A stretch of DNA of 64,000 bases from [Haemophilus] felis (GTDB lineage Bacteria; Pseudomonadota; Gammaproteobacteria; Enterobacterales; Pasteurellaceae). The notes beneath the pieces were generated by a model that had not been told where the DNA came from, did not search any database, and worked only from the letters and a program-made list of their open reading frames with translations. Shown piece by piece: positions 1 through 64,000 of the stretch (positions are counted from its first letter, which is position 1; each line of letters begins with the position of its first letter). The position numbers and the translations under genes are program-made. The stretch lies in the NCBI GenBank assembly GCA_002015125.1, contig MUYB01000012.1:111080-175079 (forward strand), written 5' to 3'.

Positions 1-62
1 GCGTAGTCTGTTTATGCTTTTTCTATGCAAAAAAATCTATTCACTTTTGATGTTTTCTTATC

Positions 63-110
63 TTGACTTTTACGGCTTATAGCCGTAAATTTAAATAATT
101 CATATAGGAG
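63..110 (+). promoter_or_regulatory. Promoter, operator and RBS of the toxin-antitoxin pair
   Basis: A -35-like TTGACT (63-68) and a -10-like TAAATT (86-91) are 17 bp apart. Between and over them lies a perfect 9-bp inverted repeat, TTTACGGCT-TAT-AGCCGTAAA (69-89). A Shine-Dalgarno AGGAG (106-110) precedes the ATG at 118. An operator covering the spacer and -10 fits autorepression by the antitoxin or the complex, as is known for DUF1778/GNAT modules. The binding itself is inferred. Confidence 0.6.
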
Positions 111-117
111 AAGCACA

Positions 118-408
118 ATGACAGTACAAGTTACAAAAGCAAGATTGGAAGCGAAAGTCAACTTAGATATATACCAACTCATCAAGCAAGCAGCCACTAT
201 TTCAGGGCGAACATTAACTGACTTTGTTGTGGATGTTGCTTACAGGGAGGCAAAAAAAACAATTTCAGAGCATCAAGTCTTGCGTTTGACATTGGAGGAT
301 CAGGCTGTACTTATCGAGAGTTTAAGTAAACCCGTTAAGCATAACGCCTCAATGCAAAATGCACTTGATGTATATGAAGAATACTTGTCCATTCATAAGG
401 AAAAGTAA
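118..408 (+). CDS. DUF1778 (TacA/AtaR-like) antitoxin
   Basis: This 96-residue protein has an N-terminal ribbon-helix-helix region (KARLEAKVNLDIYQLIKQAA...SGRTLTDFVV) typical of DUF1778 antitoxins. Its charged C-terminal half would wrap the toxin. In this family the antitoxin neutralises a GNAT toxin and represses its own operon by DNA binding. The stop codon overlaps the ATG of the next gene (TAATG), so the two are translationally coupled. The inverted repeat directly upstream is the likely operator. Function is inferred from family resemblance and gene order. Confidence 0.8.
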   Translation: MTVQVTKARLEAKVNLDIYQLIKQAATISGRTLTDFVVDVAYREAKKTISEHQVLRLTLEDQAVLIESLSKPVKHNASMQNALDVYEEYLSIHKEK

Positions 409-926
409 TGGAAAATGAAAAATTAAAAAATTTAACCGTATTACCTTTAGAAGCATTAGGCATTAAAAAAGCGTCGTTTTCTTGTTCTGTTAAGGCATTA
501 GAATGCTATTTTCATCAATACGCCTCTCAAGACGTCAAAAAAGGGTTGGCAAAGTGTTTTGTGCTTATTGAAAACGCACAATCTAAGATTATTGGCTATT
601 ACACATTATCAGCGTTATCCATACCCATTTCAGATATACCAAAAGAAAGAATAAATAAAGGGATTCCATACCCTAATATTCCTGCTGTTTTGATCGGTCG
701 ATTGGCGATTGATGATAGGTTTCAAAAGCAAGGATATGGTAAATTTTTAATTGCAGATGCGATGTACAAAATCAAAAATACGACCGTAGGATCGGCAATT
801 TTGGTTGTTGAGGCAAAAGATGATAATGCGGCTTCATTTTATGAACGATTGGGCTTTATTGAATTTAGACATTTGGAGAATAAACAGAGAAAATTATTTT
901 ATCCGCTCACAAATATCATAAAATAG
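408..926 (+). CDS. GNAT-family acetyltransferase toxin (TacT/AtaT-like)
   Basis: This 172-residue GNAT protein carries the acetyl-CoA pyrophosphate-binding segment RFQKQGYGKFLIADAM (the Q/RxxGxG/A signature). It ends in the usual NAASFYERLGFIEF fold, in which the conserved Tyr is the likely catalytic acid. Toxins of this family acetylate the amino group of charged tRNAs and stop translation. It starts inside the stop codon of the DUF1778 antitoxin, which is diagnostic for these modules. The exact tRNA target cannot be read from the sequence. Confidence 0.8.
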   Translation: MENEKLKNLTVLPLEALGIKKASFSCSVKALECYFHQYASQDVKKGLAKCFVLIENAQSKIIGYYTLSALSIPISDIPKERINKGIPYPNIPAVLIGRLAIDDRFQKQGYGKFLIADAMYKIKNTTVGSAILVVEAKDDNAASFYERLGFIEFRHLENKQRKLFYPLTNIIK

Positions 927-991
927 ATGAATGCTGTGCATATAGCGCATTGTTCAACCGTCTAAAAAATCTAAATTAATCGCTAAGTAAT

Positions 992-2818
992 ATGTTCAAC
1001 CCCAAACCCTTTCTTGCTAACGTACCGCACTTGCCGGGCGTTTATCGAATGTATGACAAACAAGACAACGTGATTTATGTGGGCAAGGCGAAAGATCTGC
1101 ATAAACGGTTGTCGAGTTATTTTCGTGCCAATCTTGCAAGCCCAAAAACGGAAGCCTTGGTCGCGGCGATTGCGCGCATTGATACCACACTTACCACCTC
1201 TGAAACAGAAGCCTTACTGCTCGAACATAATTTTATTAAGAATTATCAGCCACGCTATAACGTCTTGTTGCGAGACGATAAATCCTATCCTTATATTTTA
1301 TTAACTCAGGAGCGACACCCTCGTATTACCGCTTATCGAGGAAGTAAAAAAATAAAAGGGGAGTATTTCGGGCCTTATCCACACGCAAGTGCGGTGCGAG
1401 AGACGCTATCCTTACTACAAAAACTTTTTCCTATTCGCCAATGCGAAAACTCCGTGTATAACAATCGCTCTCGCCCTTGTTTGCAATATCAAATTCAACG
1501 TTGTAGCGCCCCTTGCGTCGCGGGTTATGTGAGCGATGAGGACTATCAGCAACAGGTGGAATTTGCCCGTTTGTTTTTGCAAGGTAAGGATAATCAAGTG
1601 TTGGATCATTTGGTTAAGCAAATGGAGCAGGCGAGTCAGCGTTTGGATTTTGAGCAAGCGGCACGTATTCGCGATCAAATTCAGGCAGTGCGAGCGGTGA
1701 TTGAAAAGCAATTTGTGAGCAATGAACGGTTGGATGATATGGATATTCTCGCCATTGCTTATCAGCACGGTGTCGCCTGCGTGCAGGTGCTATTTATTCG
1801 GCAGGGCAAAGTGCTGGGCAATCGCAGTTATTTCCCAAAAGTGCCAGCCAATACGGATTTAGCGGAGCTCACGGCGTCTTTTGTGGGGCAGTTTTATTTG
1901 CAAGCCCATCAAGGGCGCACCATTCCCAACAGCATTATTGTGGATCACAAATTGCCCGAAAAAAGGGAGTTGGAAATGTTGCTCACGGAACAAGCAGGAC
2001 GCAAAGTGAGCATTCAAGATAATACCAAAGGTAGCAAGAGCAAATATTTGCAACTGGCGCAAATGAACGCACAGGCGGCGCTAGCCAATCAATTGAAACA
2101 CAGCACCTTAATTAAAGATCGTTATGCGGCGTTGCAAAACTTACTTGGCATTGCGGAAATTAAACGCATGGAATGTTTTGATATTAGTCACACCATGGGC
2201 GAACAAACCATTGCTTCTTGTGTGGTTTTTAATCAAGACGGACCGTTCAAAGCGGATTATCGCCGCTTTAATATCGAAGGCATTACGGGCGGCGACGACT
2301 ATGCGGCAATGGAGCAGGCATTACTCAAACGTTACGCTAAAAATCTTGAGCCAGACAAAATTCCTGATGTGATTTTTATCGACGGCGGTAAAGGGCAGTT
2401 AAACCGTGCGTTGCAGGTGTTTGAACATTTGCAGGTAAATTGGGATAAAAACCGACCGCACTTAGTGGGCGTGGCGAAAGGGGTAGATCGCAAAGCAGGC
2501 TTGGAAACCTTAATTTTAAGCAAACAGCATAAAGAAATTCACTTACCGCCTGATGATTTAGCCTTGCATTTAATTCAACATATTCGTGATGAAAGCCACA
2601 ATCACGCCATTCAAGGGCATCGTAAAAAACGGCAAAAAGCCTTTATGCAAAGCGGTCTGGAGAGCATTGAAGGCGTCGGCGCTAAACGCCGTCAAGCCTT
2701 GCTAAAATATCTCGGCGGACAACAAGGTGTGAAAAAAGCCACCCTTGATGAAATCGCTTCCGTACCCTGCATTTCCAAGGCATTGGCGGAAAAAATCTAT
2801 GCGGCGATGCGAGAGTAG
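992..2818 (+). CDS. uvrC: Excinuclease ABC subunit C
   Basis: UvrC makes both incisions of nucleotide excision repair, acting with UvrA and UvrB. The 608-residue length is normal. The N-terminal GIY-YIG nuclease domain (PGVYRMY...[10 protein letters not shown], residues about 15-40) makes the 3' cut. A UVR motif ([13 protein letters not shown], about 217-229) binds UvrB. The central RNase H-like domain (FDISHTMG...FIDGGKGQL) makes the 5' cut. A C-terminal helix-hairpin-helix pair ([13 protein letters not shown]...) binds DNA. Two uptake-signal cores (1387-1395; 2455-2463 complement) lie in the gene. It appears to be transcribed alone and converges with msrA. Confidence 0.97.
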
Positions 2819-2847
2819 CGTCGCCACATCGCTATTCATTTACCTAA

Positions 2848-3378
2848 TTAATTTTCTTTCCAAAGTTCAGCAAATTTGACTTTTGCTTTCAAAAATTTCG
2901 GTGTCGCCACAAGGTTGCAATAAGAATTTTGTGGATTTTGTAGCAAATAGCCCTGATGATAATCTTCCGCTGGATAAAAAGTTTGTGCCGCACAAATTTC
3001 GGTTACGATTTTTTGCTCAAAGTGGGGCTGCAACGCCGCAATTTTTTGCTCTGCTAGCTGTTTTTGTTGCTCATCAAGGTAGTAAATTCCTGTGCGATAT
3101 TGCGTTCCCACATCATTTCCTTGACGATTTACTTCCGTTGGATTGTGAATGGAAAAAAAGATATTTAATAAGGTTTCATAGGAAATCAGGCTAGGATCAA
3201 ATTCAATTAAAACCGCTTCTGCGTGTCCTGTATCGCCAGTGCAAACTTCTTTATAAGTTGGATTTTCTGTTGTTCCATTAATATAGCCAGAAGTCGCTCG
3301 GCTAACGCCTTTAATATGGCTGAAAACTGCTTCCACACACCAAAAGCAGCCAGCGGCAAAAATTGCTTGTTGAGTCAT
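2848..3378 (-). CDS. msrA: Peptide-methionine (S)-S-oxide reductase
   Basis: MsrA reduces methionine-S-sulfoxide in oxidised proteins and free amino acid. This 176-residue protein has the active-site motif GCFWCVE near the N-terminus (catalytic Cys at residue 11). It also has the conserved EDYHQ segment and a C-terminal Cys (NSYCNLV) that can act in resolving the sulfenic acid. The start is the ATG at 3378, preceded by an AAGGAA-like site. It is a single-domain enzyme with no MsrB fusion. It converges with uvrC across a gap of about 30 bp. Confidence 0.95.
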   Translation of the reverse strand: MTQQAIFAAGCFWCVEAVFSHIKGVSRATSGYINGTTENPTYKEVCTGDTGHAEAVLIEFDPSLISYETLLNIFFSIHNPTEVNRQGNDVGTQYRTGIYYLDEQQKQLAEQKIAALQPHFEQKIVTEICAAQTFYPAEDYHQGYLLQNPQNSYCNLVATPKFLKAKVKFAELWKEN

Positions 3379-3425
3379 TTTTATTCCTTTTTAGTTGAGG
3401 TTGATTCATTGATTTAGCAAAAAAG

Positions 3426-4361
3426 TTAATCAACGGCTTTAATTTGTATCATTGTTTCGGCGGAAAAATCCATTGCCTCATCGTCGTCCATTGGCAAATG
3501 AGGGGTAAAATCAGGCTTATCAAAAGCAATATCGCCCTCGATATTTTCTAACACTTGACCACGCTGAATGCCTTTGAAATCGAACAAATTGCTATCGCAA
3601 AGATGAGAAGGGACGATATTTTGAATTGCACTGAACATTGTTTCGATACGACCTGGGTACTGGCGATCCCATTTTTGCAACATTTCTTTCACCACTTGAC
3701 GCTGCAAATTGGGTTGCGAACCGCACAGATTACACGGAATAATCGGGAATTGTTTAGCTGCGGCGTATTTTTCAATGTCTTTTTCTTTGCAATAGGCGAG
3801 TGGGCGAATCACAATTTGTTTGCCGTCGTCGCTAATGAGTTTCGGCGGCATACTTTTCAGTTTTCCACCGTAAAACATATTCAAAAACAAAGTTTCCAAC
3901 ATATCATCACGATGATGCCCAAGTGCGATTTTTGTCGCAGCAAGCTCCGTCGCTGTGCGGTATAAAATGCCTCGTCGCAAACGTGAGCAAAGAGAACAAG
4001 TGGTTTTACCCTCAGGGATTTTTTCTTTCACAATGCCGTAGGTATTTTCTTCCACGATTTTGTAATCTACCCCAATACTTTGCAGATATTCAGGCAAAAT
4101 GTGTTCAGGAAATCCTGGCTGTTTTTGATCTAAATTCACCGCCACAATATCAAAATGTACTGGTGCATTGAGGCGTAAGTTAAGCAAAATATCCAGCAAG
4201 GTATAACTATCCTTACCGCCTGACAAACACACCATAACTTTGTCGCCCTCTTCAATCATATTGAAATCAGCGATAGCATTACCTACGTTACGTCGTAACT
4301 TTTTTTGTAGTTTATTTAAGTTGTAAGTTTGTTTTTTTTCTTGTTGAGCAGCAATTGTCAT
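3426..4361 (-). CDS. ttcA: tRNA 2-thiocytidine(32) biosynthesis protein TtcA
   Basis: TtcA is an iron-sulfur, ATP-dependent enzyme that thiolates cytidine 32 of certain tRNAs. The 311-residue protein shows the PP-loop [12 protein letters not shown] (about residues 45-56), which adenylates the target base. Two CxxC pairs (TTCSLC and PCNLC) supply cluster ligands, and the conserved [10 protein letters not shown] segment is present. Length is as in enteric TtcA. The short gap to argD suggests a possible shared transcript, but the functions are unrelated. Confidence 0.95.
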
Positions 4362-4376
4362 TTTTTATTCCAATTA

Positions 4377-5573
4377 TTAAGCCCTGTTTTGCGAAAATTC
4401 TTTTAACACATTTTCTAACACGGCGATCCCAGTGACTAATTGTGCTGATGTTATCACAAGTGGCGGAAGCAAGCGAAGTTTGTGTTTCGCAGTGAGAAAA
4501 AGAACACCTTGTTTAATGCTTTTTTGTACAACGTCGGCGACGTTGATACCTTGCTCAAATTCCACACCGATCATCAACCCCATTCCTGACACGCTTTTCA
4601 CCCCTGGGAGTTTGGCGAGTGCCTGCTGTAATTTTTCGCCTTTGCGAGCCACGTCCGCTAAGAAATGTGGATCGAGCTTGGTTAATACGGCATTAGCGGC
4701 AGCACAACAAACTGGGTTCGCCCCGAAGGTGGATCCGTGATCGCCTTTGCTTAACACATCAGCACATTTTTCGCCGAATAAGATCGCCCCGATCGGCAAA
4801 CCACCGCCTAGCCCTTTAGCAAGGGTAACGATGTCAGGTTGCAAGCCAAAATGTTGATAGGCAAGCAATTTGCCTGTTCGCCCAATGCCTGTTTGCACTT
4901 CGTCGATGATCAGCAAAATGTCTTTTTCCTGACACAATTGCGTGATCGCTGCGAGATAGTCAGGGTTGAGCGTTAAAATGCCGCCTTCCCCTTGCACAAT
5001 TTCAAGCATAATGGCACAAACATCATTGTTTGCCACACGAGCGGTTAGGGCGTTGATGTCGTTCGCAGGCAAATGTTCAAACCCTTGGGTGAAGGGGAAA
5101 AAGTGCTGGTGGAACGCCGCTTGCCCTGTGGCGGCAAGGGTGGAAATGGTGCGACCGTGGAAGGAATTTTCCAAGGTTAAAATGGTAAAGCGGTTTTCGC
5201 CGTAGCGATCGTGGCTGTATTTGCGTGCAGCTTTAATTGCTCCTTCGTTTGCTTCTGCTCCCGAATTGCAAAAAAACGCTCGTTGTAGACCGCTTGCCTC
5301 ACTTAGGCGTTTGGCTAAGGTGGTGGCAGGTTCGGTGTAAAACAGGTTGGAGGTGTGTTGCAGGCTTGAGGCTTGTGAAACCACGGCGTTAAGCCATTGA
5401 TCGTCCGCAAAGCCAAGGCTGTTGGTGCCGATGCCGCTGGTGAAATCAAGATAGCGATTGCCGTCAAAATCCCACACTTCGCACCCTTTACCCTTGGCAA
5501 GGGCAAGGGGAAAACGGGCGTAGGTTTGGGCTAAAAATTGATGATCTTGTTGTTGAATGTCTGCATTTGTCAT
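4377..5573 (-). CDS. argD: Acetylornithine/succinyldiaminopimelate aminotransferase
   Basis: ArgD is a class III PLP aminotransferase. It converts N-acetylglutamate 5-semialdehyde to N2-acetylornithine and often also serves in lysine synthesis. The PLP lysine lies in TLAKGLGGGLPIGA, with the upstream motifs IIDEVQTGIGRTG and SGAEANEGAIK. An open frame continues 46 codons further upstream, but that stretch runs into argB. The ATG at 5573, with AGGAA just before it, gives the normal N-terminus (MTNADIQQQ), so I chose it. Order argC-J-B-D on the minus strand forms one arginine operon. Confidence 0.93.
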   Translation of the reverse strand: MTNADIQQQDHQFLAQTYARFPLALAKGKGCEVWDFDGNRYLDFTSGIGTNSLGFADDQWLNAVVSQASSLQHTSNLFYTEPATTLAKRLSEASGLQRAFFCNSGAEANEGAIKAARKYSHDRYGENRFTILTLENSFHGRTISTLAATGQAAFHQHFFPFTQGFEHLPANDINALTARVANNDVCAIMLEIVQGEGGILTLNPDYLAAITQLCQEKDILLIIDEVQTGIGRTGKLLAYQHFGLQPDIVTLAKGLGGGLPIGAILFGEKCADVLSKGDHGSTFGANPVCCAAANAVLTKLDPHFLADVARKGEKLQQALAKLPGVKSVSGMGLMIGVEFEQGINVADVVQKSIKQGVLFLTAKHKLRLLPPLVITSAQLVTGIAVLENVLKEFSQNRA

Positions 5574-5583
5574 TGTGTTTTTC

Positions 5584-6447
5584 CTAGTTATTCTGTTGAT
5601 AAAACAGCGTGCCGTTGCCTTTTTCGCTGAAAAGTTCTTGTAAAATGGCGTTGGGAATACGTCCATCAATAATGGCGACTTCTGGCACGCCTGAACGGAC
5701 GCAGTCGACACAACATTCGATTTTCGGGATCATCCCCCCAGCAATCACGCCATCCGCTACCAGTTGTGGCACCTCGTCAATGTCGATGGAATGAATGAGC
5801 GTGCTTTCATCGAAGCGATCTCGCAGCACCCCAGCAATATCAGTCATCGTCACCAATTTACTGGCGTTTAATGCGATGGCAATTTCACTGGCGGCGGTAT
5901 CGGCGTTGATGTTGTAGGCAACGCCATTTTCATCGGCACCCACCGTCGCAATCACAGGGATAAAGCCAGCGTTCAAGGCAAATTCGAGCAAAGTGGTGTT
6001 CACCTTGGTGATCTCGCCCACGAATCCAAGATCCACGTCCGTTTGCAATTTTCGGCAGGTTAAAATACCGCCGTCGATACCACACAAACCAATGCCACGT
6101 CCGTTAAGCAATGCCACCAAACTTTTGTTCACTTTGCCCGCCAACATTTGTTGCACCACGTCCATTGTTTCTTGATCGGTCACACGCAAGCCGTTGATAA
6201 ACTGGCTCTCTTTGCCGATTTTTTTTAACCCTTGCGAAATTTCCGGGCCGCCGCCGTGCACCAACACCACCTTAATGCCGATCTGATTGAGCAACAACAG
6301 ATCTTGCATCACGGTTTTTTTCAATTCGTTGTTGATCATCGCGTTACCGCCGTATTTCACCACGATGATTTTGTGTTTGTATTTTTTGATATAGGGCGTC
6401 GCTTCATTCATCGCCGCCGCAAGGTGAGTGATGTGAAATTGTTCCAT
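5584..6447 (-). CDS. argB: N-acetylglutamate kinase
   Basis: ArgB phosphorylates N-acetyl-L-glutamate, the second step of arginine synthesis. The 287-residue protein has the amino-acid-kinase nucleotide site VVKYGGNAM and the substrate loop LVHGGGPEIS. It also has the C-terminal INADTAASEIAIAL and MIPKIECC segments of this family. Length matches the longer, arginine-sensitive type, but feedback inhibition cannot be judged. It lies between argJ and argD, with 10 bp to argD. Confidence 0.95.
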   Translation of the reverse strand: MEQFHITHLAAAMNEATPYIKKYKHKIIVVKYGGNAMINNELKKTVMQDLLLLNQIGIKVVLVHGGGPEISQGLKKIGKESQFINGLRVTDQETMDVVQQMLAGKVNKSLVALLNGRGIGLCGIDGGILTCRKLQTDVDLGFVGEITKVNTTLLEFALNAGFIPVIATVGADENGVAYNINADTAASEIAIALNASKLVTMTDIAGVLRDRFDESTLIHSIDIDEVPQLVADGVIAGGMIPKIECCVDCVRSGVPEVAIIDGRIPNAILQELFSEKGNGTLFYQQNN

Positions 6448-6478
6448 TGTATTTGCCTATTTGTTTATTTTGTGTTCG

Positions 6479-6619
6479 TTACAAGAAAGAAAATAATCCG
6501 TTTTGGTGAGCATACCTCAGCAACATTGCGGCGATGTACCACATATAAATGCCGATCAGCGTTTCAATAATCCGCCAAGTGAAAACCGATGCTGAAAATA
6601 TTGAGCATTTTATCCCCAT
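6479..6619 (-). CDS. Possible small hydrophobic protein between argJ and argB
   Basis: A 46-codon frame starts eight bases after the argJ stop codon and ends about 30 bp before argB. The deduced peptide has a hydrophobic central stretch (LIGIYMWYIAAMLL) like one membrane span. I do not recognise it. No good Shine-Dalgarno site precedes the ATG, so it may be chance coding in a 180-bp operon gap. Confidence 0.2.
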   Translation of the reverse strand: MGIKCSIFSASVFTWRIIETLIGIYMWYIAAMLLRYAHQNGLFSFL

Positions 6620-6627
6620 TTTAAGGC

Positions 6628-7848
6628 TTAAGAGCGATAATCGCCGTTAATTCGCACATATTCATAGCTCAAATCGCAGCCCCAGGCTTGGGCGAAATGT
6701 TCGCCGTCGTGCATATCCACCAAAATTTGGATTTCGCTGGCAGAAAGCACTTCCGCCGCTTCTTCTTCGCTAAACGGGAAATAGGCGGCATTTTGGCAAA
6801 CCAGCACTTCGCCTTTTTCGCTTTTTAACCGCAATTCCACCTTGTCGATGGAAAAATCCCCTTCCGTATAGCCAATGGCACAAAGCACACGCCCCCAGTT
6901 GGCATCTTGTCCGAACATTGCCGCTTTAAACAGATCGCTGGAAATAATGGATTTCGCAATGGCTAACCCCACCTGTGCAGAGCGTGCGTTGCTCACCGAA
7001 CATTCCAGCAATTTCGTCGCTCCTTCGCCATCTTTGGCAATCTGACGGCACGCCCAAACGCACACCTGATGTAAGGCATCGCAAAACAGTGCGTAATCGG
7101 CGTTGAGTTGGGTAATTTCCGCATTGCCTGCTTGCCCATTTGCCATCACCGTTGCCATATCGTTGGTCGAGGTGTCGCCGTCCACATTGATTTGGTTCAA
7201 ACTCTGTTTCACTTCCGCTTGCAAGGCTTGATTGAGCATCGCAGGGCTAATGGCAACGTCGGTGGTAATGAAGGTCAACATTGTCGCCATATTTGGGTTG
7301 ATCATACCGCTACCTTTGGTCATCGCCCCAATGCGACAGGTTTTTCCACCAAGGCTAAACTCCACGGCGAACTCTTTGTGGTGGGTGTCGGTGGTCATAA
7401 TCGCTTGAGCAGCAAGGGTTCCCCCCGTGCGACTTAAACAAGCGGTAATTTCTGGAATGCCTTTTGCAAAAGGTTCAAGGGGCAGTGGCTGACCAATCAC
7501 CCCCGTAGAAGCAATCACAATATCGCTGGCTTTTAAGCCAAGGGATTGTGCCGCCAATTCGCAGCAGGCTTGGGCTAATTCCACGCCATTTGGGTTGCAG
7601 GTATTCGCATTGCCACTGTTACATAACATCGCTTGGCTATAGCCATCGGCAATATTTTGCTGGGTCACCAAAATCGGTGCCCCTTTTACTTTATTCTGCG
7701 TATACACCGCCGCCGTCGCACAAGGGCGATCGCTGACTAATAACGCCAAATCTAATTTTTCTTTGTTCTTGCGGATCCCACAATGAATACCCGCTGCTTT
7801 AAATCCCTGTGGCGCCGTTACGCCACCTTGCACTTCAATAATGTTCAT
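6628..7848 (-). CDS. argJ: Bifunctional ornithine acetyltransferase/N-acetylglutamate synthase
   Basis: ArgJ transfers the acetyl group from acetylornithine to glutamate, recycling it; bifunctional forms also use acetyl-CoA. The 406-residue proenzyme contains the self-cleavage and catalytic region KGSGMINPNMATMLTF. Cleavage before the Thr of ATMLT yields the alpha and beta chains. The N-terminal APQGFKAAG segment and the C-terminal NGDYRS are typical. It follows the interrupted argC in the operon, so its expression probably now depends on read-through or on a promoter in or near the prophage right end. Confidence 0.95.
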   Translation of the reverse strand: MNIIEVQGGVTAPQGFKAAGIHCGIRKNKEKLDLALLVSDRPCATAAVYTQNKVKGAPILVTQQNIADGYSQAMLCNSGNANTCNPNGVELAQACCELAAQSLGLKASDIVIASTGVIGQPLPLEPFAKGIPEITACLSRTGGTLAAQAIMTTDTHHKEFAVEFSLGGKTCRIGAMTKGSGMINPNMATMLTFITTDVAISPAMLNQALQAEVKQSLNQINVDGDTSTNDMATVMANGQAGNAEITQLNADYALFCDALHQVCVWACRQIAKDGEGATKLLECSVSNARSAQVGLAIAKSIISSDLFKAAMFGQDANWGRVLCAIGYTEGDFSIDKVELRLKSEKGEVLVCQNAAYFPFSEEEAAEVLSASEIQILVDMHDGEHFAQAWGCDLSYEYVRINGDYRS

Positions 7849-7881
7849 TTTTTATCCTTATGATGTTGTGTTGATGAGGTA

Positions 7882-8153
7882 TTAAATCACTAAACCTGCA
7901 GTTTGCGTTCGCCCAAGCATTAAATTCATACACTGAATCGCCGCCCCTGACGCCCCCTTGCCCAAATTGTCAAAGCGTGCGGATAACAACAACTGCGTTG
8001 GGCTACCCAGCACGAAAATCTCAAGGCTGTCTTTGCCACTCAACGCATTTGCCGACAAGGTATTATCATCAGGTGCTTGTTGATATGAATGCACCTGAAT
8101 AAGCGGTGAGTTTTGGTAAACGGTTTGCAAATACGCCGCAATTTTTTCCCCCG
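7882..8153 (-). pseudogene. argC: argC 3' fragment (N-acetyl-gamma-glutamyl-phosphate reductase, type 2), cut by the prophage
   Basis: This piece encodes the C-terminus of a type 2 ArgC, including the characteristic LDNLGKGASGAAIQ-like ending (RFDNLGKGASGA). The open frame extends to 8184, but bases from 8154 onward belong to the prophage end. Joining this fragment to the 5' part at 42640-43311, counting the CCCCG copy once, gives an uninterrupted reading (ADWQSG-EKIAAY). The gene was therefore intact before insertion. As it stands, ArgC activity should be lost and the strain should need arginine or a precursor such as ornithine. Confidence 0.93.
8149..8153. repeat. Target-site duplication, copy 1 (CCCCG)
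   Basis: This is the 5-bp duplication flanking the Mu-like prophage. The second copy is at 42640-42644. Five bases is the duplication length produced by Mu-type transposases. Confidence 0.9.
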
Positions 8154-8162
8154 TGTGGCGCG

Positions 8163-8237
8163 CCATTAAAACTGCGAAACGCAACCATTAAAACTGCGAA
8201 TTTTCAGAGTTGCAAAATTTTCTTAGTTTTAATGGTT
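8163..8237. repeat. Transposase-binding sites at the right (attR-type) end of the prophage
   Basis: There are two direct copies of CCATTAAAACTGCGAA (8163-8178 and 8185-8200), 22 bp apart. A third copy lies in the opposite orientation, CTTAGTTTTAATGGTT (8222-8237). That last 16-mer recurs exactly at the other prophage end (42617-42632). Mu ends carry three such sites per end for MuA. Assignment as binding sites follows from position and repetition. Confidence 0.75.
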
Positions 8238-8252
8238 CAGAACCCTAAAAAC

Positions 8253-8283
8253 AAAGCCCTTTAAATTCACTTTAAAGGGCTTT
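8253..8283 (-). terminator. Terminator of the prophage late operon
   Basis: A perfect 13-bp stem, AAAGCCCTTTAAA/TTTAAAGGGCTTT, encloses a 5-nt loop. On the minus strand it is followed by a T-rich run. It lies just past the stop of the last prophage gene, the methyltransferase. Confidence 0.8.
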
Positions 8284-8291
8284 TAAATTAC

Positions 8292-9185
8292 CTAAAACTT
8301 ATACACCAAATTATCCTCATACCTCCCTGAATAACTCGCCGAGGCATTCACCACAATTCGCTCCGCGCCTTCAAAGTTCTGCCAGCCTTCTTTCTTGGCT
8401 TCAACCATATAATGAATGAACCGAATAAACTCACTTTTGGTGGAGCTGAAGAACATATAAGGCGGTTTGGTTAGGTCAATCAGGCGTAGGAAGTCGATTA
8501 AATCAAAATAGGTCGCCTGTTTGTAGCTCTCTTGCCGTGTGCAAAGGTACGGTGGGTCAAGCAGTAGCAGCACTTTTTCTTGGTTGCGGAACTTCGGTAA
8601 CAGCGAGTGGAATGACTCGCTAATCACTTCAATGTCGTCAAGGTAGCCTGTGGCTTCAGGATAGTCCGTTTGGCGTACGCAATGCCAAAAATCGTGGCTG
8701 AATAGGTCGTCCAGCGAGCCGACTTGTTGACCGCTAAACAGCAGCCACGAACTCAAGCAGTTTAGGTCTAAAAAACCGTTGAATGCCTTGATTTTATTGA
8801 TGATTCCGGCTTTTAATTCCTTGCTCAATCGTTTGTTTTTTGGTATAACTCCATTGACAATTTGAAAGATTTCTTGGCGCAGTTTATTGGTATCTTTGAT
8901 GTGTTTTAACCGCTCGGCGTAGCCGTCAAAGTCATTGTAAATCACGCGCGCCAACGGTTTTTCACGCTTTGCGGTATGGGCAAGCAATCCACTGCCACCG
9001 AACACATCAATAATCGTCCAACCTTCGTCATTTCCTGCGATATTTTCATTCAACACTTGCACAACGTGCTTCAAAAACATTCGCTTTTGCCCTGTAAAGG
9101 GTAGCGGCGCTTGTTTAAAGCGAGCTAGGCTTCGCTTGCTTGCTTGCTTGCTTGCTTGCTTTGCAATGATATTTTTCTTTCCCAC
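8292..9185 (-). CDS. D12-class DNA adenine methyltransferase with a tetranucleotide repeat tract
   Basis: This 297-residue protein has the Dam/D12-class layout: an N-terminal PLPFTGQKRMF motif, an AdoMet-binding IIDVFGGSGLLAH (motif I), and the catalytic LLDPPYLC (motif IV, DPPY). The start is GTG at 9185, overlapping the previous stop (TAGTG), with AAGGAG eight bases upstream. Codons 8-17 lie in seven tandem AAGC units, giving KQASKQASK. Gain or loss of a unit would shift the frame, so expression is probably phase variable. The gene sits where Mu has mom, so it may protect phage DNA from restriction. Target sequence unknown. Confidence 0.85.
   Translation of the reverse strand: MGKKNIIAKQASKQASKRSLARFKQAPLPFTGQKRMFLKHVVQVLNENIAGNDEGWTIIDVFGGSGLLAHTAKREKPLARVIYNDFDGYAERLKHIKDTNKLRQEIFQIVNGVIPKNKRLSKELKAGIINKIKAFNGFLDLNCLSSWLLFSGQQVGSLDDLFSHDFWHCVRQTDYPEATGYLDDIEVISESFHSLLPKFRNQEKVLLLLDPPYLCTRQESYKQATYFDLIDFLRLIDLTKPPYMFFSSTKSEFIRFIHYMVEAKKEGWQNFEGAERIVVNASASYSGRYEDNLVYKF
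9134..9161 (-). repeat. (AAGC)7 tetranucleotide repeat in the methyltransferase 5' end
   Basis: Seven perfect GCTT units lie on the plus strand (AAGC on the coding strand), directly downstream of the GTG start. The present copy number is in frame. Tetranucleotide tracts at gene starts are the standard slipped-strand switches of Haemophilus contingency loci. Confidence 0.95.
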
Positions 9186-9661
9186 TATTTCAACTCCTTG
9201 ATTTTACTAATTTCTGCTAACTGGTTCGGGCTGAAACGCCAGCCTTGTTCGCTGTTGAATAGCGCGTTAAAGCACCACTCCGAACAAAAGAACCGCTGCC
9301 GTTTCTGCGTAAACCCGAAAATTAGCCCTAACGCACCGCGTAGGTCGTAGCCTTTGCCTTTTGTGAGATTGAAATAAAGCACAATTTGGCTCTCGTCCAC
9401 GCCTTTTAACTCAATCAAATCCCACTTTGTACTGTCTGCCACATTGATGACTTTCTTGCGCACACCGTTATCGCGTGGGCTTGCTGAATAGCATTCGAAC
9501 CACTCTTCGAGATGATAGTGGTCACGAATGCGGCTGTGCTTTACGGCGATTTCGCAGTGACTATATTGCCCCTTAGTCGCTTTACGGATTAGCCAATCTA
9601 CCCACCGTTCGCGCCAGTTTTTCGCTTTGCCTTTATAAAGGGCTAGATAGAGCGTTGCCAT
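9185..9661 (-). CDS. NlpC/P60-like (YiiX-type) cysteine hydrolase-like phage protein
   Basis: This 158-residue protein starts at the ATG at 9661, which overlaps the stop of the fibre assembly gene (TAATG). The longer frame to 9697 lies inside that gene. It has YSHCEIAV and FFCSEWC segments, giving the His and Cys expected for permuted papain-like (NlpC/P60, YiiX/YebB) folds. Such genes occur near the right end of Haemophilus Mu-like prophages. Substrate and role are unknown; wall or lipid modification is only a possibility. It overlaps the methyltransferase start, so the two are coupled. Confidence 0.6.
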   Translation of the reverse strand: MATLYLALYKGKAKNWRERWVDWLIRKATKGQYSHCEIAVKHSRIRDHYHLEEWFECYSASPRDNGVRKKVINVADSTKWDLIELKGVDESQIVLYFNLTKGKGYDLRGALGLIFGFTQKRQRFFCSEWCFNALFNSEQGWRFSPNQLAEISKIKELK

Positions 9662-10203
9662 TATTGCTCTCCTTTGGGTTGATAAATCGGACTCCAACCA
9701 CTTGAAAAATCATACTCAAGCGGCTTGTCCGCCTCTAACATTGCCAAACGGTGTTTCTCTGCGTTGATATGGTCGGCATTTTCGGTCATAACCATTCGCA
9801 AAAAAATCTCGTCTAGCAAGGCGCGGTTAAGTTTTACGAAACTGTTATCTGCGCACTTCCAATCAATATCGCCAACTTTGTCGATAACCTTGTCTAAACC
9901 TAAATACTTGGTTTTTTCTTCCTCGCCAGTTTGAAACCACTTGCCTACACGCTCAATATGAACCCCGCCTAAGCTGTTTTCGTAGCGTTTTTGTTTGATT
10001 TTTTCCCAAACTTGCTTTTGGTGTTCGGCTTTCATTTCTTCTTGCTTCTGGGCGGATAACACCCAGCTTTCTCCGCTCCACTCGTGGTCAGCAGTTGGTG
10101 GGGGAATCACCGTAAAGTCGGGGCTAAGTTCGCCTTCTTCTGTCCACATCAACATCGTCTTGTCCGATTTACGGAATACATATTGCCCTTGATAATTTGC
10201 CAT
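9661..10203 (-). CDS. Tail fibre assembly protein (DUF4376-type)
   Basis: This 180-residue protein lies directly after the tail fibre. It has an N-terminal short segment (QYVFRKSDKTML) and a C-terminal DUF4376-like region (KRYENSLGGVHIERVGKWFQT). That arrangement is common in fibre-assembly proteins of Haemophilus and other Mu-like phages. It would help trimerise or attach the fibre. It is coupled to the next gene through TAATG at 9661. Confidence 0.65.
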   Translation of the reverse strand: MANYQGQYVFRKSDKTMLMWTEEGELSPDFTVIPPPTADHEWSGESWVLSAQKQEEMKAEHQKQVWEKIKQKRYENSLGGVHIERVGKWFQTGEEEKTKYLGLDKVIDKVGDIDWKCADNSFVKLNRALLDEIFLRMVMTENADHINAEKHRLAMLEADKPLEYDFSSGWSPIYQPKGEQ

Positions 10204-10205
10204 TT

Positions 10206-12428
10206 TTATAACCCTTTTACTTTAGTGATGATGAAATAAGCCTCACTGTTTACGCTTAAATCCGTAGGGGCATTTTCGGTGAGCGTGATAGTAATGTGAT
10301 AGCCCGACGTTACCGCAATGCGTTTGTAGCTGCCGTCTGTATCTGATTTGTACAACAATTCGCCTTTGCCACGTTCTAAAAACATCTTAGATACAGCAAG
10401 GGTTATCGTTTTATCGACGATAGACTTCATCAACAACGACATTTTTTGAATATTTACCCGCATTTCGGTGAGGTCTGATTTATAACAAACAACCCCTTCT
10501 GGCACTTTATCCATATCAATTTCTTGATTTTGGTAAATCAGTGGTTGATTGCCGCCTTTAGGTTCAGGTAGCATTTCCAGCCTAAAGCCATCAATCTTTG
10601 AAAATTGATTAAACTGGCGAATCCCTAACGCAAAGGCATTAAATGTCAGCCCTGCAACATTAGAGCCCGATGAAATAATCACTTTGGCAAAGCGTGCCTG
10701 ATTCGGTTTTGTGTGAAAATTGATGTTTTGTGAGTTGGCTTGCATAAAATTAAAGCCCTCCGCATCATTCCAATATAGACTACCGCTAAAAATCTCACCA
10801 ACTTCTACCTTGTTCGTAAGGCGTTGATTTTGTTCGTTGAAGTAGTACACACTCATTCGGAAATGCGGTTCGGAAGAGCGAAACCACACAATCGGTGATG
10901 TTGTTAAGTCAATCAAGGGAGATTCATAAATAACGGTATGATTATTCGCAATTTCATATTTCCCATTTGGCAAGCGTTTGAGATTACGCACCCCTGCCAT
11001 ATTACTCAAGCCTAATACACCGCCAGTCCCTGTGCCAGCCATTGCGATATCTGCTTGCGAGGTAAGGGAAAATAGCGGTACATCTTGGCTATTTTTGGCT
11101 GCGATGTGATTAACAGTATTGCCCAAACCTTCATCATTTACGGTAATGAGATGTGTGCCGTAAGGGTTGTTGGTATAGCCTTTTGACGATTGCCAGCTGG
11201 CTTCGATGTGGTTGTTCCACGAATTTTCAGTAAAGTTGATTTGCAATGTATCGGTATTGACTGAAGGACGGCGTTCAAAACGAAATCCATTAAACTGGTT
11301 GCTTGAGCCATTGCAATAAATTTCGCCTTTGCCTTCCATACAGCCGCGGTTGAATACGTTGTGGTTGTGGAGATAATCGCCATCAAGCACGATTTTATGG
11401 CAACGGTTCAGATTAAACATATTCTCGTTAATCCAACCGCCATTTTCGCCAAAGAGTTCAATGGTGTTGATATACTTAAAATTGAACGTGGAATAGGCAC
11501 TAGAATAGTTGTTGTTATACTGACTGCCTGCGGTGGCATCGGCATAAATCTGCACATAGTCCGCGCGGTTGATGTTAATATGCTGACCTTTTGCCCCGAT
11601 GATTTGGATCAGCGGCGCACGGCGGTTGCTGATTTGCATACCTGCCGAGCGAATAACCTCATCAATTTGCTGTGTCGGGTTGTTGTCATTGTTGCCAGCA
11701 CCGCCCAAAATCAAGCCAATCCCGTTATGCCCTACGATAAACTTCGCGCGAGTCGCCTCCACTTTACAATGGCGAAAGCTCACCGTTGAACTGAGATAAA
11801 ACTCGCCACAAAGCGACAAGGTTTTACCCCATTGTTTTTGACAATGTACCGCAGCCGCATTAAGTGCAGGGGCTGCATCTGTAACACCATCAGCCACTGC
11901 ACCAAAATCAAAGGCGGAAATCTCGTTGCCTAGCACGCGTTTCCAGCGTCCAGCATTACCACCATTCACAACGAAGCACAAACCGCCATCATCAGGTGTG
12001 ACCAAATCCTGTAAATCTGCCACAAACTCCCCACCGCCCGTTGTGCCGCCTGCGTAGTAGGATTTCACTAGAATACGCTGACCGTGCCCCGTTGGGCGAA
12101 TGGTACGGAGTTGTTCGACTGATTCGGCTTGACCAACGAGCTTAAAGCCATCTACTTGCCCTAATTGCTCAAGATATTCTCTCGCTTTCCCTTCAGACAT
12201 TTTACGAATAGCCTGTGCAATCTGATTTAACTGCCCTTTATCAGGCGCAATGCCTGCTTCATCAAGTACATTTAATAGTTCTGCCTGCACGATGTTGAAC
12301 CAATCTGCACCAGGGTAGCTGATTGCGTTGCCGTGTCCGCCTTCGGTAAACCATAGGCGTTGGTGGCTGCGTAATGGGGCGATGGTAGGGAGATTTGAGA
12401 TCCCTGACTCATTATCTAAATGGAACAT
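10206..12428 (-). CDS. Tail fibre protein
   Basis: This 740-residue protein follows the last baseplate gene, and its ATG overlaps that gene's stop codon. The N-terminal ~110 residues (SNLPTIAPLRS...FNIVQAELLNVLDEAG) are the conserved attachment region of Haemophilus-phage fibres. Residues from about 170 (FDFGAVADGVTDAAPALNAA) begin a pectate-lyase-like right-handed beta-helix, as in receptor-binding tailspikes. The C-terminal part is unassigned. Only one fibre/assembly pair is present, with no invertase gene nearby, so no Mu-type G-segment switching is expected. Confidence 0.8.
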   Translation of the reverse strand: MFHLDNESGISNLPTIAPLRSHQRLWFTEGGHGNAISYPGADWFNIVQAELLNVLDEAGIAPDKGQLNQIAQAIRKMSEGKAREYLEQLGQVDGFKLVGQAESVEQLRTIRPTGHGQRILVKSYYAGGTTGGGEFVADLQDLVTPDDGGLCFVVNGGNAGRWKRVLGNEISAFDFGAVADGVTDAAPALNAAAVHCQKQWGKTLSLCGEFYLSSTVSFRHCKVEATRAKFIVGHNGIGLILGGAGNNDNNPTQQIDEVIRSAGMQISNRRAPLIQIIGAKGQHININRADYVQIYADATAGSQYNNNYSSAYSTFNFKYINTIELFGENGGWINENMFNLNRCHKIVLDGDYLHNHNVFNRGCMEGKGEIYCNGSSNQFNGFRFERRPSVNTDTLQINFTENSWNNHIEASWQSSKGYTNNPYGTHLITVNDEGLGNTVNHIAAKNSQDVPLFSLTSQADIAMAGTGTGGVLGLSNMAGVRNLKRLPNGKYEIANNHTVIYESPLIDLTTSPIVWFRSSEPHFRMSVYYFNEQNQRLTNKVEVGEIFSGSLYWNDAEGFNFMQANSQNINFHTKPNQARFAKVIISSGSNVAGLTFNAFALGIRQFNQFSKIDGFRLEMLPEPKGGNQPLIYQNQEIDMDKVPEGVVCYKSDLTEMRVNIQKMSLLMKSIVDKTITLAVSKMFLERGKGELLYKSDTDGSYKRIAVTSGYHITITLTENAPTDLSVNSEAYFIITKVKGL

Positions 12429-13030
12429 TATTTGCTGTCCTCTTCATAAATAAAAACCAGTTCTAAATGCGCGTAGGCATAACGATTGAGCAAACATTCT
12501 AATTCTTTGTTGCGTTCAAATAGCACAAGGTGCTTGCGTACATCATCTAAGCAAGTGGCATAACGCACAGGCGACATTGCTGGGGTGTAGATAAAAATGC
12601 GCCACGCGTTCGCTTGCTCATACAAGGGATAGGTACAATCACGCAAGCAATGATGTGGGAAATGATTAACCACTCGCACCTTAAACCCAGCCCTTTTCGC
12701 TACGTCTTCCAAAAACAACTTGCTATTTGAGCCGACCTCATCTTCTTTTTCCTGAACCTGTTGCTGGCGTTGCTCAAGGCTTTTTCCTTCGATTTTTCGA
12801 CCGCACTCTGGCAGCCCGAAATAGCCTTCCCAATCTTCAAGCAACAACTTGGCACGCACAGGAAAACGCTCGTCCATCAGTTGATGCGCGGTTACATTAA
12901 CCCGAGCCAATTCTTCACAATGCACCGCCAGCACTTTCGCTAAATTGCCGTCTAAACTGCGCTGCCACGCACGCCCTTGGGGGAGCAATTTCAAGGCTGC
13001 CAGCAGATAATCTTCGCGCTTTATAGCCAT
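12428..13030 (-). CDS. Mu gp48-like baseplate protein (DUF2313)
   Basis: This 200-residue protein opens with [18 protein letters not shown], the hallmark start of DUF2313/YmfQ baseplate wedge proteins. It overlaps gp47 upstream by 10 bp and the fibre gene downstream by one base. In Mu-type phages it links the wedge to the fibre. Confidence 0.85.
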
Positions 13031-14088
13031 TCAATTTCCCCCAACACCGCAATGGTGTTAATCGGCAGTTGCACATCTTCGCTTGGTTCATAGACGGAGT
13101 TATCACGCTCGCCAATCACGTTAGAAATTGCGGCGCGAATATGCGAAAGGTAAATAATACCCTCGCTTTCCACCTGTTGCAGAAGCTGGCTTAAGGCTTG
13201 CTTGACGGTTTTCTTTAAGCCGTCCGTGTTCGGGTCAAGGCGAATACGGAAGTTAATTGGTTGCAATTTGGGTGCAAATACATACAGCTCAACATTCGCA
13301 GGCATACCTTCAAATTGGCGTGTGGTTTCGTTGTAATGCCCTTCGATGTAAGCTCTCACCCGAGCTAAATCTTGTGCTTTTGGTAAAATATCCGCTTGCT
13401 CGTCCATAACAAATGCCACACCCACCGTACCTAACCCACGATAACGAGGGAAACACCACGCCCTTGTCACACCAGCCACCTCTGTTGCCCAACGCACATA
13501 ATCGTGCTTTGAGCCACCCGCAGGTGGGTATTGCACTCGGAAAATCAAACGAGAGAGCAAGCTAGACAGGCTTTCCATATCGGCACCACCACTCATCGCT
13601 TGCACCTTGGCTTGTGCTTTCAAATTTAAAATGGCACTGGTCAGTTGTACCTGTGTGTTTTCAGGCAGATTGCCTGTCGCACCGTCTTCCTTTGCTTCAA
13701 CGGTCAGTACATAATCGCCAGCCTCATCAATCTCCACGCTTTCTGTGGTCAGCAACACCACACCGTTATACGCCTCAAAGGGCGTATCTTGTGCAATATG
13801 GGTCGCCCCTGTAGCGGTGACGATAATTTCCCCTGTTGCTGTGGAAGCTGCTTTACGAACAATGCCTTTCATCGCCGCATATTCAATCAGGTATTCTTCA
13901 TCGGCAGTGGTAGGGATAATTTGCTGTGCCAACCAGCTTAAATGCTGATGTTCAGATGCACTTAATGCCGCATTGATACGATTTAACACCATCAGCACAG
14001 CATTCATCTGCACATTCGGCAAATGGAATTGAATATCTTGCTGACCTTGTTTAATCAGCTCAGAAAGTGTAGGAGATTGATAGGGCAT
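13021..14088 (-). CDS. Mu gp47-like baseplate J protein
   Basis: This 355-residue protein has features of the baseplate_J family. These include [15 protein letters not shown] at the start, the central [16 protein letters not shown] segment and [20 protein letters not shown] near the middle. It forms the wedge ring around the hub. It overlaps gp46 by one base and gp48 by ten. Confidence 0.9.
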
Positions 14089-14489
14089 TATGCTGTCCAG
14101 ATTGCTTTAAATTCACGTTGCTCACTTGAGCCATCTAATAATTTAATCGCAACAGACAACAACAAAACAGAAGGGAAAGGATTGGTGGCATTAACCACGA
14201 TAGATTGCACAAGTCGCTCATCCAGCAACCATTGCAATGCTTCTTCGGCATATCGCTTAGCATCAGCTAATACACTACTCAGTTGTTTTTCTCGGTCAAG
14301 TAACCAAAGTTTAGACCCCATTGGGCGACCGTATGAATCGCCCCACCAGCCACGTTGCCCATCTACGCGTAAATCGGTAAACAGGCTAATAATCACGGCA
14401 TTGGTCAGGCTGTCATCAAACATTAACTGGTTCACGTCAATGGCGATGTCACCGTTGCCATCAATCCACGTTAATGCAATATCACTCAT
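14088..14489 (-). CDS. Mu gp46-like baseplate protein
   Basis: This 133-residue GP46-family protein reads MSDIALTWIDGNGDIAID...LRVDGQRGWWGDSYG, the family's characteristic RGWWGD motif. It is the small wedge component equivalent to T4 gp25/GPW. It overlaps the spike gene start by four bases. Confidence 0.85.
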   Translation of the reverse strand: MSDIALTWIDGNGDIAIDVNQLMFDDSLTNAVIISLFTDLRVDGQRGWWGDSYGRPMGSKLWLLDREKQLSSVLADAKRYAEEALQWLLDERLVQSIVVNATNPFPSVLLLSVAIKLLDGSSEQREFKAIWTA

Positions 14490-15028
14490 TTCGGGGTTCC
14501 TGTCTCTTTGTTACCTTGCTCAACACCTGTATGCGTATGGCTTGCACCACTAATCCCAGCTGATTGATGATCTGCTGCGTTACTTACACCTACTATATCC
14601 ACATTGCCAGTAAATTGCGTTTGCGGGCTTTCAAACACCACCTCATCCGCTTTTACTCTGTATTTTTTACAAGTCAAAATCGCCTCGCCATTTTCAGTGA
14701 GTAACAACTGATGCCCTTCGGCGTGATACAGCACCGAATCACCCGCTTTAAGCTCTGTGGGGCGACTCTCTTTATCATCCACCACCAACGCCACCAAGTG
14801 CGACCGTTTGCCGCCCACGCTGACTAAAATGGTTTCGCCACCAAAAGGCACGCTGGAATGCCCGTAATTTTGAAAGCGTTCCACATCGTCCACCACTTCA
14901 TCGGCCTGGATCTGCACTTGCAAATTCTGTCGTTGGAAAGAGTCGGTTACAATCGACACCACCGCACGGCTGATCATTAGTTTTAAACCGCGTTTAAGGG
15001 GAGCTAAATATTGATTTAAAGCGCGCAT
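14486..15028 (-). CDS. Mu gp45-like baseplate spike protein (gpV)
   Basis: This 180-residue protein has an OB-fold-like N-terminal half (DSFQRQNLQVQIQADEV). A short beta-helix part follows, ending in SGASHTHTGVEQG. The HxH motif near the C-terminus is the iron-binding apex site known in gpV/Mu spikes, which pierces the outer membrane. It lies between hub P and gp46, as in Mu. Confidence 0.88.
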   Translation of the reverse strand: MRALNQYLAPLKRGLKLMISRAVVSIVTDSFQRQNLQVQIQADEVVDDVERFQNYGHSSVPFGGETILVSVGGKRSHLVALVVDDKESRPTELKAGDSVLYHAEGHQLLLTENGEAILTCKKYRVKADEVVFESPQTQFTGNVDIVGVSNAADHQSAGISGASHTHTGVEQGNKETGTPK

Positions 15029-15040
15029 AAATTACCGCAT

Positions 15041-15502
15041 TTAGTTAGTATAAATATCAGGATCGTGTTCGCCGCCACTATCCTTACCTTTGGCTTTCTT
15101 CGCTTTCTTACTTTTTCGCTTTTTGCCGTCTTTATCCAAATTCAACGGCTCAGGCGGTTCATCAAAGGCATCACGATGCACCAAGGTCAGTACAGTTTTT
15201 GTGCCACTTTCATCAAGGGTATAAGCACATTCCACAATTAACCGTTCTGCACCCTCTAAACCTAACTGCGGTGCATTCAAACGTACAATTTGATTAGGCA
15301 ACCATAACGAACCATCAGGCTTTGTCCAACCTTGCACCGTCGCAGTTGAGCGTTGCCCTTCAGCATTATTACGTTGTCGTTCCCACTCGGCACGTTGCTT
15401 GCCCACATTACCCGTCATATTCTCATCGGCAATCAATACCGTGGGGCGATAACGGTTAATGGTTGAATCAGAGACTTCGACTTTTAAACCGCTGGCTGAC
15501 AT
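15041..15502 (-). CDS. gpP-like baseplate hub, C-terminal half (separate cistron)
   Basis: This 153-residue protein matches the C-terminal half of Mu-type gpP (gp44): DSTINRYRPTVLIADE...QRAEWERQR...ATVQGW. Its ATG lies in the same frame as the N-terminal half, directly after two consecutive TAA codons, with AAGGAG upstream. It looks like gene fission with reinitiation rather than decay. A basic KKRKSKKAKKAKGK tail is present. Confidence 0.75.
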   Translation of the reverse strand: MSASGLKVEVSDSTINRYRPTVLIADENMTGNVGKQRAEWERQRNNAEGQRSTATVQGWTKPDGSLWLPNQIVRLNAPQLGLEGAERLIVECAYTLDESGTKTVLTLVHRDAFDEPPEPLNLDKDGKKRKSKKAKKAKGKDSGGEHDPDIYTN

Positions 15503-15505
15503 TTA

Positions 15506-16225
15506 TTACTCCTTAAAATCGGTAAATTCTGTTGCCTTATCTTTGCCTGATTTGGATGATTTATTTCCCTTCTCGCCACCTTGCTCCGCATCACCAAGCA
15601 CCCGATAGAGCGAAAAACGTTGCGACCAATCATCATTAAGTTCTAATGTTAGCAAGTTATCACCAAGGGTAAGTTCACCCACAATATCTTTACTTGGATC
15701 AGTAAATACCAAATTCCCCTCAACATCAGAGGTCACCATCACCCCCTTATGTCGAGCTAATTTGCTCAAGGTATCAAACACTGTTTCCCCTGGCTCTACT
15801 TGCCAAACAGGAATTTTTTCACTTGATTTCGGCTCCGTTGCCCGCCACACCACCTGAATATTAAAGGGCTGACAAAGAACTTCTGCAATCTGTTGCAAAT
15901 TTTGTCCCTTAAACTGACCGCTTGTATGCAACACTGCACAATCCACTAAATCAGCGGTTTTATCTCGCCCCGATAGGGAGATTGCTTTACTCTCATCACG
16001 GATATTTTGCCGTAATGCGTCCACATAGCCTGTAATCACTGTGTTGCCGTTAATTTTAAGCTGCATCGCAGATCCTGCTTTCAACACCGACACATCATCT
16101 TCAGGGCGTAATGCAATGCCCAGCTCAAAACTGCCTGCCATCGCTTCTAACGAGCGAGTAATACTGACATTTTCCCAGCCTGTACAAATTACCCCGTTTA
16201 AATAGAGTTCCACCTTATTCATCAA
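15506..16225 (-). CDS. gpP-like baseplate hub, N-terminal half (Mu gp44)
   Basis: This 239-residue protein equals the N-terminal two-thirds of Mu gp44: NKVELYLNGVICTGWENVSITRSLEAMAGSFEL, then GRDKTADLVDC. It forms the hub below the tail tube. The protein ends at tandem TAA codons where the family normally continues, and the rest is encoded by the next gene in the same frame. It overlaps gpN by 11 bp. Confidence 0.82.
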   Translation of the reverse strand: MMNKVELYLNGVICTGWENVSITRSLEAMAGSFELGIALRPEDDVSVLKAGSAMQLKINGNTVITGYVDALRQNIRDESKAISLSGRDKTADLVDCAVLHTSGQFKGQNLQQIAEVLCQPFNIQVVWRATEPKSSEKIPVWQVEPGETVFDTLSKLARHKGVMVTSDVEGNLVFTDPSKDIVGELTLGDNLLTLELNDDWSQRFSLYRVLGDAEQGGEKGNKSSKSGKDKATEFTDFKE

Positions 16226-17546
16226 TCACCTCAACTTCTTTACCCCCAATCACAAATAACGGATGGCGAATACTGTTACGTTCACAAAACTGTTGCCATT
16301 TCGCCGCATTGCCTGTTTGCGCAAATAACACCGCTAAGGCAGGGGCTGTTTCTCTTAACACAATCTGACGGCTATTTTTAAGCTGCTGACCACGTGTTCG
16401 CAAATCACTAATCAGCACTAAACGGAATTGATTTAAGCTGTTATAACTTGCCCAAAAGCCTTTATCGGCAAATTCAAGGGTCATTTCATCTAAATACTGC
16501 TGCAATTCATTGAGATAACGAGTGACATCTTGCTTGGCAATCAACTCAATTCCATTGGCTTTTTCAGCTTCCCCTTGCGGGTTTAAGGTCTGGGCGATTT
16601 CATTGCCATAATTTAACAACAAGGTCGCTCGGCACAAACGATTAAGTGAGCCTTCAAAGCTATTCACCAAGGTTTCAATGGATTGCTGTGCGGTAAATTT
16701 GGTTCGGTAAATTTGATGGGTTCGTTTTGCTGCCGCTAACTGTTTAATCTCATCACGAGAGAGTTCTGTTTGACGTTTTTCCGCTAACGCATAACTCAAG
16801 GTACGATAAGCCACCTGATGGCGACTGAGTTTTTGACGGCGTAAACCTGCTGAAAATTGGGTTGTTAGCGCAAACACCGATTGCAGTTCTTTAGCAAGCA
16901 CTTTCGGCTGTAACACCAAGCTATAAATGCGATTATGGATAGACTGAATTTTTTTATTCACCGCCTTACCCGCAGCGGTCACTTTGCCCACACTTTGAAA
17001 TAAACTATCCACAAAATTTAACGTGGTATCGACCAAGCGGAAAAGGCTATTGTCAGTCAGTGATTCAATGCTAGAGGCAATATCACTCATCAATTCATCA
17101 AACTCATTCGCCAGTTCATCTAAGGTGGCTTGATAGCTATCTACCACTTTAAAAAGGGTATCTTCACTAAATTCAGGGGCGGTTTTGTTATCGGCTAAAT
17201 AAAAATTAAACGAAAAGCGAGAAACCCGCTCGTGCGAAGTGCTATGGGTAACGGAATAACGCTCAATAAATACCGATTTCTCACCAAAATAAGGGTGCTT
17301 TAACGTACCAGCCCCGTCTGCTTCCAACGCTAAAATCAGCTTTTCGGCTTGCTGTAAATGGTCATCGCCAATCACTAAGCATTGCACATCATAGCTGCGT
17401 GCGGTTTTGCCCAAATCTTCAATCAAGGCATCATTGCGCAACGGGTACTGATGCACCACCAAACGGCGACCACCTTCTTGCCCTTGGCTTTCTTCAATCA
17501 GAAAGAGGACTCCACGAAAAGACCCTTTACCTGTTAATTTGCTCAT
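16215..17546 (-). CDS. Mu gpN-like DNA circularisation/baseplate protein (gp43)
   Basis: This roughly 443-residue protein has the N-terminal domain of the DNA circulation family (GSFRGVLFLIEESQGQEGGRRLVVHQYPLR). In Mu gpN is a tail/baseplate hub protein, and the family name comes from a role in circularising injected DNA. I place the start at the ATG at 17546, which overlaps the tape measure stop; an adjacent in-frame codon at 17549 is also possible. Confidence 0.82.
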   Translation of the reverse strand: MSKLTGKGSFRGVLFLIEESQGQEGGRRLVVHQYPLRNDALIEDLGKTARSYDVQCLVIGDDHLQQAEKLILALEADGAGTLKHPYFGEKSVFIERYSVTHSTSHERVSRFSFNFYLADNKTAPEFSEDTLFKVVDSYQATLDELANEFDELMSDIASSIESLTDNSLFRLVDTTLNFVDSLFQSVGKVTAAGKAVNKKIQSIHNRIYSLVLQPKVLAKELQSVFALTTQFSAGLRRQKLSRHQVAYRTLSYALAEKRQTELSRDEIKQLAAAKRTHQIYRTKFTAQQSIETLVNSFEGSLNRLCRATLLLNYGNEIAQTLNPQGEAEKANGIELIAKQDVTRYLNELQQYLDEMTLEFADKGFWASYNSLNQFRLVLISDLRTRGQQLKNSRQIVLRETAPALAVLFAQTGNAAKWQQFCERNSIRHPLFVIGGKEVEVIDE

Positions 17547-19432
17547 CAATTCCCCCCACGCATTCCCACGCTGGTGTTGCCAGTTTTAACCGCCATTGAA
17601 AGATCGTCATTTTTATTACTGCTTGAAATCTCATTGCGTTGTACCGTAGCCGACACACCAGCAGGCAGATTCACTGTCAAATCTACCTTGCCATTCATCT
17701 CTGTTTTAGGTGGCGTGGCATCACTTAACCCTTTAGCGACTTCGCCACCTAACCAACCGCCTAGCCAGTCGCCGATAAAGCCACCAATCGCCGCGCCAGC
17801 CACAGGAATAGGGATTAAGGCTTGCCCGATAATTGCACCAACGGTTGCGCCAGCCACCGAGCCGACCGCTTCGCCTTTCTCTTCCTCGCTGGCATTCTCA
17901 TCGAGCAGCGTGGAAGCACTCATCGCCAAGCTGGTTGCCGTGCCAATTAACGGCACAGCCTTCGATGCACCTTTTGCCGCTGTAACGGCAACCTTACTCA
18001 CGGCTTTAGTCGCTTGGCTTGTTGCCTTAGCGGTTTCCGCTAAAACAGCGGTCTGTTTAGTGGCATTTTTCACCGCTTGGGCAGTTTGCTTGGCTTGATT
18101 AGAAATCGGCGGTGTGCTTGTTTTTGTTGGTTTGGGAGGAAGCCCCTTTGGTTTTCCACCTTGCTTATTCGGTAGTTTTTTCTTGCCACCTTTCTTACGT
18201 CTTCCACCGCCTAAATCAAAGCCCATCTCACCAAAATTGGTTACATAAACAGGCTGCACGCCCCCCACAGCCCCAGCCATTTGCCCTGCGGCATTGGCTA
18301 TCGGATTATTTTTTCTGCCAAGTTTTTGATAGCCCCATTTACCTAATCCCCACGCATTCCCCATAATGCCAGAGCCTGTGGTGGCATTAAGTAGCTTATT
18401 TGCCCCATACACCGCCAACATCACTTTGGCTAAATTGCCATAGCCATCCGTTTGTTCTGCCGCCCATTTCACCGCTTGCCCAACAGAATCAAGGATTGGT
18501 TTTAACTCTTCCGCCCCAGATTTTAAGGATCGGATAGCCTCCACAAGGTTATCACTAATCCCTTTGGCAAATTCATCAAACTCACCACTCTCAATTTTCT
18601 GGTTTAACCAATCCAACAAGCCTTGCAACTCATTTTTTAGCTCATCAAATAAGCCCTTATCCATAATGGTTTGCTGCATCGAGGTAAATGTATCGCCAAG
18701 GTTAGAGACCAAACCGTCCCAAGTTTTCATCTGCTCTTTGGCTGCGCCCTTGGCATCTTCGCCCATTTGACGTAATAACGCCTCAATCGCCTTACGCCCT
18801 AACCGCCCCTTAGATGCCATTTCTTGCATTTGCTCAGCGGTATATTTGCCCCCAGTTGCCTTTGAAAGCAGCTCAAATACTTTGACCTTACGCTCAAATA
18901 ACGGGTTAATCTCCTCCATGGTGAGCTTGCCTTTCACATAGCCTTTGGTTAAGGCGTGAATATAGCCCTCAAGGTTGGCAGAATCGCCACCTACTTTGGC
19001 ATTCATATCCACCAAGGCTTGCAAGCTCCCATTCATTGGATCAATACCTGCGGTTTTTAGCCGCATCATCGCATCTTGGGTTTCCCCAAATTGCAACGTA
19101 GTTTGAGTGGCAAATTGTTTTAAAAAGGCGTTTGCAGCTTCCCCTTGCTCACCAAAAGTCTGCTTCATCCGAATGGCAGCCATTTCAGCATCTGCTGCGG
19201 CACGAATAAAGGAATTTGCCCCCATAGACATACCCGCCCCAGCAAGAGCACCCATCGCCAAGCCTTTAAAAGAGGTGAGTTGCGACATCGCCGAGGCAGT
19301 TGCCGCTTTCATACCATTTAAGGCTTTGGTTGAGCGTGTTGCCATTGAGCTAATCACCCCGCTAAAACGGCGTGCTTGCGAAGGGAGATTGCCCGCAAGA
19401 TTGATATAAAAGGAGGTGGAATACTTACTCAT
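17546..19432 (-). CDS. Tail tape measure protein (Mu gp42-like)
   Basis: This 628-residue protein begins with a tape-measure N-terminus (SSMATRSTKALNGMKAATASAMSQL). It then has a lambda/Mu TMP core (EINPLFERKVKVFELLSKATGG...). Around residues 510-570 are hydrophobic Gly/Ala-rich stretches (GSVAGATVGAIIGQALI, GAAIGGFIGDWLGGWLGG) suited to membrane insertion at ejection. It overlaps the chaperone frameshift frame by eight bases. The length sets the tail length, which is short-to-medium for Mu types. Confidence 0.88.
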   Translation of the reverse strand: MSKYSTSFYINLAGNLPSQARRFSGVISSMATRSTKALNGMKAATASAMSQLTSFKGLAMGALAGAGMSMGANSFIRAAADAEMAAIRMKQTFGEQGEAANAFLKQFATQTTLQFGETQDAMMRLKTAGIDPMNGSLQALVDMNAKVGGDSANLEGYIHALTKGYVKGKLTMEEINPLFERKVKVFELLSKATGGKYTAEQMQEMASKGRLGRKAIEALLRQMGEDAKGAAKEQMKTWDGLVSNLGDTFTSMQQTIMDKGLFDELKNELQGLLDWLNQKIESGEFDEFAKGISDNLVEAIRSLKSGAEELKPILDSVGQAVKWAAEQTDGYGNLAKVMLAVYGANKLLNATTGSGIMGNAWGLGKWGYQKLGRKNNPIANAAGQMAGAVGGVQPVYVTNFGEMGFDLGGGRRKKGGKKKLPNKQGGKPKGLPPKPTKTSTPPISNQAKQTAQAVKNATKQTAVLAETAKATSQATKAVSKVAVTAAKGASKAVPLIGTATSLAMSASTLLDENASEEEKGEAVGSVAGATVGAIIGQALIPIPVAGAAIGGFIGDWLGGWLGGEVAKGLSDATPPKTEMNGKVDLTVNLPAGVSATVQRNEISSSNKNDDLSMAVKTGNTSVGMRGGN

Positions 19433-19622
19433 TAGACGATTTCTCTAAATAATGGGCATAACGAAGGAGAGCGAATATCGGTTGAGAAAGCACCCACTCA
19501 GGGGTGCTATGATAGGCTTTAGCTAACAGCAGTGCGGCTCGCTCAAGGGTTGCCACCTGCTGCATCCAATCGCCCCCTCTGTTCAACTCGCTTAGCATTC
19601 GCAGCATCGGAGGCGTCAACAA
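19425..19622 (-). CDS. Tail assembly chaperone extension, read by -2 frameshift
   Basis: This 65-codon frame overlaps the 3' end of the gp41-like gene and ends just inside the tape measure gene. It would be reached at GGGGGCGA (complement of 19570-19577) from the upstream frame. The relation of the two frames is +1/-2. As I recall, Mu itself uses a -2 frameshift at a similar G-rich site to make its gp41/42 chaperone. The fusion would span 19425-19914. No independent RBS is evident for an internal start. Confidence 0.7.
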   Translation of the reverse strand: MLTPPMLRMLSELNRGGDWMQQVATLERAALLLAKAYHSTPEWVLSQPIFALLRYAHYLEKSSNE

Positions 19623-19914
19623 AGGCGTTTAAAATTTCCATATCTTCGCCCGTGAGTTGGCGAAGTTGTGCCATAGAAATCGGGCCATTGATTTTGCCAA
19701 TTTTCGCAATCTGACGGCGAATTAAGGCATAGCCAAACACCGCAGGGCTATTCACTAACACAGGCTCGCCATTGTGAAATACCAGCTTTTCGGCTTCTAA
19801 CTGTGCATCAATAATATCGCCAGTGGTTAAGGCGCGCAGGGTCACTTCGGTCTGCATTTCCTGCTCATCGCCTGAGCCAAAGGGAATGCCTGTTTTTAAT
19901 TGAAATGTCGTCAT
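19543..19914 (-). CDS. Tail assembly chaperone (Mu gp41-like)
   Basis: This 123-residue protein (TTFQLKTGIPFGSGDEQEMQTEVTLRALTTGDI...) matches the gp41-type Phage_TAC family located between tail tube and tape measure. It coats the tape measure during tail assembly. Its last codons carry a G5 slip site that connects to the overlapping frame, giving short and long forms as in other long-tailed phages. Confidence 0.8.
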   Translation of the reverse strand: MTTFQLKTGIPFGSGDEQEMQTEVTLRALTTGDIIDAQLEAEKLVFHNGEPVLVNSPAVFGYALIRRQIAKIGKINGPISMAQLRQLTGEDMEILNAFVDASDAANAKRVEQRGRLDAAGGNP

Positions 19915-19963
19915 TTTAAATGTCCTTTAAATTTGCAAAAAATGGGCTAAATCTGACCCGTTG

Positions 19964-20311
19964 TTAAATGGCTTTGCACTCTGCCGCGGCGAATTTCGCG
20001 GAAATCTCGCCCTTGTCGGTTAAGGTTACATCGTCCACGCACCACGCATTCACCAGCAAATAGTTCTGCCCAATGTCCGTTTGAAATTCAATGGTGGCAT
20101 CAGTCATTTCCTTAATTGCCATTGGGTCAATCCCTTTGCCATTTGGGATTTTGACATCTACCGTACTTTCGGTTGCGGTTTCTTGATAGCCATACACACG
20201 CTGACCTTTCACTGTTGCACGAGTGTAACCACCAAGGGTGAGTGTGGAACCCTCATTAGAGGGGTATTCCGCCCCATTGATACGAATAAAGGCTCTGCCT
20301 TGATATTTCAT
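19964..20311 (-). CDS. Tail tube protein (Mu gpM-like)
   Basis: This 115-residue protein has YQGRAFIRINGAEYPSNEGSTLTLGGYTR at the start and DVKIPNGKGIDPMAIKEM in the middle. This is the pattern of the Mu gpM/phage tail tube family. It lies directly after the sheath gene, as in all Mu-like phages, and would form the inner tube. Confidence 0.88.
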   Translation of the reverse strand: MKYQGRAFIRINGAEYPSNEGSTLTLGGYTRATVKGQRVYGYQETATESTVDVKIPNGKGIDPMAIKEMTDATIEFQTDIGQNYLLVNAWCVDDVTLTDKGEISAKFAAAECKAI

Positions 20312-20322
20312 TCTGTTTACTC

Positions 20323-21786
20323 CTAAAGTTTGAACGCGGTGCGTTCCGCATACATACGGAACTGATTAACCAGATTTGGATTGCTTAATACATTCACTCG
20401 GCAAGGATTGTTTTCATCAATCTCTACCAGTAAATCACGCTTAAACTGCTCAAAATCTTCCACCAAGCCTTGCCATTCAAGCTCCGTAAACAGCGAAAAC
20501 AGCTCAGTGCGAATGGTTTGTGGCGTAACGATTGCCTGACCAGGCGACACACGAGTGCCATCTTTTGCCAGTTTGTGTCGTGGGTATTTTTGCGAAATAC
20601 GGGCTTTAATGGCATAACGCCAACGGCTTAAGGTCGCAATGGTTTCCACAAAACGATAGCTTGGGTCAGTGTCGCCATAGCTATTTTTGCGATACATCGT
20701 GACCACCGTTTCCAACTGTGGGCGACCGCCTGCATCTACCGTATAAGTGCTAATCCCATCAAATAACAACACATTACGCTCGTTATACTCCCAGTGGTCA
20801 GAGGTTTTTGGTGGTAATAAATCCAGTGGCAAGGTCTGCAAAGGACGAGCAGGATCAATGGCTAAATATTTACTACATACCGCCCCAAATGCCGTTGCCC
20901 AAATGTAAGCAGGTTGTGGTGCAAGATTAGTGCCAAGGGTAGTAAATAAATGGTCGTTGCGTTGTGTACCAAACGTAGAGGTTTGAGCGTGCGTGCCACG
21001 TTTTGCCATACAGCATAAGCCATCAATCTGTGCCATCGGACCCCAGCGGCGTTCTAATTCAGGGCGCAATAAATTCAGGCTTTCCGTATCCGTAAATGGG
21101 TTGATAATGTACTTCCACCACGTATCACCTAAATTGGCAATTGCCAACCCAACATCAGGGTTAATCGCCCCATTTGCCATTGGCGTGATATTTAAGGAAA
21201 TCCCAGCGGGGAACAGTTCACCGTCATAATAATTCGCACGAATATCAATATCATTGCCACATTCGCCTTTGGTACGACTGGTCACAGTTAGGCTGTCGCC
21301 TTGGGCTTCCACCGTAAACGGCAGATCCGCATTTTGCTGAATTTGCTTAGCGAGCTTGGTTGCCAATGCCGCGGCGTTATCGCCAATCGCCACCGCCGCT
21401 TTGAAGTTGTAGCCTGCAATCATCAGTGACAACACACCAGCACCGCTTGCTGTGCCGACCACTTGCACCGAACCTGTCGCCGCCACGCTGCCTGATTTCT
21501 CTTCAAGCGGCAGCACCCACAAATCCGACAAATCGTTGTGGCGTTTAAAGACATTCACCATTTCCGCTAATTGTGAGCCTTGCCCAAATAAGGTCTTGGC
21601 TTGTGTACTGGATGTCACTCGGATAGCCACATTCGGCGTTGCATTGCCCGAAGCCAGTTTTGTGCCAAGCATTAACACCTTTTCAATCTGCTCAGGCACA
21701 CCGCTAACCGCATTGCTATTATCAAATTCAATAAAAGCTAACGGAATCAAGTTTGCTTTGGGAATATCATTAAATGAAATCGCCAT
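20323..21786 (-). CDS. Contractile tail sheath protein (Mu gpL-like)
   Basis: This 487-residue sheath protein begins ISFNDIPKANLIPLAFIEFDNS. It carries the family's WAVAFG/WATAFGAVCSKYLAIDPARPLQTLPL region and a C-terminal EIDENNPCRVNVLSNPNLVNQFRMYAERTAF. This shows the phage is a myovirus with a contractile tail. Its ATG overlaps the stop of the DUF2635 gene (TAATG). Confidence 0.92.
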   Translation of the reverse strand: MAISFNDIPKANLIPLAFIEFDNSNAVSGVPEQIEKVLMLGTKLASGNATPNVAIRVTSSTQAKTLFGQGSQLAEMVNVFKRHNDLSDLWVLPLEEKSGSVAATGSVQVVGTASGAGVLSLMIAGYNFKAAVAIGDNAAALATKLAKQIQQNADLPFTVEAQGDSLTVTSRTKGECGNDIDIRANYYDGELFPAGISLNITPMANGAINPDVGLAIANLGDTWWKYIINPFTDTESLNLLRPELERRWGPMAQIDGLCCMAKRGTHAQTSTFGTQRNDHLFTTLGTNLAPQPAYIWATAFGAVCSKYLAIDPARPLQTLPLDLLPPKTSDHWEYNERNVLLFDGISTYTVDAGGRPQLETVVTMYRKNSYGDTDPSYRFVETIATLSRWRYAIKARISQKYPRHKLAKDGTRVSPGQAIVTPQTIRTELFSLFTELEWQGLVEDFEQFKRDLLVEIDENNPCRVNVLSNPNLVNQFRMYAERTAFKL

Positions 21787-21959
21787 TATTTTTCTCCTTT
21801 CGGTTTGCTTTCAACCATAACCACATCCCCGTCACGTAAACGAGCCAACCAATAAGCGTTGCGTGGTTTTGCTTCCCCTTTCTCACTTAAAAACTCAAAG
21901 GTCTCAGGGTCACGAACCTTGATGTCTGCCTGTGCAGGCTTGATGTTGATGGTTTCCAT
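21786..21959 (-). CDS. DUF2635 protein (Mu gp38-like)
   Basis: This short 57-codon gene (METINIKPAQADIKVRDPET) lies between gp37 and the sheath gene, exactly where Mu-like phages carry the small DUF2635 gene. It ends by overlapping the sheath start. Its role in the virion is not known. Confidence 0.75.
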   Translation of the reverse strand: METINIKPAQADIKVRDPETFEFLSEKGEAKPRNAYWLARLRDGDVVMVESKPKGEK

Positions 21960-21963
21960 CACA

Positions 21964-22488
21964 TTATCCTTCTAATTCAATATGAATATCATTGTGCGCA
22001 GCGGTGCCTTGATGATGTTGGTGATAAACCTTAAAGCAATGTAAATCCGTTTGCGTCAGCTCAAAATCAATCGACTGTTCCGCCTCAAAAAACATCGCAT
22101 ACACCACCGCACCTGTACCTGATTGGGTTGAACTCCACAAATTTTGCACGCTTTGTAAGGTAAAATTGCCACTTGGCTCCACACTTTCACCATGCAAAAG
22201 GGCGGTCAAATGCTCCACGATTTGATAAGCACCCACCTGTTCAGTGGGTTTACCATTTAGCACTTTTGTAACGATATAAATCACCCAGCGAGATTTCACA
22301 CCGTAGTAACTGTTATCACGCACTTGCCCCAGCCACGCCACATACACCGCTGGGTAAGTGTTTACAATTTGGCGAATAGTCTGCTCATCCCATTGTCCCG
22401 AATGTTCGACAACCTTGTTTAATCGCCCTTTAAAGTGCGCTTTAATTTTGGCTATCAACGCATTACTGGTTTTCGCAATTACACTCAT
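21964..22488 (-). CDS. Mu gp37-like protein (DUF1834)
   Basis: This 174-residue protein starts at the ATG at 22488, overlapping the gp36 stop (ATGA). The frame runs further upstream, but the extra residues lie inside gp36. The segments AIIAKIKAHF-like and YPAVYVAWLGQ...VIYIVTKVLNG fit DUF1834/gp37, a head-tail connector or tail completion protein. Position between gp36 and the sheath supports this. Confidence 0.78.
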   Translation of the reverse strand: MSVIAKTSNALIAKIKAHFKGRLNKVVEHSGQWDEQTIRQIVNTYPAVYVAWLGQVRDNSYYGVKSRWVIYIVTKVLNGKPTEQVGAYQIVEHLTALLHGESVEPSGNFTLQSVQNLWSSTQSGTGAVVYAMFFEAEQSIDFELTQTDLHCFKVYHQHHQGTAAHNDIHIELEG

Positions 22489-22907
22489 CAAATAAACCCT
22501 TTGGCTTGTTTTCGCCCCCATACGCTAGGCTCTGCTTCAAACTGCACAAGGTTTTCGTTTTCCACCACCTCGGCATTTTTATCTAAGCCCAACGTCACTA
22601 AACCCGATGCCACATCACGCAAAAATTTGAGGCTGTCTTCATATTCTTTGCGAGCAGGATCTGTGGGGGAATGGCTTTCTAAAAAGTAACGCGCAATCAC
22701 ACAGCAGTGGCGATTAAGCACCACAGGCGGACTTTTTAACGGCAAATCCACCCGACCGCCGATATAGCTATCAATGGTTTGGCTGGCATCCGCAAGGGCA
22801 AATTCTGCCACTTCCGTTTTCAGCTCTTGATTGGCTTCACGGTCGGTTAGCGTAATCAGCGTTTGCTCGCCATAAAGTCGGATCAAATCCGCCAACTGCG
22901 CATACAT
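22488..22907 (-). CDS. Mu gp36-like head-tail connector protein (DUF1320)
   Basis: This 139-residue protein has the DUF1320 pattern: MYAQLADLIRLYGEQTLITLTDRE...ALADASQTIDSYIGGRVDLPL. It would join the portal vertex to the tail. It sits between the gp35-like gene and gp37. Confidence 0.85.
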   Translation of the reverse strand: MYAQLADLIRLYGEQTLITLTDREANQELKTEVAEFALADASQTIDSYIGGRVDLPLKSPPVVLNRHCCVIARYFLESHSPTDPARKEYEDSLKFLRDVASGLVTLGLDKNAEVVENENLVQFEAEPSVWGRKQAKGFI

Positions 22908-22909
22908 TG

Positions 22910-23314
22910 CTATTCGTCCTCTTTGTCTTTTTCGGCTTGTAACGCCGCTTCCAACAATGCCACCAATTCAGGCTTATTTGCTGATGGCTTAAAGGTTGCA
23001 CCGAGTTCAGTTAATTTGGCTTTCAGTTGCTCTACCGTAAGAGAGGTTGGTAATACGCCACTGCCCACACTCTTTTCGCTTTGCTCACTTTTATCGTCTT
23101 GTGATAACCCTTGTAATAATGCATCACGATTGACATCCATTGGCGTTGCGTGAGTAACCGCCAAACGAATGTCGGCTTTAATCTGCGCCAACTGTTCGGC
23201 AGTAACGCTGTTGAGTTGGTTTTCGCCTTTCTGTAAACTAAAACCAGCACGCCGATAACCATTTGCCACAGGGTTTTGCACCACCACGTGAAATAATTCA
23301 GTAACTTTTTCCAT
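22910..23314 (-). CDS. HI1506/gp35-like phage protein with a C-terminal HeH/SAP-like motif
   Basis: This 134-residue protein follows the major head gene. Its N-terminal half (VVVQNPVANGYRRAGFSLQKGEN) resembles the HI1506-type protein of Haemophilus Mu-like prophages. The last ~40 residues (TVEQLKAKLTELGATFKPSANKPELVALLEAAL) look like a HeH/SAP DNA-binding fold. It may be a head decoration or DNA-associated protein; function is inferred only from position. Confidence 0.65.
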   Translation of the reverse strand: MEKVTELFHVVVQNPVANGYRRAGFSLQKGENQLNSVTAEQLAQIKADIRLAVTHATPMDVNRDALLQGLSQDDKSEQSEKSVGSGVLPTSLTVEQLKAKLTELGATFKPSANKPELVALLEAALQAEKDKEDE

Positions 23315-23394
23315 AACATTTAAAGCCTCTTTAAAGTGGGTTTAAAAGCTCGGTCAGTTTTGCAAAAACAAGGCAAAAACTGACCGCTTGCTAT

Positions 23395-24318
23395 TTACAG
23401 ATAGTCTGCAACGATAAGGGTTAAACGCCCTTTAAATTCGTTATCAACTGCCACACCATCTTCGGCTCGGAACTCACGTTCTAATAAACGCACCGCTTCT
23501 TTTTCAAGCGAAGGTGGCACCACAATATGCGTTGGCTTAATGCCCAAGCGTTTATCGCCATCACCACGCACCGCACGCATCGCACTAATGGCTTTCCATA
23601 GGTTCTCCGCAGTCAGCTTACCTTTCACGGCGTGAGCCATCTGCCAGAAGCCATAACCCACATTTGAGCGACTATCTACACCATAGGTAAACACATCTTT
23701 CATAAAGACTTTTTCGTCATTCGCATCCGTAATTTGCGCTGGCGTTGGGGCTTTGCGCTCTTGGTAAATAATCGGCTTGAGCGAGCGAGAGCAGTCAAGC
23801 AAATACCACGCATTATCCGCAGTAACACCTGTGCCATCATCGGTAATGTTGCTCACCGATTTCGGGCTTGTGCCGTCCACATTCGCCCCCACAGGGTGGT
23901 CGGTATCAAAGAAATACTGCTTGTCATAACATTCTGTGGTAAAGCCCGCTTTTAATGCGGCAAACACCAACTCATCTGGTTTTTCTGCTGCTGCACGACC
24001 AAGCTCTTCAATCAACGGGCTATAAATTCCCACATTATCGTCTTCGATGTCAGTGCGTTGGATTTCAACACCGCTTGCCCATTTTTTATTAACAATCGCA
24101 TAACCGTGAGATTGAATAGCTGTCAACGTACGGTCGCCCACCCATTCCGTTAAACCAGGCATTTGACCGAGCCAGCCATAGGTATTCGATGCTGTTGTGG
24201 ATTTCACCACCGTTGCAATCGCCGTATATTGCGATGGAGCTTTTGCCAAGCCGTCTTTAAAGTTCTTGCCAAAGCCAGTAAACAGGGCTTTGACTAAATC
24301 AGGGGTAACAACAGCCAT
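23395..24318 (-). CDS. Major head (capsid) protein (Mu gpT-like)
   Basis: This 307-residue Mu gpT-family protein starts AVVTPDLVKALFTGFGKNFKDGLAKAPSQY and contains NTYGWLGQMPGLTEWVGDR. It directly follows the protease/scaffold gene, with a one-base overlap. It builds the icosahedral shell. Confidence 0.93.
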   Translation of the reverse strand: MAVVTPDLVKALFTGFGKNFKDGLAKAPSQYTAIATVVKSTTASNTYGWLGQMPGLTEWVGDRTLTAIQSHGYAIVNKKWASGVEIQRTDIEDDNVGIYSPLIEELGRAAAEKPDELVFAALKAGFTTECYDKQYFFDTDHPVGANVDGTSPKSVSNITDDGTGVTADNAWYLLDCSRSLKPIIYQERKAPTPAQITDANDEKVFMKDVFTYGVDSRSNVGYGFWQMAHAVKGKLTAENLWKAISAMRAVRGDGDKRLGIKPTHIVVPPSLEKEAVRLLEREFRAEDGVAVDNEFKGRLTLIVADYL

Positions 24319-24860
24319 TATTCTGTCTCCTTCTGTTTTGCAAAATCTTCTTCCGAAATGCCAAGCAATTTCGCCGCTTCTTTATCTGCCGCACTTAACA
24401 CCGCCAAACCTTTTTCAGCTTCCGCTGGTGGCTGCATTTGGCTGGTTTGTGTGGCAGAAAGCACCGCAATCGGCTGACGACTTTCTAGCATCGCATTAAG
24501 TGCAGCCAAGCCTTGCTGTTTGCCAAATTGGGTTAAATAGTCCGCTTCGCACGCCAGCACACGCCCTTCGTTGCGCGCTTTGTCGATAGCCTGTGCAATG
24601 CCGTTTTCGGTGTTTTGTGCGGAGAGCACCGCCAACTGGCTTACCGTGGCATCGTAGGTTGCTTTCGGCACATACTGACTTAAATCCACGGTAGTCATTT
24701 TGGCGTTCAAAGTGGCGACCTGTGCTTCTGCATCCGCTTTGCCGCTAATCAAGGCATCAAGGGCAGTTTTCGCATTGTTGGCTTGCTCTTCGCTCGGCTC
24801 TGCACCGTCTGCCAGCTCAATGCCGAGCTTTTTCAGCAATTCCTGCAAGAGTTTGTTCAT
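24318..24860 (-). CDS. Scaffold protein (Mu gpZ-like), internal start of the protease gene
   Basis: The ATG at 24860 (residue 179 of the long form) is preceded by AGAGGAAA at good spacing. It would give a 180-residue product starting MNKLLQELLKKLGIEL, which equals the scaffold part. Mu makes gpZ by the same kind of nested start. It carries three AVLSA motifs, consistent with being shredded when the head matures. Independent translation is inferred. Confidence 0.6.
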   Translation of the reverse strand: MNKLLQELLKKLGIELADGAEPSEEQANNAKTALDALISGKADAEAQVATLNAKMTTVDLSQYVPKATYDATVSQLAVLSAQNTENGIAQAIDKARNEGRVLACEADYLTQFGKQQGLAALNAMLESRQPIAVLSATQTSQMQPPAEAEKGLAVLSAADKEAAKLLGISEEDFAKQKETE

Positions 24861-25394
24861 TCGGGTTTCCTCTTTCGGTTGGGAGAGCGAATGGGCAGAA
24901 AGCACCGCAAGGCGTTGCATACCTGTCACACCGGGGTCGTTGGTTAAGGCTGCCATTCGCAATTCAAGTGGAATACCGTTCCCGTCATAAGGGAAAACGG
25001 CACTTAAGAAAGCAAACTCGCCATCCTTGATTTGTTGATAGGCTTTCGGTGTCCAGCGCGGTTTGACAAATAGCCCCTGACGTTGCTCGTCATCGAACCA
25101 CTTCATCTCATCCGCGCTAAACCAACCAGCCGCCACCACCTTGCCAGCATCAATGCCATTTTTGGCTTTGATAATGGTTTCGTGGTCGTAATCCACTAGC
25201 ACGTCTTGCTTGAGTGCGCGCACGCCTTCAATCAAACGGTTTGCAATGGCTTCATCAATAAACCAATGTGGCACATCAGTCGGCGAGCCGTCCCGTGAGC
25301 GAAATTCGCCTTTGGGTAACAGCTGCTGCCAACCGTCTGCCGCTTGGGTAAGTTGTGCGGTTAAAACCGCGATAGGGTGGAGTGTTGCTTTCAT
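24318..25394 (-). CDS. Prohead protease with fused scaffold (Mu gpI/gpZ-like)
   Basis: This 358-residue protein has an N-terminal Mu-type protease domain (VLVDYDHETIIKAKNG...AAGWFSADEMKW...FLSAVFPYDGNGIPLELRMAALTNDPGV). A coiled scaffold part follows. In Mu the scaffold gpZ is also made from an internal start. The pentapeptide AVLSA occurs at residues 163-167, 255-259, 310-314 and 331-335 (AVLTA at 9-13). These look like processing sites for its own protease. The gene abuts the head gene. Confidence 0.88.
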   Translation of the reverse strand: MKATLHPIAVLTAQLTQAADGWQQLLPKGEFRSRDGSPTDVPHWFIDEAIANRLIEGVRALKQDVLVDYDHETIIKAKNGIDAGKVVAAGWFSADEMKWFDDEQRQGLFVKPRWTPKAYQQIKDGEFAFLSAVFPYDGNGIPLELRMAALTNDPGVTGMQRLAVLSAHSLSQPKEETRMNKLLQELLKKLGIELADGAEPSEEQANNAKTALDALISGKADAEAQVATLNAKMTTVDLSQYVPKATYDATVSQLAVLSAQNTENGIAQAIDKARNEGRVLACEADYLTQFGKQQGLAALNAMLESRQPIAVLSATQTSQMQPPAEAEKGLAVLSAADKEAAKLLGISEEDFAKQKETE

Positions 25395-25519
25395 AGTGCC
25401 ATTTTTGAATAAACGGCTGGGGAGTTGAGTTTGTGGAGGTTCAGACCCTGTTTTAGGCTGAAATCAGCGATAAAAATCGGGAAAAGGGGAAATTCGCACT
25501 CAGGGGCAATCTATACCCC

Positions 25520-25560
25520 CGTTTAAAATACGTTTAAATGCGTTTAAGTGCGTTTAAATT
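25520..25560. repeat. Tandem CGTTTAAA-type motif in a 217-bp gene-free gap
   Basis: The gap 25395-25611 between protease and gpG genes holds four near-identical units of about 10-11 bp built on CGTTTAA (for example CGTTTAAATG and CGTTTAAGTG). No gene was found there. TTTAAA-containing units recur in other prophage gaps but not as an obvious terminator or promoter. Confidence 0.5.
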
Positions 25561-25611
25561 TTTTGAAATGATAGATTGTTCGGATTGGCGTTAAAATGCG
25601 TCTATGGGCTT

Positions 25612-26052
25612 CTATGGCGTTCCTAACACCTTTTTAAGTTCACGCTGCAAAATATCGACAATTTCATCTACACCATCTTGCCCTAATCCCATAAAAGGAC
25701 GTGCTGGCATTTTCTTGGTGCCAAGTTGATGATATTGCCCATAGGGTTCGCCTGCACCAATCACGGCGAAGGTGTCGCCATAGTCCACGCCGACACTTGC
25801 GATCAACATTCCTGTGCGATGCAGTTTGTTGCCTGTGTAGCCTTGTTCAAAGCGGCGCACACGGTAATCTTCGTCTAGTGGCTTCCACGCTTCGCCTTCG
25901 GGCGATTGCTCACGCTCAAAGGCAAGTTCGGCTTCCTGCTTCAATACGCCAGCCACCTTGCGCGTGGCATCGCGTAGATTTCCGCCTTGCGCGGCTAAAC
26001 GTTGAAAGGCTTGCTGTATGGCTTCGCATTCAAATTTATAATTGAGTTCCAT
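25612..26052 (-). CDS. Virion morphogenesis protein (Mu gpG-like)
   Basis: This 146-residue protein (ELNYKFECEAIQQAFQRLAAQGGNL...FEREQSPEGEAWKPL) belongs to the phage virion morphogenesis/tail completion family. I start it at the ATG at 26052; five codons further up is an alternative. It lies between MuF and the protease as in Mu, and would act in joining tails to heads. Confidence 0.82.
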   Translation of the reverse strand: MELNYKFECEAIQQAFQRLAAQGGNLRDATRKVAGVLKQEAELAFEREQSPEGEAWKPLDEDYRVRRFEQGYTGNKLHRTGMLIASVGVDYGDTFAVIGAGEPYGQYHQLGTKKMPARPFMGLGQDGVDEIVDILQRELKKVLGTP

Positions 26053-26094
26053 TTGACTTTCTCTCAAAACAAGAGTAAATTTTAATCATCTTTG

Positions 26095-26170
26095 AGGGCT
26101 GTTCGCTAATTGGTAAGCGTCAAGCGGTCTATACCGTGCAATTTTGTGGGTTCAAGTCCCACCAGCCCTT
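26095..26170 (+). tRNA. Degenerate tRNA-like structure
   Basis: This folds as an acceptor stem AGGGCTG/CAGCCCT (7 bp), a D arm CGCT-AATTGGTA-AGCG, and a T arm GTGGG-TTCAAGT-CCCAC with the invariant TTCRA loop. The anticodon arm is poor: GCGG/CCGT closes a 6-base loop TCTATA, so no safe anticodon can be named. No CCA is encoded. It lies on the strand opposite the phage genes, filling the gap between MuF and gpG and touching the MuF stop. It is probably a decayed or unusual phage tRNA. Confidence 0.45.
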
Positions 26171-27500
26171 AATCTAACTTCCCTTTTATTAGAATAAACT
26201 CGCCATTCTTAATTCCTTTTCTGACTTGCTCTTCCGTAACGCGATAAGCATTAACAACAGCATCAACCTGTTCTTTAGGTTTTAAACGCTTTTGATTGAA
26301 CTGGGGTTCAACCATCACTTGCATAGAAAATCCTTGGTTAATGTAGATCAGGTTGTTATGCCCACGGCGTTTATCCCAAATAACCAATAATGGATCAGCA
26401 ATGATTGTCGGAATGCTTGCGTAGTCAGTCTCACTTAAGCCTACACCTGTTTCGTGGTGTTTGCTGCTATTGGCGTGTTCTAAGCTCTTTTCGGTCATCA
26501 CAAGCAAGCGTTCAGAATACTTCTCACCGCCTGATAATTCCGTGACTTTCTGCGCAATATCCGTAGAAATAATGCCTGCCGACATATAACGATTGCTTGC
26601 GCCGCGCTTGCCCAAATGTTCTCTAACCCAATTCGCAAACACCTTATGCCGCTCGCGGTTATGGTTAATGGCTTGAATAGTTTGCTGGCGCAGTTCAGGG
26701 TTTTGCACCTGTTGCAGCTTACGGATTAAATTCACATCCGTGCCATAAGTGGCTCGCCCCACGTTATAGCTCCAACCAGCCCCAGCTTTCATTGTGCCGT
26801 TTGGGGTGTTGATTTGAGTTACAGCCACGCGGATTTCTTCGCCTGTTTCCTCGTCCACACCAGCCACCGCACCCACGGTTTCCAGTTGCCCTTCGCTGCT
26901 TTCCACCTTGTAGCCTTCGCGTTTCACGCGGAACTCGCTCAAAGCACGCACATAGCAACGGCAGCCCCAATCATTCGGGGGGTAAAGGGTGTCCCAAATT
27001 GGATCATCGGCACGATAAACCTTACCATGTAAAGCTAAATGGCTGGCACGAGTACGGCTATCTTTTACAGCCATATATTGCCAGTAAGGTTGCTCATCAC
27101 TATTTGCCATTTGTTCCATATAACGAGCCGCTTGATAGGCTACGGTTTTATTTGTGCGTAAAATCTGCTTTAAACGACGTGGGCTACCTAGCTGAACAAT
27201 TTTGCCGTTTTCAGCCACCACCTTGCCCCACCAGCCAAGCTGTTGTAATTTTGGAGTAAGCTGTTTAATAAAATCACGTTCTGAAATGCCTTTTTCCTTT
27301 GCTTCAATTACTGCTTGATTGATAGCTTCTAGCACTTCCATTTTGGTTGCTTTCGCTACGGTAAAGGCTTTAACGTGAGCATCTTCAAGTTGTTCATACC
27401 AATTCCACGTAATGTTATAGCCCTTGGATTTGAGATAATCCACCGCAGCCTTCGGCTCAAGGCGTAGCACATAGCCCATATCTACGTTACTGTTTGGCAT
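26169..27500 (-). CDS. MuF head morphogenesis protein with a C-terminal BECR-like domain
   Basis: This is a Mu gpF/gp30-type minor head protein of about 443 residues. The MuF core runs to about residue 260, with VAYQAARYMEQMANSDEQPYWQYMAVKDSRTRASH, HGKVYRADDPIWDTLYPPNDWGCRC and a conserved Cys pair. The last ~140 residues (GIISTDIAQKV...RLLVMTEKSLEHANSSKH...LSETDYASIPTIIADPLLVIW) resemble the PBECR nuclease-like domains often fused to MuF. I start it at the ATG at 27500; the frame continues to 27521 inside the portal gene. The tail could be a co-injected toxin, which is inferred. Confidence 0.8.
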   Translation of the reverse strand: MPNSNVDMGYVLRLEPKAAVDYLKSKGYNITWNWYEQLEDAHVKAFTVAKATKMEVLEAINQAVIEAKEKGISERDFIKQLTPKLQQLGWWGKVVAENGKIVQLGSPRRLKQILRTNKTVAYQAARYMEQMANSDEQPYWQYMAVKDSRTRASHLALHGKVYRADDPIWDTLYPPNDWGCRCYVRALSEFRVKREGYKVESSEGQLETVGAVAGVDEETGEEIRVAVTQINTPNGTMKAGAGWSYNVGRATYGTDVNLIRKLQQVQNPELRQQTIQAINHNRERHKVFANWVREHLGKRGASNRYMSAGIISTDIAQKVTELSGGEKYSERLLVMTEKSLEHANSSKHHETGVGLSETDYASIPTIIADPLLVIWDKRRGHNNLIYINQGFSMQVMVEPQFNQKRLKPKEQVDAVVNAYRVTEEQVRKGIKNGEFILIKGKLD

Positions 27501-29058
27501 AAAGTCGCCCCAATAAATCACTCACAAAAATTGCACGAGTTAAGGTTTCTTCTAGCTTGCTGTCGTCCATATCCGCATAAAGCATTGCTATTTTCTCTTG
27601 TGCATACTCATAGCCCCCTTGCTCCAAGGCTTCCACCACAGGCTTTAAAATCGGGTCAATAATCTCTTGATATTGTTCGGCAGTGGGTTCAAGTTGTTCC
27701 ACTAAATCATCAGGATCAGGACGAGCAGAAAGCACCGCAAAGCCTTGTGAATTTGCCTTAGCAGATAAAAGTGCGGTCATATCGGGCGCAGTTTTACGCG
27801 CTAATACAGGCTCATCATCTGCGGCAATCGGCACTTGCAGCTTATCGTGCGCCCATTGCGCAGGAATTTTGAAACCAATATCCACCAACTTATTCAAGCC
27901 ATCGGCAAACAGGTTGATGTCTTCGCTTTCCGCCACATCAAATTCAAAGCGTGGCAAGCGGCGGCGGTCGGTTTGTGCGCCTTTGTTGAGGATATAAAGC
28001 GGATAGACCAAATCCCGTGTCAGCGTTGCCGCAAGGCGTTTTAAGTCCGCATTGCGCACTTCCAAGCGCACATCGTTATGCACATCGCCAAGGGCGTTCG
28101 TGGAGGTTTTGCCGTCTGCTTGCGAAGTCAGCGTACCGCCTAAAATCGCCTTCGACATTGATTTTTCCGCCCACTCAATCATTTGCATAAAGGTGTCAGC
28201 GTTGCCGTCCGCAGCGTTTTGAAATTCAACCTCCATTCCGCGCGGAATAATGCCGCCAGCGTTATGCCCGATGCCCATCACCGCACGCAATAGCGTGGTT
28301 TTCTCGTTATTGGTTGCCCCTTCGGGGTATTTACCTAAACGCATTGGCAAGCCGTAAATTTCCAAGAACTCGGCAAAATCGCGCACCGAGTAATTTTTAA
28401 AGATGAACGGGAACACTAACGTGCGCGCCAGTCCAATGCGCGATAAATAGCCTGTTTTCGCCTTGGCAATATGGGTGATCCAGCCAAATTGCGCCAGCGG
28501 CACGCCATTGATTGAGCCATCGCGCAAATGCAACACATTACGCTGCTCAGGCGGTGTCATAAACCACGCAGGGTCGCGCCAATGCACGTTTTTAATCAGC
28601 TTCAAGCCGCCAATCAAATGCGGCTCCCATTCAATTTCTTGGCAGGAATAGCCCTTCAAAATGGCATCGGTGGCATCAAACAAGCAATCATCTAGCCATA
28701 CCGCATCACGCAGGATTTCTTCCAGCATTTCCGCATCGCGCTGTTCTTCGGACGTGGCGTTCGGCGGTGGGGCAATTTGCCAATCCACCGTTAAAATCGC
28801 ATTGCGCCGCTTGCTCAATTCCGAATGCAAGTGCGCATCTTTTTCCTCCATATCTTCGGCAAGTTCAGCCTGCGCCACCAAATCGCCCATCTCCGCTGCA
28901 CGCAAAATGCGAGCTGCTTTCGCAGGGGTTAAACCGCTGCTTGGGTGGTCTGAATAATGGCGTTGCAATAGGGCCAAACGGCTGTCATTTTCCGTTTGTA
29001 CCTCATCATCAAAGGTAAACGGCTTGCCGTGAATATCTAAAATTCTACTTTTACCCAT
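27487..29058 (-). CDS. Portal protein (Mu gp29-like, DUF935)
   Basis: This 523-residue DUF935 portal has RILDIHGKPF at the start, SELSKRRNAILTVDWQIAPP and the KSMSKAILGGTLTSQADGKTSTNALGDVHNDVR core in shorter pieces. It forms the DNA entry vertex. Near the C-terminus it carries ALLSA (429-433) and AVLSA (441-445), the same motif as in the protease/scaffold. This suggests C-terminal trimming during maturation. It overlaps MuF slightly. Confidence 0.88.
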   Translation of the reverse strand: MGKSRILDIHGKPFTFDDEVQTENDSRLALLQRHYSDHPSSGLTPAKAARILRAAEMGDLVAQAELAEDMEEKDAHLHSELSKRRNAILTVDWQIAPPPNATSEEQRDAEMLEEILRDAVWLDDCLFDATDAILKGYSCQEIEWEPHLIGGLKLIKNVHWRDPAWFMTPPEQRNVLHLRDGSINGVPLAQFGWITHIAKAKTGYLSRIGLARTLVFPFIFKNYSVRDFAEFLEIYGLPMRLGKYPEGATNNEKTTLLRAVMGIGHNAGGIIPRGMEVEFQNAADGNADTFMQMIEWAEKSMSKAILGGTLTSQADGKTSTNALGDVHNDVRLEVRNADLKRLAATLTRDLVYPLYILNKGAQTDRRRLPRFEFDVAESEDINLFADGLNKLVDIGFKIPAQWAHDKLQVPIAADDEPVLARKTAPDMTALLSAKANSQGFAVLSARPDPDDLVEQLEPTAEQYQEIIDPILKPVVEALEQGGYEYAQEKIAMLYADMDDSKLEETLTRAIFVSDLLGRLYAKQ

Positions 29059-29067
29059 AATCTATCC

Positions 29068-30588
29068 TTAATAACCTTGCCACTCATCAATAAAATCATC
29101 AAATTCGCCATCATTGTCGCCGTGGCGTGAGGGCAGCGGAATATAATCAATCTCGCCGCCTGTCATATAGCTGGCACGCACCGCCATACAATACGCCACC
29201 GCGCTATCGCCGTGCCGCTTGCCTGTTTTGTCTTTGTTACGCGCCTTGTCGATTTTCGGCACGCCGTTAATCACTTGAATATGCCCGTGGTCGCTCACAA
29301 TATCCTCATTTTTTGGGATCTGAATGTAACCACTTTCATACAACGCCTTATATTTCGGCATCCATTCGCGATACCACTTGTCATTCAGTTGCACCGCTTC
29401 AATCATCGAAGCCCCATAACGAATTAACGCGGCTTCCGCTAAATAGCCGCCGTTACCTGTGGCATCAAATGTTGCCCCGATAAAGCGCGGTGTGTTTTTC
29501 AAAATAAACAGCATAATTTGCCGCTGTTGGTTATAAGGGCAGTTACGCAGCTCCAGCGTGATTTCAATTTGGCGCGAAGTGTCGGGATAAACCCCACACA
29601 CCGCAAACACGCTTAAATCGCCACGCCGTGCAAAGTCTTCGCCGAAGCTGTGGCGATGTTCGGGATTAAGGGCTTGCAAATGTGGCAACACTTGGGTTAA
29701 ACAGAACTCGGTAGCGGTGACTTCACGCTCGTTTTCTGTCCATTCCATAAACCGATCATCACAATCAAAGCGTAGCACCACCTTGCCTTCATTGGTGGCA
29801 CGATCAACTAACGGGCGCGGAATATATGCCCCAGAACTGGCTTTAGGCACGCAGAAATACTCTTCCAACGCATCGTCTTCTGTTGCAGTTTCACGCAGCA
29901 AACCAGCCTTCCACGCAGCTTCTTTCTCCGCACTCCAAGGCTGTTTTGACACTTGGCAAATGCGTTGATACAAGCCTTCACGACAAGCATCATCAAGAGT
30001 AATGGTGTGAACCGAATAACTTTTGCGCCCAGCACGGCTATCTTGAATTAACTGATTGAACAGGTTATCTACGCCATTATGGGTTGAAATCAACCGCACT
30101 TTTGCGCCCCACATCGTGAGAGCGAGCGCAGCTTTCAGCACTTCGGCGAGTTTCTCGTGGAACGCCGCTTCATCAATGCACACAATCCCTTGCATACCAC
30201 GCAAGTTTTTCGGGTTGCTGGATAACGCCTTGATTTTAAAGCCTGAATTGAAGTAGATAACGTAGGTCAGAATGTCCTTGTCTTCGTCATCGAAGATCTC
30301 CTGTTCAATCTGACCGCTGGCACGGTTGAACTTACTCGCCCACATCGCACAAGCATCAATAAACTCGCGCGCCATCTCTTTGTTTGAGCCGATATAGAAC
30401 ACATCAGAACCGCCTTCCGATTTGGCACGGCTGGCAATCAGCACATCATCAGCCGCTTCCGCCCACGTCAAACCTGTACGGCGCGATTTCTCCGCAATCT
30501 TGAGCTGGCTTTCATCGGCAATCCAACGTTTCTGATAACCAAGTAGCAACTCTTTCGGGTCAAAAGGAATAAAATCAGGCAGGTTCAT
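29068..30588 (-). CDS. Terminase large subunit (Mu gp28-like)
   Basis: This 506-residue packaging motor reads FDPKELLLGYQKRWIADES near the N-terminus. EKSRRTGLTWAEA is the adenine/Walker A-type region, IVCIDEAAFHE is Walker B, and ATGNGGYLAEAA lies in the C-terminal nuclease half. It overlaps the small subunit by one base (ATG in the stop). It is a headful type, as expected for a transposing phage. Confidence 0.92.
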   Translation of the reverse strand: MNLPDFIPFDPKELLLGYQKRWIADESQLKIAEKSRRTGLTWAEAADDVLIASRAKSEGGSDVFYIGSNKEMAREFIDACAMWASKFNRASGQIEQEIFDDEDKDILTYVIYFNSGFKIKALSSNPKNLRGMQGIVCIDEAAFHEKLAEVLKAALALTMWGAKVRLISTHNGVDNLFNQLIQDSRAGRKSYSVHTITLDDACREGLYQRICQVSKQPWSAEKEAAWKAGLLRETATEDDALEEYFCVPKASSGAYIPRPLVDRATNEGKVVLRFDCDDRFMEWTENEREVTATEFCLTQVLPHLQALNPEHRHSFGEDFARRGDLSVFAVCGVYPDTSRQIEITLELRNCPYNQQRQIMLFILKNTPRFIGATFDATGNGGYLAEAALIRYGASMIEAVQLNDKWYREWMPKYKALYESGYIQIPKNEDIVSDHGHIQVINGVPKIDKARNKDKTGKRHGDSAVAYCMAVRASYMTGGEIDYIPLPSRHGDNDGEFDDFIDEWQGY

Positions 30589-31160
30589 CAGGCAATTCCT
30601 AAAATTTCCGCACGAAGTTGATCTACGGTGGATTTCGCAAGCCCAGCTTGCGCAACCACTTTCTCGGCAGTTTCCGCCGCCAATAACGCCACTTCTTTAC
30701 GAATGGCTTGCTCACGCTTATAACTTAGGCTTTCCGCTTGCTCCAAGCGTTGCACCGCGGCAGTAAGTTGGGCGAGTGCTTTGGGGTCAACCCCATTTTC
30801 GTATTCGCCCAACTTCATCGTGGTGTCAAAGGCAATCTGCTTAACGATTTCTATCAGGGTTTTGCCAATATCAGTTTGTGGCATCTCTCCAAACTGTCTT
30901 GTCCAAACCTCCGCCACTTCACGCGCTTGGCGAATTTTCGCCCCCATTTTTTCCATTCGGCTTGCATAGCGGTTCAGCCCTGTTTTGCTTAACTGCATTT
31001 CATCAGGCAAGCCACAATCGCGGATTAAATCGTTGATTTCTGCTAAAATTTCAGCTTGCGAAAATTGCTTATCACGCAACATCATCGCAAGCTGAGTTTT
31101 GATATTCGGCGGCAGCAAATCGACTTTGCTGGCACGCCCACGGGTGACTTTGTCGCTCAT
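30588..31160 (-). CDS. Terminase small subunit (Mu gp27-like, DUF3486)
   Basis: This 190-residue protein (RGRASKVDLLPPNIKTQLAMMLRD...GLNRYASRMEKMGAKI) is of the DUF3486 family found directly before the Mu-type large terminase. It recognises phage ends for packaging. A strongly helical, coiled middle and C-terminus is visible. Confidence 0.87.
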   Translation of the reverse strand: MSDKVTRGRASKVDLLPPNIKTQLAMMLRDKQFSQAEILAEINDLIRDCGLPDEMQLSKTGLNRYASRMEKMGAKIRQAREVAEVWTRQFGEMPQTDIGKTLIEIVKQIAFDTTMKLGEYENGVDPKALAQLTAAVQRLEQAESLSYKREQAIRKEVALLAAETAEKVVAQAGLAKSTVDQLRAEILGIA

Positions 31161-31193
31161 TTAAACGCTCCTTAAATTTGCTTTAAAAATCGT

Positions 31194-31487
31194 TTAAATC
31201 TTTGGGCGTGGGCGTTTTACGCCGTCCACAAAGGCTTCGCCGTTGGCAACATCAAGTCCGCGTTGGGTAATTTTGGCAATCATAAAACCATTGTCCAACC
31301 GCTCAATTTTTACCAGCCCCTGTTCTTCTAGCCAGTTCAAATGATTGCGCACTAAATCACGGCTAATGTTGTGTCCATATAACGCCAAGCAGTCATCTAA
31401 AATCGACTCGTTGGCATCATAGCCAGCATCCGCAAGGGAGCGTAAAATCACTAATCGCTGGTCTTGGGTAAAAATATCTTTCATCAT
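31194..31487 (-). CDS. Mu gp26-like phage protein with a winged-helix look
   Basis: This 97-residue protein (FTQDQRLVILRSLADAGYDANESILDDCLALYGHNISRDLVRNHLNWLEEQGLVKI in pieces) matches the VpaChn25_0724/gp26 family by content and place. The pattern is a winged helix-turn-helix. Its ATG overlaps the previous stop. Its role is not established; it may be structural or regulatory. Confidence 0.65.
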   Translation of the reverse strand: MMKDIFTQDQRLVILRSLADAGYDANESILDDCLALYGHNISRDLVRNHLNWLEEQGLVKIERLDNGFMIAKITQRGLDVANGEAFVDGVKRPRPKI

Positions 31488-31810
31488 TTTTTGCTTACTT
31501 CCTTTTCAATCAGTAATTGCACCTGATGCGACAAGCCTTTAACCTCTGTGCGTAAGGCTTGGGTTTCGCCTTTCATTTCCACCACCGCAATGCGTAAATC
31601 CGTCACGTCTTTCGCACTTGGCAAGTGCAACAGCTGATTTTCAATTTCGTCCACGCGATGATTGGTTTTGCCAAATTCTTCGCGCAGCGTGGCAAAATCG
31701 CTCTTTTTCACATAACGGCTATCCATCTTGAGCCAAAAGACCGAAGCCAATAAGCCTGCAAGGGTTAAAATAATTCCCCAATGGGCTTTTAAAATCGTCA
31801 AAATTTCCAT
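31484..31810 (-). CDS. Mu gp25-like protein (DUF2730)
   Basis: This 108-residue protein has one N-terminal membrane segment (WGIILTLAGLLASVFWL) followed by a coiled-coil rich part (FGKTNHRVDEIENQLLHLP, MKGETQALRTEVKGL). This fits DUF2730. The start ATG at 31810 overlaps the stop of the zinc-finger gene; a GTG at 31813 is also possible. Function unknown. Confidence 0.68.
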   Translation of the reverse strand: MEILTILKAHWGIILTLAGLLASVFWLKMDSRYVKKSDFATLREEFGKTNHRVDEIENQLLHLPSAKDVTDLRIAVVEMKGETQALRTEVKGLSHQVQLLIEKEVSKK

Positions 31811-32040
31811 CACTTTTTGCCACCTTCATAATCCTGTTGGCATTTCACACACCGCGCCGCGCGCGGCATTGCGCGTAATCGCAGGGCTGGAATAGGCAAA
31901 CCGCAGTCCACACAATCACGCCCTTTTTGTACAATCGCGTCCACTTCTTCCGTTGAGAGAGAACGCGATAAGCTAGAGGCGACTTGCAACGCCAAAATCT
32001 GTGCCTCTCGCTCATTGACACGATCTATTTCATCGCTCAT
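31810..32040 (-). CDS. TraR/DksA-type C4 zinc-finger protein
   Basis: This 76-residue protein has VDCGLPIPALRLRAMPRAARCVKCQ, in parts the classic C-x2-C...C-x2-C TraR/DksA finger. DksA-like proteins bind the RNA polymerase secondary channel. Phage copies of this size occur at this place in Mu-like genomes. I chose the ATG at 32040; four codons more are possible. It overlaps the Rz1-like gene's end. Confidence 0.8.
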   Translation of the reverse strand: MSDEIDRVNEREAQILALQVASSLSRSLSTEEVDAIVQKGRDCVDCGLPIPALRLRAMPRAARCVKCQQDYEGGKK

Positions 32041-32251
32041 TTTGTTTCTCATTGTTTGGCTTATCGCTGCAGATTTGGCGATAAGTCTGATTATGGATCA
32101 ACACTTGGCGCAGGGTTTCGGTGGTATCTTGCCGACTGGCTTTAATCAAACTAAACCCTGCACAACTACTATTCGTCACTTCGTAAGTCACCGTGTTCGT
32201 GCAACTGCTCAACAATCCCATCACGGCTAACGCCACTAACAACTTTTTCAT
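32030..32251 (-). CDS. Rz1-like outer-membrane spanin lipoprotein
   Basis: This 73-residue protein starts with a lipoprotein signal, MKKLLVALAVMGLLSSC, whose lipobox is LSSC. It is mostly embedded, in another frame, in the 3' half of the Rz-like gene (32169-32447). That overlap is typical of Rz/Rz1 pairs. It would span the periplasm with its partner and fuse the membranes in the last step of lysis. Confidence 0.75.
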   Translation of the reverse strand: MKKLLVALAVMGLLSSCTNTVTYEVTNSSCAGFSLIKASRQDTTETLRQVLIHNQTYRQICSDKPNNEKQNER

Positions 32252-32447
32252 TTTCTGTCCTTACTTGATAATTTTTCACTTGTGATTCAGCCACAGCTTT
32301 CTGTGCTTTTAATGTTTGATTCTGCTTATCTAGCTGCTGATTGGTTGCCACTAAGTGCTCAATCTCAGCACAAGCGCTGCGGAATTTAAGCCAAATAAAC
32401 ACGCCAATAAGCACAAGCAAGCCTGCAACAATTAAAAATAATGTCAT
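32169..32447 (-). CDS. Rz-like inner-membrane spanin (DUF2681)
   Basis: This 92-residue protein has one N-terminal membrane anchor (MTLFLIVAGLLVLIGVFIWL) and then a coiled coil (EIEHLVATNQQLDKQNQTLK). It precedes and overlaps an Rz1-like lipoprotein gene. It is therefore the probable i-spanin of the lysis cassette. Confidence 0.75.
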   Translation of the reverse strand: MTLFLIVAGLLVLIGVFIWLKFRSACAEIEHLVATNQQLDKQNQTLKAQKAVAESQVKNYQVRTENEKVVSGVSRDGIVEQLHEHGDLRSDE

Positions 32448-32662
32448 TCTTTACCTCGATTTAATGCGTTAGCAAAACCTTTCGTCGCCACACCGCCCCC
32501 GCAAAATAGAGCGAAAGTCATAAATAACTCAGGCACATAAGGGCGGTCTAAATAAACACAGATACCCAAGATGATTGCCATTAGAAGTGCACCAAAAAAC
32601 TGGATAAATGCAGTGGTAGATAGGCGACCGTTGTCGTTGGTAACTAACTCAGCAATTTTCAT
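32444..32662 (-). CDS. Holin-like protein (DUF2644)
   Basis: This 72-residue protein has two hydrophobic segments (TAFIQFFGALLMAIILGICVY and ELFMTFALFCGGGVATKGF, cited in part). It lies between the amidase and the spanins. Size, topology and position suggest a holin of the DUF2644 group found in Haemophilus Mu-like prophages. Pore formation is inferred. Confidence 0.65.
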   Translation of the reverse strand: MKIAELVTNDNGRLSTTAFIQFFGALLMAIILGICVYLDRPYVPELFMTFALFCGGGVATKGFANALNRGKE

Positions 32663-33219
32663 TACTTATCCTTGTATAAGTGTTCTACAAATACTGTCTC
32701 ACCACGCTCTAACCATTCACGAACATCAAAGCACGGGCAGTTTTTAAGCCATTCGTTAGGCGTAATAGTGCCATCGCCGTTAAGGTCGGGTGATAAATCA
32801 CGATGACCGACGATTTCCGCCTGCGAGCATTGTGGAGCAAGGGTGATGAGTAATTTAGATAAGGCGTGCCACTGAGCTTCGGTATAGCGACCGTGGTATT
32901 TTTCTTTACCTTCGCCTACACCACCCACCAAGCAAATACCGATAGAGCCAACGTTGTGACCTTTAACGTGTGCACCGATTTCGCCAATTTCACGGCCGAA
33001 TTCAATAGTGCCATCGGTGTCAATCACAGCGTGGTAGCCAATATGTTTTAAATTAGGATTAAAGCGTTTAATCCCCGCATCGGGGCGTTTATAACCCCGA
33101 TCTTTATGCCATCGGTCAATCGCTTGTGCTGCGGTTTCACGGGCATTGCGTAACGGCTTGCCGTTTGTGGTGGCTGAACAATGGATAACGACTTTGGTGA
33201 TTTGATTTTTGGTAGCCAT
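32662..33219 (-). CDS. N-acetylmuramoyl-L-alanine amidase endolysin
   Basis: This 185-residue amidase_2 (T7 lysozyme-like) protein has VVIHCSATTNG (first zinc His), IGYHAVIDTDGTI (Tyr/His) and EIVGHRDLSPD (zinc His, Asp near). It has no signal peptide, so it needs the holin-like partner to reach the wall. A hairpin that contains its only good RBS (AGGAG) stands directly upstream. Confidence 0.88.
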   Translation of the reverse strand: MATKNQITKVVIHCSATTNGKPLRNARETAAQAIDRWHKDRGYKRPDAGIKRFNPNLKHIGYHAVIDTDGTIEFGREIGEIGAHVKGHNVGSIGICLVGGVGEGKEKYHGRYTEAQWHALSKLLITLAPQCSQAEIVGHRDLSPDLNGDGTITPNEWLKNCPCFDVREWLERGETVFVEHLYKDK

Positions 33220-33226
33220 AAAAAAA

Positions 33227-33256
33227 CTCCTAGATAATCTGTATCTAGGAGTTTAA
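33227..33256 (-). terminator. Hairpin covering the endolysin RBS; also a probable terminator
   Basis: A perfect 13-bp stem, AAACTCCTAGATA/TATCTAGGAGTTT, has a 5-nt loop. On the minus strand the second arm contains AGGAG, followed by T7 and then the ATG of the endolysin. It can end the transcript of the upstream secreted-protein gene and also hide the endolysin ribosome site in read-through mRNA. Confidence 0.75.
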
Positions 33257-33294
33257 TTTTGATTAGATTTTTTTGAGTTTGTGATGGTTCAAAT

Positions 33295-34032
33295 CTATTT
33301 TAAAAGTCTAAAATCGTAGTTATCTTCTGAAATTGGCGAAATAGTGTAGATGATATAAAAAGGATCTAACTTAGTCATTTTAAACTCGCCTGAACAAACT
33401 TTTAAATTCTGTTTAGGGTCAAATGCAATCTCTTTTTCGTTCACAAAATCCACAAACTTATTGCCTTTTTCAGTATGTTTTTCTAAAAATACTTTTAAAT
33501 GCGGGTTAAATCTTTCATCATCACATTTAAGCAAAGGGCTTGATTGTGGAGTTGGGGCAGTCTTTACTTCATTATCCGAAATAAAATCAGTAAACTCATC
33601 TTTAATTTCTGCTGGTTTAAATGGTTTGCCACCATTCAATGCAGGATCATCAAAGCGTACATAGTAAGAATTGTAAACACCATTATAATTTTTAGGCTTA
33701 TCTAATAATCTTTCTAAGCAACGCCAAGAAGTTTTCTTGGTCGAGTCAATAGTAAAAGCATCACACTTTTTACCGTCAACTTGCTTATTTTTCTGAATTG
33801 CTGCGATTTTTCCATAGAAAAAAGGCTCATTCCAGCCTTTCAAGCGGTTATTCCAGCCAGCGATAAATAAGGTTACGCCAACCTTGACCTTTTCAGGATG
33901 TTCATAGGTTGGTTCAAAAAAGACGGCGGCTTGTTCAGGTGTTTCATTTGCAGGCGGCCACGATTCTGCGTTCGCAAAATGGCTGGCTGATAATGCGATT
34001 GCACATAAGGAAATAAATTGTTTAATTTTCAT
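33295..34032 (-). CDS. Secreted protein of unknown function (prophage cargo)
   Basis: This 245-residue protein starts with a clear Sec signal, MKIKQFISLCAIALSASHFANA, with probable cleavage after ANA. The mature part is hydrophilic with Cys in KKCDAF, WRCLER, LLKCDDE and LKVCSG, which could form two disulfides. I do not recognise the family. It lies between mor and the endolysin, where Mu has none, and has its own terminator. It is therefore a candidate moron expressed from the lysogen. Confidence 0.7.
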   Translation of the reverse strand: MKIKQFISLCAIALSASHFANAESWPPANETPEQAAVFFEPTYEHPEKVKVGVTLFIAGWNNRLKGWNEPFFYGKIAAIQKNKQVDGKKCDAFTIDSTKKTSWRCLERLLDKPKNYNGVYNSYYVRFDDPALNGGKPFKPAEIKDEFTDFISDNEVKTAPTPQSSPLLKCDDERFNPHLKVFLEKHTEKGNKFVDFVNEKEIAFDPKQNLKVCSGEFKMTKLDPFYIIYTISPISEDNYDFRLLK

Positions 34033-34050
34033 TTAATAATTCCTTTTGAT

Positions 34051-34482
34051 TTAATCAAATTTAAATTCTGGCTGATGCCGTCTTCGCTGTAATGCTCGTT
34101 GCTCCCGAATAATTGCATAAATATGCGACTCGGAGAGCTTATATTTTCTGACTAACGTTGGCACATTGCCACCATTAAAATCACGAAATATCATTACATT
34201 GCGTAAGGCATCTTTTAATGTATTGCCCGTCGGCAGATAAAAAGATTGCCCACCAAAATAGTGAGCCATCACACCTACCAATTTAGATGCTTTATTTTGT
34301 GCTTCAATAGAGTTTTCTCCCTGACGGACTAACTCACTACGCATTACATCAATTAATTCAACTAGGGTTGATGGCCATTTATGCACAATTTCATTTTCTG
34401 GCAAATGGTCTAAATTGTCAAATAAAGCCCCCACGACTGAATGGTCTGCTTCAAATAACCCAATTTGCTGTTCATTATTCAT
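34051..34482 (-). CDS. mor: Mor-family middle operon transcription activator
   Basis: This 143-residue Mor/C family protein ends in a helix-turn-helix (RDFNGGNVPTLVRKYKLSESHIYAIIREQR, in pieces). The upstream part has GQSFYLPTGNTLKDALRNV, the family's dimer region. In Mu, Mor turns on the middle promoter and C the late promoters; only one such gene is seen here. A hairpin with a GGGGG arm sits directly before its ATG. Confidence 0.88.
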   Translation of the reverse strand: MNNEQQIGLFEADHSVVGALFDNLDHLPENEIVHKWPSTLVELIDVMRSELVRQGENSIEAQNKASKLVGVMAHYFGGQSFYLPTGNTLKDALRNVMIFRDFNGGNVPTLVRKYKLSESHIYAIIREQRALQRRRHQPEFKFD

Positions 34483-34487
34483 AAAAA

Positions 34488-34518
34488 ATCCCCCTAGACA
34501 TTAGAATCTAAGGGGGAT
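34488..34518 (-). terminator. Hairpin with T-tract directly upstream of mor
   Basis: On the minus strand, ATCCCCCTTAGA pairs with TCTAGGGGGAT (one bulged base, 8-nt loop), followed by T6 and then ATG of mor. It looks like an intrinsic terminator or attenuator. The only Shine-Dalgarno-like bases for mor (AGGGGGA) are inside the stem. Confidence 0.7.
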
Positions 34519-34566
34519 ATTTTATGCAAATCGTCGGTGTTATATCAATATAAAACCACTGTTTTT

Positions 34567-34670
34567 TTATTCACTTTGTTTTGATTGGGGCTTTTTCCAA
34601 TCTAACCAGACTTTATATTGTGGCAAATCTTTTACCTTATCTTCTTGCCCTAGATTGACGTAGCGTTGGT
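34567..34670 (-). pseudogene. 3' remnant of the interrupted early phage gene
   Basis: Right after the small insertion element, a 34-codon open stretch runs to a TAA at 34567 (NQRYVNLGQEDKVKDLP...WLDWKKP). It looks like the C-terminus of a gene whose N-terminus is at 34899-35354. The remaining gap up to mor holds only the hairpin at 34488-34518. Confidence 0.5.
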
Positions 34671-34898
34671 TGACATCCTCCCCCCCCTAAAGGATGGGGA
34701 TTCCTACTAGCTCCCACGCTTTGCGTGGGCTACTATCGGTGGGTTCTTGTTGCTGACCGCTATTGCGGTTCACTTCACAAGCTCTGCGGACGTGTCCCGC
34801 CCTGATTTTGCCGTCATTGAGAAAGCCTAAGCATATCTCTGTTGGCAAAAAGATTGTACCTGATCTTGTGCCTTATATCCACACCCTAAAGGACGTGG
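34671..34898 (-). mobile_element. Small non-autonomous IS200/IS605-type element (palindrome-associated)
   Basis: On the minus strand the left part has the hairpin CCACGTCCTTTAGGGTGTGG (34879-34898), followed by ATATAAGGCA. The right end has the hairpins CCCACGC-AAA-GCGTGGG (34713-34729) and ATCCCCATCCTTTAGGGG...GGAGGATGTCA at 34671. These are the typical end structures of IS200/IS605-type (IS1341/tnpB) elements. Only about 230 bp remain, with a scrap that looks like the 3' end of tnpB. Exact left border uncertain by some 10-20 bp. Any transposition would need TnpA supplied elsewhere. Confidence 0.65.
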
Positions 34899-35354
34899 TT
34901 TTACGGCACAGCTGATAAATTCAATGTCCGATCTGCGTTTATCTTCAGCCATTCTCGTTTCTGGGCTATTAGTCGGCTTATTTGTTGGTGTGGCAACAAA
35001 GCTGACTTTTTGGGTTTCGTACACCGATTTTAAGTAGTTGTGGTTGGTGAGTGGCTCGTGGTTTTGCCCGTTTTGGCGTTTTTTACGCACCGCTTGCATT
35101 GTTTCGCTTAGACAGTGAGCCAGCAGGCGAGAACATTCGTACTGACTGAGTACATCATCTAAGATTTTCAACGCTCGGCTGTTGCTCAGGTTGCTTTTAG
35201 CTGGCTTAAATAACCCTAAATAGCCCACCATTGGCTTTGCGACACCGTGGGTCAGTTGGCTGATTTTGCCGAGTAGTTCACGCCCTGCGTCGTCTTCAAT
35301 TAAGGCTTCAAGGTGTAAATCGCTGTGGCAAATGGGGCATCTACATAACTTCAT
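34899..35354 (-). pseudogene. 5' part of an early phage gene (CxxC protein), broken by the insertion
   Basis: The ATG at 35354 overlaps the end of gemA and starts MKLCRCPICHSDLHLEALIE, with a C-x-C-x2-C cluster that may bind zinc. The body (GVAKPMVGYLGLF...LKILDDVLSQY) recurs, to my recollection, in Haemophilus Mu-like prophages, but I cannot name a function. The open frame continues into the insertion and stops at 34827, giving a fused 175-residue product. The original ending is at 34567-34670. Confidence 0.6.
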
Positions 35355-35907
35355 CAAACAACTCCTTATAATACTCAACCACGTTGTCATAACTGATTTT
35401 CTTCGGCATTTTCTCGCCAGTTTTGCCTTCAATGCGTTCAACCATTACCCGCTTATGCCACTTTTTCAGGATTTCTAGCAAGCGACTGGCATCATATTGG
35501 TTCAGGCTTTGCACATTAAGCACTAAAATCGGGCGGTTTTTGTTGATGATACTGTGCATAAAATGGTTTAAGCCTTTTTCGCTTGGGTCTTTGAGCAAGC
35601 CGTCTTTCCCCATATTTATCCAAATCGCCCTGATTTTATGCACAATCTCGCTTCTCACGTTTTGGCTATCTGTTGCAGGGCTGTAAGCGGTCGGATTTTT
35701 ACGCTTTTTTGCAAAATAAGTGATTTTCGCTCCTTTTTGTTTGAGCTCGTGGATAACTTTGTGCAACTCCACCACACTGCATTTGGTGGAGCTGGTTTTA
35801 TTGGTCAACCGTTTCAACATTGCCCGATAGCTTTCATCGTCCATCTCAAGCTGCTTTTGCCCGATTTTAATCAGTTGGATCAATCGGGCTTTTTCATTTC
35901 TTACCAT
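35341..35907 (-). CDS. gemA: GemA-like regulator (DUF1018)
   Basis: This 188-residue protein begins VRNEKARLIQLIKIGQKQLEMDDESYRAML, the DUF1018 signature of Mu GemA. In Mu, GemA affects host gene expression and supercoiling during early growth. I start at the ATG at 35907, with AAGGAA upstream. The frame is open to 35985, but that part covers a terminator hairpin and intergenic repeat. Four bases before the stop the next gene begins. Confidence 0.8.
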   Translation of the reverse strand: MVRNEKARLIQLIKIGQKQLEMDDESYRAMLKRLTNKTSSTKCSVVELHKVIHELKQKGAKITYFAKKRKNPTAYSPATDSQNVRSEIVHKIRAIWINMGKDGLLKDPSEKGLNHFMHSIINKNRPILVLNVQSLNQYDASRLLEILKKWHKRVMVERIEGKTGEKMPKKISYDNVVEYYKELFDEVM

Positions 35908-35932
35908 CGCTTTTTCCTTCAAAAAAACATTA

Positions 35933-35952
35933 AAAAGTGACCGCACTTTTTG
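35933..35952. terminator. Hairpin with embedded uptake signal (AAGTGCGGT)
   Basis: AAAAAGTG-ACCG-CACTTTTT forms an 8-bp stem with A/T tails and includes the uptake core AAGTGCGGT (complement, 35940-35948). It lies between the 94-residue gene and gemA. Uptake signals doubling as terminators are common in Pasteurellaceae. Confidence 0.55.
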
Positions 35953-35962
35953 ATGTTTTCTT

Positions 35963-35987
35963 GGTTGCTGAGCCTGTCGAAGCACCG
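35963..35987. repeat. GGTTGCTGAGCCTGTCGAAG-type intergenic motif
   Basis: The sequence reads, on the minus strand, GCTTCGACAGGCTCAGCAAC. It is a short palindrome-like unit that I have met as a dispersed extragenic motif in unrelated genomes. It sits in the 135-bp gap before gemA. Only one copy is seen in this window. Confidence 0.3.
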
Positions 35988-36042
35988 CCCCAGCATTTAC
36001 GCAATCTGATTAGGTTTGGGGCGGTTTGTTTGGAATTAGGTA

Positions 36043-36327
36043 TTACATAGTGTCCTCCTGCATTGTTTTCTGGCGTTTTTTAATAAAGCGTTTGGCATTT
36101 TTTGCTCGTTGAATAATCCAATTAAGTTCATCAAGCATCCATTCAACAAACTCTTTTTCGCTCATTTTTTCTTCTGAAAATAATGCGATACATTCATCAA
36201 GAGGATATTCACGATAGTACAGTAAGGCGTTGTAACAGAACTCACTTTGGTCATCATTAGCATCTAAATCCAAGATCGCAAGAGAACCTTCTAATTGGTG
36301 TTTTGCAAAAAACTCATCTTTTGTCAT
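36043..36327 (-). CDS. Hypothetical early phage protein, 94 aa
   Basis: The protein is acidic in its first two thirds (SLAILDLDANDDQSEF...CIALFSEEKMSEKEF) and basic at the end (RAKNAKRFIKKRQK). I do not recognise a family. It starts two bases after the 56-residue gene ends and is in the early region between gam and gemA, so it is probably early expressed. Confidence 0.65.
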   Translation of the reverse strand: MTKDEFFAKHQLEGSLAILDLDANDDQSEFCYNALLYYREYPLDECIALFSEEKMSEKEFVEWMLDELNWIIQRAKNAKRFIKKRQKTMQEDTM

Positions 36328-36329
36328 TT

Positions 36330-36500
36330 TTACCCCCTTGCCAATAACTGTCTAACCGCAGGGAGCTGATTTTGCACATTGCCCACATAAACGGCTGAGT
36401 GTGTAAACTCATCTTTATCTAGGGCTTTTTCTGCTTGTCGCAGTTGCTTAATGCACTCAGAAAGACGAGCGAGTAGCATTTCTTTTGATGTACGTTCCAT
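36330..36500 (-). CDS. Hypothetical early phage protein, 56 aa
   Basis: A short frame starts MERTSKEMLLARLSECIKQL, is mostly helical, and ends LLARG. It fits tightly between the ANR-like gene (7 bp) and the 94-residue gene (2 bp). That spacing supports real coding despite the size. Function unknown. Confidence 0.6.
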   Translation of the reverse strand: MERTSKEMLLARLSECIKQLRQAEKALDKDEFTHSAVYVGNVQNQLPAVRQLLARG

Positions 36501-36507
36501 TGTTTAA

Positions 36508-36717
36508 TTACTCCTTACTAAATGGTCGAATTGCCATACGTTGGCAAAAATTACTGCGATTGGTGCACCACTGCTTGTTAAGATCGGCACTGGCATCCTT
36601 TGCTGCTTTATCCCAAGCTTCGCAGGCATCGTTATATTTCCCCTGGCGTTCTAGGCGTGCAGCAAGATCACTTAGGTGCTTAAAGCGGGCTTTTCGTGTA
36701 AAGACTAATTTACTCAT
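36508..36717 (-). CDS. ANR-family (Aar-like) regulator
   Basis: The protein is 69 residues from the ATG at 36717; the frame extends nine codons up without a good RBS. It carries the ANR pattern KYNDACEAWDKAAKDAS and NKQWCTNRSNFCQRM, as in small AraC-negative regulators found on phages and pathogenicity loci. ANR proteins bind AraC-type activators and block them. A role in this phage is inferred only from family. Confidence 0.7.
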   Translation of the reverse strand: MSKLVFTRKARFKHLSDLAARLERQGKYNDACEAWDKAAKDASADLNKQWCTNRSNFCQRMAIRPFSKE

Positions 36718-36794
36718 CTCTTCTCCTGTTCTGTTGTAAAACACATTACAAACGCCCCTTAAATTTCAGGGTTTAAAGAGCGTTTAAATGGGTT

Positions 36795-37322
36795 CTAAGC
36801 GGCTTTTACATCCTGCTCAAACGGGGTAATCACAAAGTCTTCCACGCCTTTTTTGATGGTTACACCCGCCACCGTTGCGGCGAGTTCCGCTTCGTTGAGC
36901 ATTGCTTCTTTGTTGATTTCTTCTTTAGTGCGGATAAAACGTACCAAGCCTAAAGTGCGTAGGCTTTCAATCACGCTGTCCGCCCCACGAATTGCCACAC
37001 TCGGTGGACGTTGACGCCACTGCACTTCGCCTGTGTTAAAGCTGCCCGTTTTGGTTTTACCGTTTTGGGTAAGCTCATCACGACGGCTTTCACACCAAGC
37101 CTGCACTGCTTGTTGTACAGGTTCAATTTGCTCTTTAAGTGCGGTGAGTTTTGGGGCGTATTTTTCAGTGATTGCCGCCAGTTCGTTGTTTTGTTCGATA
37201 GCGGTTTGTTCTAGCTGACGCTGTAAGTCGCCAATTTGTTTAATTGCCAACTCCACGTCATCACGACTTTGTAAGCGTACTGCGTGGGTGTCGGTTTTAA
37301 TTCGAGTTGCTTTTTTTGCCAT
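36795..37322 (-). CDS. gam: Mu Gam-like host-nuclease inhibitor
   Basis: This 175-residue protein (VRLQSRDDVELAIKQIGDLQRQLEQ...AITEKYAPKLTALKEQI) belongs to the Mu Gam family. It is related to the DNA-end binder Ku and shields phage DNA from exonucleases such as RecBCD. A long N-terminal coiled coil is visible. It lies in the early operon after B, as in Mu. Confidence 0.9.
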   Translation of the reverse strand: MAKKATRIKTDTHAVRLQSRDDVELAIKQIGDLQRQLEQTAIEQNNELAAITEKYAPKLTALKEQIEPVQQAVQAWCESRRDELTQNGKTKTGSFNTGEVQWRQRPPSVAIRGADSVIESLRTLGLVRFIRTKEEINKEAMLNEAELAATVAGVTIKKGVEDFVITPFEQDVKAA

Positions 37323-37332
37323 AGTTTTCTCC

Positions 37333-37662
37333 TTAATGTTTGGCTTTCATTGGGTTCCAAGTGGAATGGATATTGATTTCTTCAATTCTAAAAATGGTTC
37401 TGATGCCTTCTGCCATAAATTGCCCTTCACAGTAGCGGATAGATTTATCATCAGAGCCATGTTTAAAAATGATTGCCTTATTTTCTGCCACCATCCTTTC
37501 GGTAACGCAGTTGTGCATCACTCGCAGGGTGGGCTTGATTCGGCTAAAATCAATCTCGGTCACAGTAAGCCCGATAGAGTTGCAATACATCACTGCTTTT
37601 TGGGCTTGCTCTAAAAATTTATAGGCGAGATGGTTGCCTTTATTTAACGGTTTTGCTTTCAT
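37333..37662 (-). CDS. Hypothetical early phage protein, 109 aa
   Basis: Starts MKAKPLNKGNHLAYKFLEQAQ and contains a middle VMHNCVTERMVAENKAIIFKH. No motif is recognised. It lies between B and gam, where Mu also carries small genes. It begins two bases after the B stop, so it is co-expressed. Confidence 0.65.
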   Translation of the reverse strand: MKAKPLNKGNHLAYKFLEQAQKAVMYCNSIGLTVTEIDFSRIKPTLRVMHNCVTERMVAENKAIIFKHGSDDKSIRYCEGQFMAEGIRTIFRIEEINIHSTWNPMKAKH

Positions 37663-37664
37663 CG

Positions 37665-38582
37665 TTATTCTCCTTTTCCAAGTAATTCAGCTCGTGCTTG
37701 GGTAATTAAATTCGCATCAATTAGGCGGTTTGAGCCTTTTGCCACCATTCCTGCAAGGCGTAGGGTTTGAGTTAAAATTCGCAGTCCACCGCCTGTTTCG
37801 GTAATCGCTTGCATCACTTTGAGTGCATCTTCGTCTTCTGCTAATCCCCACGCTTTGGCGACGGCAACAACATCTTTTTTCTTCACTTTCTGAATACTTG
37901 TCCGCTTGCTATTGCGTGACCATAATCTTGCATATTCATCATTAGGATGAAGTCCACCACGCATTCTTGTGTAAACTTTGTCATTTCCCACAAGCACCAA
38001 ACCAATTTCAACCTTCTCAGGCAGTAAACGTAGCTCTTCAAGTGCTTCATAAGGTAGGTGATCTGCTTCGTCGATAATGAGTAAACCTTGAGTATTTGCC
38101 AGTTTTTTCTCAATCAACCTAGCTAACATTCCTTTTCGACGAGGAGGATCACTAATGCCTAGTTCTAAGGCGATTTCGTATAAGATCTCACTAAGGCTTG
38201 AACGACTAGGGCTTGCGGTGACTAACCACACATTTGCACGCCTGCCTGCAAACTGCTGAATAGCTTTGGTTTTACCCACGCCACTGGCTCCGTAAACCGT
38301 CGCCATACAGTTAGCGATTTGAGCAAATTCCAAGGTTTTAAAAATCTGCAGTGCGGTTTCAGTCTCAATAAAGGCAGGTGCCTCCACAAATTCACGCTCT
38401 TTGGTGGCTTGTCGTCCAAAGTAAGCGGTCAGTTTCGCTTCAATTTCTGCACCATTGCCTTTGTAGCTTTCGTTTAAGTAAGCACTCAACGCACCTGAGT
38501 TAATGCCTGCTTCTCTTGCCAGCTTGGCTTGGGTTGTGCCTGTATCGGTTAAAAATTGCTTTGTTTGGCTAATTAGTGTCAT
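37665..38582 (-). CDS. MuB-like ATP-dependent target capture protein
   Basis: This 305-residue protein has an N-terminal helix-turn-helix (GTTQAKLAREAGINSGALSAYL) and then an AAA+ ATPase: Walker A YGASGVGKTKAI, Walker B GLLIIDEADHL and a sensor-like LVGNDKVY. MuB chooses target DNA, activates MuA and gives target immunity. It follows transposase A, separated here by two small genes. Confidence 0.92.
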   Translation of the reverse strand: MTLISQTKQFLTDTGTTQAKLAREAGINSGALSAYLNESYKGNGAEIEAKLTAYFGRQATKEREFVEAPAFIETETALQIFKTLEFAQIANCMATVYGASGVGKTKAIQQFAGRRANVWLVTASPSRSSLSEILYEIALELGISDPPRRKGMLARLIEKKLANTQGLLIIDEADHLPYEALEELRLLPEKVEIGLVLVGNDKVYTRMRGGLHPNDEYARLWSRNSKRTSIQKVKKKDVVAVAKAWGLAEDEDALKVMQAITETGGGLRILTQTLRLAGMVAKGSNRLIDANLITQARAELLGKGE

Positions 38583-38618
38583 AATTAAGTTCCTTTTTTA
38601 CTTATAAGGGGTTCAGTT

Positions 38619-39044
38619 ATGGAAATTTCACAACCATCAAATCACGAGTTTGTTCAGCTTGAAGGCTCTGCTTTAACCTTGATGAGAGTTAAAACCTTGA
38701 TGCGAGAAGTGGAACTTATTAAACAATCTTTCCCACTTTCACTTGCTACTGTTCAAAACAATGCGAGTCTCGCTAACTTCCGCAATGGCTATGCCACTTT
38801 TATTGATTTGATACCTACCGTTGCTTCTGATGTTATTGATACATCTAAGAACATTTCGCCATATACTTCTGGCTTTCTTAAAATATTGCATCGCAAATTA
38901 GATGCGTTATCAGCATTACTGCCTAAACTAGAAAATGCCTCACTTATCCTTCCTATTTCATTTCGTGAACGCATTGACTTTTTAATTCGTTTTAATACGG
39001 TGCCACTTTCAGAAATTTCGGTGGTTAAATTCGATCACTGGTAA
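38619..39044 (+). CDS. Hypothetical protein on the opposite strand between transposase and B genes
   Basis: This 141-residue protein has AAGGGG-type RBS before the ATG. It is transcribed against the early operon: divergent from B (36 bp apart) and convergent with the 63-residue gene, overlapping it by 20 bp. No known motif is seen (NHEFVQLEGSALTLMRVKTL). Opposite orientation inside an early operon is usual for cargo expressed in the lysogen. Function unknown; exclusion or defence is only a guess. Confidence 0.6.
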   Translation: MEISQPSNHEFVQLEGSALTLMRVKTLMREVELIKQSFPLSLATVQNNASLANFRNGYATFIDLIPTVASDVIDTSKNISPYTSGFLKILHRKLDALSALLPKLENASLILPISFRERIDFLIRFNTVPLSEISVVKFDHW

Positions 39045-39216
39045 CTTCAATCGTGCGAGCTAACCATTCTTTCATTTCATCTAGGGTGGGAATTTCCCAT
39101 CCTTCTTTTTTGGCTTTTTCGACTAAGCGTTGATAGCACTCTTCTACGGTGTACATTTTTGGATCTAAGTAGGTGGTCATAAAAAAAGTGTATGCTTCAG
39201 CTAAAATAGGTTTCAT
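39025..39216 (-). CDS. Hypothetical early phage protein, 63 aa
   Basis: A small acidic protein (MKPILAEAYTFFMTTYLDPK...LVEKAKKEGWEIPTLDEM) in the early operon just after transposase A. No family is recognised. The gap of about 75 bp before it holds several TTTAAA-containing repeats. Confidence 0.55.
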   Translation of the reverse strand: MKPILAEAYTFFMTTYLDPKMYTVEECYQRLVEKAKKEGWEIPTLDEMKEWLARTIEVTSDRI

Positions 39217-39291
39217 TGTTTCTTCCTTAGCCGTTTTAAACGGCGTTTAAAAGTTGGTTTAAATTCGTTTAAAGCCTTATGCAATCAGGCT

Positions 39292-41286
39292 TTAGCCCTT
39301 GTTCTTTTTGAGTTTTGCCACGCCACGTTGGAAGGCTTTTTCAAACTCGCTCACTTCTTCCGTCTCTTCTTCCATTTCCACCACTCGCAAGGCGTTGTGG
39401 TCTGGGACAATTTGAGTGCGGATAGCTTTCTCCATTAGGCTTTCTTTTACTTGCTCTTCGATTGGCTGTTCTACTTCCACTTGCGGTTGTAGGTTTGCCA
39501 ATTCGTGAGCATTCAGTAAGTCAAGGGCTTCAGCTTGTTTCTTCGCACTGGTCACAATCTGTTTGTAATATCTGCCTTGTTCTCGTGCTGCTCTTGTATC
39601 GCCGTAGCCTTTCGCCTCTCGGCATATTGCCTCAGCTAAGAACCGCCCTTCTAAGTCGTACACATACACATTGCTGTGTAGGTTGTCAGGGTCAAAGCGG
39701 ACGACTACACGTTTTGCTTCAATGCCAAATAAATCTTGTGCCCAGTAAATGTTGGTTAAGCCCAGCAATTTGCCTGCCGCTTTTAGGGTAAATTCGCCAT
39801 TTTTCTTAATGCGCACGCTTTCGCTTTGTAAGAACAGAATGCGAAGTTGGTCTTGGCTCGCTTGGCGTACATTGCTTGGGGCGTAATCACGTTCCCACAC
39901 TTTGTCAAAACTTAATTCTTTGTCGTGTTGGCAAAGTTCTGTTTTTCGGTCGGTTTGGTTGTTGTAGCTTGCCACCCCTGCTGCTAAGGCTTGCAGAAAA
40001 ACCTCAAACGCCACACCGTCTTTACCACCGTTGTAGTTATCGGGTTTTAAATCCACCCGTTTCCCTGTGTAGAACCCTGATAATTCGGGGCGTTTATCTA
40101 CAATCTCGCCAATTCCGCCACGCCCGAAAGCACGCTCAATCGGCTTGGCTTGTCCATGTCCTTCACCGTATAAAATGCTGGTGAAATGCACCTCAATGCC
40201 TAAAATCGGCATAATTCCTTTCGGATCTAATTCATCGTGCTTAAAGCGGTAGCGGTTCTCTATACCGCCTGTCATCACTTTGTTGGCTGCCGCTCGGGTG
40301 TTATCTAACGTGAGCGTGCGTGGTATGCCGTATTTGTAAATCACTTCCATTAACGCTAGGCGTATGCTGTCAGTGTTTTCGGAAATCGCTGTGCGATAAC
40401 CTAAAATCTTGCGGGTTCTCACATCTTGCCAAAACCACGTTTTCGGGCGGTGAATTTCGCCATTTGGGAATTTGACGAAGACGTTGTGTTGATAGCCGTC
40501 GCCGTTGATCCATTCCATTGCCTGAATATCTTTTACCGTTCGTCTTAAGGCTGGCACCAGTTTGGCTACCGCATTTGCCCCTTCTCGTTTAAGTAAAATC
40601 ACTTCATAAGGAATTTCCTTAAACAGTCTGCGTTGAAAGGTTTGTCGGCTTGCAATTTGCCACCCGTAGAATTTGGCAAGTTCTGCCGTTCTGCGATAAC
40701 TTGCACACAAATCGGGCTTTTCAGGGCGAAGATAATCCGCCAAGAAACAATCCCACGCTTCTTGCTCAATAAAGGCTTTTTTGTAGGCTTTTTCTGTTTT
40801 GCCAGAGCCTGAAATGAGCAGGGCTTGCCATTCGTGAACGGGCGTGCCTTGCACCTTGTAGAACCAATTTTTTAAAGAACCTTTGGAAACGGCTTTTTGC
40901 TCCGACACCGTGCTAAATGCTTCTAAGATATTGACCTTAGCATCTAACATCGCTTGCACTTGCAGCACCGCTTCCGTCTTTTTCTTCGCCTTTTCTCTTG
41001 CTGCATCCGTGGCACTATTCAGCCGCTTCGCTAAATCAAGATCAGGCTCTTGTGCCTTCTGCTTCTCCCATATTGCTTCCACTTCCGCCAACGCAGAGCG
41101 AAGTTTTAGCTGCTTTTGGGTTTCAAGGGGAAGGCTGGAGATGTGGTATTCAAATCCACCACCTTTAACCCCTTCTTGAGGTCTGTATTCCCAATTTTCC
41201 TTTTTTGCCTGTCGAGTAACGTTTGTTGCGTGATTTGGTAGCCCTCCAAGCCCCACCAGTTCTCTAGCGGCATACCACTCTTTCAT
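39292..41286 (-). CDS. MuA-like transposase
   Basis: This 664-residue DDE transposase begins with the Mu N-terminal DNA-binding domain (EWYAARELVGLGGLPNHATNVTRQAKK). Helical end-binding domains follow, then the catalytic core with Asp in WINGDGYQHNVFV, Asp in TLTLDNTRAAANKV and Glu in GQAKPIERAFGRGG. It inserts the phage at nearly random sites and drives replicative transposition. The N-terminal domain is homologous to that of the repressor gene, as in Mu. Confidence 0.95.
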   Translation of the reverse strand: MKEWYAARELVGLGGLPNHATNVTRQAKKENWEYRPQEGVKGGGFEYHISSLPLETQKQLKLRSALAEVEAIWEKQKAQEPDLDLAKRLNSATDAAREKAKKKTEAVLQVQAMLDAKVNILEAFSTVSEQKAVSKGSLKNWFYKVQGTPVHEWQALLISGSGKTEKAYKKAFIEQEAWDCFLADYLRPEKPDLCASYRRTAELAKFYGWQIASRQTFQRRLFKEIPYEVILLKREGANAVAKLVPALRRTVKDIQAMEWINGDGYQHNVFVKFPNGEIHRPKTWFWQDVRTRKILGYRTAISENTDSIRLALMEVIYKYGIPRTLTLDNTRAAANKVMTGGIENRYRFKHDELDPKGIMPILGIEVHFTSILYGEGHGQAKPIERAFGRGGIGEIVDKRPELSGFYTGKRVDLKPDNYNGGKDGVAFEVFLQALAAGVASYNNQTDRKTELCQHDKELSFDKVWERDYAPSNVRQASQDQLRILFLQSESVRIKKNGEFTLKAAGKLLGLTNIYWAQDLFGIEAKRVVVRFDPDNLHSNVYVYDLEGRFLAEAICREAKGYGDTRAAREQGRYYKQIVTSAKKQAEALDLLNAHELANLQPQVEVEQPIEEQVKESLMEKAIRTQIVPDHNALRVVEMEEETEEVSEFEKAFQRGVAKLKKNKG

Positions 41287-41299
41287 TCTTGCCCCCTAT

Positions 41300-41518
41300 C
41301 TATAAATGGCGAGATGGCCATATATCTTTCGGTTCAAGCCTCAAAGCATCAGCAATAATGCGTTCTCCTTTGGGATATGGCTTATCTAGTGCGTTACGAA
41401 TAGTATTTTTAGCTAATCCATTCTCCACGCCTAATTGAGCAAATGTCTTACCGCGCTTCATCAATTCACCACGGATTTCATTGTTACTCATATCGCGAGT
41501 CCTTTTATTTCTTGCCAT
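41300..41518 (-). CDS. ner: Ner-like DNA-binding regulator
   Basis: This 72-residue protein has the Ner/Nlp helix-turn-helix (SNNEIRGELMKRGKTFAQLGVENGLAKNTIRNAL, in pieces) and ends RLEPKDIWPSRHL. Ner in Mu turns down both the early and repressor promoters during lytic growth. It is the first gene of the early operon. A shorter start at 41491 is possible. Confidence 0.85.
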   Translation of the reverse strand: MARNKRTRDMSNNEIRGELMKRGKTFAQLGVENGLAKNTIRNALDKPYPKGERIIADALRLEPKDIWPSRHL

Positions 41519-41731
41519 TTTGTGAGATCCTTTGAGATTAGTTTTTAGAACTACTGGAGCGATATAGTTCGCTCAACTACGGGAGAGAATATAATACTTA
41601 TTCTTTATCAAATCAATAAGTGATTTAGAAAATTTTTATTAAATCCTTTTGTGATTTACATAACACTTTGATTTAATTATGATTTTCTAAGAAAAATTTT
41701 CTTAATCATTTTGATTAAGAAAGGGGCTTTT
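41519..41731. promoter_or_regulatory. Divergent control region between ner and the repressor
   Basis: These 213 bp hold the expected early promoter and repressor promoter. Inverted repeats seen: GAGCGA-TATAGT-TCGCTC (41557-41574) and CTTAATCA-TTT-TGATTAAG (41701-41719), the latter just before the repressor RBS. TGATTT-type half-sites recur between them in AT-rich DNA. They are probable operators for the repressor and Ner. The actual sites need footprinting. Confidence 0.6.
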
Positions 41732-42406
41732 ATGAAATCAATTAAAGAGTGGTTTTCGGCAAAAGATTTAGAAGGGATTGATGGACTGCCAAACAGAGCC
41801 ACGAACATTACAAGAAAAGCAATAAAGGAAGGGTGGCTAAAAAGAGATGCTAAAGGAATAAAGGGGGGGGGGTTTGAATACCACTATACATCTTTACCAG
41901 AGAGAGTTCGACTTGCCCTAGGGTTTGATGTCACAGATCAGGGCTTTACCCAAAAAGCTAGCGTATTTGAAAACGTGAGTGCAATGCACATCGCAGGAAA
42001 CGGCGTAGAACGCAAGGAATACGCCTTTAGAGCGGATTGGTTAGCCAGTAAAGGGCTACAAGCCAGTAGGCTTGCAATGCTTGAAATGAAAGACGATGGA
42101 ATGCAACCCACCATTTGCAAAGGCGATAGATTGCTGGTTCAGGTTTTCTATCATAATGCGAATAACCAGCTCCGCCTAGGGCTTGCCAGCGACCAGTTGC
42201 ATAAATTAGTTGATGGGCTATATTTAGTGAGAATTAACGGCAGGGCTTCAATCAGGCGGCTACAAATCGACATACAGGGCAACGTTAAAATCAAGTATGA
42301 TAACCCTTTGTACGAAACCATCGAAATCAACAAAGAGAGCTTCGATCCAACAATCATAGAAGGGCGGTTAGAGTGGTTCGCCCACACGATTGATTGGGAA
42401 ATTTAA
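41732..42406 (+). CDS. Mu-type c repressor with S24-like C-terminal domain
   Basis: This 224-residue protein joins a Mu N-terminal DNA-binding domain (EWFSAKDLEGIDGLPNRATNITRKAIKE) to a LexA/CI-like C-terminal domain (LEMKDDGMQPTICKGDRLLVQ...GLYLVRINGRASIRRLQ). The usual catalytic Ser of GDSM is Gly here (DDGM), and the Lys position reads Arg. Self-cleavage is therefore unlikely and SOS induction doubtful. Codons 45-47 are GGG GGG GGG in a G10 run, a likely slippage site. Start at 41732 with AAGGGG upstream. Confidence 0.85.
   Translation: MKSIKEWFSAKDLEGIDGLPNRATNITRKAIKEGWLKRDAKGIKGGGFEYHYTSLPERVRLALGFDVTDQGFTQKASVFENVSAMHIAGNGVERKEYAFRADWLASKGLQASRLAMLEMKDDGMQPTICKGDRLLVQVFYHNANNQLRLGLASDQLHKLVDGLYLVRINGRASIRRLQIDIQGNVKIKYDNPLYETIEINKESFDPTIIEGRLEWFAHTIDWEI
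41863..41872 (+). repeat. G10 homopolymer inside the repressor gene
   Basis: Ten consecutive G form the end of Lys44 and Gly45-Gly47. The homologous Gly triplet in the transposase gene uses mixed GGT/GGA codons. One base gained or lost would truncate the repressor shortly after its DNA-binding domain. Confidence 0.95.
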
Positions 42407-42425
42407 ACGTCATTTAAACCCTCTT

Positions 42426-42484
42426 AAATTTGGCGCAAGCGTTTCGCAGTTCTAGCGGTTCAACCACCCACCTGCGCCAAATTT
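42426..42484. repeat. 12-bp inverted repeat enclosing a transposase-site-like sequence
   Basis: AAATTTGGCGCA (42426-42437) pairs perfectly with TGCGCCAAATTT (42473-42484). The 35-nt loop contains CGCAGTTCTAGCGGTT (42445-42460). That matches the prophage-end site CGCAGTTTTAATGG at most positions, so it may be an internal MuA-type site at the left end. Confidence 0.55.
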
Positions 42485-42525
42485 TTCGCAATTCATTATT
42501 TTTCCTTTTCTTTGGGTATAAAAAA

Positions 42526-42547
42526 GGGGCTACCGCCCCGAAGCCCC
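42526..42547 (+). terminator. Probable terminator after the repressor
   Basis: GGGGCT (42526-42531) pairs with AGCCCC (42542-42547) around a short loop, preceded by A-rich sequence. It lies about 120 bp past the repressor stop. The T-tract is weak. Confidence 0.45.
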
Positions 42548-42616
42548 AATTCTCAACGGCTCAACCGTCCGCCAAGTTCCGAAAAATTCCGCCAAATCCC
42601 TATTTCTTTTTTTTTT

Positions 42617-42639
42617 CTTAGTTTTAATGGTTTTTAACA
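42617..42639. repeat. Left (c) end of the prophage with terminal transposase site
   Basis: CTTAGTTTTAATGGTT (42617-42632) is identical to 8222-8237 at the other end and is followed by TTTAACA, the CA terminus. A T10 run precedes it. It is the terminal recombination end of the element. Confidence 0.8.
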
Positions 42640-42644
42640 CCCCG
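42640..42644. repeat. Target-site duplication, copy 2 (CCCCG)
   Basis: This is the second copy of the 5-bp repeat that flanks the prophage, directly after the CA end. Confidence 0.9.
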
Positions 42645-43311
42645 ATTGCCAATCCGCCTTCAACGCCGCCATCGGCAACGCAACAGAAACTAGCATACCG
42701 CTGTAATAATCGTCCACCACAGGGCAGAACAACGGTGGCTGCTGCAAGCCTGAAATTTTTTGCATTTCAGGCAAGTGCTTATGGGTTAACCCCAAACCAT
42801 ACAGCCGAGGGGCACGGTAACTCTCGGGGCAGTTTTCCTGTTCATATTCCGCAATCATCGCCTTACCGCCGCCCGAATAGCCTGTCAATGACTGGCAAAC
42901 AAGCGGATAGTTTGCCGGCAAAATATCCCCTTGAATTAACGGTGTCACCAACGCCAAAAAGCCCGTTGCGTGACAGCCTGGTACCGCCACCCGATTCGCT
43001 GCCGCCACCTGCGACAGTCCCACTAATTCAGGAAAACCATACACCCAGTTTGGCTGCGTACGGTGTGCCGTGGACGTATCACAAATTTTGACCGAAGGGG
43101 GAGCGTGCTGCACAATCTCCTTCGCCGCTGCATCGGGCAGGCAAAGAAAGGTTAAATCCGCCTCCGCCATTTTCGCCAAACGCGCAGCCAAGTCTTTACG
43201 TTGTGCCTCAGGCAGGGTCAGCAACTGAATATCCGCCTCATCACTCAAACGTTGATGAATGCGTAACCCCGTTGTCCCCACAGCCCCATCCACAAAAATT
43301 TTATATGCCAT
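42640..43311 (-). pseudogene. argC: argC 5' fragment (type 2 N-acetyl-gamma-glutamyl-phosphate reductase)
   Basis: Encodes the N-terminal NAD(P)-binding start YKIFVDGAVGTTGLRI and the active-site Cys in VAVPGCHATGF. It continues through the conserved TGYSGGGKAMI and DDYYSGMLVSV segments up to the prophage junction. Without the C-terminal 90 residues (7882-8153) the enzyme should be inactive. A few prophage bases extend the frame to a stop at 42634. Confidence 0.93.
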
Positions 43312-43382
43312 ACACTTTCCTTAAATTTATTAGAGAAAGTTGGAGTGTAGGCACAAAAAAGAATAACTTCAAGTAAAAATTA

Positions 43383-43418
43383 AATAAACATACACATTTT
43401 TTGCATTTTTATTCATTT
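43383..43418 (-). promoter_or_regulatory. Probable ArgR boxes upstream of argC
   Basis: TTGCATTTTTATTCATTT (43401-43418) fits the ARG box consensus TNTGAATWWWWATTCANW well. A weaker half-site pair, AAATAAACATACACAT, lies just to its left at ARG-box spacing. ArgR with arginine would repress argCJBD here. The 323-bp gap 43312-43634 holds these sites and the mukF promoter; nothing else is evident. Confidence 0.6.
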
Positions 43419-43634
43419 ATGACAACAATGCCATTTTTCTTTGCCTTGCCGTTCCTTTAAAAAAGACAGAGGAGAATTACATAAAAAATCGGAAAAAATG
43501 CAAAAGAAAAATGTGATCTTCTTTGCAATACGCCAAAATTTCCTGCTGGAAGTAGGCGACAAATTGCACTGCTAATGCTACAATTTGGGAAATTTTTTGT
43601 GTCATTTTATGCTTAACGCTGTTGAGATTTGCTA

Positions 43635-44960
43635 ATGCTTGAAACATCACAAACCATTCCTGAACTCGTTTCTTGGGCAAGAGATCGAGAATTTTCCTTA
43701 AACCTTTCCACGGAACGCTTGGCGTTTTTGCTTGCCGTCGCTATTTACAACAACGAACGCTTAGATGGCGAAATGTTGGAAGCGGATCTGGTAGATATTT
43801 TCCGTCACGTTTCTGAGGCGTTTTTTCAATCTACTGAGAACGTGGCAATACGTGCTAACAACGCAATTAATGAGCTTGTAAAGCAGCGTTTCTTAAACCG
43901 CTTTAGCAGTGAATTTACCGAAGGGCTTTCCATTTATCGCTTAACGCCATTAGGCGTTGGTATTTCTGATTATTATATTCGCCAGCGTGAATTTTCGGCG
44001 TTGCGTTTGTCTGTGCAGCTTTCTATTGTGGCGGATGAAATTGATCGTGCCGCGGCAGCAGCAGAGGAGGGGGGCGATGAGCATCATTGGCGTAGAAATG
44101 TTTTTGCTCCGCTGAAATATTCCGTGGCGGAAATTTTTGACAGCATTGATTTGTCGCAGCGAGTGATGGACGAAAATCAGCAGCAAATTAAAGAAGAAAT
44201 TGCAGAATTATTGAGCAAAGATTGGCAAGCAGCAATTGCCAGTTGTGAGCAATTATTAGATGCCACTTCAGGCAATTTACGTGAGTTGCAAGACACGCTA
44301 AACGCCGCTGGCGATAAGTTACAAGCACAGCTATTGCGGATTCAGGATTGCGTCATCGGACAGCCAAATTTAGCCTTTGTAGAGCAGTTAATTACGGATT
44401 TACAAGGAAAATTAGACCGCATCATCAGCTGGGGGCAACAAGCCATTGATTTGTGGATTGGCTATGACCGCCACGTGCATAAATTTATTCGTACCGCCAT
44501 TGATATGGACAAAAATCGTGTCTTTTCTCAACGTTTACGCCATTCCATTCATCATTATTTTGATCATCCGTGGTTCTTATGGACAGCACAGGCGGAGCGT
44601 TTAGTTGATTTGCGAGACGACGAACTCACTCTGCGTGAAGATGATGCCTTAGGTGAATTGCCTGAAGCGTTGCAATATGAATCTTTAGCTGATTTGCACG
44701 AACAAATTGTGGAGCAAATGCAAACCTTGCTTATCGCCTACCGTGAACAGAATCAGCCTATTGATTTGAGTTTGGTGTTAAAAATGCAGCTGGAAAATTA
44801 TCCTCTTTCAAAACACTTTGACGTCGCCCGCATTATTGTGGATCAAGCCGTTCGGCTTGGTCTTGCCAAAGACGATTTAAGTGGAATTTATCCAAATTGG
44901 CAGGCGATTAACCAATATGGTGCGGAAGTACAAGCACATCGAATTGATGAATATAAGTAG
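43635..44960 (+). CDS. mukF: Chromosome condensin kleisin MukF
   Basis: MukF is the kleisin bridging MukB heads and binding MukE. The protein (about 441 residues, from the ATG at 43635; a TTG six bases up is in frame) starts [23 protein letters not shown]. The middle helical region is [19 protein letters not shown], and the C-terminal winged helix binds the MukB cap. It is intact. It is followed after 36 bp by a restriction endonuclease gene instead of mukE, which is not the usual operon order. Confidence 0.95.
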
Positions 44961-44996
44961 TTTGGTTTATGGTGAATTAAGTAAGGAGAAGTGCGG

Positions 44997-45893
44997 ATGA
45001 AAAACAATGAAATTGAAGTATTATTTAAGCTACCTGAAGCAGAAGAAAAGCAGTTTACGGATTTTATTAAAACGCAACGAGAACAGCTTATTTCTTCTCC
45101 TAAAGCCAATGCCCAAAGTGCAACAAAGCAAAATGCACCATTGATGAAAAAATTACTCGATCAAAATCAAATTTCAGAAGCTATTATGCATTTGAGAGAA
45201 GCAAGTTATGAACAATATCTTCGAGAGGAAAGTTTATTTAATAGCATTATTTTAAAAGAACTGAGTACAAAATTTAAAACACCGCATTCAATTATTGAAA
45301 AATTAAGTCAAAATTTCTTTGATTTAAAAATTGATACCCCACATATTTTTGAAAAACAATTAATTGAAACCTTTGGTAATTATGCTGGTGCTATCACACC
45401 TTATATTTATCAGCTGTGTTTAAGTAATACGCAATCTCGTCGTTCTCGGGCGGGAAAAACCTTTGAGGGAATTATTTATTTTCTTTATGAGCATTTTGGA
45501 TTCACCTTTAATTCGCAAGCTCAAATTGGACGTCGAGTATTTTCTGAATTGGGATTGGGAAAAATTGTCGATTCTGTTTTACCGAGTGTTGAAGCATTTA
45601 AACAACGGAGAGATAAAACTGTTGTTGGCTCAATGAAAACGACTTTACGTGAGCGTTGGCAAGAAGTTGTTGAAGAAGTAAGTCGCTCCAATGTACCAAG
45701 TATTTATTTGCTGACCGTTGATGATGATATTTCAGAAAATAAAGCTATTCAGATGGGAACGCACAATATTGTGTTAGTTGTTTTAAAATCAGTGAAAAAT
45801 CAGCCTCATTTACAAAACAAACGAAGTATTATTGATTTTGAATCTTATTTTTTAGAAGAAGTTCCTAATGTCATGAAATATTGGAGTAAATAA
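44997..45893 (+). CDS. Type II restriction endonuclease, EcoRII catalytic-domain-like
   Basis: This 298-residue protein has, at about residues 148-221, the sequence SRRSRAGKTFEG...FGFTFNSQ, then VDSVLPSVEAF and MKTTLRERWQEV. This is the arrangement of EcoRII-C type nucleases, with conserved Arg/Glu/Lys. EcoRII relatives cut CCNGG-like sites; the exact site here is unknown. ATG at 44997 with AAGGAG upstream. It overlaps the methyltransferase start by one base (TAATG). It lies between mukF and mukE and is visibly AT-rich. Confidence 0.8.
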   Translation: MKNNEIEVLFKLPEAEEKQFTDFIKTQREQLISSPKANAQSATKQNAPLMKKLLDQNQISEAIMHLREASYEQYLREESLFNSIILKELSTKFKTPHSIIEKLSQNFFDLKIDTPHIFEKQLIETFGNYAGAITPYIYQLCLSNTQSRRSRAGKTFEGIIYFLYEHFGFTFNSQAQIGRRVFSELGLGKIVDSVLPSVEAFKQRRDKTVVGSMKTTLRERWQEVVEEVSRSNVPSIYLLTVDDDISENKAIQMGTHNIVLVVLKSVKNQPHLQNKRSIIDFESYFLEEVPNVMKYWSK

Positions 45894-46888
45894 TGATAAA
45901 AATTATTGATTTATTTGCTGGAATCGGTGGTATTCGATTGGGGTTTGAACAAGCTTTTCAGCAGGTTGAATGTGTGTTTACTTCGGAAATTGATCAACAC
46001 GCTGTTTACACGTATCAAGCAAACTTTCCTAATGAAGATATTCGTGGTGATATTACCCAAATTGATGAAGATGATATTCCAGAACACGATATTTTATTAG
46101 CTGGATTTCCTTGTCAGCCTTTCTCTCAAGCAGGATTAAAAAAAGGATTTACAGATACAAGAGGAACGTTATTTTTTGAAATTGAACGTATTTTGTTAGC
46201 TAAAAAACCACGAGCATTTTTACTTGAAAATGTAAAGCAGTTGAAAGGGCATAATAAAGGTGAGACTTTATCTGTTATTTTAACACATTTATCCTCTGCT
46301 GGTTATAAAGTTTATTATGATGTGTTAAGGGCTAGAGATTTTGGTGTGCCACAAAATAGAGAACGTATTTATATTGTTGGATTTTTAGATCATAAAATTA
46401 ACTTTGAATTTCCTCAGCCATCAAAAGTGGGTACGCAAGTAGGAGATATTCTTGAGAAAAATGTTGATCCCAAATATACAATTTCTGATCGTCTTTGGGC
46501 AGGACATCAGAGAAGAAAGGAAACAAATAAATTAAATGGAAAAGGATTTGGTTATGGGCTTTTTAATGAAAAATCCCCATATACTAATACAATTTCAGCA
46601 AGATATTATAAAGATGGCAGTGAAATATTGATTGAACAAAAAGGGAAAAATCCTCGTAAATTAACACCGAAAGAGGCGGCTAGATTACAAGGTTTCCCTG
46701 AAAATTTTCGTATTCCAGTGTCTGATGCACAAGCTTATAAACAGTTTGGGAACAGTGTTTGTGTGCCTGTTATTCGAGCAATTGCAAGACAAATGAAATT
46801 AGCAATGCAAGAAAAAAAGGAGGTAAAAAAGGTTAAGTATCATTTCACTAAACCGTTAAAACCTGTTCAATTGGCTATGAATTTTTAA
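45893..46888 (+). CDS. DNA (cytosine-5) methyltransferase of a Type II system
   Basis: This 331-residue C5 methyltransferase shows motif I DLFAGIGGIRLGF, motif IV GFPCQPFSQAG (catalytic Cys), motif VI LLENV, motif VIII QNRERIYIVGF, and motifs IX-X RLQGFPENF and QFGNSVCVPV. The recognition region includes GFGYGLFNEKSPYTNTISARYYKDG, close to Dcm/CCNGG-type enzymes. It would protect against the preceding endonuclease. The gene is AT-rich, same strand as mukF/mukE, 40 bp before mukE. Confidence 0.93.
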   Translation: MIKIIDLFAGIGGIRLGFEQAFQQVECVFTSEIDQHAVYTYQANFPNEDIRGDITQIDEDDIPEHDILLAGFPCQPFSQAGLKKGFTDTRGTLFFEIERILLAKKPRAFLLENVKQLKGHNKGETLSVILTHLSSAGYKVYYDVLRARDFGVPQNRERIYIVGFLDHKINFEFPQPSKVGTQVGDILEKNVDPKYTISDRLWAGHQRRKETNKLNGKGFGYGLFNEKSPYTNTISARYYKDGSEILIEQKGKNPRKLTPKEAARLQGFPENFRIPVSDAQAYKQFGNSVCVPVIRAIARQMKLAMQEKKEVKKVKYHFTKPLKPVQLAMNF

Positions 46889-46928
46889 AATGATTAACAA
46901 CCTATCAATAAGTTAAAAGAAAAAAACA

Positions 46929-47660
46929 ATGACAGACAATCTTCAAGATCTTATTTCAACTAAATTAGCAGCAGCGATTGCTAATCCTTTATTTCCTGCG
47001 GTGGATAGTTTACTACGAGCTGGGCGACATATCAGTATTGATCAATTAGATAATCACGCTTTTTTAATGGATTTTCAGGGCGAGCTGGAGAGTTTTTATT
47101 GCCGCTATCATGTGGAATTAATCCGTGCACCTGAAGGTTTTTTCTATTTACGTCCGAAGGCAACCACATTAATTGCTCGTTCAGTGTTAACCGAATTAGA
47201 GATGTTAGTGGGCAAAGTGCTTTGTTATCTGTATTTAAGCCCAGAACGTTTGGCACAGCAGGGGATTTTTTCCACCCAAGAAGTTTATGATGAATTGCTG
47301 AATTTAGCGGACGAAGGAAAATTACTCAAAGCGGTTAATCAGCGTTCTTCAGGCTCAGATTTAGATAAACAAAAACTCGCAGAAAAAGTACGAGCGGCTT
47401 TAGCACGTTTACGCCGTTTAGGAATGATACATACCGTGGGTGAACAACATAGTGGAAAATTTACCATTTCCGAAGCTGTTTTCCGTTTTGGTGCAGAAGT
47501 TCGTTCAGGCGATGATCCTCGTGAAGCACAATTACGTTTAATTCGAGACGGTGAAGCAGCGACGCCAGAATCCCTAGCTTTAGAAAAACAGGCGAAAGGG
47601 GAGAGCGATGTGGAAAACACTGAAGAAATTGAAGATGAATTAGATGAGGAACAAGCATAA
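46929..47660 (+). CDS. mukE: Chromosome condensin subunit MukE
   Basis: MukE binds MukF and regulates the MukB ATPase and DNA loading. The 243-residue protein ([21 protein letters not shown]...[17 protein letters not shown]) keeps both winged-helix domains and an acidic C-terminus ([12 protein letters not shown]). It is separated from mukF by a restriction-modification pair and from mukB by a Type IIB system. Its last codons and the following mukB start are repeated at 50969-51037. Confidence 0.95.
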
Positions 47661-47697
47661 TGTCTGAATTAGCCCTTGAAAATGTTGAATAAGAGTA
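47632..47697 (+). repeat. Duplicated mukE-end/mukB-start segment, copy 1
   Basis: The 36 bp 47632-47667 are identical to 50969-51004. Similarity continues after a 3-bp difference to about 47697. Copy 1 is the true mukE end followed by a dead mukB start. Confidence 0.92.
47660..47692 (+). pseudogene. Remnant of the mukB start
   Basis: The ATG overlapping the mukE stop opens a 10-codon frame, [10 protein letters not shown], then TAA. The real mukB starts [14 protein letters not shown]. This marks where mukB once began before the Type IIB system was placed between mukE and mukB. The gap to 47770 holds no other gene. Confidence 0.8.
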
Positions 47698-47769
47698 AAG
47701 GCTAAACTAAGTAGAGTATAAATAATAAAAAATTAACCAGACATTCTAGTTATTGGACGTGTGAAAAAA

Positions 47770-49821
47770 ATGGCAAAACAAAGTATTGAACCGAATATTG
47801 CAGATTTAGCCAACGGTTGGCTAAAACAGTATCAGCTTGACTACAAATTAGAACAAGAGCCTTTAAATGATGAAATCGATAAAGCACTGAAAGACTATTT
47901 CTCAAAAAATGGCGGAACAGGGGCAAATCGTCCAGATGCTAAATTGCTGTTATCCACGCAATACGGTGAAATCTTTCCTGTGTTGATTGAATATAAAGGC
48001 TATGCAGACAAACTAGTTAAGCTCGATGCGGATGGCAATGTGGATAATCGCACCGCAAAAAACGAACCAAATTTTAAGCACATCAACAGCTATGCAGTAA
48101 ATGGTGCGGTGCACTATGCCAATGCCTTGTTACACCATACGAGCTATACGGATATTATCGCCATTGGTATGACGGGTGAAAAAGATGAACAAGGTAAAAT
48201 CCGTCATCAAATTGGGGTGTATTATGTCTCTAAAAAGAATTTAGGGGTTGGGCAAAACGTCGGCGAATTTTCAGATTTTTCATTCCTTGCCAAAGAAAAT
48301 GCGGATGCTTTTATTGAGCAGGTCAAAAATCTATCACTTTCACAAGCAGAATTAGACAAACTGAAAGAAAAACGTGAAAGAGAGATCGATACCAGCCTAG
48401 TGAAATTGAATAATGATATTTATCAAAATGAAAAAGGCTTAGGTGAAAATGATCGTGTTTATCTCGTTGCAGCTTCTATTATTGCCACCTTAGGCGTTGC
48501 AGGAAAGGTAAAACCGTTAGAAAAAGAAGATCTGAAATCTTCGCAAGAAGAGGGAAATCGTGATGGTGATATTATCATCCGTAAAATCAATGCGTTCTTT
48601 AACGAGAAAAAATTACCGCAAGACAAAAAAGACCTGATTATTCGAACCCTTTCTAATACGCTTTTAACGGAAAATATCAATAAGCCACATAATGGCGAAA
48701 GTCAGCTGAAACGTGTATTTACTAAAATTGTTGATGACTTAGGCATTTACTACAAAATTGGCTTAACCACAGATTTTACAGGCAAGCTATTTAATGAAAT
48801 GTATTCTTGGTTAGGTTTTACCCAAGATAAATTAAATGATGTGGTTCTCACACCGTCTTATGTGGCGACGTTACTGGTGAAATTAGCACGAGTAAATAAA
48901 GACAGCTATGTATGGGATTTTGCCACAGGCTCGGCTGGTTTGCTCGTGGCGGCGATGAATGAGATGCTTAAAGATGCCAAAGAAAATATCACATCGCCAG
49001 AACAATTACATTTAAAAGAAGCCCACATCAAAGCCAAACAATTATTAGGTTTAGAGTTGCTTTCAAGCGTCTATATGCTGGCTATTTTAAATATGATTAT
49101 GATGGGCGATGGTAGCTCAAACATCATCAACAAAAACTCACTCACTGATTTTGACGGTAATTATGGCTTTGGGAATATTGAAGAAAAATTCCCAGCCGAT
49201 GCTTTTGTCCTTAACCCACCTTATTCTGCAACAGGTAATGGAATGAACTTTGTGGAGACGGCACTGAATATGATGCACAAAGGTTATGCGGCAATTATTA
49301 TTCAAAATTCGGCAGGCAGCGGCAGAGCAAAAGAGATTAACTGTCGTATTTTGAAAAAGCATACGCTGTTAGCCAGCATTAAAATGCCTGTGGATCTCTT
49401 TATCGGCAAATCTAGCGTACAAACGAATATTTATGTGTTTAAAGTCAATGAAAAACATCATAAAGATGAAATGGTGAAATTTATTGATTTTAGTAATGAT
49501 GGCTACACGCGAACCAACCGCAAAAAGGCAAGCAACAACCTAAAAGACACCGATCACGCCCGTGAACGTTATGAAGAAGTGGTGAACTTAGTCCGTTTTG
49601 GCAGAAGTAAACTGAATATCTTTACGGATAAAGAGTATTACGAAAATACTATCGATCCTAACAATGGTGCCGATTGGAATCAATCCGCCCCGATTGATAC
49701 CAAGCCAACCCTTGAGGATTTCAAAAAAACCGTGGCAGATTATTTGGCGTGGGAAGTGTCTAATTTATTGAAAAAGCAAGATACGCAAGATGAAACCTTG
49801 GGAAAGTCGAAACCCACTTAA
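47770..49821 (+). CDS. BcgI-like Type IIB restriction-modification protein (nuclease plus adenine methyltransferase)
   Basis: The protein is about 683 residues (ATG at 47770; an in-frame GTG lies at 47761). The N-terminal part has a PD-(D/E)xK nuclease pattern, RPDAKLLL then VLIEYKG. A gamma-class N6-adenine methyltransferase follows, with motif I WDFATGSAGLL (about residue 385) and motif IV LNPPYSA (about 484). BcgI-type enzymes need a separate specificity subunit and cut on both sides of a bipartite site. The next gene is that subunit. The end (ETLGKSKPT) may be a frameshift product. Confidence 0.85.
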   Translation: MAKQSIEPNIADLANGWLKQYQLDYKLEQEPLNDEIDKALKDYFSKNGGTGANRPDAKLLLSTQYGEIFPVLIEYKGYADKLVKLDADGNVDNRTAKNEPNFKHINSYAVNGAVHYANALLHHTSYTDIIAIGMTGEKDEQGKIRHQIGVYYVSKKNLGVGQNVGEFSDFSFLAKENADAFIEQVKNLSLSQAELDKLKEKREREIDTSLVKLNNDIYQNEKGLGENDRVYLVAASIIATLGVAGKVKPLEKEDLKSSQEEGNRDGDIIIRKINAFFNEKKLPQDKKDLIIRTLSNTLLTENINKPHNGESQLKRVFTKIVDDLGIYYKIGLTTDFTGKLFNEMYSWLGFTQDKLNDVVLTPSYVATLLVKLARVNKDSYVWDFATGSAGLLVAAMNEMLKDAKENITSPEQLHLKEAHIKAKQLLGLELLSSVYMLAILNMIMMGDGSSNIINKNSLTDFDGNYGFGNIEEKFPADAFVLNPPYSATGNGMNFVETALNMMHKGYAAIIIQNSAGSGRAKEINCRILKKHTLLASIKMPVDLFIGKSSVQTNIYVFKVNEKHHKDEMVKFIDFSNDGYTRTNRKKASNNLKDTDHARERYEEVVNLVRFGRSKLNIFTDKEYYENTIDPNNGADWNQSAPIDTKPTLEDFKKTVADYLAWEVSNLLKKQDTQDETLGKSKPT

Positions 49822-49859
49822 CAGCACAGTTAGAACAGGTTGAGTGGGGTGAATTTAGA

Positions 49860-50936
49860 TTGGGTGATCTGTTTGAAATAGAAGGAACAAAGTCTCTAGA
49901 TAGTAATGCAATTGATTTTGTTGAAAAAGGTATTAATTTTGTTGGAAGAACATTTGAAAATAACGGTATACAAGGTTTTATTAAAAAAAGAGATTTTGAA
50001 CCTAATAGTCCGTTTACCATTACAGCAACTGTAATCGGTAATTACAAATATGTAAAATATCAAAAAGAAGAATATTACTGTTCACAAAATATAAATAAAC
50101 TTACTCCTAAAAAAATCATTAATAAATGGAATGAAAGAGTTGCATATTTTTTTGTATCAAATATTCAAAAATTTGTCTCTCTTTATGATGGTCAGCAGGG
50201 TGGGTATAAACTTAACGATATAAAGAAACATAAAATTAATCTACCAACCCAAAAAGGCAAAATCGATTTTGATTTTATGGAAAATTTTATCTCGCAGCTC
50301 GAGGCGTATTTATTGGTTACTGGCTTAAAAGATTATACACTAAATCCTGAAGAAAATCAAGCGGTTATGGATTTTAAGGCGGGAAAAATTCAGTGGGGAG
50401 CAATTAAAATTATCGATTTATTTAGTGTAAAAAATACGAGAAATATTCTATCAAGAGATATAGTAGAAAATAGCGGAGAAATTCCATATCTTTCAGCAAG
50501 CCGTGAAAATAATGGCGTTAGTTCTTACATTAGTTATGATGAAAGTTATTTAGATGAAGGGAATTGTATTTTTATTGGTGGTAAAACCTTTGTAGTTACT
50601 TATCAAGAGAAAGATTTCTACTCTAATGATAGCCATAATTTGTCTCTTTATTTAAAAGAAACACAGAATAGAAATAGATATAATCAATTATTTTTAGCGT
50701 CCTGTATTTACAAAGGTTTGGATTATAAATATTCGTGGGGAGATAGTATCAGCAATAAGAAAATTCAAGTTGATGTTATTAAAGTACCGATGAAAAATAA
50801 TAAACCCGACTACGATTATATGGCGATTTTAATTTCCGCCATTCAAAAATTAGTAATAAAAGATGTCGTGTTGTACGCCGACAGAAAAATAGCCGCAACG
50901 AAACAGATTATTGAGAGCAATAACCCCAAGAGATAA
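49860..50936 (+). CDS. Specificity subunit of the Type IIB system
   Basis: This 358-residue S protein has two half-site recognition domains (GDLFEIEGTKSLDS... and IKIIDLFSVKNTRNIL...), each ended by a helical segment (GKIDFDFMENFISQLEAYL; NKPDYDYMAILISAIQKL). The listed start is TTG 49860, but the conserved beginning of such proteins (QVEWGEFRLGDLFE) lies upstream in the same frame, open from 49794. The true start or a link to the preceding protein is unresolved. Very AT-rich. Confidence 0.8.
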   Translation: MGDLFEIEGTKSLDSNAIDFVEKGINFVGRTFENNGIQGFIKKRDFEPNSPFTITATVIGNYKYVKYQKEEYYCSQNINKLTPKKIINKWNERVAYFFVSNIQKFVSLYDGQQGGYKLNDIKKHKINLPTQKGKIDFDFMENFISQLEAYLLVTGLKDYTLNPEENQAVMDFKAGKIQWGAIKIIDLFSVKNTRNILSRDIVENSGEIPYLSASRENNGVSSYISYDESYLDEGNCIFIGGKTFVVTYQEKDFYSNDSHNLSLYLKETQNRNRYNQLFLASCIYKGLDYKYSWGDSISNKKIQVDVIKVPMKNNKPDYDYMAILISAIQKLVIKDVVLYADRKIAATKQIIESNNPKR

Positions 50937-50941
50937 ACACA

Positions 50942-50968
50942 ATGACAAACACTCTTTCAACCAAATTA
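50942..50968 (+). pseudogene. mukE-start-like remnant
   Basis: ATGACAAACACTCTTTCAAC and the following CAAATTA resemble the mukE start (ATGACAGACAATCTT...TCAACTAAATTA) with an internal deletion of about 12 bp. It then joins, out of frame, to the mukE end repeated at 50969. It appears to be scar DNA from how the Type IIB genes arrived. Confidence 0.55.
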
Positions 50969-51037
50969 AAGATGAATTAGATGAGGAACAAGCATAATGT
51001 CTGATGAATTAGCCCTTGAAAATATTGAACAAGAACA
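50969..51037 (+). repeat. Duplicated mukE-end/mukB-start segment, copy 2
   Basis: Identical to copy 1 over 36 bp, then similar into the working mukB start. It includes the mukE tail (DELDEEQA) not attached to a mukE gene. Confidence 0.9.
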
Positions 51038-54000
51038 AATGCCGAATTCTCTCGCAACAAACCCAAATATAAATGATGTGCCGCGTGGTAAGTTTCGTTC
51101 TTTAACCTTGATTAACTGGAACGGTTTTTTTGCTCGCACTTTTGATTTAGATGAATTAGTAACGACGCTGTCAGGCGGTAACGGTGCAGGGAAATCCACC
51201 ACAATGGCAGGTTTTGTTACCGCACTTATTCCTGATTTAACCTTGTTGCATTTCCGCAATACCACGGAAGCTGGGGCAACCAGCGGTTCTCGTGATAAAG
51301 GTTTGCACGGAAAATTACGTCCTGGTGTGTGTTATGCGGCGTTAGATACCATAAATTCTCGCAATCAGCGTGTGATCGTCGGTGCAAGACTGCAACAAGT
51401 GGCGGGGCGTGATAAAAAAGTCGATATAAAAACCTTTTCCATTCAAGGCTTGCCTTTGTCGGAGAATCCGACGGCGGTGTTTACGGAAATCGTGGGGGCA
51501 CGCCAAGCCCGTGTGCTTTCGCTTAATGAATTAAAAGAAAAAATGGAGCAGAGCGGCACGCAATTTAAGCAATATCATTCTATTGCAGACTATCACGCAA
51601 TGATGTTTGATTTGGGCATTATTCCGAAGCGTTTGCGTTCATCGTCGGATCGCAGCAAATTTTACAAACTTATTGAAGCTTCTTTGTACGGCGGTATTTC
51701 TAGTGCTATCACTCGTTCTTTGCGAGATTATTTATTGCCTGAAAACGTCGGCGTCCGTAAAGCGTTCCAAGATATGGAAAGTGCTTTGCGTGAAAATCGG
51801 ATGACTTTGGAAGCTATCAAAGTAACACAATCGGATCGCGATTTATTTAAACATTTAATCACTGAAACCACGAATTATGTGGCATCGGATTATATGCGTA
51901 ACGCCAATGAACGTCGTGGCAATGTAGAAAATGCATTGCGTTCTCGTCAAGAATGGTATCGTGCTAGGGCTGAACAAACTTTATCTCAACAGCGTTTAGT
52001 GGAATTAAGTCGTGAAGCGGCGACGCTTGCGGAAGCGGAAAAAACCTTAGAAGTGGATCATCAAAGTGCAGTGGATCACCTTAATTTGGTACTTAACGCC
52101 TTGCGACATCAGGAAAAAATTTCACGCTATCAAGAAGATGTGGAAGAAATCGGCGCTCGTTTGGAAGAACAGCACATTGTTGTGGAAGAAGCCGCTGAGC
52201 AGCTGGAAGAAAATCAAGCACAAGTGGAGTTGTTGGAAAATGAAATTGATCAAATTCGCACGCAATTAGCGGATTATCAGCAAGCCTTAGACGCTAAACA
52301 AACTCGTGCTTTGCAATATCAACAAGCGGTTGCAGCCCTTGAAAAAGCGAAAACCTTGTGTGGTTTGGCGGATTTAAGCGTTAAAAATATGGATGCTTAC
52401 CACGAGGAATTTGCCGCTCACGCCGACAGTCTGACCGAGCAAGTACTTGAGTTGGAGCACACAATGTCTATTTCTGAAGTAGCGAAAAGTCAATTCGACA
52501 AAGCCTATCAGTTGCTGTGCAAAATCGCTGGCGATGTCCCTCGTTCCAGTGCATTTGAACAAGCAAAAGTTTTGTTGAGCGAATATCCGACGCAAAAAAT
52601 TCAAGCACAACAAGCGGCGGCGTTACGAGGAAAATTGCGTGAGCTGGAACAACGTTACGCCCAGCAGCAACAAGCATTCCGTTTGTTGGAAGAGTTTAAT
52701 CAACGTGCGAATTTAGATTTAGCGGATGCCGAAGCTTTAGAGAATTATCACGCCGAACAAGAAGCCTTGCTGGAAGATTTGACGGCGACCCTATCAGAGC
52801 AAGTGGAGCAGCGTTCTACCTTGCGTGAAAAACGTGAGCAATTAAATGTGTTGTATCACGAAAATACCCAAAAAGCCCCAGCGTGGTTAACGGCTCAGGC
52901 GGCGTTAGAACGTTTGCAAGATCAAAGCGAACAGCAATTTAGCGACAGCCAAGATGTGATGCAGTTTATGCAAGCACAGCTAGTGAAAGAGCGTGAATTG
53001 ACCATTGAACGAGATCAATTGGAGCAAAAACGCCAGCAATTAGAAGAGCAAATTTCTCGTTTAAGCCAGCCTGACGGTTCGGAAGATGCACGCTTAAATG
53101 TGCTGGCGGAACGCTTTGGCGGCGTACTGTTGTCGGAACTTTACGATGATGTGCCAATTGAAGATGCACCATATTTTTCTGCTTTATATGGCCCTGCACG
53201 CCATGCCATTGTAGTACGTGATTTAGAGGCGGTAAAAAGCCAATTAGTTGAGCTTGAAGACTGTCCTGATGATTTATATTTAATTGAAGGTGATCCAACC
53301 GCCTTTGATGACAGTGTATTATCGGCTCAAGAATTAAGTCATGGCGTGGTGGTTCAAGTGTCTGATCGGGAATTGCGTTATTCCAAGTTCCCTGAAACGC
53401 CGCTGTTTGGGCGTGCAGCACGAGAAAAACATTTAGAGCAATTGCAACAACAACGTGATGAAGTGGCAGAGCAGTATGCCCAGCGTGCTTTTGACGTGCA
53501 AAAATGTCAACGTTTACACGAACAATTTAGCCAGTTCGTGGGCTTGCATTTAGCCCTAGCGTTCCAGCCAAATCCTGAACAAATTTTGGCACAGGTCAGT
53601 TCACAACGTAATGAAATTGAACGAGAATTAAATCAATTTAGTGCCACAGAACAACAAATTCGCATTCGTTTAGACAATGCAAAAGAGCAAATGCAACTGT
53701 TGAATAAATTAATTCCGCAGTTAAATCTACTGGCTGATGAGAGTTTACTTGACCGTGTGGAAGAATGCCGTGAACAGCTGGATCTTGCGGAACAAGATGA
53801 GCTCTTTATTCGTCAACACGGCGTTACGTTGTCGCAATTAGAACCTATTGCGAACACCTTGCGAAGCGATCCTGAAAATTACGACAAACTCAAAGCGGAT
53901 TATGAGCAAACACGTACGCAACAAAAACAATTGCAGCAACGAGTATTCGCCTTAGCCGACGTTGTACAACGCAAGGCACATTTCGCTTACGAAGAACGCC

Positions 54001-55484
54001 AACAAACCGACGGCGGCAATTTGAATGAGCAATTGCGTGCAAGATTGGAAGAAATGCAACAACAGCGTGAAAGCCAAAAAGCCCAATTAGCACAAAAACA
54101 AAGTCAATATGCAGGCTACAATCGAGTATTAATTGAGCTACAAACCTCTTTCAACAACAAAAATCAAATGCTACAAGAGTTGTTGCAAGAAGTGGCGGCG
54201 TTAGGCGTGCGTGCTGACGACGGTGCGGAATTGCGAGCGAAAGAACGCCGTGATGAATTGCATCAATTGTTATCTGATAATCGCCAACGCCGTCAACAGG
54301 TGGAAAAACAATTAACCCTGATTGAAAGTGAAGCACAAGGATTAACCGCACGCATTCGCAAGGCAGAGCGTGATTACAAAGCTCAACGTGAACTTGTGGT
54401 AGCGGCGAAAGTGAGCTGGTGCGTGGTGATGCGATTGTCTCGAGGCGGCGACGTAGAAAAACGCTTAAATCGCCGTGAATTAGCTTATTTATCCGCCGAT
54501 GAATTGCGTTCAATGTCCGATAAAGCCCTTGGTGCCTTGCGTCAAGCCGTCGCCGACAACGAATATTTGCGTGATAGCTTGCGACTTTCCGAAGACAATC
54601 GCAAACCTGAAAATAAAGTGCGTTTCTTTATTGCGGTGTATCAACATTTGCGTGAACGTATTCGTCAAGACATCATCAAAACTGACGACCCAATTGACGC
54701 CATTGAGCAAATGGAAATTGAACTTTCTCGTTTAACGGCGGAGTTAACTCGTCGTGAACAAAAATTAGCGATCAGCTCGGAAAGCGTCGCCAACATTATG
54801 CGTAAAACCATTCAGCGTGAGCAAAACCGCATTCGTATGCTCAACCAAGGTTTGCAAAACATCGCCTTTGGTCAAGTAAAATCGGTGCGTTTAGTGGTTA
54901 ATATTCGTGATACCCACGCAATGTTGCTTGATGCCTTATCGGGGACACAGGAAGAATATCAAGATTTGTTCAAAGACGGACGTATGAGCTTCTCCGAAGC
55001 TATCGCCAAACTTTATCAACGTCTCAACCCACACATTGATATGGGGCAACGCAACGCACAAACTATCGGCGAAGAATTACTAGATTATCGCAATTATCTC
55101 GATTTAGAAGTGGAGGTGTATCGTGGTGCGGACGGTTGGTTGCGTGCGGAAAGTGGGGCATTATCAACGGGTGAAGCCATTGGTACCGGAATGTCTATCT
55201 TATTAATGGTAGTACAAAGTTGGGAAGAAGAGTCTCGTCGTATCCGCGGTAAAGATATTGTGCCTTGCCGTTTATTATTCTTAGACGAAGCTGCGCGTTT
55301 AGATGCGAAGTCTATTTCTACCTTATTTGAATTGTGCGAGCGTTTAGATATGCAATTATTAATCGCCGCGCCAGAAAATATTAGTCCTGAAAAAGGCACC
55401 ACCTACAAACTAGTACGTAAAATCGCTGGCAACCAAGAACATGTTCATGTGGTTGGGTTAAGAGGATTTGGGGCAACAGAGTAG
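50997..55484 (+). CDS. mukB: Chromosome condensin SMC-like ATPase MukB
   Basis: This 1495-residue MukB is complete. The N-terminal ATPase half has Walker [17 protein letters not shown]. Two long coiled-coil arms meet at a hinge (about 650-790, [32 protein letters not shown]). The C-terminal half has the signature [17 protein letters not shown] and Walker [13 protein letters not shown]. It extrudes DNA loops with MukF and MukE. The start overlaps a duplicated mukE stop (TAATG), which keeps the usual translational coupling signal though mukE is 3.3 kb away. Confidence 0.96.
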
Positions 55485-55521
55485 AGAATATAGATAATTA
55501 TTTTTTATTCTTCAACGACAC

Positions 55522-55549
55522 AAAAAATCCACCATTCGGTGGATTTTTT
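55522..55549. terminator. Bidirectional terminator between mukB and glnS
   Basis: A perfect 12-bp stem, AAAAAATCCACC-ATTC-GGTGGATTTTTT, with A and T tracts serves the convergent mukB and glnS transcripts. Confidence 0.9.
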
Positions 55550-55563
55550 TATAACTTATAAAC

Positions 55564-57240
55564 TTAAAAACCTTCTTTCAAGCTCACAGTTAAGTTAAAC
55601 ACCAAATGTTCAGGTGAGCTGTCTTTGCTGTCGGCGCAGTAATAACCTTCACGCTCAAATTGGTAGGCTTGTTCTGGTTGGGCGTTGGCGAGACTTTTTT
55701 CCACTACGCCGTGTTTCACCACTAAGGAATTTGGATTAATTACTGCATTAATATCTTCTGCCGCACCTGGATTTGGCACCGTAAATAAACGATCATATTG
55801 ACGGAATTCCGCATTCAAATAATCTTCCGCAGACACCCACTGAATCACGCCTTTCACTTTACGTCCATCGGCTGGATTTTTGCCCAAGGTTTCAGGATCG
55901 TAACTGCAATACACTGTGATAATATTGCCTGCTTCATCTTTTTCCACACGTTCTGCTTTAATCACATAAGCATTGCGTAAACGTACTTCTTTGCCTAACA
56001 CTAAACGCTTGTACTGTTTATTGGCTTCTTCACGGAAATCCGCTTGATCGATATAAATTTCACGGGTGAATGGCAATTGACGCACGCCCAATTTTGGACG
56101 ATTTGGGTGATTTGGTGCAGTTAAGATTTCTTTGTCCGCAAAGTTTTCAATGACAATTTTTAATGGATTGATCACCGCCATTGCACGTGGGGCATTTTCA
56201 TTTAAATCTTCACGAATACAGGCTTCTAAGGCACTGTATTCCACGGTGTTATCTTGTTTTGTCACACCAATACGACGACAAAATTCACGCAATGCCGCTG
56301 GTGTATAACCACGACGACGTAAGCCAGAAATGGTTGGCATACGCGGATCGTTCCAACCATCTACAATGCCTTCATTTACGAGATAGAGTAGCTTACGTTT
56401 TGAGGTTAAGGTACCTTCTAAATTCAAACGAGAAAATTCATACTGATGTGGCAATGGACGTTCAATAGAAATATTTTCTAATACCCAGTCATACAAACGA
56501 CGGTTGTCTTGGAACTCAAGGGTACAAATAGAATGGGTAATTCGCTCAATAGCATCGGAAATACAATGGGTAAAATCGTACATCGGATAAATACACCATT
56601 TATCGCCTGTTTGGTGGTGAGTGGCAAATTTAATGCGATAAATGACAGGGTCACGCATCACCATAAACGGTGACGCCATATCAATTTTGGCACGTAAACT
56701 GGCTTTGCCTTCTGCAATTTCACCGTTTTTCATTTTCTCAAACAAGGCTAAATTTTCTTCTACGCTACGATCACGATAAGGGCTGTTTTTGCCTGGTTCT
56801 GTCAAGGTGCCACGATATTCACGCATTTCTTCAGGCGACAATTCACACACATAAGCCAAGCCTTTTTTAATTAATTCAATTGCATAGCCATATAACTGAT
56901 CAAAATAATCTGACGCATAACGGGGTTCGCCTTCCCATTTGAAGCCTAACCATTCCACATCTTGTTTAATGGAATCCACATATTCCACATCTTCTTTGAC
57001 GGGGTTGGTATCGTCGAAACGCAAATTACATAAGCCATGATAATCTTGGGCTAAACCAAAGTTAAGACAAATGGATTTGGCGTGTCCAATGTGCAAGTAG
57101 CCATTAGGCTCTGGCGGAAAGCGGGTATGAATGGATTGGTGCTTGCCTGCGGCAAGATCTTCGTCAATGATTTGGCGAATAAAATTGGTTGGGCGTTTTT
57201 CTGCCCCAACTTCAGGGGAGTTTGCTGCTGAATTGCTCAT
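55564..57240 (-). CDS. glnS: Glutaminyl-tRNA synthetase
   Basis: GlnS charges tRNA-Gln. The 558-residue class I synthetase has the HIGH motif [15 protein letters not shown] near residue 38-50. The KMSKS-like loop reads LTSKRKL, and the C-terminal anticodon-binding beta-barrels are full length. It is transcribed alone, facing mukB. Confidence 0.97.
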
Positions 57241-57400
57241 TTTGACCTCAAATTATAATCGAACTTTTCTTGTGAAAAATACCCCGTATTCTACCTGTTT
57301 TGCGTGAGAATACAAAGCTATCAGGCAATGGGCTACGAAAAATAACCTAGAAAATAAAAAATGCACTCTGAGAGTAGAGTACACTTTTGTCTTTCATTTC

Positions 57401-57439
57401 ATGTTCATTTTTAAATAGGATGAAATCAAAAATGAACAT
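57401..57439. repeat. 12-bp inverted repeat in the glnS-cspD gap
   Basis: ATGTTCATTTTT and AAAAATGAACAT pair perfectly around 15 nt. The gap 57241-57587 (347 bp) carries the divergent glnS and cspD promoters. The repeat could be an operator or a hairpin in the cold-shock leader; nothing more is clear in the gap. Confidence 0.5.
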
Positions 57440-57587
57440 TTATGGGTTTTACCAACTATAAGATAATCCTAAGTTGACTTTTTAATGTGTAGAAGATCAG
57501 ACTTGATTTTCTACAAATTAGTTGAATATTCTTTTCTGTCTTATAGGGACAAAATGTGTTTTATACAAATCATTAGAGGTTTTAATT

Positions 57588-57797
57588 ATGGAAGTTGGTA
57601 TTGTTAAATGGTTTAATAACGCAAAAGGTTTCGGTTTCATTTCTGTTGAAGGGGTAGAACAAGATATTTTTGCTCATTATTCTGTTATTGAAATGGATGG
57701 ATATCGTTCACTCAAAGTGGGGCAAAAAGTGCATTTTGAAGTGATACACGGCGATAAAGGCTCTCATGCTACAAAGATTGTTCCTATTATTGAATAA
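57588..57797 (+). CDS. cspD: Cold-shock-domain protein, CspD-like
   Basis: This 69-residue single cold-shock domain (EVGIVKWFNNAKGFGFISVEG) has RNP1 KGFGFI and RNP2 DIFAHY. It binds single-stranded nucleic acid. I use the ATG at 57588, which gives the normal N-terminus; the frame is open for 22 more codons without family support. It is close to Haemophilus CspD by memory of its sequence. Confidence 0.88.
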   Translation: MEVGIVKWFNNAKGFGFISVEGVEQDIFAHYSVIEMDGYRSLKVGQKVHFEVIHGDKGSHATKIVPIIE

Positions 57798-57826
57798 ATT
57801 TTTCTTTTTTACATTTCATTAATAAA

Positions 57827-57860
57827 GCAAAAGGCAAGGACTTACCTTGCTTTTGTTTTT
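57827..57860 (+). terminator. Terminator after cspD
   Basis: GCAAGG/CCTTGC with flanking AAAA/TTTT (one bulged G), a 5-nt loop and a T-rich tail follows about 30 bp after the stop. Confidence 0.75.
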
Positions 57861-57982
57861 CTTTTTCTTTTTCTTTAAAAATAAAGCCTATTGGAAACAT
57901 TGAGAATTTGCATTGCTTCGGTATAATGCGCCCATTCTGCTTAGAATGTCCTTTTTAATCATTGCTGAAGAGATAATTACTA

Positions 57983-59098
57983 ATGACAAAACTACAAACG
58001 CCTTATTATTTGATTGATAAAAGCAAATTGTTGTGCAATATGGAAAAAATAGCTTATTTGCGTGAAAAATCAGGTGCAAAAGCTCTACTGGCATTAAAAT
58101 GTTTTGCCACTTGGGGGGTGTTTGATTTTATGAGCCAATATATGGACGGCACCACTTCTTCTTCGCTTTATGAAGTGAAATTAGGCAGAGAAAAGTTTGG
58201 CGGAGAAACGCATGCTTATAGTGTGGCTTACAGTGAAGATGAGATTGATGAAGTGGTAGCAAATGCGGATAAGATTATTTTCAACTCTATTAGTCAATTA
58301 AATCGTTTTGCTAAACGTTGTAAAGAGTTGCAACGAGGTTTACGTATCAATCCCAAAGTCAGCACCTCAAGTTTTCTTTTAGCTGATCCAGCACGTCCTC
58401 ATAGTCGATTAGGTGAATGGGATATCAGGAAAATTCGTGAAATTATGCCTTTGATTAACGGTTTTATGTTTCACAATAACTGCGAAAATGAAGATTTTGA
58501 TAAATTTTGTGTAATGCTTGAGCATATTGAAACAGAATTTGGTGAGTTATTACATCAAGTTGATTGGGTGAGTTTGGGGGGCGGTATTCACTTTACAGGG
58601 GAGCAATATCCGCTAGATGCTTTTGCTAGTCGTTTGAAACAATTTGCTGATAAGTTTTCTGTACAAGTTTATTTGGAACCAGGAGAGGCCTCCATTACGT
58701 TAAGTACTAGTTTGGAAGTGACTGTTTTAGATATCTTAAATAATGGTAAAGAATTAGCGATTGTGGACAGTGCTACAGAAGCACATATGTTGGACTTGCT
58801 AATCTATCGATCTGAAGCAAAATTATTACCTGATGCATTTCACGGAAAAGGTGAATATGAATATATGGTGTGTGGTAAATCTTGTTTAGCGGGGGATATT
58901 TTTGGTGAATATCGCTTTGAAAAACCGCTTCAAATTGGTGACCGAATTTCGTTTTGCGATGCGGCAGGTTATACGATGGTGAAAAAAAATTGGTTTAATG
59001 GCGTAAATATGCCTGCTATCGCTATTAAAGAATTAGACGGCAGTATTCACATCGTAAAAGAATTTGGCTATCAAGATTATGTGAATAGTTTATCTTAG
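57983..59098 (+). CDS. nspC: Carboxynorspermidine decarboxylase
   Basis: NspC decarboxylates carboxy(nor)spermidine to (nor)spermidine in the alternative polyamine route. The 371-residue fold III PLP enzyme has the PLP Lys in ALLALKCFATWG. It also has a substrate Cys loop in VCGKSCLAGDIFG and a GGGIHFTG phosphate-binding stretch. The dehydrogenase that makes its substrate follows. Confidence 0.93.
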   Translation: MTKLQTPYYLIDKSKLLCNMEKIAYLREKSGAKALLALKCFATWGVFDFMSQYMDGTTSSSLYEVKLGREKFGGETHAYSVAYSEDEIDEVVANADKIIFNSISQLNRFAKRCKELQRGLRINPKVSTSSFLLADPARPHSRLGEWDIRKIREIMPLINGFMFHNNCENEDFDKFCVMLEHIETEFGELLHQVDWVSLGGGIHFTGEQYPLDAFASRLKQFADKFSVQVYLEPGEASITLSTSLEVTVLDILNNGKELAIVDSATEAHMLDLLIYRSEAKLLPDAFHGKGEYEYMVCGKSCLAGDIFGEYRFEKPLQIGDRISFCDAAGYTMVKKNWFNGVNMPAIAIKELDGSIHIVKEFGYQDYVNSLS

Positions 59099-59138
59099 AA
59101 TTATAAATGCAATGATTTTGTGATTGTTGCGTTTTTTT

Positions 59139-59222
59139 ACTTTATCTTGTCAAGGTAAAGTGATTCTGCCTGATATTGACTTTTTAGGTTTTCAAAATGT
59201 ATCAGGTTTTTATTAACGCCTA
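59139..59222 (+). terminator. Dyads in the nspC-dehydrogenase gap
   Basis: ACTTTATCTTG/CAAGGTAAAGT (59139-59161) and CCTGATA/TATCAGG (59169-59216), the latter followed by T5, lie in the 168-bp gap. They may end the nspC transcript or control the next gene. This suggests the two are not simply one operon. Confidence 0.4.
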
Positions 59223-59266
59223 TGTCATTCCTTTAGCAAGAGTGGCACCTGGGAGGAAAATGCTAA

Positions 59267-60505
59267 ATGAAAAAAAATGTTTTGATTATTGGTGCAGGTG
59301 GGGTATCGCAAGTTGTGGTGCATAAATGTGCTCAACATAACGATGTTCTTGGCAAAATTTCTCTTGCTTCGCGTAAGCTTGAAAAATGTCAAACGATTGC
59401 TCAAAGCGTGATAGAAAAAGGGAATTTTAATATTCCTGCAGAGATTGATTGTTACCAGTTAGACGCTTTCGATCTTGAAGCCACAAAAAAATTAATTCAA
59501 CAAACCAACTCACAAATTGTGATTAATGTTGGGCCTTCTTTTATCAATATGAGCGTTTTGCAAGCCTGTATTGAAACAGGAGCCGCTTATATTGATACAG
59601 CAATGCATGAAGAGCCAGAAAAAGTGTGTGTTGCACCACCAAGCTATGCACAATATGAATGGACTTTAAGAGAGCAATGTCAGCAAAAAGGCATTACGGC
59701 AATTTTAAGTGCTGGTTTTGATCCAGGAGTGGTAAATGCTTATGCTGCTTATGCGGTAAATGATGAATTTGATAGCGTAGATAGCATTGATATTATTGAT
59801 ATTAATGCAGGCAATCACGGACGTTACTTTGCGACTAATTTTGATCCTGAAGTAAATTTCCGAGAGTTTTCAGGAACTGTTTGGAGTTGGCAAAACTGTC
59901 AATGGGTTGAAAATCAAATGTTTGAAATGAAACGCACGGATGACTTGCCTATTGTGGGAGTGCAAAATTCCTATTTAACAGGGCACGAAGAAGTCCATTC
60001 TATGGCTACACACCTCAATGTACCTACTATTCGTTTTTGGATGGGATTTGGTGATCATTACATCAACGTCTTTAATGTTTTAAAAAATCTTGGTTTACTT
60101 TCCGTTTTTCCAGTCAGAACAGCAGAGGGGACAGAGGTTATTCCACTTAAAGTAGTCAAAGCGGTGTTGCCAGATCCTGCCTCACTTGCACCTAACTACA
60201 CAGGAAAAACATGTATTGGCAATCTTGTGAAAGGTAAAAAAGCAGGTAAAGAAAAAGAAATATTTATTTATAACGTTGCTGATCATAAAGAAGCTTATGA
60301 AGAGGTGGGAAGTCAAGGTATTTCTTATACTGCAGGTGTGCCTGCGGTCGCAGCCGCACTACTTATTGCTAATGGTGAATGGGATGTAAATGAAATGTGT
60401 AATGTAGAGCAACTCGATCCAAAACCATACATTAATGTTCTTAATTGCATTGGTTTGCCAACTCGTATTAAAGATGCTGAAGGGGATCGTGCTTTAGTTT
60501 TTTAA
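59267..60505 (+). CDS. Carboxynorspermidine synthase/dehydrogenase (saccharopine dehydrogenase family)
   Basis: This 412-residue protein begins with a Rossmann motif, KNVLIIGAGGVSQVV, and has DTAMHEEPEKV and SAGFDPGVVNAYA, typical of the carboxy(nor)spermidine dehydrogenase group. It condenses aspartate semialdehyde with putrescine or diaminopropane, using NADPH. With NspC it makes spermidine without decarboxylated AdoMet. AGGAGG-type RBS upstream. Confidence 0.92.
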   Translation: MKKNVLIIGAGGVSQVVVHKCAQHNDVLGKISLASRKLEKCQTIAQSVIEKGNFNIPAEIDCYQLDAFDLEATKKLIQQTNSQIVINVGPSFINMSVLQACIETGAAYIDTAMHEEPEKVCVAPPSYAQYEWTLREQCQQKGITAILSAGFDPGVVNAYAAYAVNDEFDSVDSIDIIDINAGNHGRYFATNFDPEVNFREFSGTVWSWQNCQWVENQMFEMKRTDDLPIVGVQNSYLTGHEEVHSMATHLNVPTIRFWMGFGDHYINVFNVLKNLGLLSVFPVRTAEGTEVIPLKVVKAVLPDPASLAPNYTGKTCIGNLVKGKKAGKEKEIFIYNVADHKEAYEEVGSQGISYTAGVPAVAAALLIANGEWDVNEMCNVEQLDPKPYINVLNCIGLPTRIKDAEGDRALVF

Positions 60506-60563
60506 TCTTAAAAATTCTGACAGTACAATGGTTAAAATGGTTCTCTATTTTGCATAAGAGAGA

Positions 60564-60591
60564 GGAGCTGGAGTAAGTTTACTCTAGCTCC
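60564..60591 (+). terminator. Terminator after the carboxynorspermidine genes
   Basis: GGAGCTGGAGTAA/TTACTCTAGCTCC, with one G-T pair and a 2-nt loop, is followed by TTAATTTTTA. It lies 60 bp past the stop. Confidence 0.8.
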
Positions 60592-60695
60592 TTAATTTTT
60601 ATTATTAAATTGGTTTTTTATGCTTTACATTTTTGTCTTTTTTCTTTAAAAGTGAAAGCACCTATTTAAATCAAATAAACAAAAGGAAAAACATA

Positions 60696-62345
60696 ATGAC
60701 AAACACAATGAAAAAAGCCATTCTCAGTGTCGCCGTGAGCAGTGCGTTAACATTTCTCACAACGCAATCTGTTCTTGCGGCTACAGTCCCTGCAGGGACA
60801 GCTCTTGCTACTGAGCAAATACTTCGTTTAAACAATGGTTCTAATCCAGCCTCGCTAGATCCTCAAAAAGTAGAAGGTGTGCCTGAAGGTGTGATCGCTC
60901 GTCAATTATTTGAAACTTTAGTGGTTTCAGATGAAACAGGGCGTATCTTACCTGGTGCTGCTATAAAATGGGAACACAGCTCTGATTTTAAAACTTGGAC
61001 ATTTTATTTACGTCCTGAGGCAAAATGGTCAAATGGTGATCCTGTTTTGGCTGAAGACTTTGTATTTGCTTTTCAGCGTTTAGCCGATCCTAAAACAGCC
61101 TCACCTTATTCGAGTTATCTCCATTATTTAAAATTAGCTAATGCTGAAGATGTGATTGCTGGGAAAAAATCACTGACAGAATTAGGTGTTAAAGCCTTAA
61201 ATGATCATACATTAGAACTTAGCCTTTCTGAAGGCGTGCCTTACGCTGATAAATTAACTGAACATTATGTGCTCTCGCCAGTGAATAAAAAAGTAGTAGA
61301 GAAATATGGCGAAAAATGGACAGAAATTAACAACATTGTGGGTAATGGGGCGTTTAAAATCACAAAATTTATTGTGAATGAAAAAATTGAATTAGTACCT
61401 AATGTTCATTATTGGGATAACGCAAATACGGTATTGACCAATGTTATCCTTTATCCAATTGAGTCTGAAAATACTGATGTGCAACGTTATCGAGCTGGAG
61501 ATTTGGATGCGACCAATAATGGCTTACCAGTTGAATTATTTGCAAAATTGAAAAAAGAGTTGCCAAACGAAGTTTACACACCGCCGTTGCTTTGTACTTA
61601 TATCTATGAAATTAATAATCAAAAAGCACCGTTTAATGATGTACGTATTAGACAAGCACTCTCAATGGCAATGGAACGTGACATTATTACAGATAAAGTT
61701 TTAGCTCAAGGGCAAAGACCTTCTTATAGTTTTACGCCGACTTATATTAGTGGCGGTGAAAAAATTCAAGCTCCTGAATGGACAAATCTTTCTCAAGCAG
61801 AACGCAATCAAAAAGCGGTTGCATTGCTAAAAGAAGCAGGATTTGACAAACAAAATCCATTGAATTTCACTTTGTTATATAACACTTCAGATAATCACAA
61901 AAAAATCGCTATTGCGGCTTCTTCTATGTGGAAGAAAAACCTTTCAGGGGCGGTGAATGTGAAGCTCGAAAATCAAGAATGGAAAACCTATCTCGACTCT
62001 CGTCATCAAGGGCATTATCAGGTTGCACGTGCTGCCTGGTGTGCTGATTATAACGAAGCGACTACTTTTTTAAATTATTTCCTATCTACCTCAAGCAACA
62101 ATACGTCATTTTATAAAAGTAAAGCATTTGATGATTTAGTCGCTCAAGCTTTCCAAGTGGAAAGCGATGAACAACGAGCGGAAATTTATGCGAAAGCAGA
62201 AAAACAGTTGGCAGAAGATGTGCCATTTGTACCTGTTTATTACTATGTAGGTCCGCGTCTTGTGAAACCTTATGTGAAAGGCTTTGCAATAAATCATCCT
62301 GCAGGTAACTATTATCTTAAAGATGTGTATTTAGTTAAACCATAA
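60696..62345 (+). CDS. OppA-type periplasmic peptide-binding protein 1
   Basis: The protein is 549 residues from the ATG at 60696 (AAGGAAA upstream). The signal peptide ends near SVLAA. The mature part is a family 5 solute-binding protein: LRLNNGSNPASLDPQKVEG, then WTFYLRPEAKWSNGDPV and the DWCADYNEATTFL-like lobe (CADYNEATTFL). It captures oligopeptides for an ABC importer (OppBCDF not in the window). It could be OppA or MppA-like. The next gene is a close paralogue. Confidence 0.87.
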   Translation: MTNTMKKAILSVAVSSALTFLTTQSVLAATVPAGTALATEQILRLNNGSNPASLDPQKVEGVPEGVIARQLFETLVVSDETGRILPGAAIKWEHSSDFKTWTFYLRPEAKWSNGDPVLAEDFVFAFQRLADPKTASPYSSYLHYLKLANAEDVIAGKKSLTELGVKALNDHTLELSLSEGVPYADKLTEHYVLSPVNKKVVEKYGEKWTEINNIVGNGAFKITKFIVNEKIELVPNVHYWDNANTVLTNVILYPIESENTDVQRYRAGDLDATNNGLPVELFAKLKKELPNEVYTPPLLCTYIYEINNQKAPFNDVRIRQALSMAMERDIITDKVLAQGQRPSYSFTPTYISGGEKIQAPEWTNLSQAERNQKAVALLKEAGFDKQNPLNFTLLYNTSDNHKKIAIAASSMWKKNLSGAVNVKLENQEWKTYLDSRHQGHYQVARAAWCADYNEATTFLNYFLSTSSNNTSFYKSKAFDDLVAQAFQVESDEQRAEIYAKAEKQLAEDVPFVPVYYYVGPRLVKPYVKGFAINHPAGNYYLKDVYLVKP

Positions 62346-62357
62346 TAGGAAGTCGTC

Positions 62358-63986
62358 ATGAAAAAAATTCACTTTAAATTCGTTAAAAGCGTTTTAGCCG
62401 CTTCTTTATTTGCCTTTTCTAGCTACACCATGGGAGCGATTATTCCTGAAGGTACCGTGTTAGCCGAAGAACAAGTTTTTCGTTTTAACAATAGTTCAGA
62501 TCCTACTACTATTGATCCGCAAAAAGCAGAGGAGAGTTCTGCTAATGTGGTTGTTAAGCAATTATTTGAAACATTAGTGATTTCCGATAGAAAAGGAAAT
62601 TTACTTCCAGGGGCGGCTGTTAAATGGGAGCATAGCGAGGATTATAAAACTTGGACATTCTATTTGCGTCCTGAGGCAAAGTGGTCTAATGGGGATCCTG
62701 TTACAGCAGAAGACTTTGTCTTTGCTTTCCAACGCTTAGCCGATCCGAAAACTGCAGCAACTTATGCTAGTTATTTAGAGTATTTAAAATTAGATAACGC
62801 TAACGATGTTATTGCTGGCAAAAAAACACTTTCTGAATTAGGTGTGAAAGCGTTAGATGAGCATACCTTACAACTTACCTTAAGTGAAAGTGTACCTTAT
62901 GCAGATAAGTTAACTGAACATTATGTTTTAGCACCAGTGAATAAAAAAGTGGTAGAACAGTATGGTGATAAATGGACTGATGTTAAAAACATCGTTGGCA
63001 ATGGTGCATTTAAAATTACCAATTGGGTTGTCAATGAAAAAATCGAGTTAGTGCCAAATCCGTATTATTGGGATAACGCCAATACGGTATTAACCAAAAT
63101 TGTTCTCTATTCCATTGTGTCAGAAAATGCAAGCTATACACGCTATCGAGCAAATGAAGTTGATGTTTCGTCTTTCCCGAGTGAATTACGTCATAAAGTG
63201 AAAAAAGAACTTCCAAATGAAGTGCATGTTGCTCCTGCTCTTGGCACTTATTACTACGAATTTAACAATGCTGTTGCACCAATGAACAACAAGGATGTGC
63301 GTCAAGCACTTTCCCTAGCGTTAGATCGTCGCATTATCACAGATAAAGTGTTAGGCAATGGACAAATTCCAGCCTACTTCTTCACCCCATCTTACATTAG
63401 TGGTGCAGAAAAAATGCAGGCCCCAGAGTGGGCAAACTGGACACAAGCACAACGTAATCAAAAAGCGATTGAATTGTTGAAACAAGCAGGTTATAGCAAG
63501 CAAAATCCATTACGTTTTGATTTACTCTATAATACAAGCGAAGGACATAAAGCTATTGCTATCGCTGTTGCGTCTATGTGGAAGAAAAATACCAAAAACT
63601 TAGTGGACGTTACTTTAAGTAATCAAGAATGGAAAACCTTCCTTGACACAAAAAATAGCGGAAACTATACAGTGGCTCGTGCTGGTTGGATTGCAGATTA
63701 TAACGAAGCGACAACTTTCTTAAATATTTTCTTATCTGATAGCACAAATAACGCATCAAACTGGAAAAATGCATCATTTGATGATGCGATTTCACAATCT
63801 TTCTTAGCCAAAACTGAAGAGGAACGTCAAGAGGCTTATGCAAAAGCAGAAAAAATACTGAGCGATGATTTTGCCACGTTACCGATTTATTGGTATGCCT
63901 CCGTGCGTTTAATTAAACCTTATGTAAAAGGTTACGCATTCGGACATCCGAGTGGTGGTCTTTATTTTAAAGATGTTTATTTGTAG
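62358..63986 (+). CDS. OppA-type periplasmic peptide-binding protein 2
   Basis: This 542-residue paralogue of the preceding protein starts MKKIHFKFVKSVLAASLFAF, with signal cleavage near TMGA. It shares long blocks (TWTFYLRPEAKWSNGDPV, ADYNEATTFL). AGGAAG precedes the ATG, 12 bp after the first gene, so the two are co-transcribed. The divergence between them suggests different peptide preference. Transporter membrane genes may follow beyond the window. Confidence 0.87.
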   Translation: MKKIHFKFVKSVLAASLFAFSSYTMGAIIPEGTVLAEEQVFRFNNSSDPTTIDPQKAEESSANVVVKQLFETLVISDRKGNLLPGAAVKWEHSEDYKTWTFYLRPEAKWSNGDPVTAEDFVFAFQRLADPKTAATYASYLEYLKLDNANDVIAGKKTLSELGVKALDEHTLQLTLSESVPYADKLTEHYVLAPVNKKVVEQYGDKWTDVKNIVGNGAFKITNWVVNEKIELVPNPYYWDNANTVLTKIVLYSIVSENASYTRYRANEVDVSSFPSELRHKVKKELPNEVHVAPALGTYYYEFNNAVAPMNNKDVRQALSLALDRRIITDKVLGNGQIPAYFFTPSYISGAEKMQAPEWANWTQAQRNQKAIELLKQAGYSKQNPLRFDLLYNTSEGHKAIAIAVASMWKKNTKNLVDVTLSNQEWKTFLDTKNSGNYTVARAGWIADYNEATTFLNIFLSDSTNNASNWKNASFDDAISQSFLAKTEEERQEAYAKAEKILSDDFATLPIYWYASVRLIKPYVKGYAFGHPSGGLYFKDVYL

Positions 63987-64000
63987 AAGATCAAACCAAA

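Follow-up and report, generated by a model that had tools for sequence, protein, structure and literature searches.

Two restriction-modification systems within mukFEB of [Haemophilus] felis, a probable recurrent landing site in Pasteurellaceae, and a predicted -1 frameshift for a BcgI-like specificity subunit

BcgI is described with recognition placed in a separate subunit (excerpt of PMC3510504). In the case of the Helicobacter pylori BcgI-like systems HP1471/HP1472 and JHP1364/JHP1365, the available part of PMC3936762 describes a stop after the RM gene and an S gene without a start codon; these systems were reported as inactive, and the authors added a ribosome site and a start. Restriction-modification (R-M) insertion with long target duplication was reported by Nobusato 2000, as cited in the accessible part of PMC3031569. 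Among the matches listed (e.g. the best 15 of 893), a literature search covering few subscription papers turned up no paper describing a muk hotspot and no report of a BcgI frameshift. A paper in which mukF, restriction endonuclease and Haemophilus occur together merely lists MukFEB in its accessible text (PMC4996451), and for the terms checked a BcgI-type system is unnamed in excerpts of two frameshift papers (PMC10885494, PMC3711429).

The window analysed here is a stretch of 64,000 nucleotides from [Haemophilus] felis. The original prediction had placed two R-M systems inside its mukFEB operon, in the mukF/mukE and mukE/mukB gaps, with all genes on one strand and the three muk genes intact. 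Profile searches confirmed the gene identities, and the coordinates the common strand and the order (mukF, restriction endonuclease, C5 methyltransferase, mukE, BcgI-like A, S frame, mukB), and MukF, MukE and MukB were each about full length against their profiles. The features are as follows.

43635..44960, + strand: mukF, intact (NF003615, 6.8e-234, model 1-440/440)
about 44997..45893, + strand: Ecl18kI/EcoRII-C-type restriction endonuclease (PF09019, EcoRII-C, 2.3e-16)
45893..46888, + strand: C5-cytosine methyltransferase of the same system (PF00145, 9.9e-112; TIGR00675, 1.1e-110)
46929..47660, + strand: mukE, intact (NF003602, 2.5e-122)
47626..47694, + strand: left copy of a 72-bp repeat, comprising the mukE 3' end and a truncated mukB start
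47709..47766, + strand: left cassette edge, matching the DNA of locus L144 between a DUF1016 gene and bcgA
47767..49821, + strand: BcgI-like A, nuclease plus N6 methyltransferase (PADLOC PDLC03616, Type IIG REase-MTase, 5.8e-245)
49800..49806, + strand: slippery heptamer G_GGA_AAG in the A frame
49800..50936, + strand: BcgI-like S, open -1 frame from the heptamer, 378 codons (two Methylase_S stretches, 2.8e-30)
49813..49848, + strand: predicted hairpin, 10-bp stem and 16-nt loop, 6 nt past the heptamer
50939..50969, + strand: candidate remnant like the mukE 5' end (alignment and blastn)
50963..51034, + strand: right copy of the 72-bp repeat, GAGGAA plus the start of intact mukB
50997..55484, + strand: mukB, intact (NF003422, E 0, 2343 bits)

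The absence of an evident terminator between these genes held insofar as none was found on the + strand in the gene junctions. However, the scan gave no clear excess over shuffles (19 terminator-like sites versus 15.2 +/- 3.2 expected; 34 promoter-like sites versus 39.5 +/- 6.5), and it is thus hardly informative in either direction. No RNA family reached the gathering threshold within 40000-58000, and no tRNA gene was found in the whole window.

The start of the C5 methyltransferase gene overlaps the stop of the endonuclease gene by 1 nt. The endonuclease had been called EcoRII-like; however, its best structural-chain match is Ecl18kI (2fqz_A, 7.2e-32) and EcoRII reached only 1.3e-3. A TTLRERWQEV block is common to the window enzyme and Ecl18kI, and the C5 methyltransferase motif blocks were located in the partner protein. 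By its nuclease domain with Ecl18kI-like blocks and its C5 partner, the pair is classed as an Ecl18kI/EcoRII-C Type II R-M system. The recognition site of Ecl18kI is of the CC..GG type. A plasmid origin of this cassette was considered and rejected: 101 plasmid records gave partial matches only (60-80 % identity), none covering 80 % of the cassette, and among the matches listed all lay under the methyltransferase.

When mukFEB was compared across Pasteurellaceae, the arrangement in the window proved not to be unique. The mukF-mukE gap was at least 400 bp in 25 of 138 measured loci and shorter than 400 bp in 113, and the mukE-mukB gap reached that length in 3/135. Counted by ORFs, mukF-mukE gaps were filled in 25/137 loci versus 3/135 for mukE-mukB (Fisher p 1.1e-5) and 2/79 for one neighbouring gene pair (p 4.6e-4). 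Locus L132 was left out of the mukF-mukE count for want of a measured mukF, and L136 out of the mukE-mukB count for want of a measured mukB; L001-L065 were assigned to the 140 genomes by coordinates, and 15 loci of Serratia, Hafnia and relatives (L066-L080) were treated separately from Pasteurellaceae.

Defence cassettes occupy 11 of the 25 filled mukF-mukE gaps: R-M cassettes of HaeII, Ecl18kI, HinP1I and BcgI type, in addition to YhcG/DUF1016 nucleases, Septu and AbiE. The remaining 14 hold no recognised defence gene, and carry transporter, acyltransferase-ligase or other genes. Different unrelated cassettes are thus found between the same core genes, as in a hotspot. All 40 insert ORFs of at least 80 aa in mukF-mukE gaps point with the operon; the insert gene of L133, missed by the ORF filter, is likewise on the + strand. 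ORFs after mukB numbered 24 on the + and 10 on the - strand. Mapped on the MukB tree, the 12 cassette types show some clustering (15 changes, versus a mean of 18.2 in shuffles), so that the filled loci do not all stand for independent events. DNA uptake signals were rejected as the cause of the hotspot, since they are no commoner in empty mukF-mukE gaps (34/113) than in other same-strand gaps (182/621).

No recombinase gene was seen at the mukFEB insert site. In one case (L135/L138/L129) the sequence shows that recombination within the flanking genes has exchanged a cassette: mukF and mukE of L135 follow those of its sister L129, but their ends facing a Septu cassette agree with L138. The PtuA proteins of L135 and L138 share 97 % identity. 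The cassette moved with donor-like mukF and mukE ends, and muk genes can therefore act as homology arms.

For the mukE-mukB gap, the prediction of a BcgI-like Type IIB system was borne out by profile, with a fused nuclease-methyltransferase A and a two-domain S. A matches the N6_Mtase profile (2e-23) and contains PD...EYK and NPPY blocks, which we take to mark the nuclease and the N6 methyltransferase. A nuclease fused to an N6 methyltransferase and an S with two recognition domains place it, as far as sequence can tell, in the BcgI-like Type IIB class. No sequence relative with a solved structure was found for bcgA, nor for the HaeII nuclease. BcgI-like A occurs in 16/140 genomes and is not beside mukE in 14 of the 16, so it has no fixed link to muk. 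The group was seen in Pasteurellaceae genomes, an Acinetobacter plasmid, a coliphage and other viral contigs. A class-wide bcgA search of 369 genomes gave 0 matches, but with no known positive and so no bearing on absence. A plasmid origin of the cassette was also rejected; one plasmid matched, over 64 % of the cassette.

Cassettes related to that of the window lie before mukE in L120 and L144. Outside the second recognition domain, the cassette DNA is 84-86 % identical to that of L144, as against 71 % for mukF, 75 % for mukE and 68-76 % for mukB. The left edge was set by a blastn match starting at 47709 plus alignment. The 72-bp repeat around the cassette was absent from the original prediction. 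The mukE-mukB gap is empty in the four Pasteurella-clade loci shown, which have only about 80 % DNA identity to the window.

The cassette could have arrived by classical insertion at the mukE/mukB junction, with a long target duplication and without a donor muk gene. A direct repeat of the target is present at both cassette ends (66/72 identical, 3 gap positions, E 4e-21), and R-M insertions of such kind are described in the part of PMC3031569 available. However, the edges run on into an L144-type post-DUF1016 spacer and a mukE start; recombination of a muk-borne cassette therefore fits better, and we consider classical insertion quite unlikely. The right-hand mukE remnant, relevant to this comparison, is short. 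Its best score was 20.9 (L135), as against at most 18.0 among 300 mononucleotide shuffles; it scored 18.7 on the window's own mukE and 17.6 on that of L144, so it may be of local origin. As to why restriction genes stay in the operon, it had been proposed that they hitch-hike in an important operon or that SMC complexes and restriction are functionally linked. The former fits the co-directional inserts. The latter, in which expression or activity would be coupled to chromosome packing, could draw on the same orientation, on the nucleases or methyltransferases among many inserts, and on an SMC-type defence system with a nuclease, MksBEFG (excerpt of PMC10123090). However, inserts are common, their cargo is mixed, with 14/25 filled gaps lacking a recognised defence gene, the same place is occupied by unrelated cassettes, and most loci (113/138) have a short gap. 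A specific link is therefore unsupported, was rejected, and appears highly improbable.

In the case of S, the original prediction counted a gene of its own. The open frame with Methylase_S stands; however, ATG and GTG are absent from its early codons, the first candidate being a TTG at 49860 (codon 20), and it is probably not translated independently. Judging from conserved signals, a programmed -1 frameshift probably yields S fused to A. An in-frame G_GGA_AAR was found in 23/30 BcgI-like A/S junctions, and an in-frame X_XXY_YYZ just before the 0-frame stop in 25/30, the window included. S might instead be translated from a weak or non-standard start coupled to A, the heptamer being incidental or a ribosome-binding site. 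Such a start agrees with the window TTG and with the 9/23 distinct junctions in which an ATG, GTG or TTG lies at most 10 codons from the heptamer; in the Lactobacillaceae relatives L180 and L181 the annotated S overlaps A by 8 nt, and G-rich motifs can serve as Shine-Dalgarno sites for low-level AUA initiation according to the excerpt of PMC4066793, which deals with motifs other than this one. Against it, GGGAAAR is in frame in only 1/1978 background ORFs other than bcgA (3/1980 with two bcgA genes left in), 14/23 distinct junctions lack any ATG, GTG or TTG ahead of codon 20, and a downstream hairpin was found in all 23 distinct junctions folded (mean z -5.0; -3.1 versus synonymous controls). 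The stem starts 5-7 nt past the heptamer in 17 of these and 0-4 nt in 6. The window hairpin is weak against its controls (z -0.76 over 96 nt; 52/300 synonymous versions fold equally well). Pair changes, counted in the 10/23 distinct junctions that lie in one register, gave five further pair types versus 5.7 in shuffles, and the two doubly changed pairs were reached in 37/500 shuffles. Overall, the weak start is an unlikely reading. We think it likely that a widespread BcgI-like Type IIB group joins its specificity part to the nuclease-methyltransferase by -1 frameshifting; A and the A-S fusion would both be produced, the frameshift rate would set their ratio, and BcgI-like systems judged dead for an S without a start codon could be explained.

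Taken together, we hold with considerable confidence a joint account in which mukFEB is a recurrent landing site with muk homology arms, filled twice in the window, and BcgI S arises by -1 frameshift. The two R-M systems would lie between muk genes because the site is a recurrent landing spot for extra genes in the family. The conserved mukF, mukE and mukB would serve as homology arms by which the intervening DNA is exchanged between species, possibly through natural transformation, and inserts seem to be kept if they are co-directional with the operon and the next muk gene stays translatable. In the window, the Ecl18kI-type system would have entered mukF-mukE and the BcgI-like system the mukE-mukB junction; the latter event would have duplicated the junction, with the mukB ribosome site preserved, and a scrap of the mukE start was probably left behind. 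Transcription from the muk promoter probably continues into the R-M genes. On this account defence genes can persist within a core operon and pass between genomes by means of its own homology arms, in the visible absence of a recombinase. If the frameshift is true, one R-M class uses recoding for its specificity subunit, and BcgI-like systems dismissed as inactive deserve re-examination.

Haemophilus aegyptius (L008, NCTC8502), like the window, carries a pair of R-M systems in its muk region: one of the HaeII family (PF09554, 9.6e-162) separates mukF from mukE, and one of the HaeIII family (PF09556, 1.1e-123) directly follows mukB, which places two textbook enzyme families in this region. In contrast to the window, its second system follows mukB rather than lying in mukE-mukB, and the enzyme families are others. 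A 1998 paper reportedly dealt with HaeII and NgoI. R-M insertions with long target duplication share the flanking direct target repeats, whereas the cassette edges in the window point to a muk-borne cassette. The Listeria immigration control region likewise holds diverse R-M systems between fixed neighbours, as far as the excerpt of PMC10059834 describes; the muk site differs in lying within a core operon, being family-wide and taking up non-defence genes too. BcgI shares the fused nuclease-methyltransferase and the specificity part with two recognition domains, whereas in the window, set against the accessible BcgI description, S lacks a clear start and is preceded by a -1 slippery site. In having a stop after the RM gene and lacking a clear start codon for S, the window resembles H. 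pylori HP1471/HP1472 and JHP1364/JHP1365 as presented in the part of the source available.

In the window, a landing site used across the family has been filled twice, and a new SMC-restriction machine is not indicated; the original prediction had raised a new functional link between SMC complexes and restriction as a possibility. Profile searches confirmed its gene assignments, finding open frames with the proposed products at the proposed places. The mukF, mukE and mukB genes are indeed intact, as their products cover curated models at essentially full length. Ecl18kI is the nearest solved structure by sequence to the first restriction enzyme, in the mukF-mukE gap, and PADLOC matched the BcgI-like pair to Type IIG enzyme and Type II specificity subunit models. 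The G+C content of the restriction-modification (R-M) genes (30-38 %, vs 41-44 % in the muk genes) fits acquired DNA. By gene names assigned by eye, a Mu-like prophage occupies roughly 8.3-42.4 kb, mostly on the - strand (region 7849-43311), and argC appears split by it (5' part 42634-43311, a 3' part just before argJ).

The mukE neighbourhoods of Pasteurellaceae genomes were compared (mukE matched in 139 of 140; 65 + 74 loci). Other inserted genes at mukFEB, which the prediction had proposed looking for, were found: the mukF-mukE gap was at least 400 bp in 25 of 138 measurable loci and below 400 bp in 113. When inserts were counted by ORFs, 25/137 mukF-mukE junctions were filled, compared with 3/135 for mukE-mukB (Fisher p 1.1e-5) and 2/79 for one neighbouring conserved pair (Fisher p 4.6e-4). 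The interval from mukB to the next conserved gene was also loose (27/80). No mukF-mukE insert was observed in 15 loci of Serratia, Hafnia and relatives, where the two genes share an overlap of about 16 bp. The muk genes of a record titled Pseudomonas stutzeri NCTC11607 (L012) group beside Haemophilus, and the record is probably misnamed.

Representatives of the insert families were scanned, and other inserts were assigned via similarity to representatives or window genes. Defence or selfish cassettes were found in 11 of the 25 filled mukF-mukE gaps, and the remaining 14 contained other genes.

Inserts at the muk junctions (L numbers are compared loci)
mukF-mukE: HaeII-type R-M (L008, L086)
mukF-mukE: Ecl18kI-type R-M (L039)
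mukF-mukE: HinP1I-type R-M (L154)
mukF-mukE: BcgI-like (L120, L144)
mukF-mukE: YhcG/DUF1016 nuclease (L133, L142; also adjoining BcgI in L144)
mukF-mukE: Septu PtuAB (L135, L138)
mukF-mukE: AbiE (L140)
mukF-mukE: acyltransferase-ligase (7 loci)
mukF-mukE: SLAC1-type transporter (3 loci)
mukF-mukE: DUF2853 (2 loci, one also with trypsin-like protein)
mukF-mukE: DNA alkylation repair protein (1 locus)
mukF-mukE: SIMPL protein (1 locus)
mukE-mukB: DUF1016 nuclease (L128)
mukE-mukB: zeta-toxin gene and small ORF (L135)
mukE-mukB: zeta-like gene fragments (L144)

No integrase or transposase was present among the insert proteins scanned. Nine of ten post-mukB proteins, from nine chosen loci among the 27, matched PADLOC, including HaeIII, Mrr and Fic types and several candidate families. 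A HaeIII-family system also lies in the L010 muk region, its nuclease ORF being shorter (250 aa). In L120, a split transporter gene, now two overlapping frames, lies upstream of the BcgI-like system (L120:5251-6188, reoriented).

All 40 ORFs counted in mukF-mukE inserts (80 aa or longer) were co-directional with the operon; after mukB, 24 ORFs ran along the operon direction and 10 opposite (p 1.8e-4). The mukF stop was kept in the filled loci inspected, and the GAGA-type site directly 5' of mukE usually was too; in L008 this site contains the last codons of the nuclease. Insert direction, the kept stop and the kept site would be in keeping with selective maintenance of read-through into mukE and mukB.

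In a quick MukB tree, L135 groups with L129 and L138 with L147 (SH-aLRT 100 each); despite this, L135 and L138 have the Septu cassette in common, with PtuA 97 % identical. The L135 mukF tracks its sister L129 (91-100 % per 100-bp window) up to the last bases, which are nearer L138 (97 %) than L129 (90 %). The first 60 bp of L135 mukE show 90 % identity to L138 vs 65 % to L129, and from about 120 bp onward L129 is equally close or closer, except in a few windows towards the end of mukE and the start of mukB. This is the trace that would be expected from recombination inside mukF and mukE. On the MukB tree, the 12 cassette types needed 15 changes (minimum possible 11; shuffled mean 18.2). Thus, several types moved or arose repeatedly, and others are common to close kin.

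The BcgI-like system of the window, between mukE and mukB, has the following features.
47767..49821, + strand: A, nuclease-N6 methyltransferase (bcgA)
49800..50936, + strand: S, specificity part (bcgB)
49800..49806, + strand: slippery heptamer
49813..49848, + strand: hairpin

A 72-bp segment across the mukE stop and mukB start is duplicated around this cassette (copies 66/72 identical); the right copy has GAGGAA and the intact mukB start, and in the left copy the mukB start is dead. Two pieces of the cassette align to DNA of L144 (gene order mukF, DUF1016, bcgA, bcgB, mukE) at 84 % and 86 % identity, compared with 71 % (mukF), 75 % (mukE) and 68-76 % (mukB) for the muk DNA. The cassette opens with DNA matching the L144 stretch between DUF1016 and bcgA, and the match extends through bcgB as far as the mukE start codon. 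The following bases resemble a mukE start, scoring best with L135 (20.9; maximum in 300 shuffles 18.0), 18.7 with the window's own mukE and 17.6 with L144. A donor may have carried the cassette before mukE, so that it would have arrived with part of that mukE, most of which would have been lost afterwards. The specificity of S was probably exchanged, since its second recognition domain (50387-50792) is unlike those of L144 and L120 (38/132 and 40/135 identical residues, respectively) while its first half is about 90 % identical. BcgI-like A was found in 16/140 Pasteurellaceae genomes, and 14 of these carry it either 40 kb or more from mukE or on a different contig; thus, linkage to muk is not a general property of the system.

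The most surprising element within the window arrangement is the A/S junction. S is open in the -1 frame from the end of A, a frame conserved among the window, L144 and L120. The meeting point in the window is GGGAAAG, set as G_GGA_AAG in the A frame, and the first ATG, GTG or TTG of S is a TTG 20 codons in. The comparison covered 30 junctions, from the window, 16 Pasteurellaceae genomes, 8 viral contigs and 5 plasmid or phage records. In 25 of them an in-frame X_XXY_YYZ ended 0-12 nt before the A stop; in 23 it was GGGAAAR, and four of these (L175-L177, L183) are identical to one another. Among 1980 control muk-locus ORFs, a heptamer of this general form occurred within the final 30 nt of 88, and GGGAAAR in three, two of these being bcgA genes themselves. 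The in-frame heptamer was missing in 5/30 junctions (L168, L178, L180, L181 and L182); the annotated S overlaps A in L180 and L181 (Lactobacillaceae), and the A frame is broken in L182. In L183, an Escherichia phage record with a BcgI-like system and the same junction signal, the next annotated gene begins where the S frame has its first ATG, about 180 bp past A. The S open frame of L158 ends after 73 codons, and this copy may be broken.

When the 23 distinct junctions (22 with heptamer, and L168) were folded, all had a hairpin; its start lay 5-7 nt past the heptamer in 17 cases and at 0-4 nt in the other six. The mean z was -5.0 (range -8.2 to -2.5) against dinucleotide shuffles and -3.1 against synonymous-codon versions. 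Ten sequences sharing one register had 94.5 % of cells paired (slid controls 17-48 %), with both partners changed in two of the pairs; pair types in these ten were not above shuffles. The window hairpin was the weakest (z -2.5 against dinucleotide shuffles; z -1.0 against synonymous versions, 52/300 being equally stable; z -0.8 over 96 nt).

Based on the heptamer, hairpin and start-codon data together with published findings, the likeliest prediction is that S is made by frameshifting between A and S. With a stimulator, G_GG.A_AA.G reportedly ranks with the most efficient heptamers in E. coli (PMC4066793), an EcoKI M-S fusion supplemented with M reportedly assembles into an active complex (PMC6158711), and BcgI-like systems of H. 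pylori are reported as inactive, most likely from S without a start (PMC3936762). Translation of S from its own start codon is unlikely, given that 14 of the 23 distinct junctions have no ATG, GTG or TTG before S-frame codon 20; we raised its probability slightly because such a codon lies within 10 codons in the other nine (the search covered these three; rarer starts may also occur).

Haemophilus aegyptius NCTC8502 (L008) closely parallels the window: its muk region likewise houses two R-M systems, of the HaeII family (L008:7980-9997) and the HaeIII family (L008:15348-17299).
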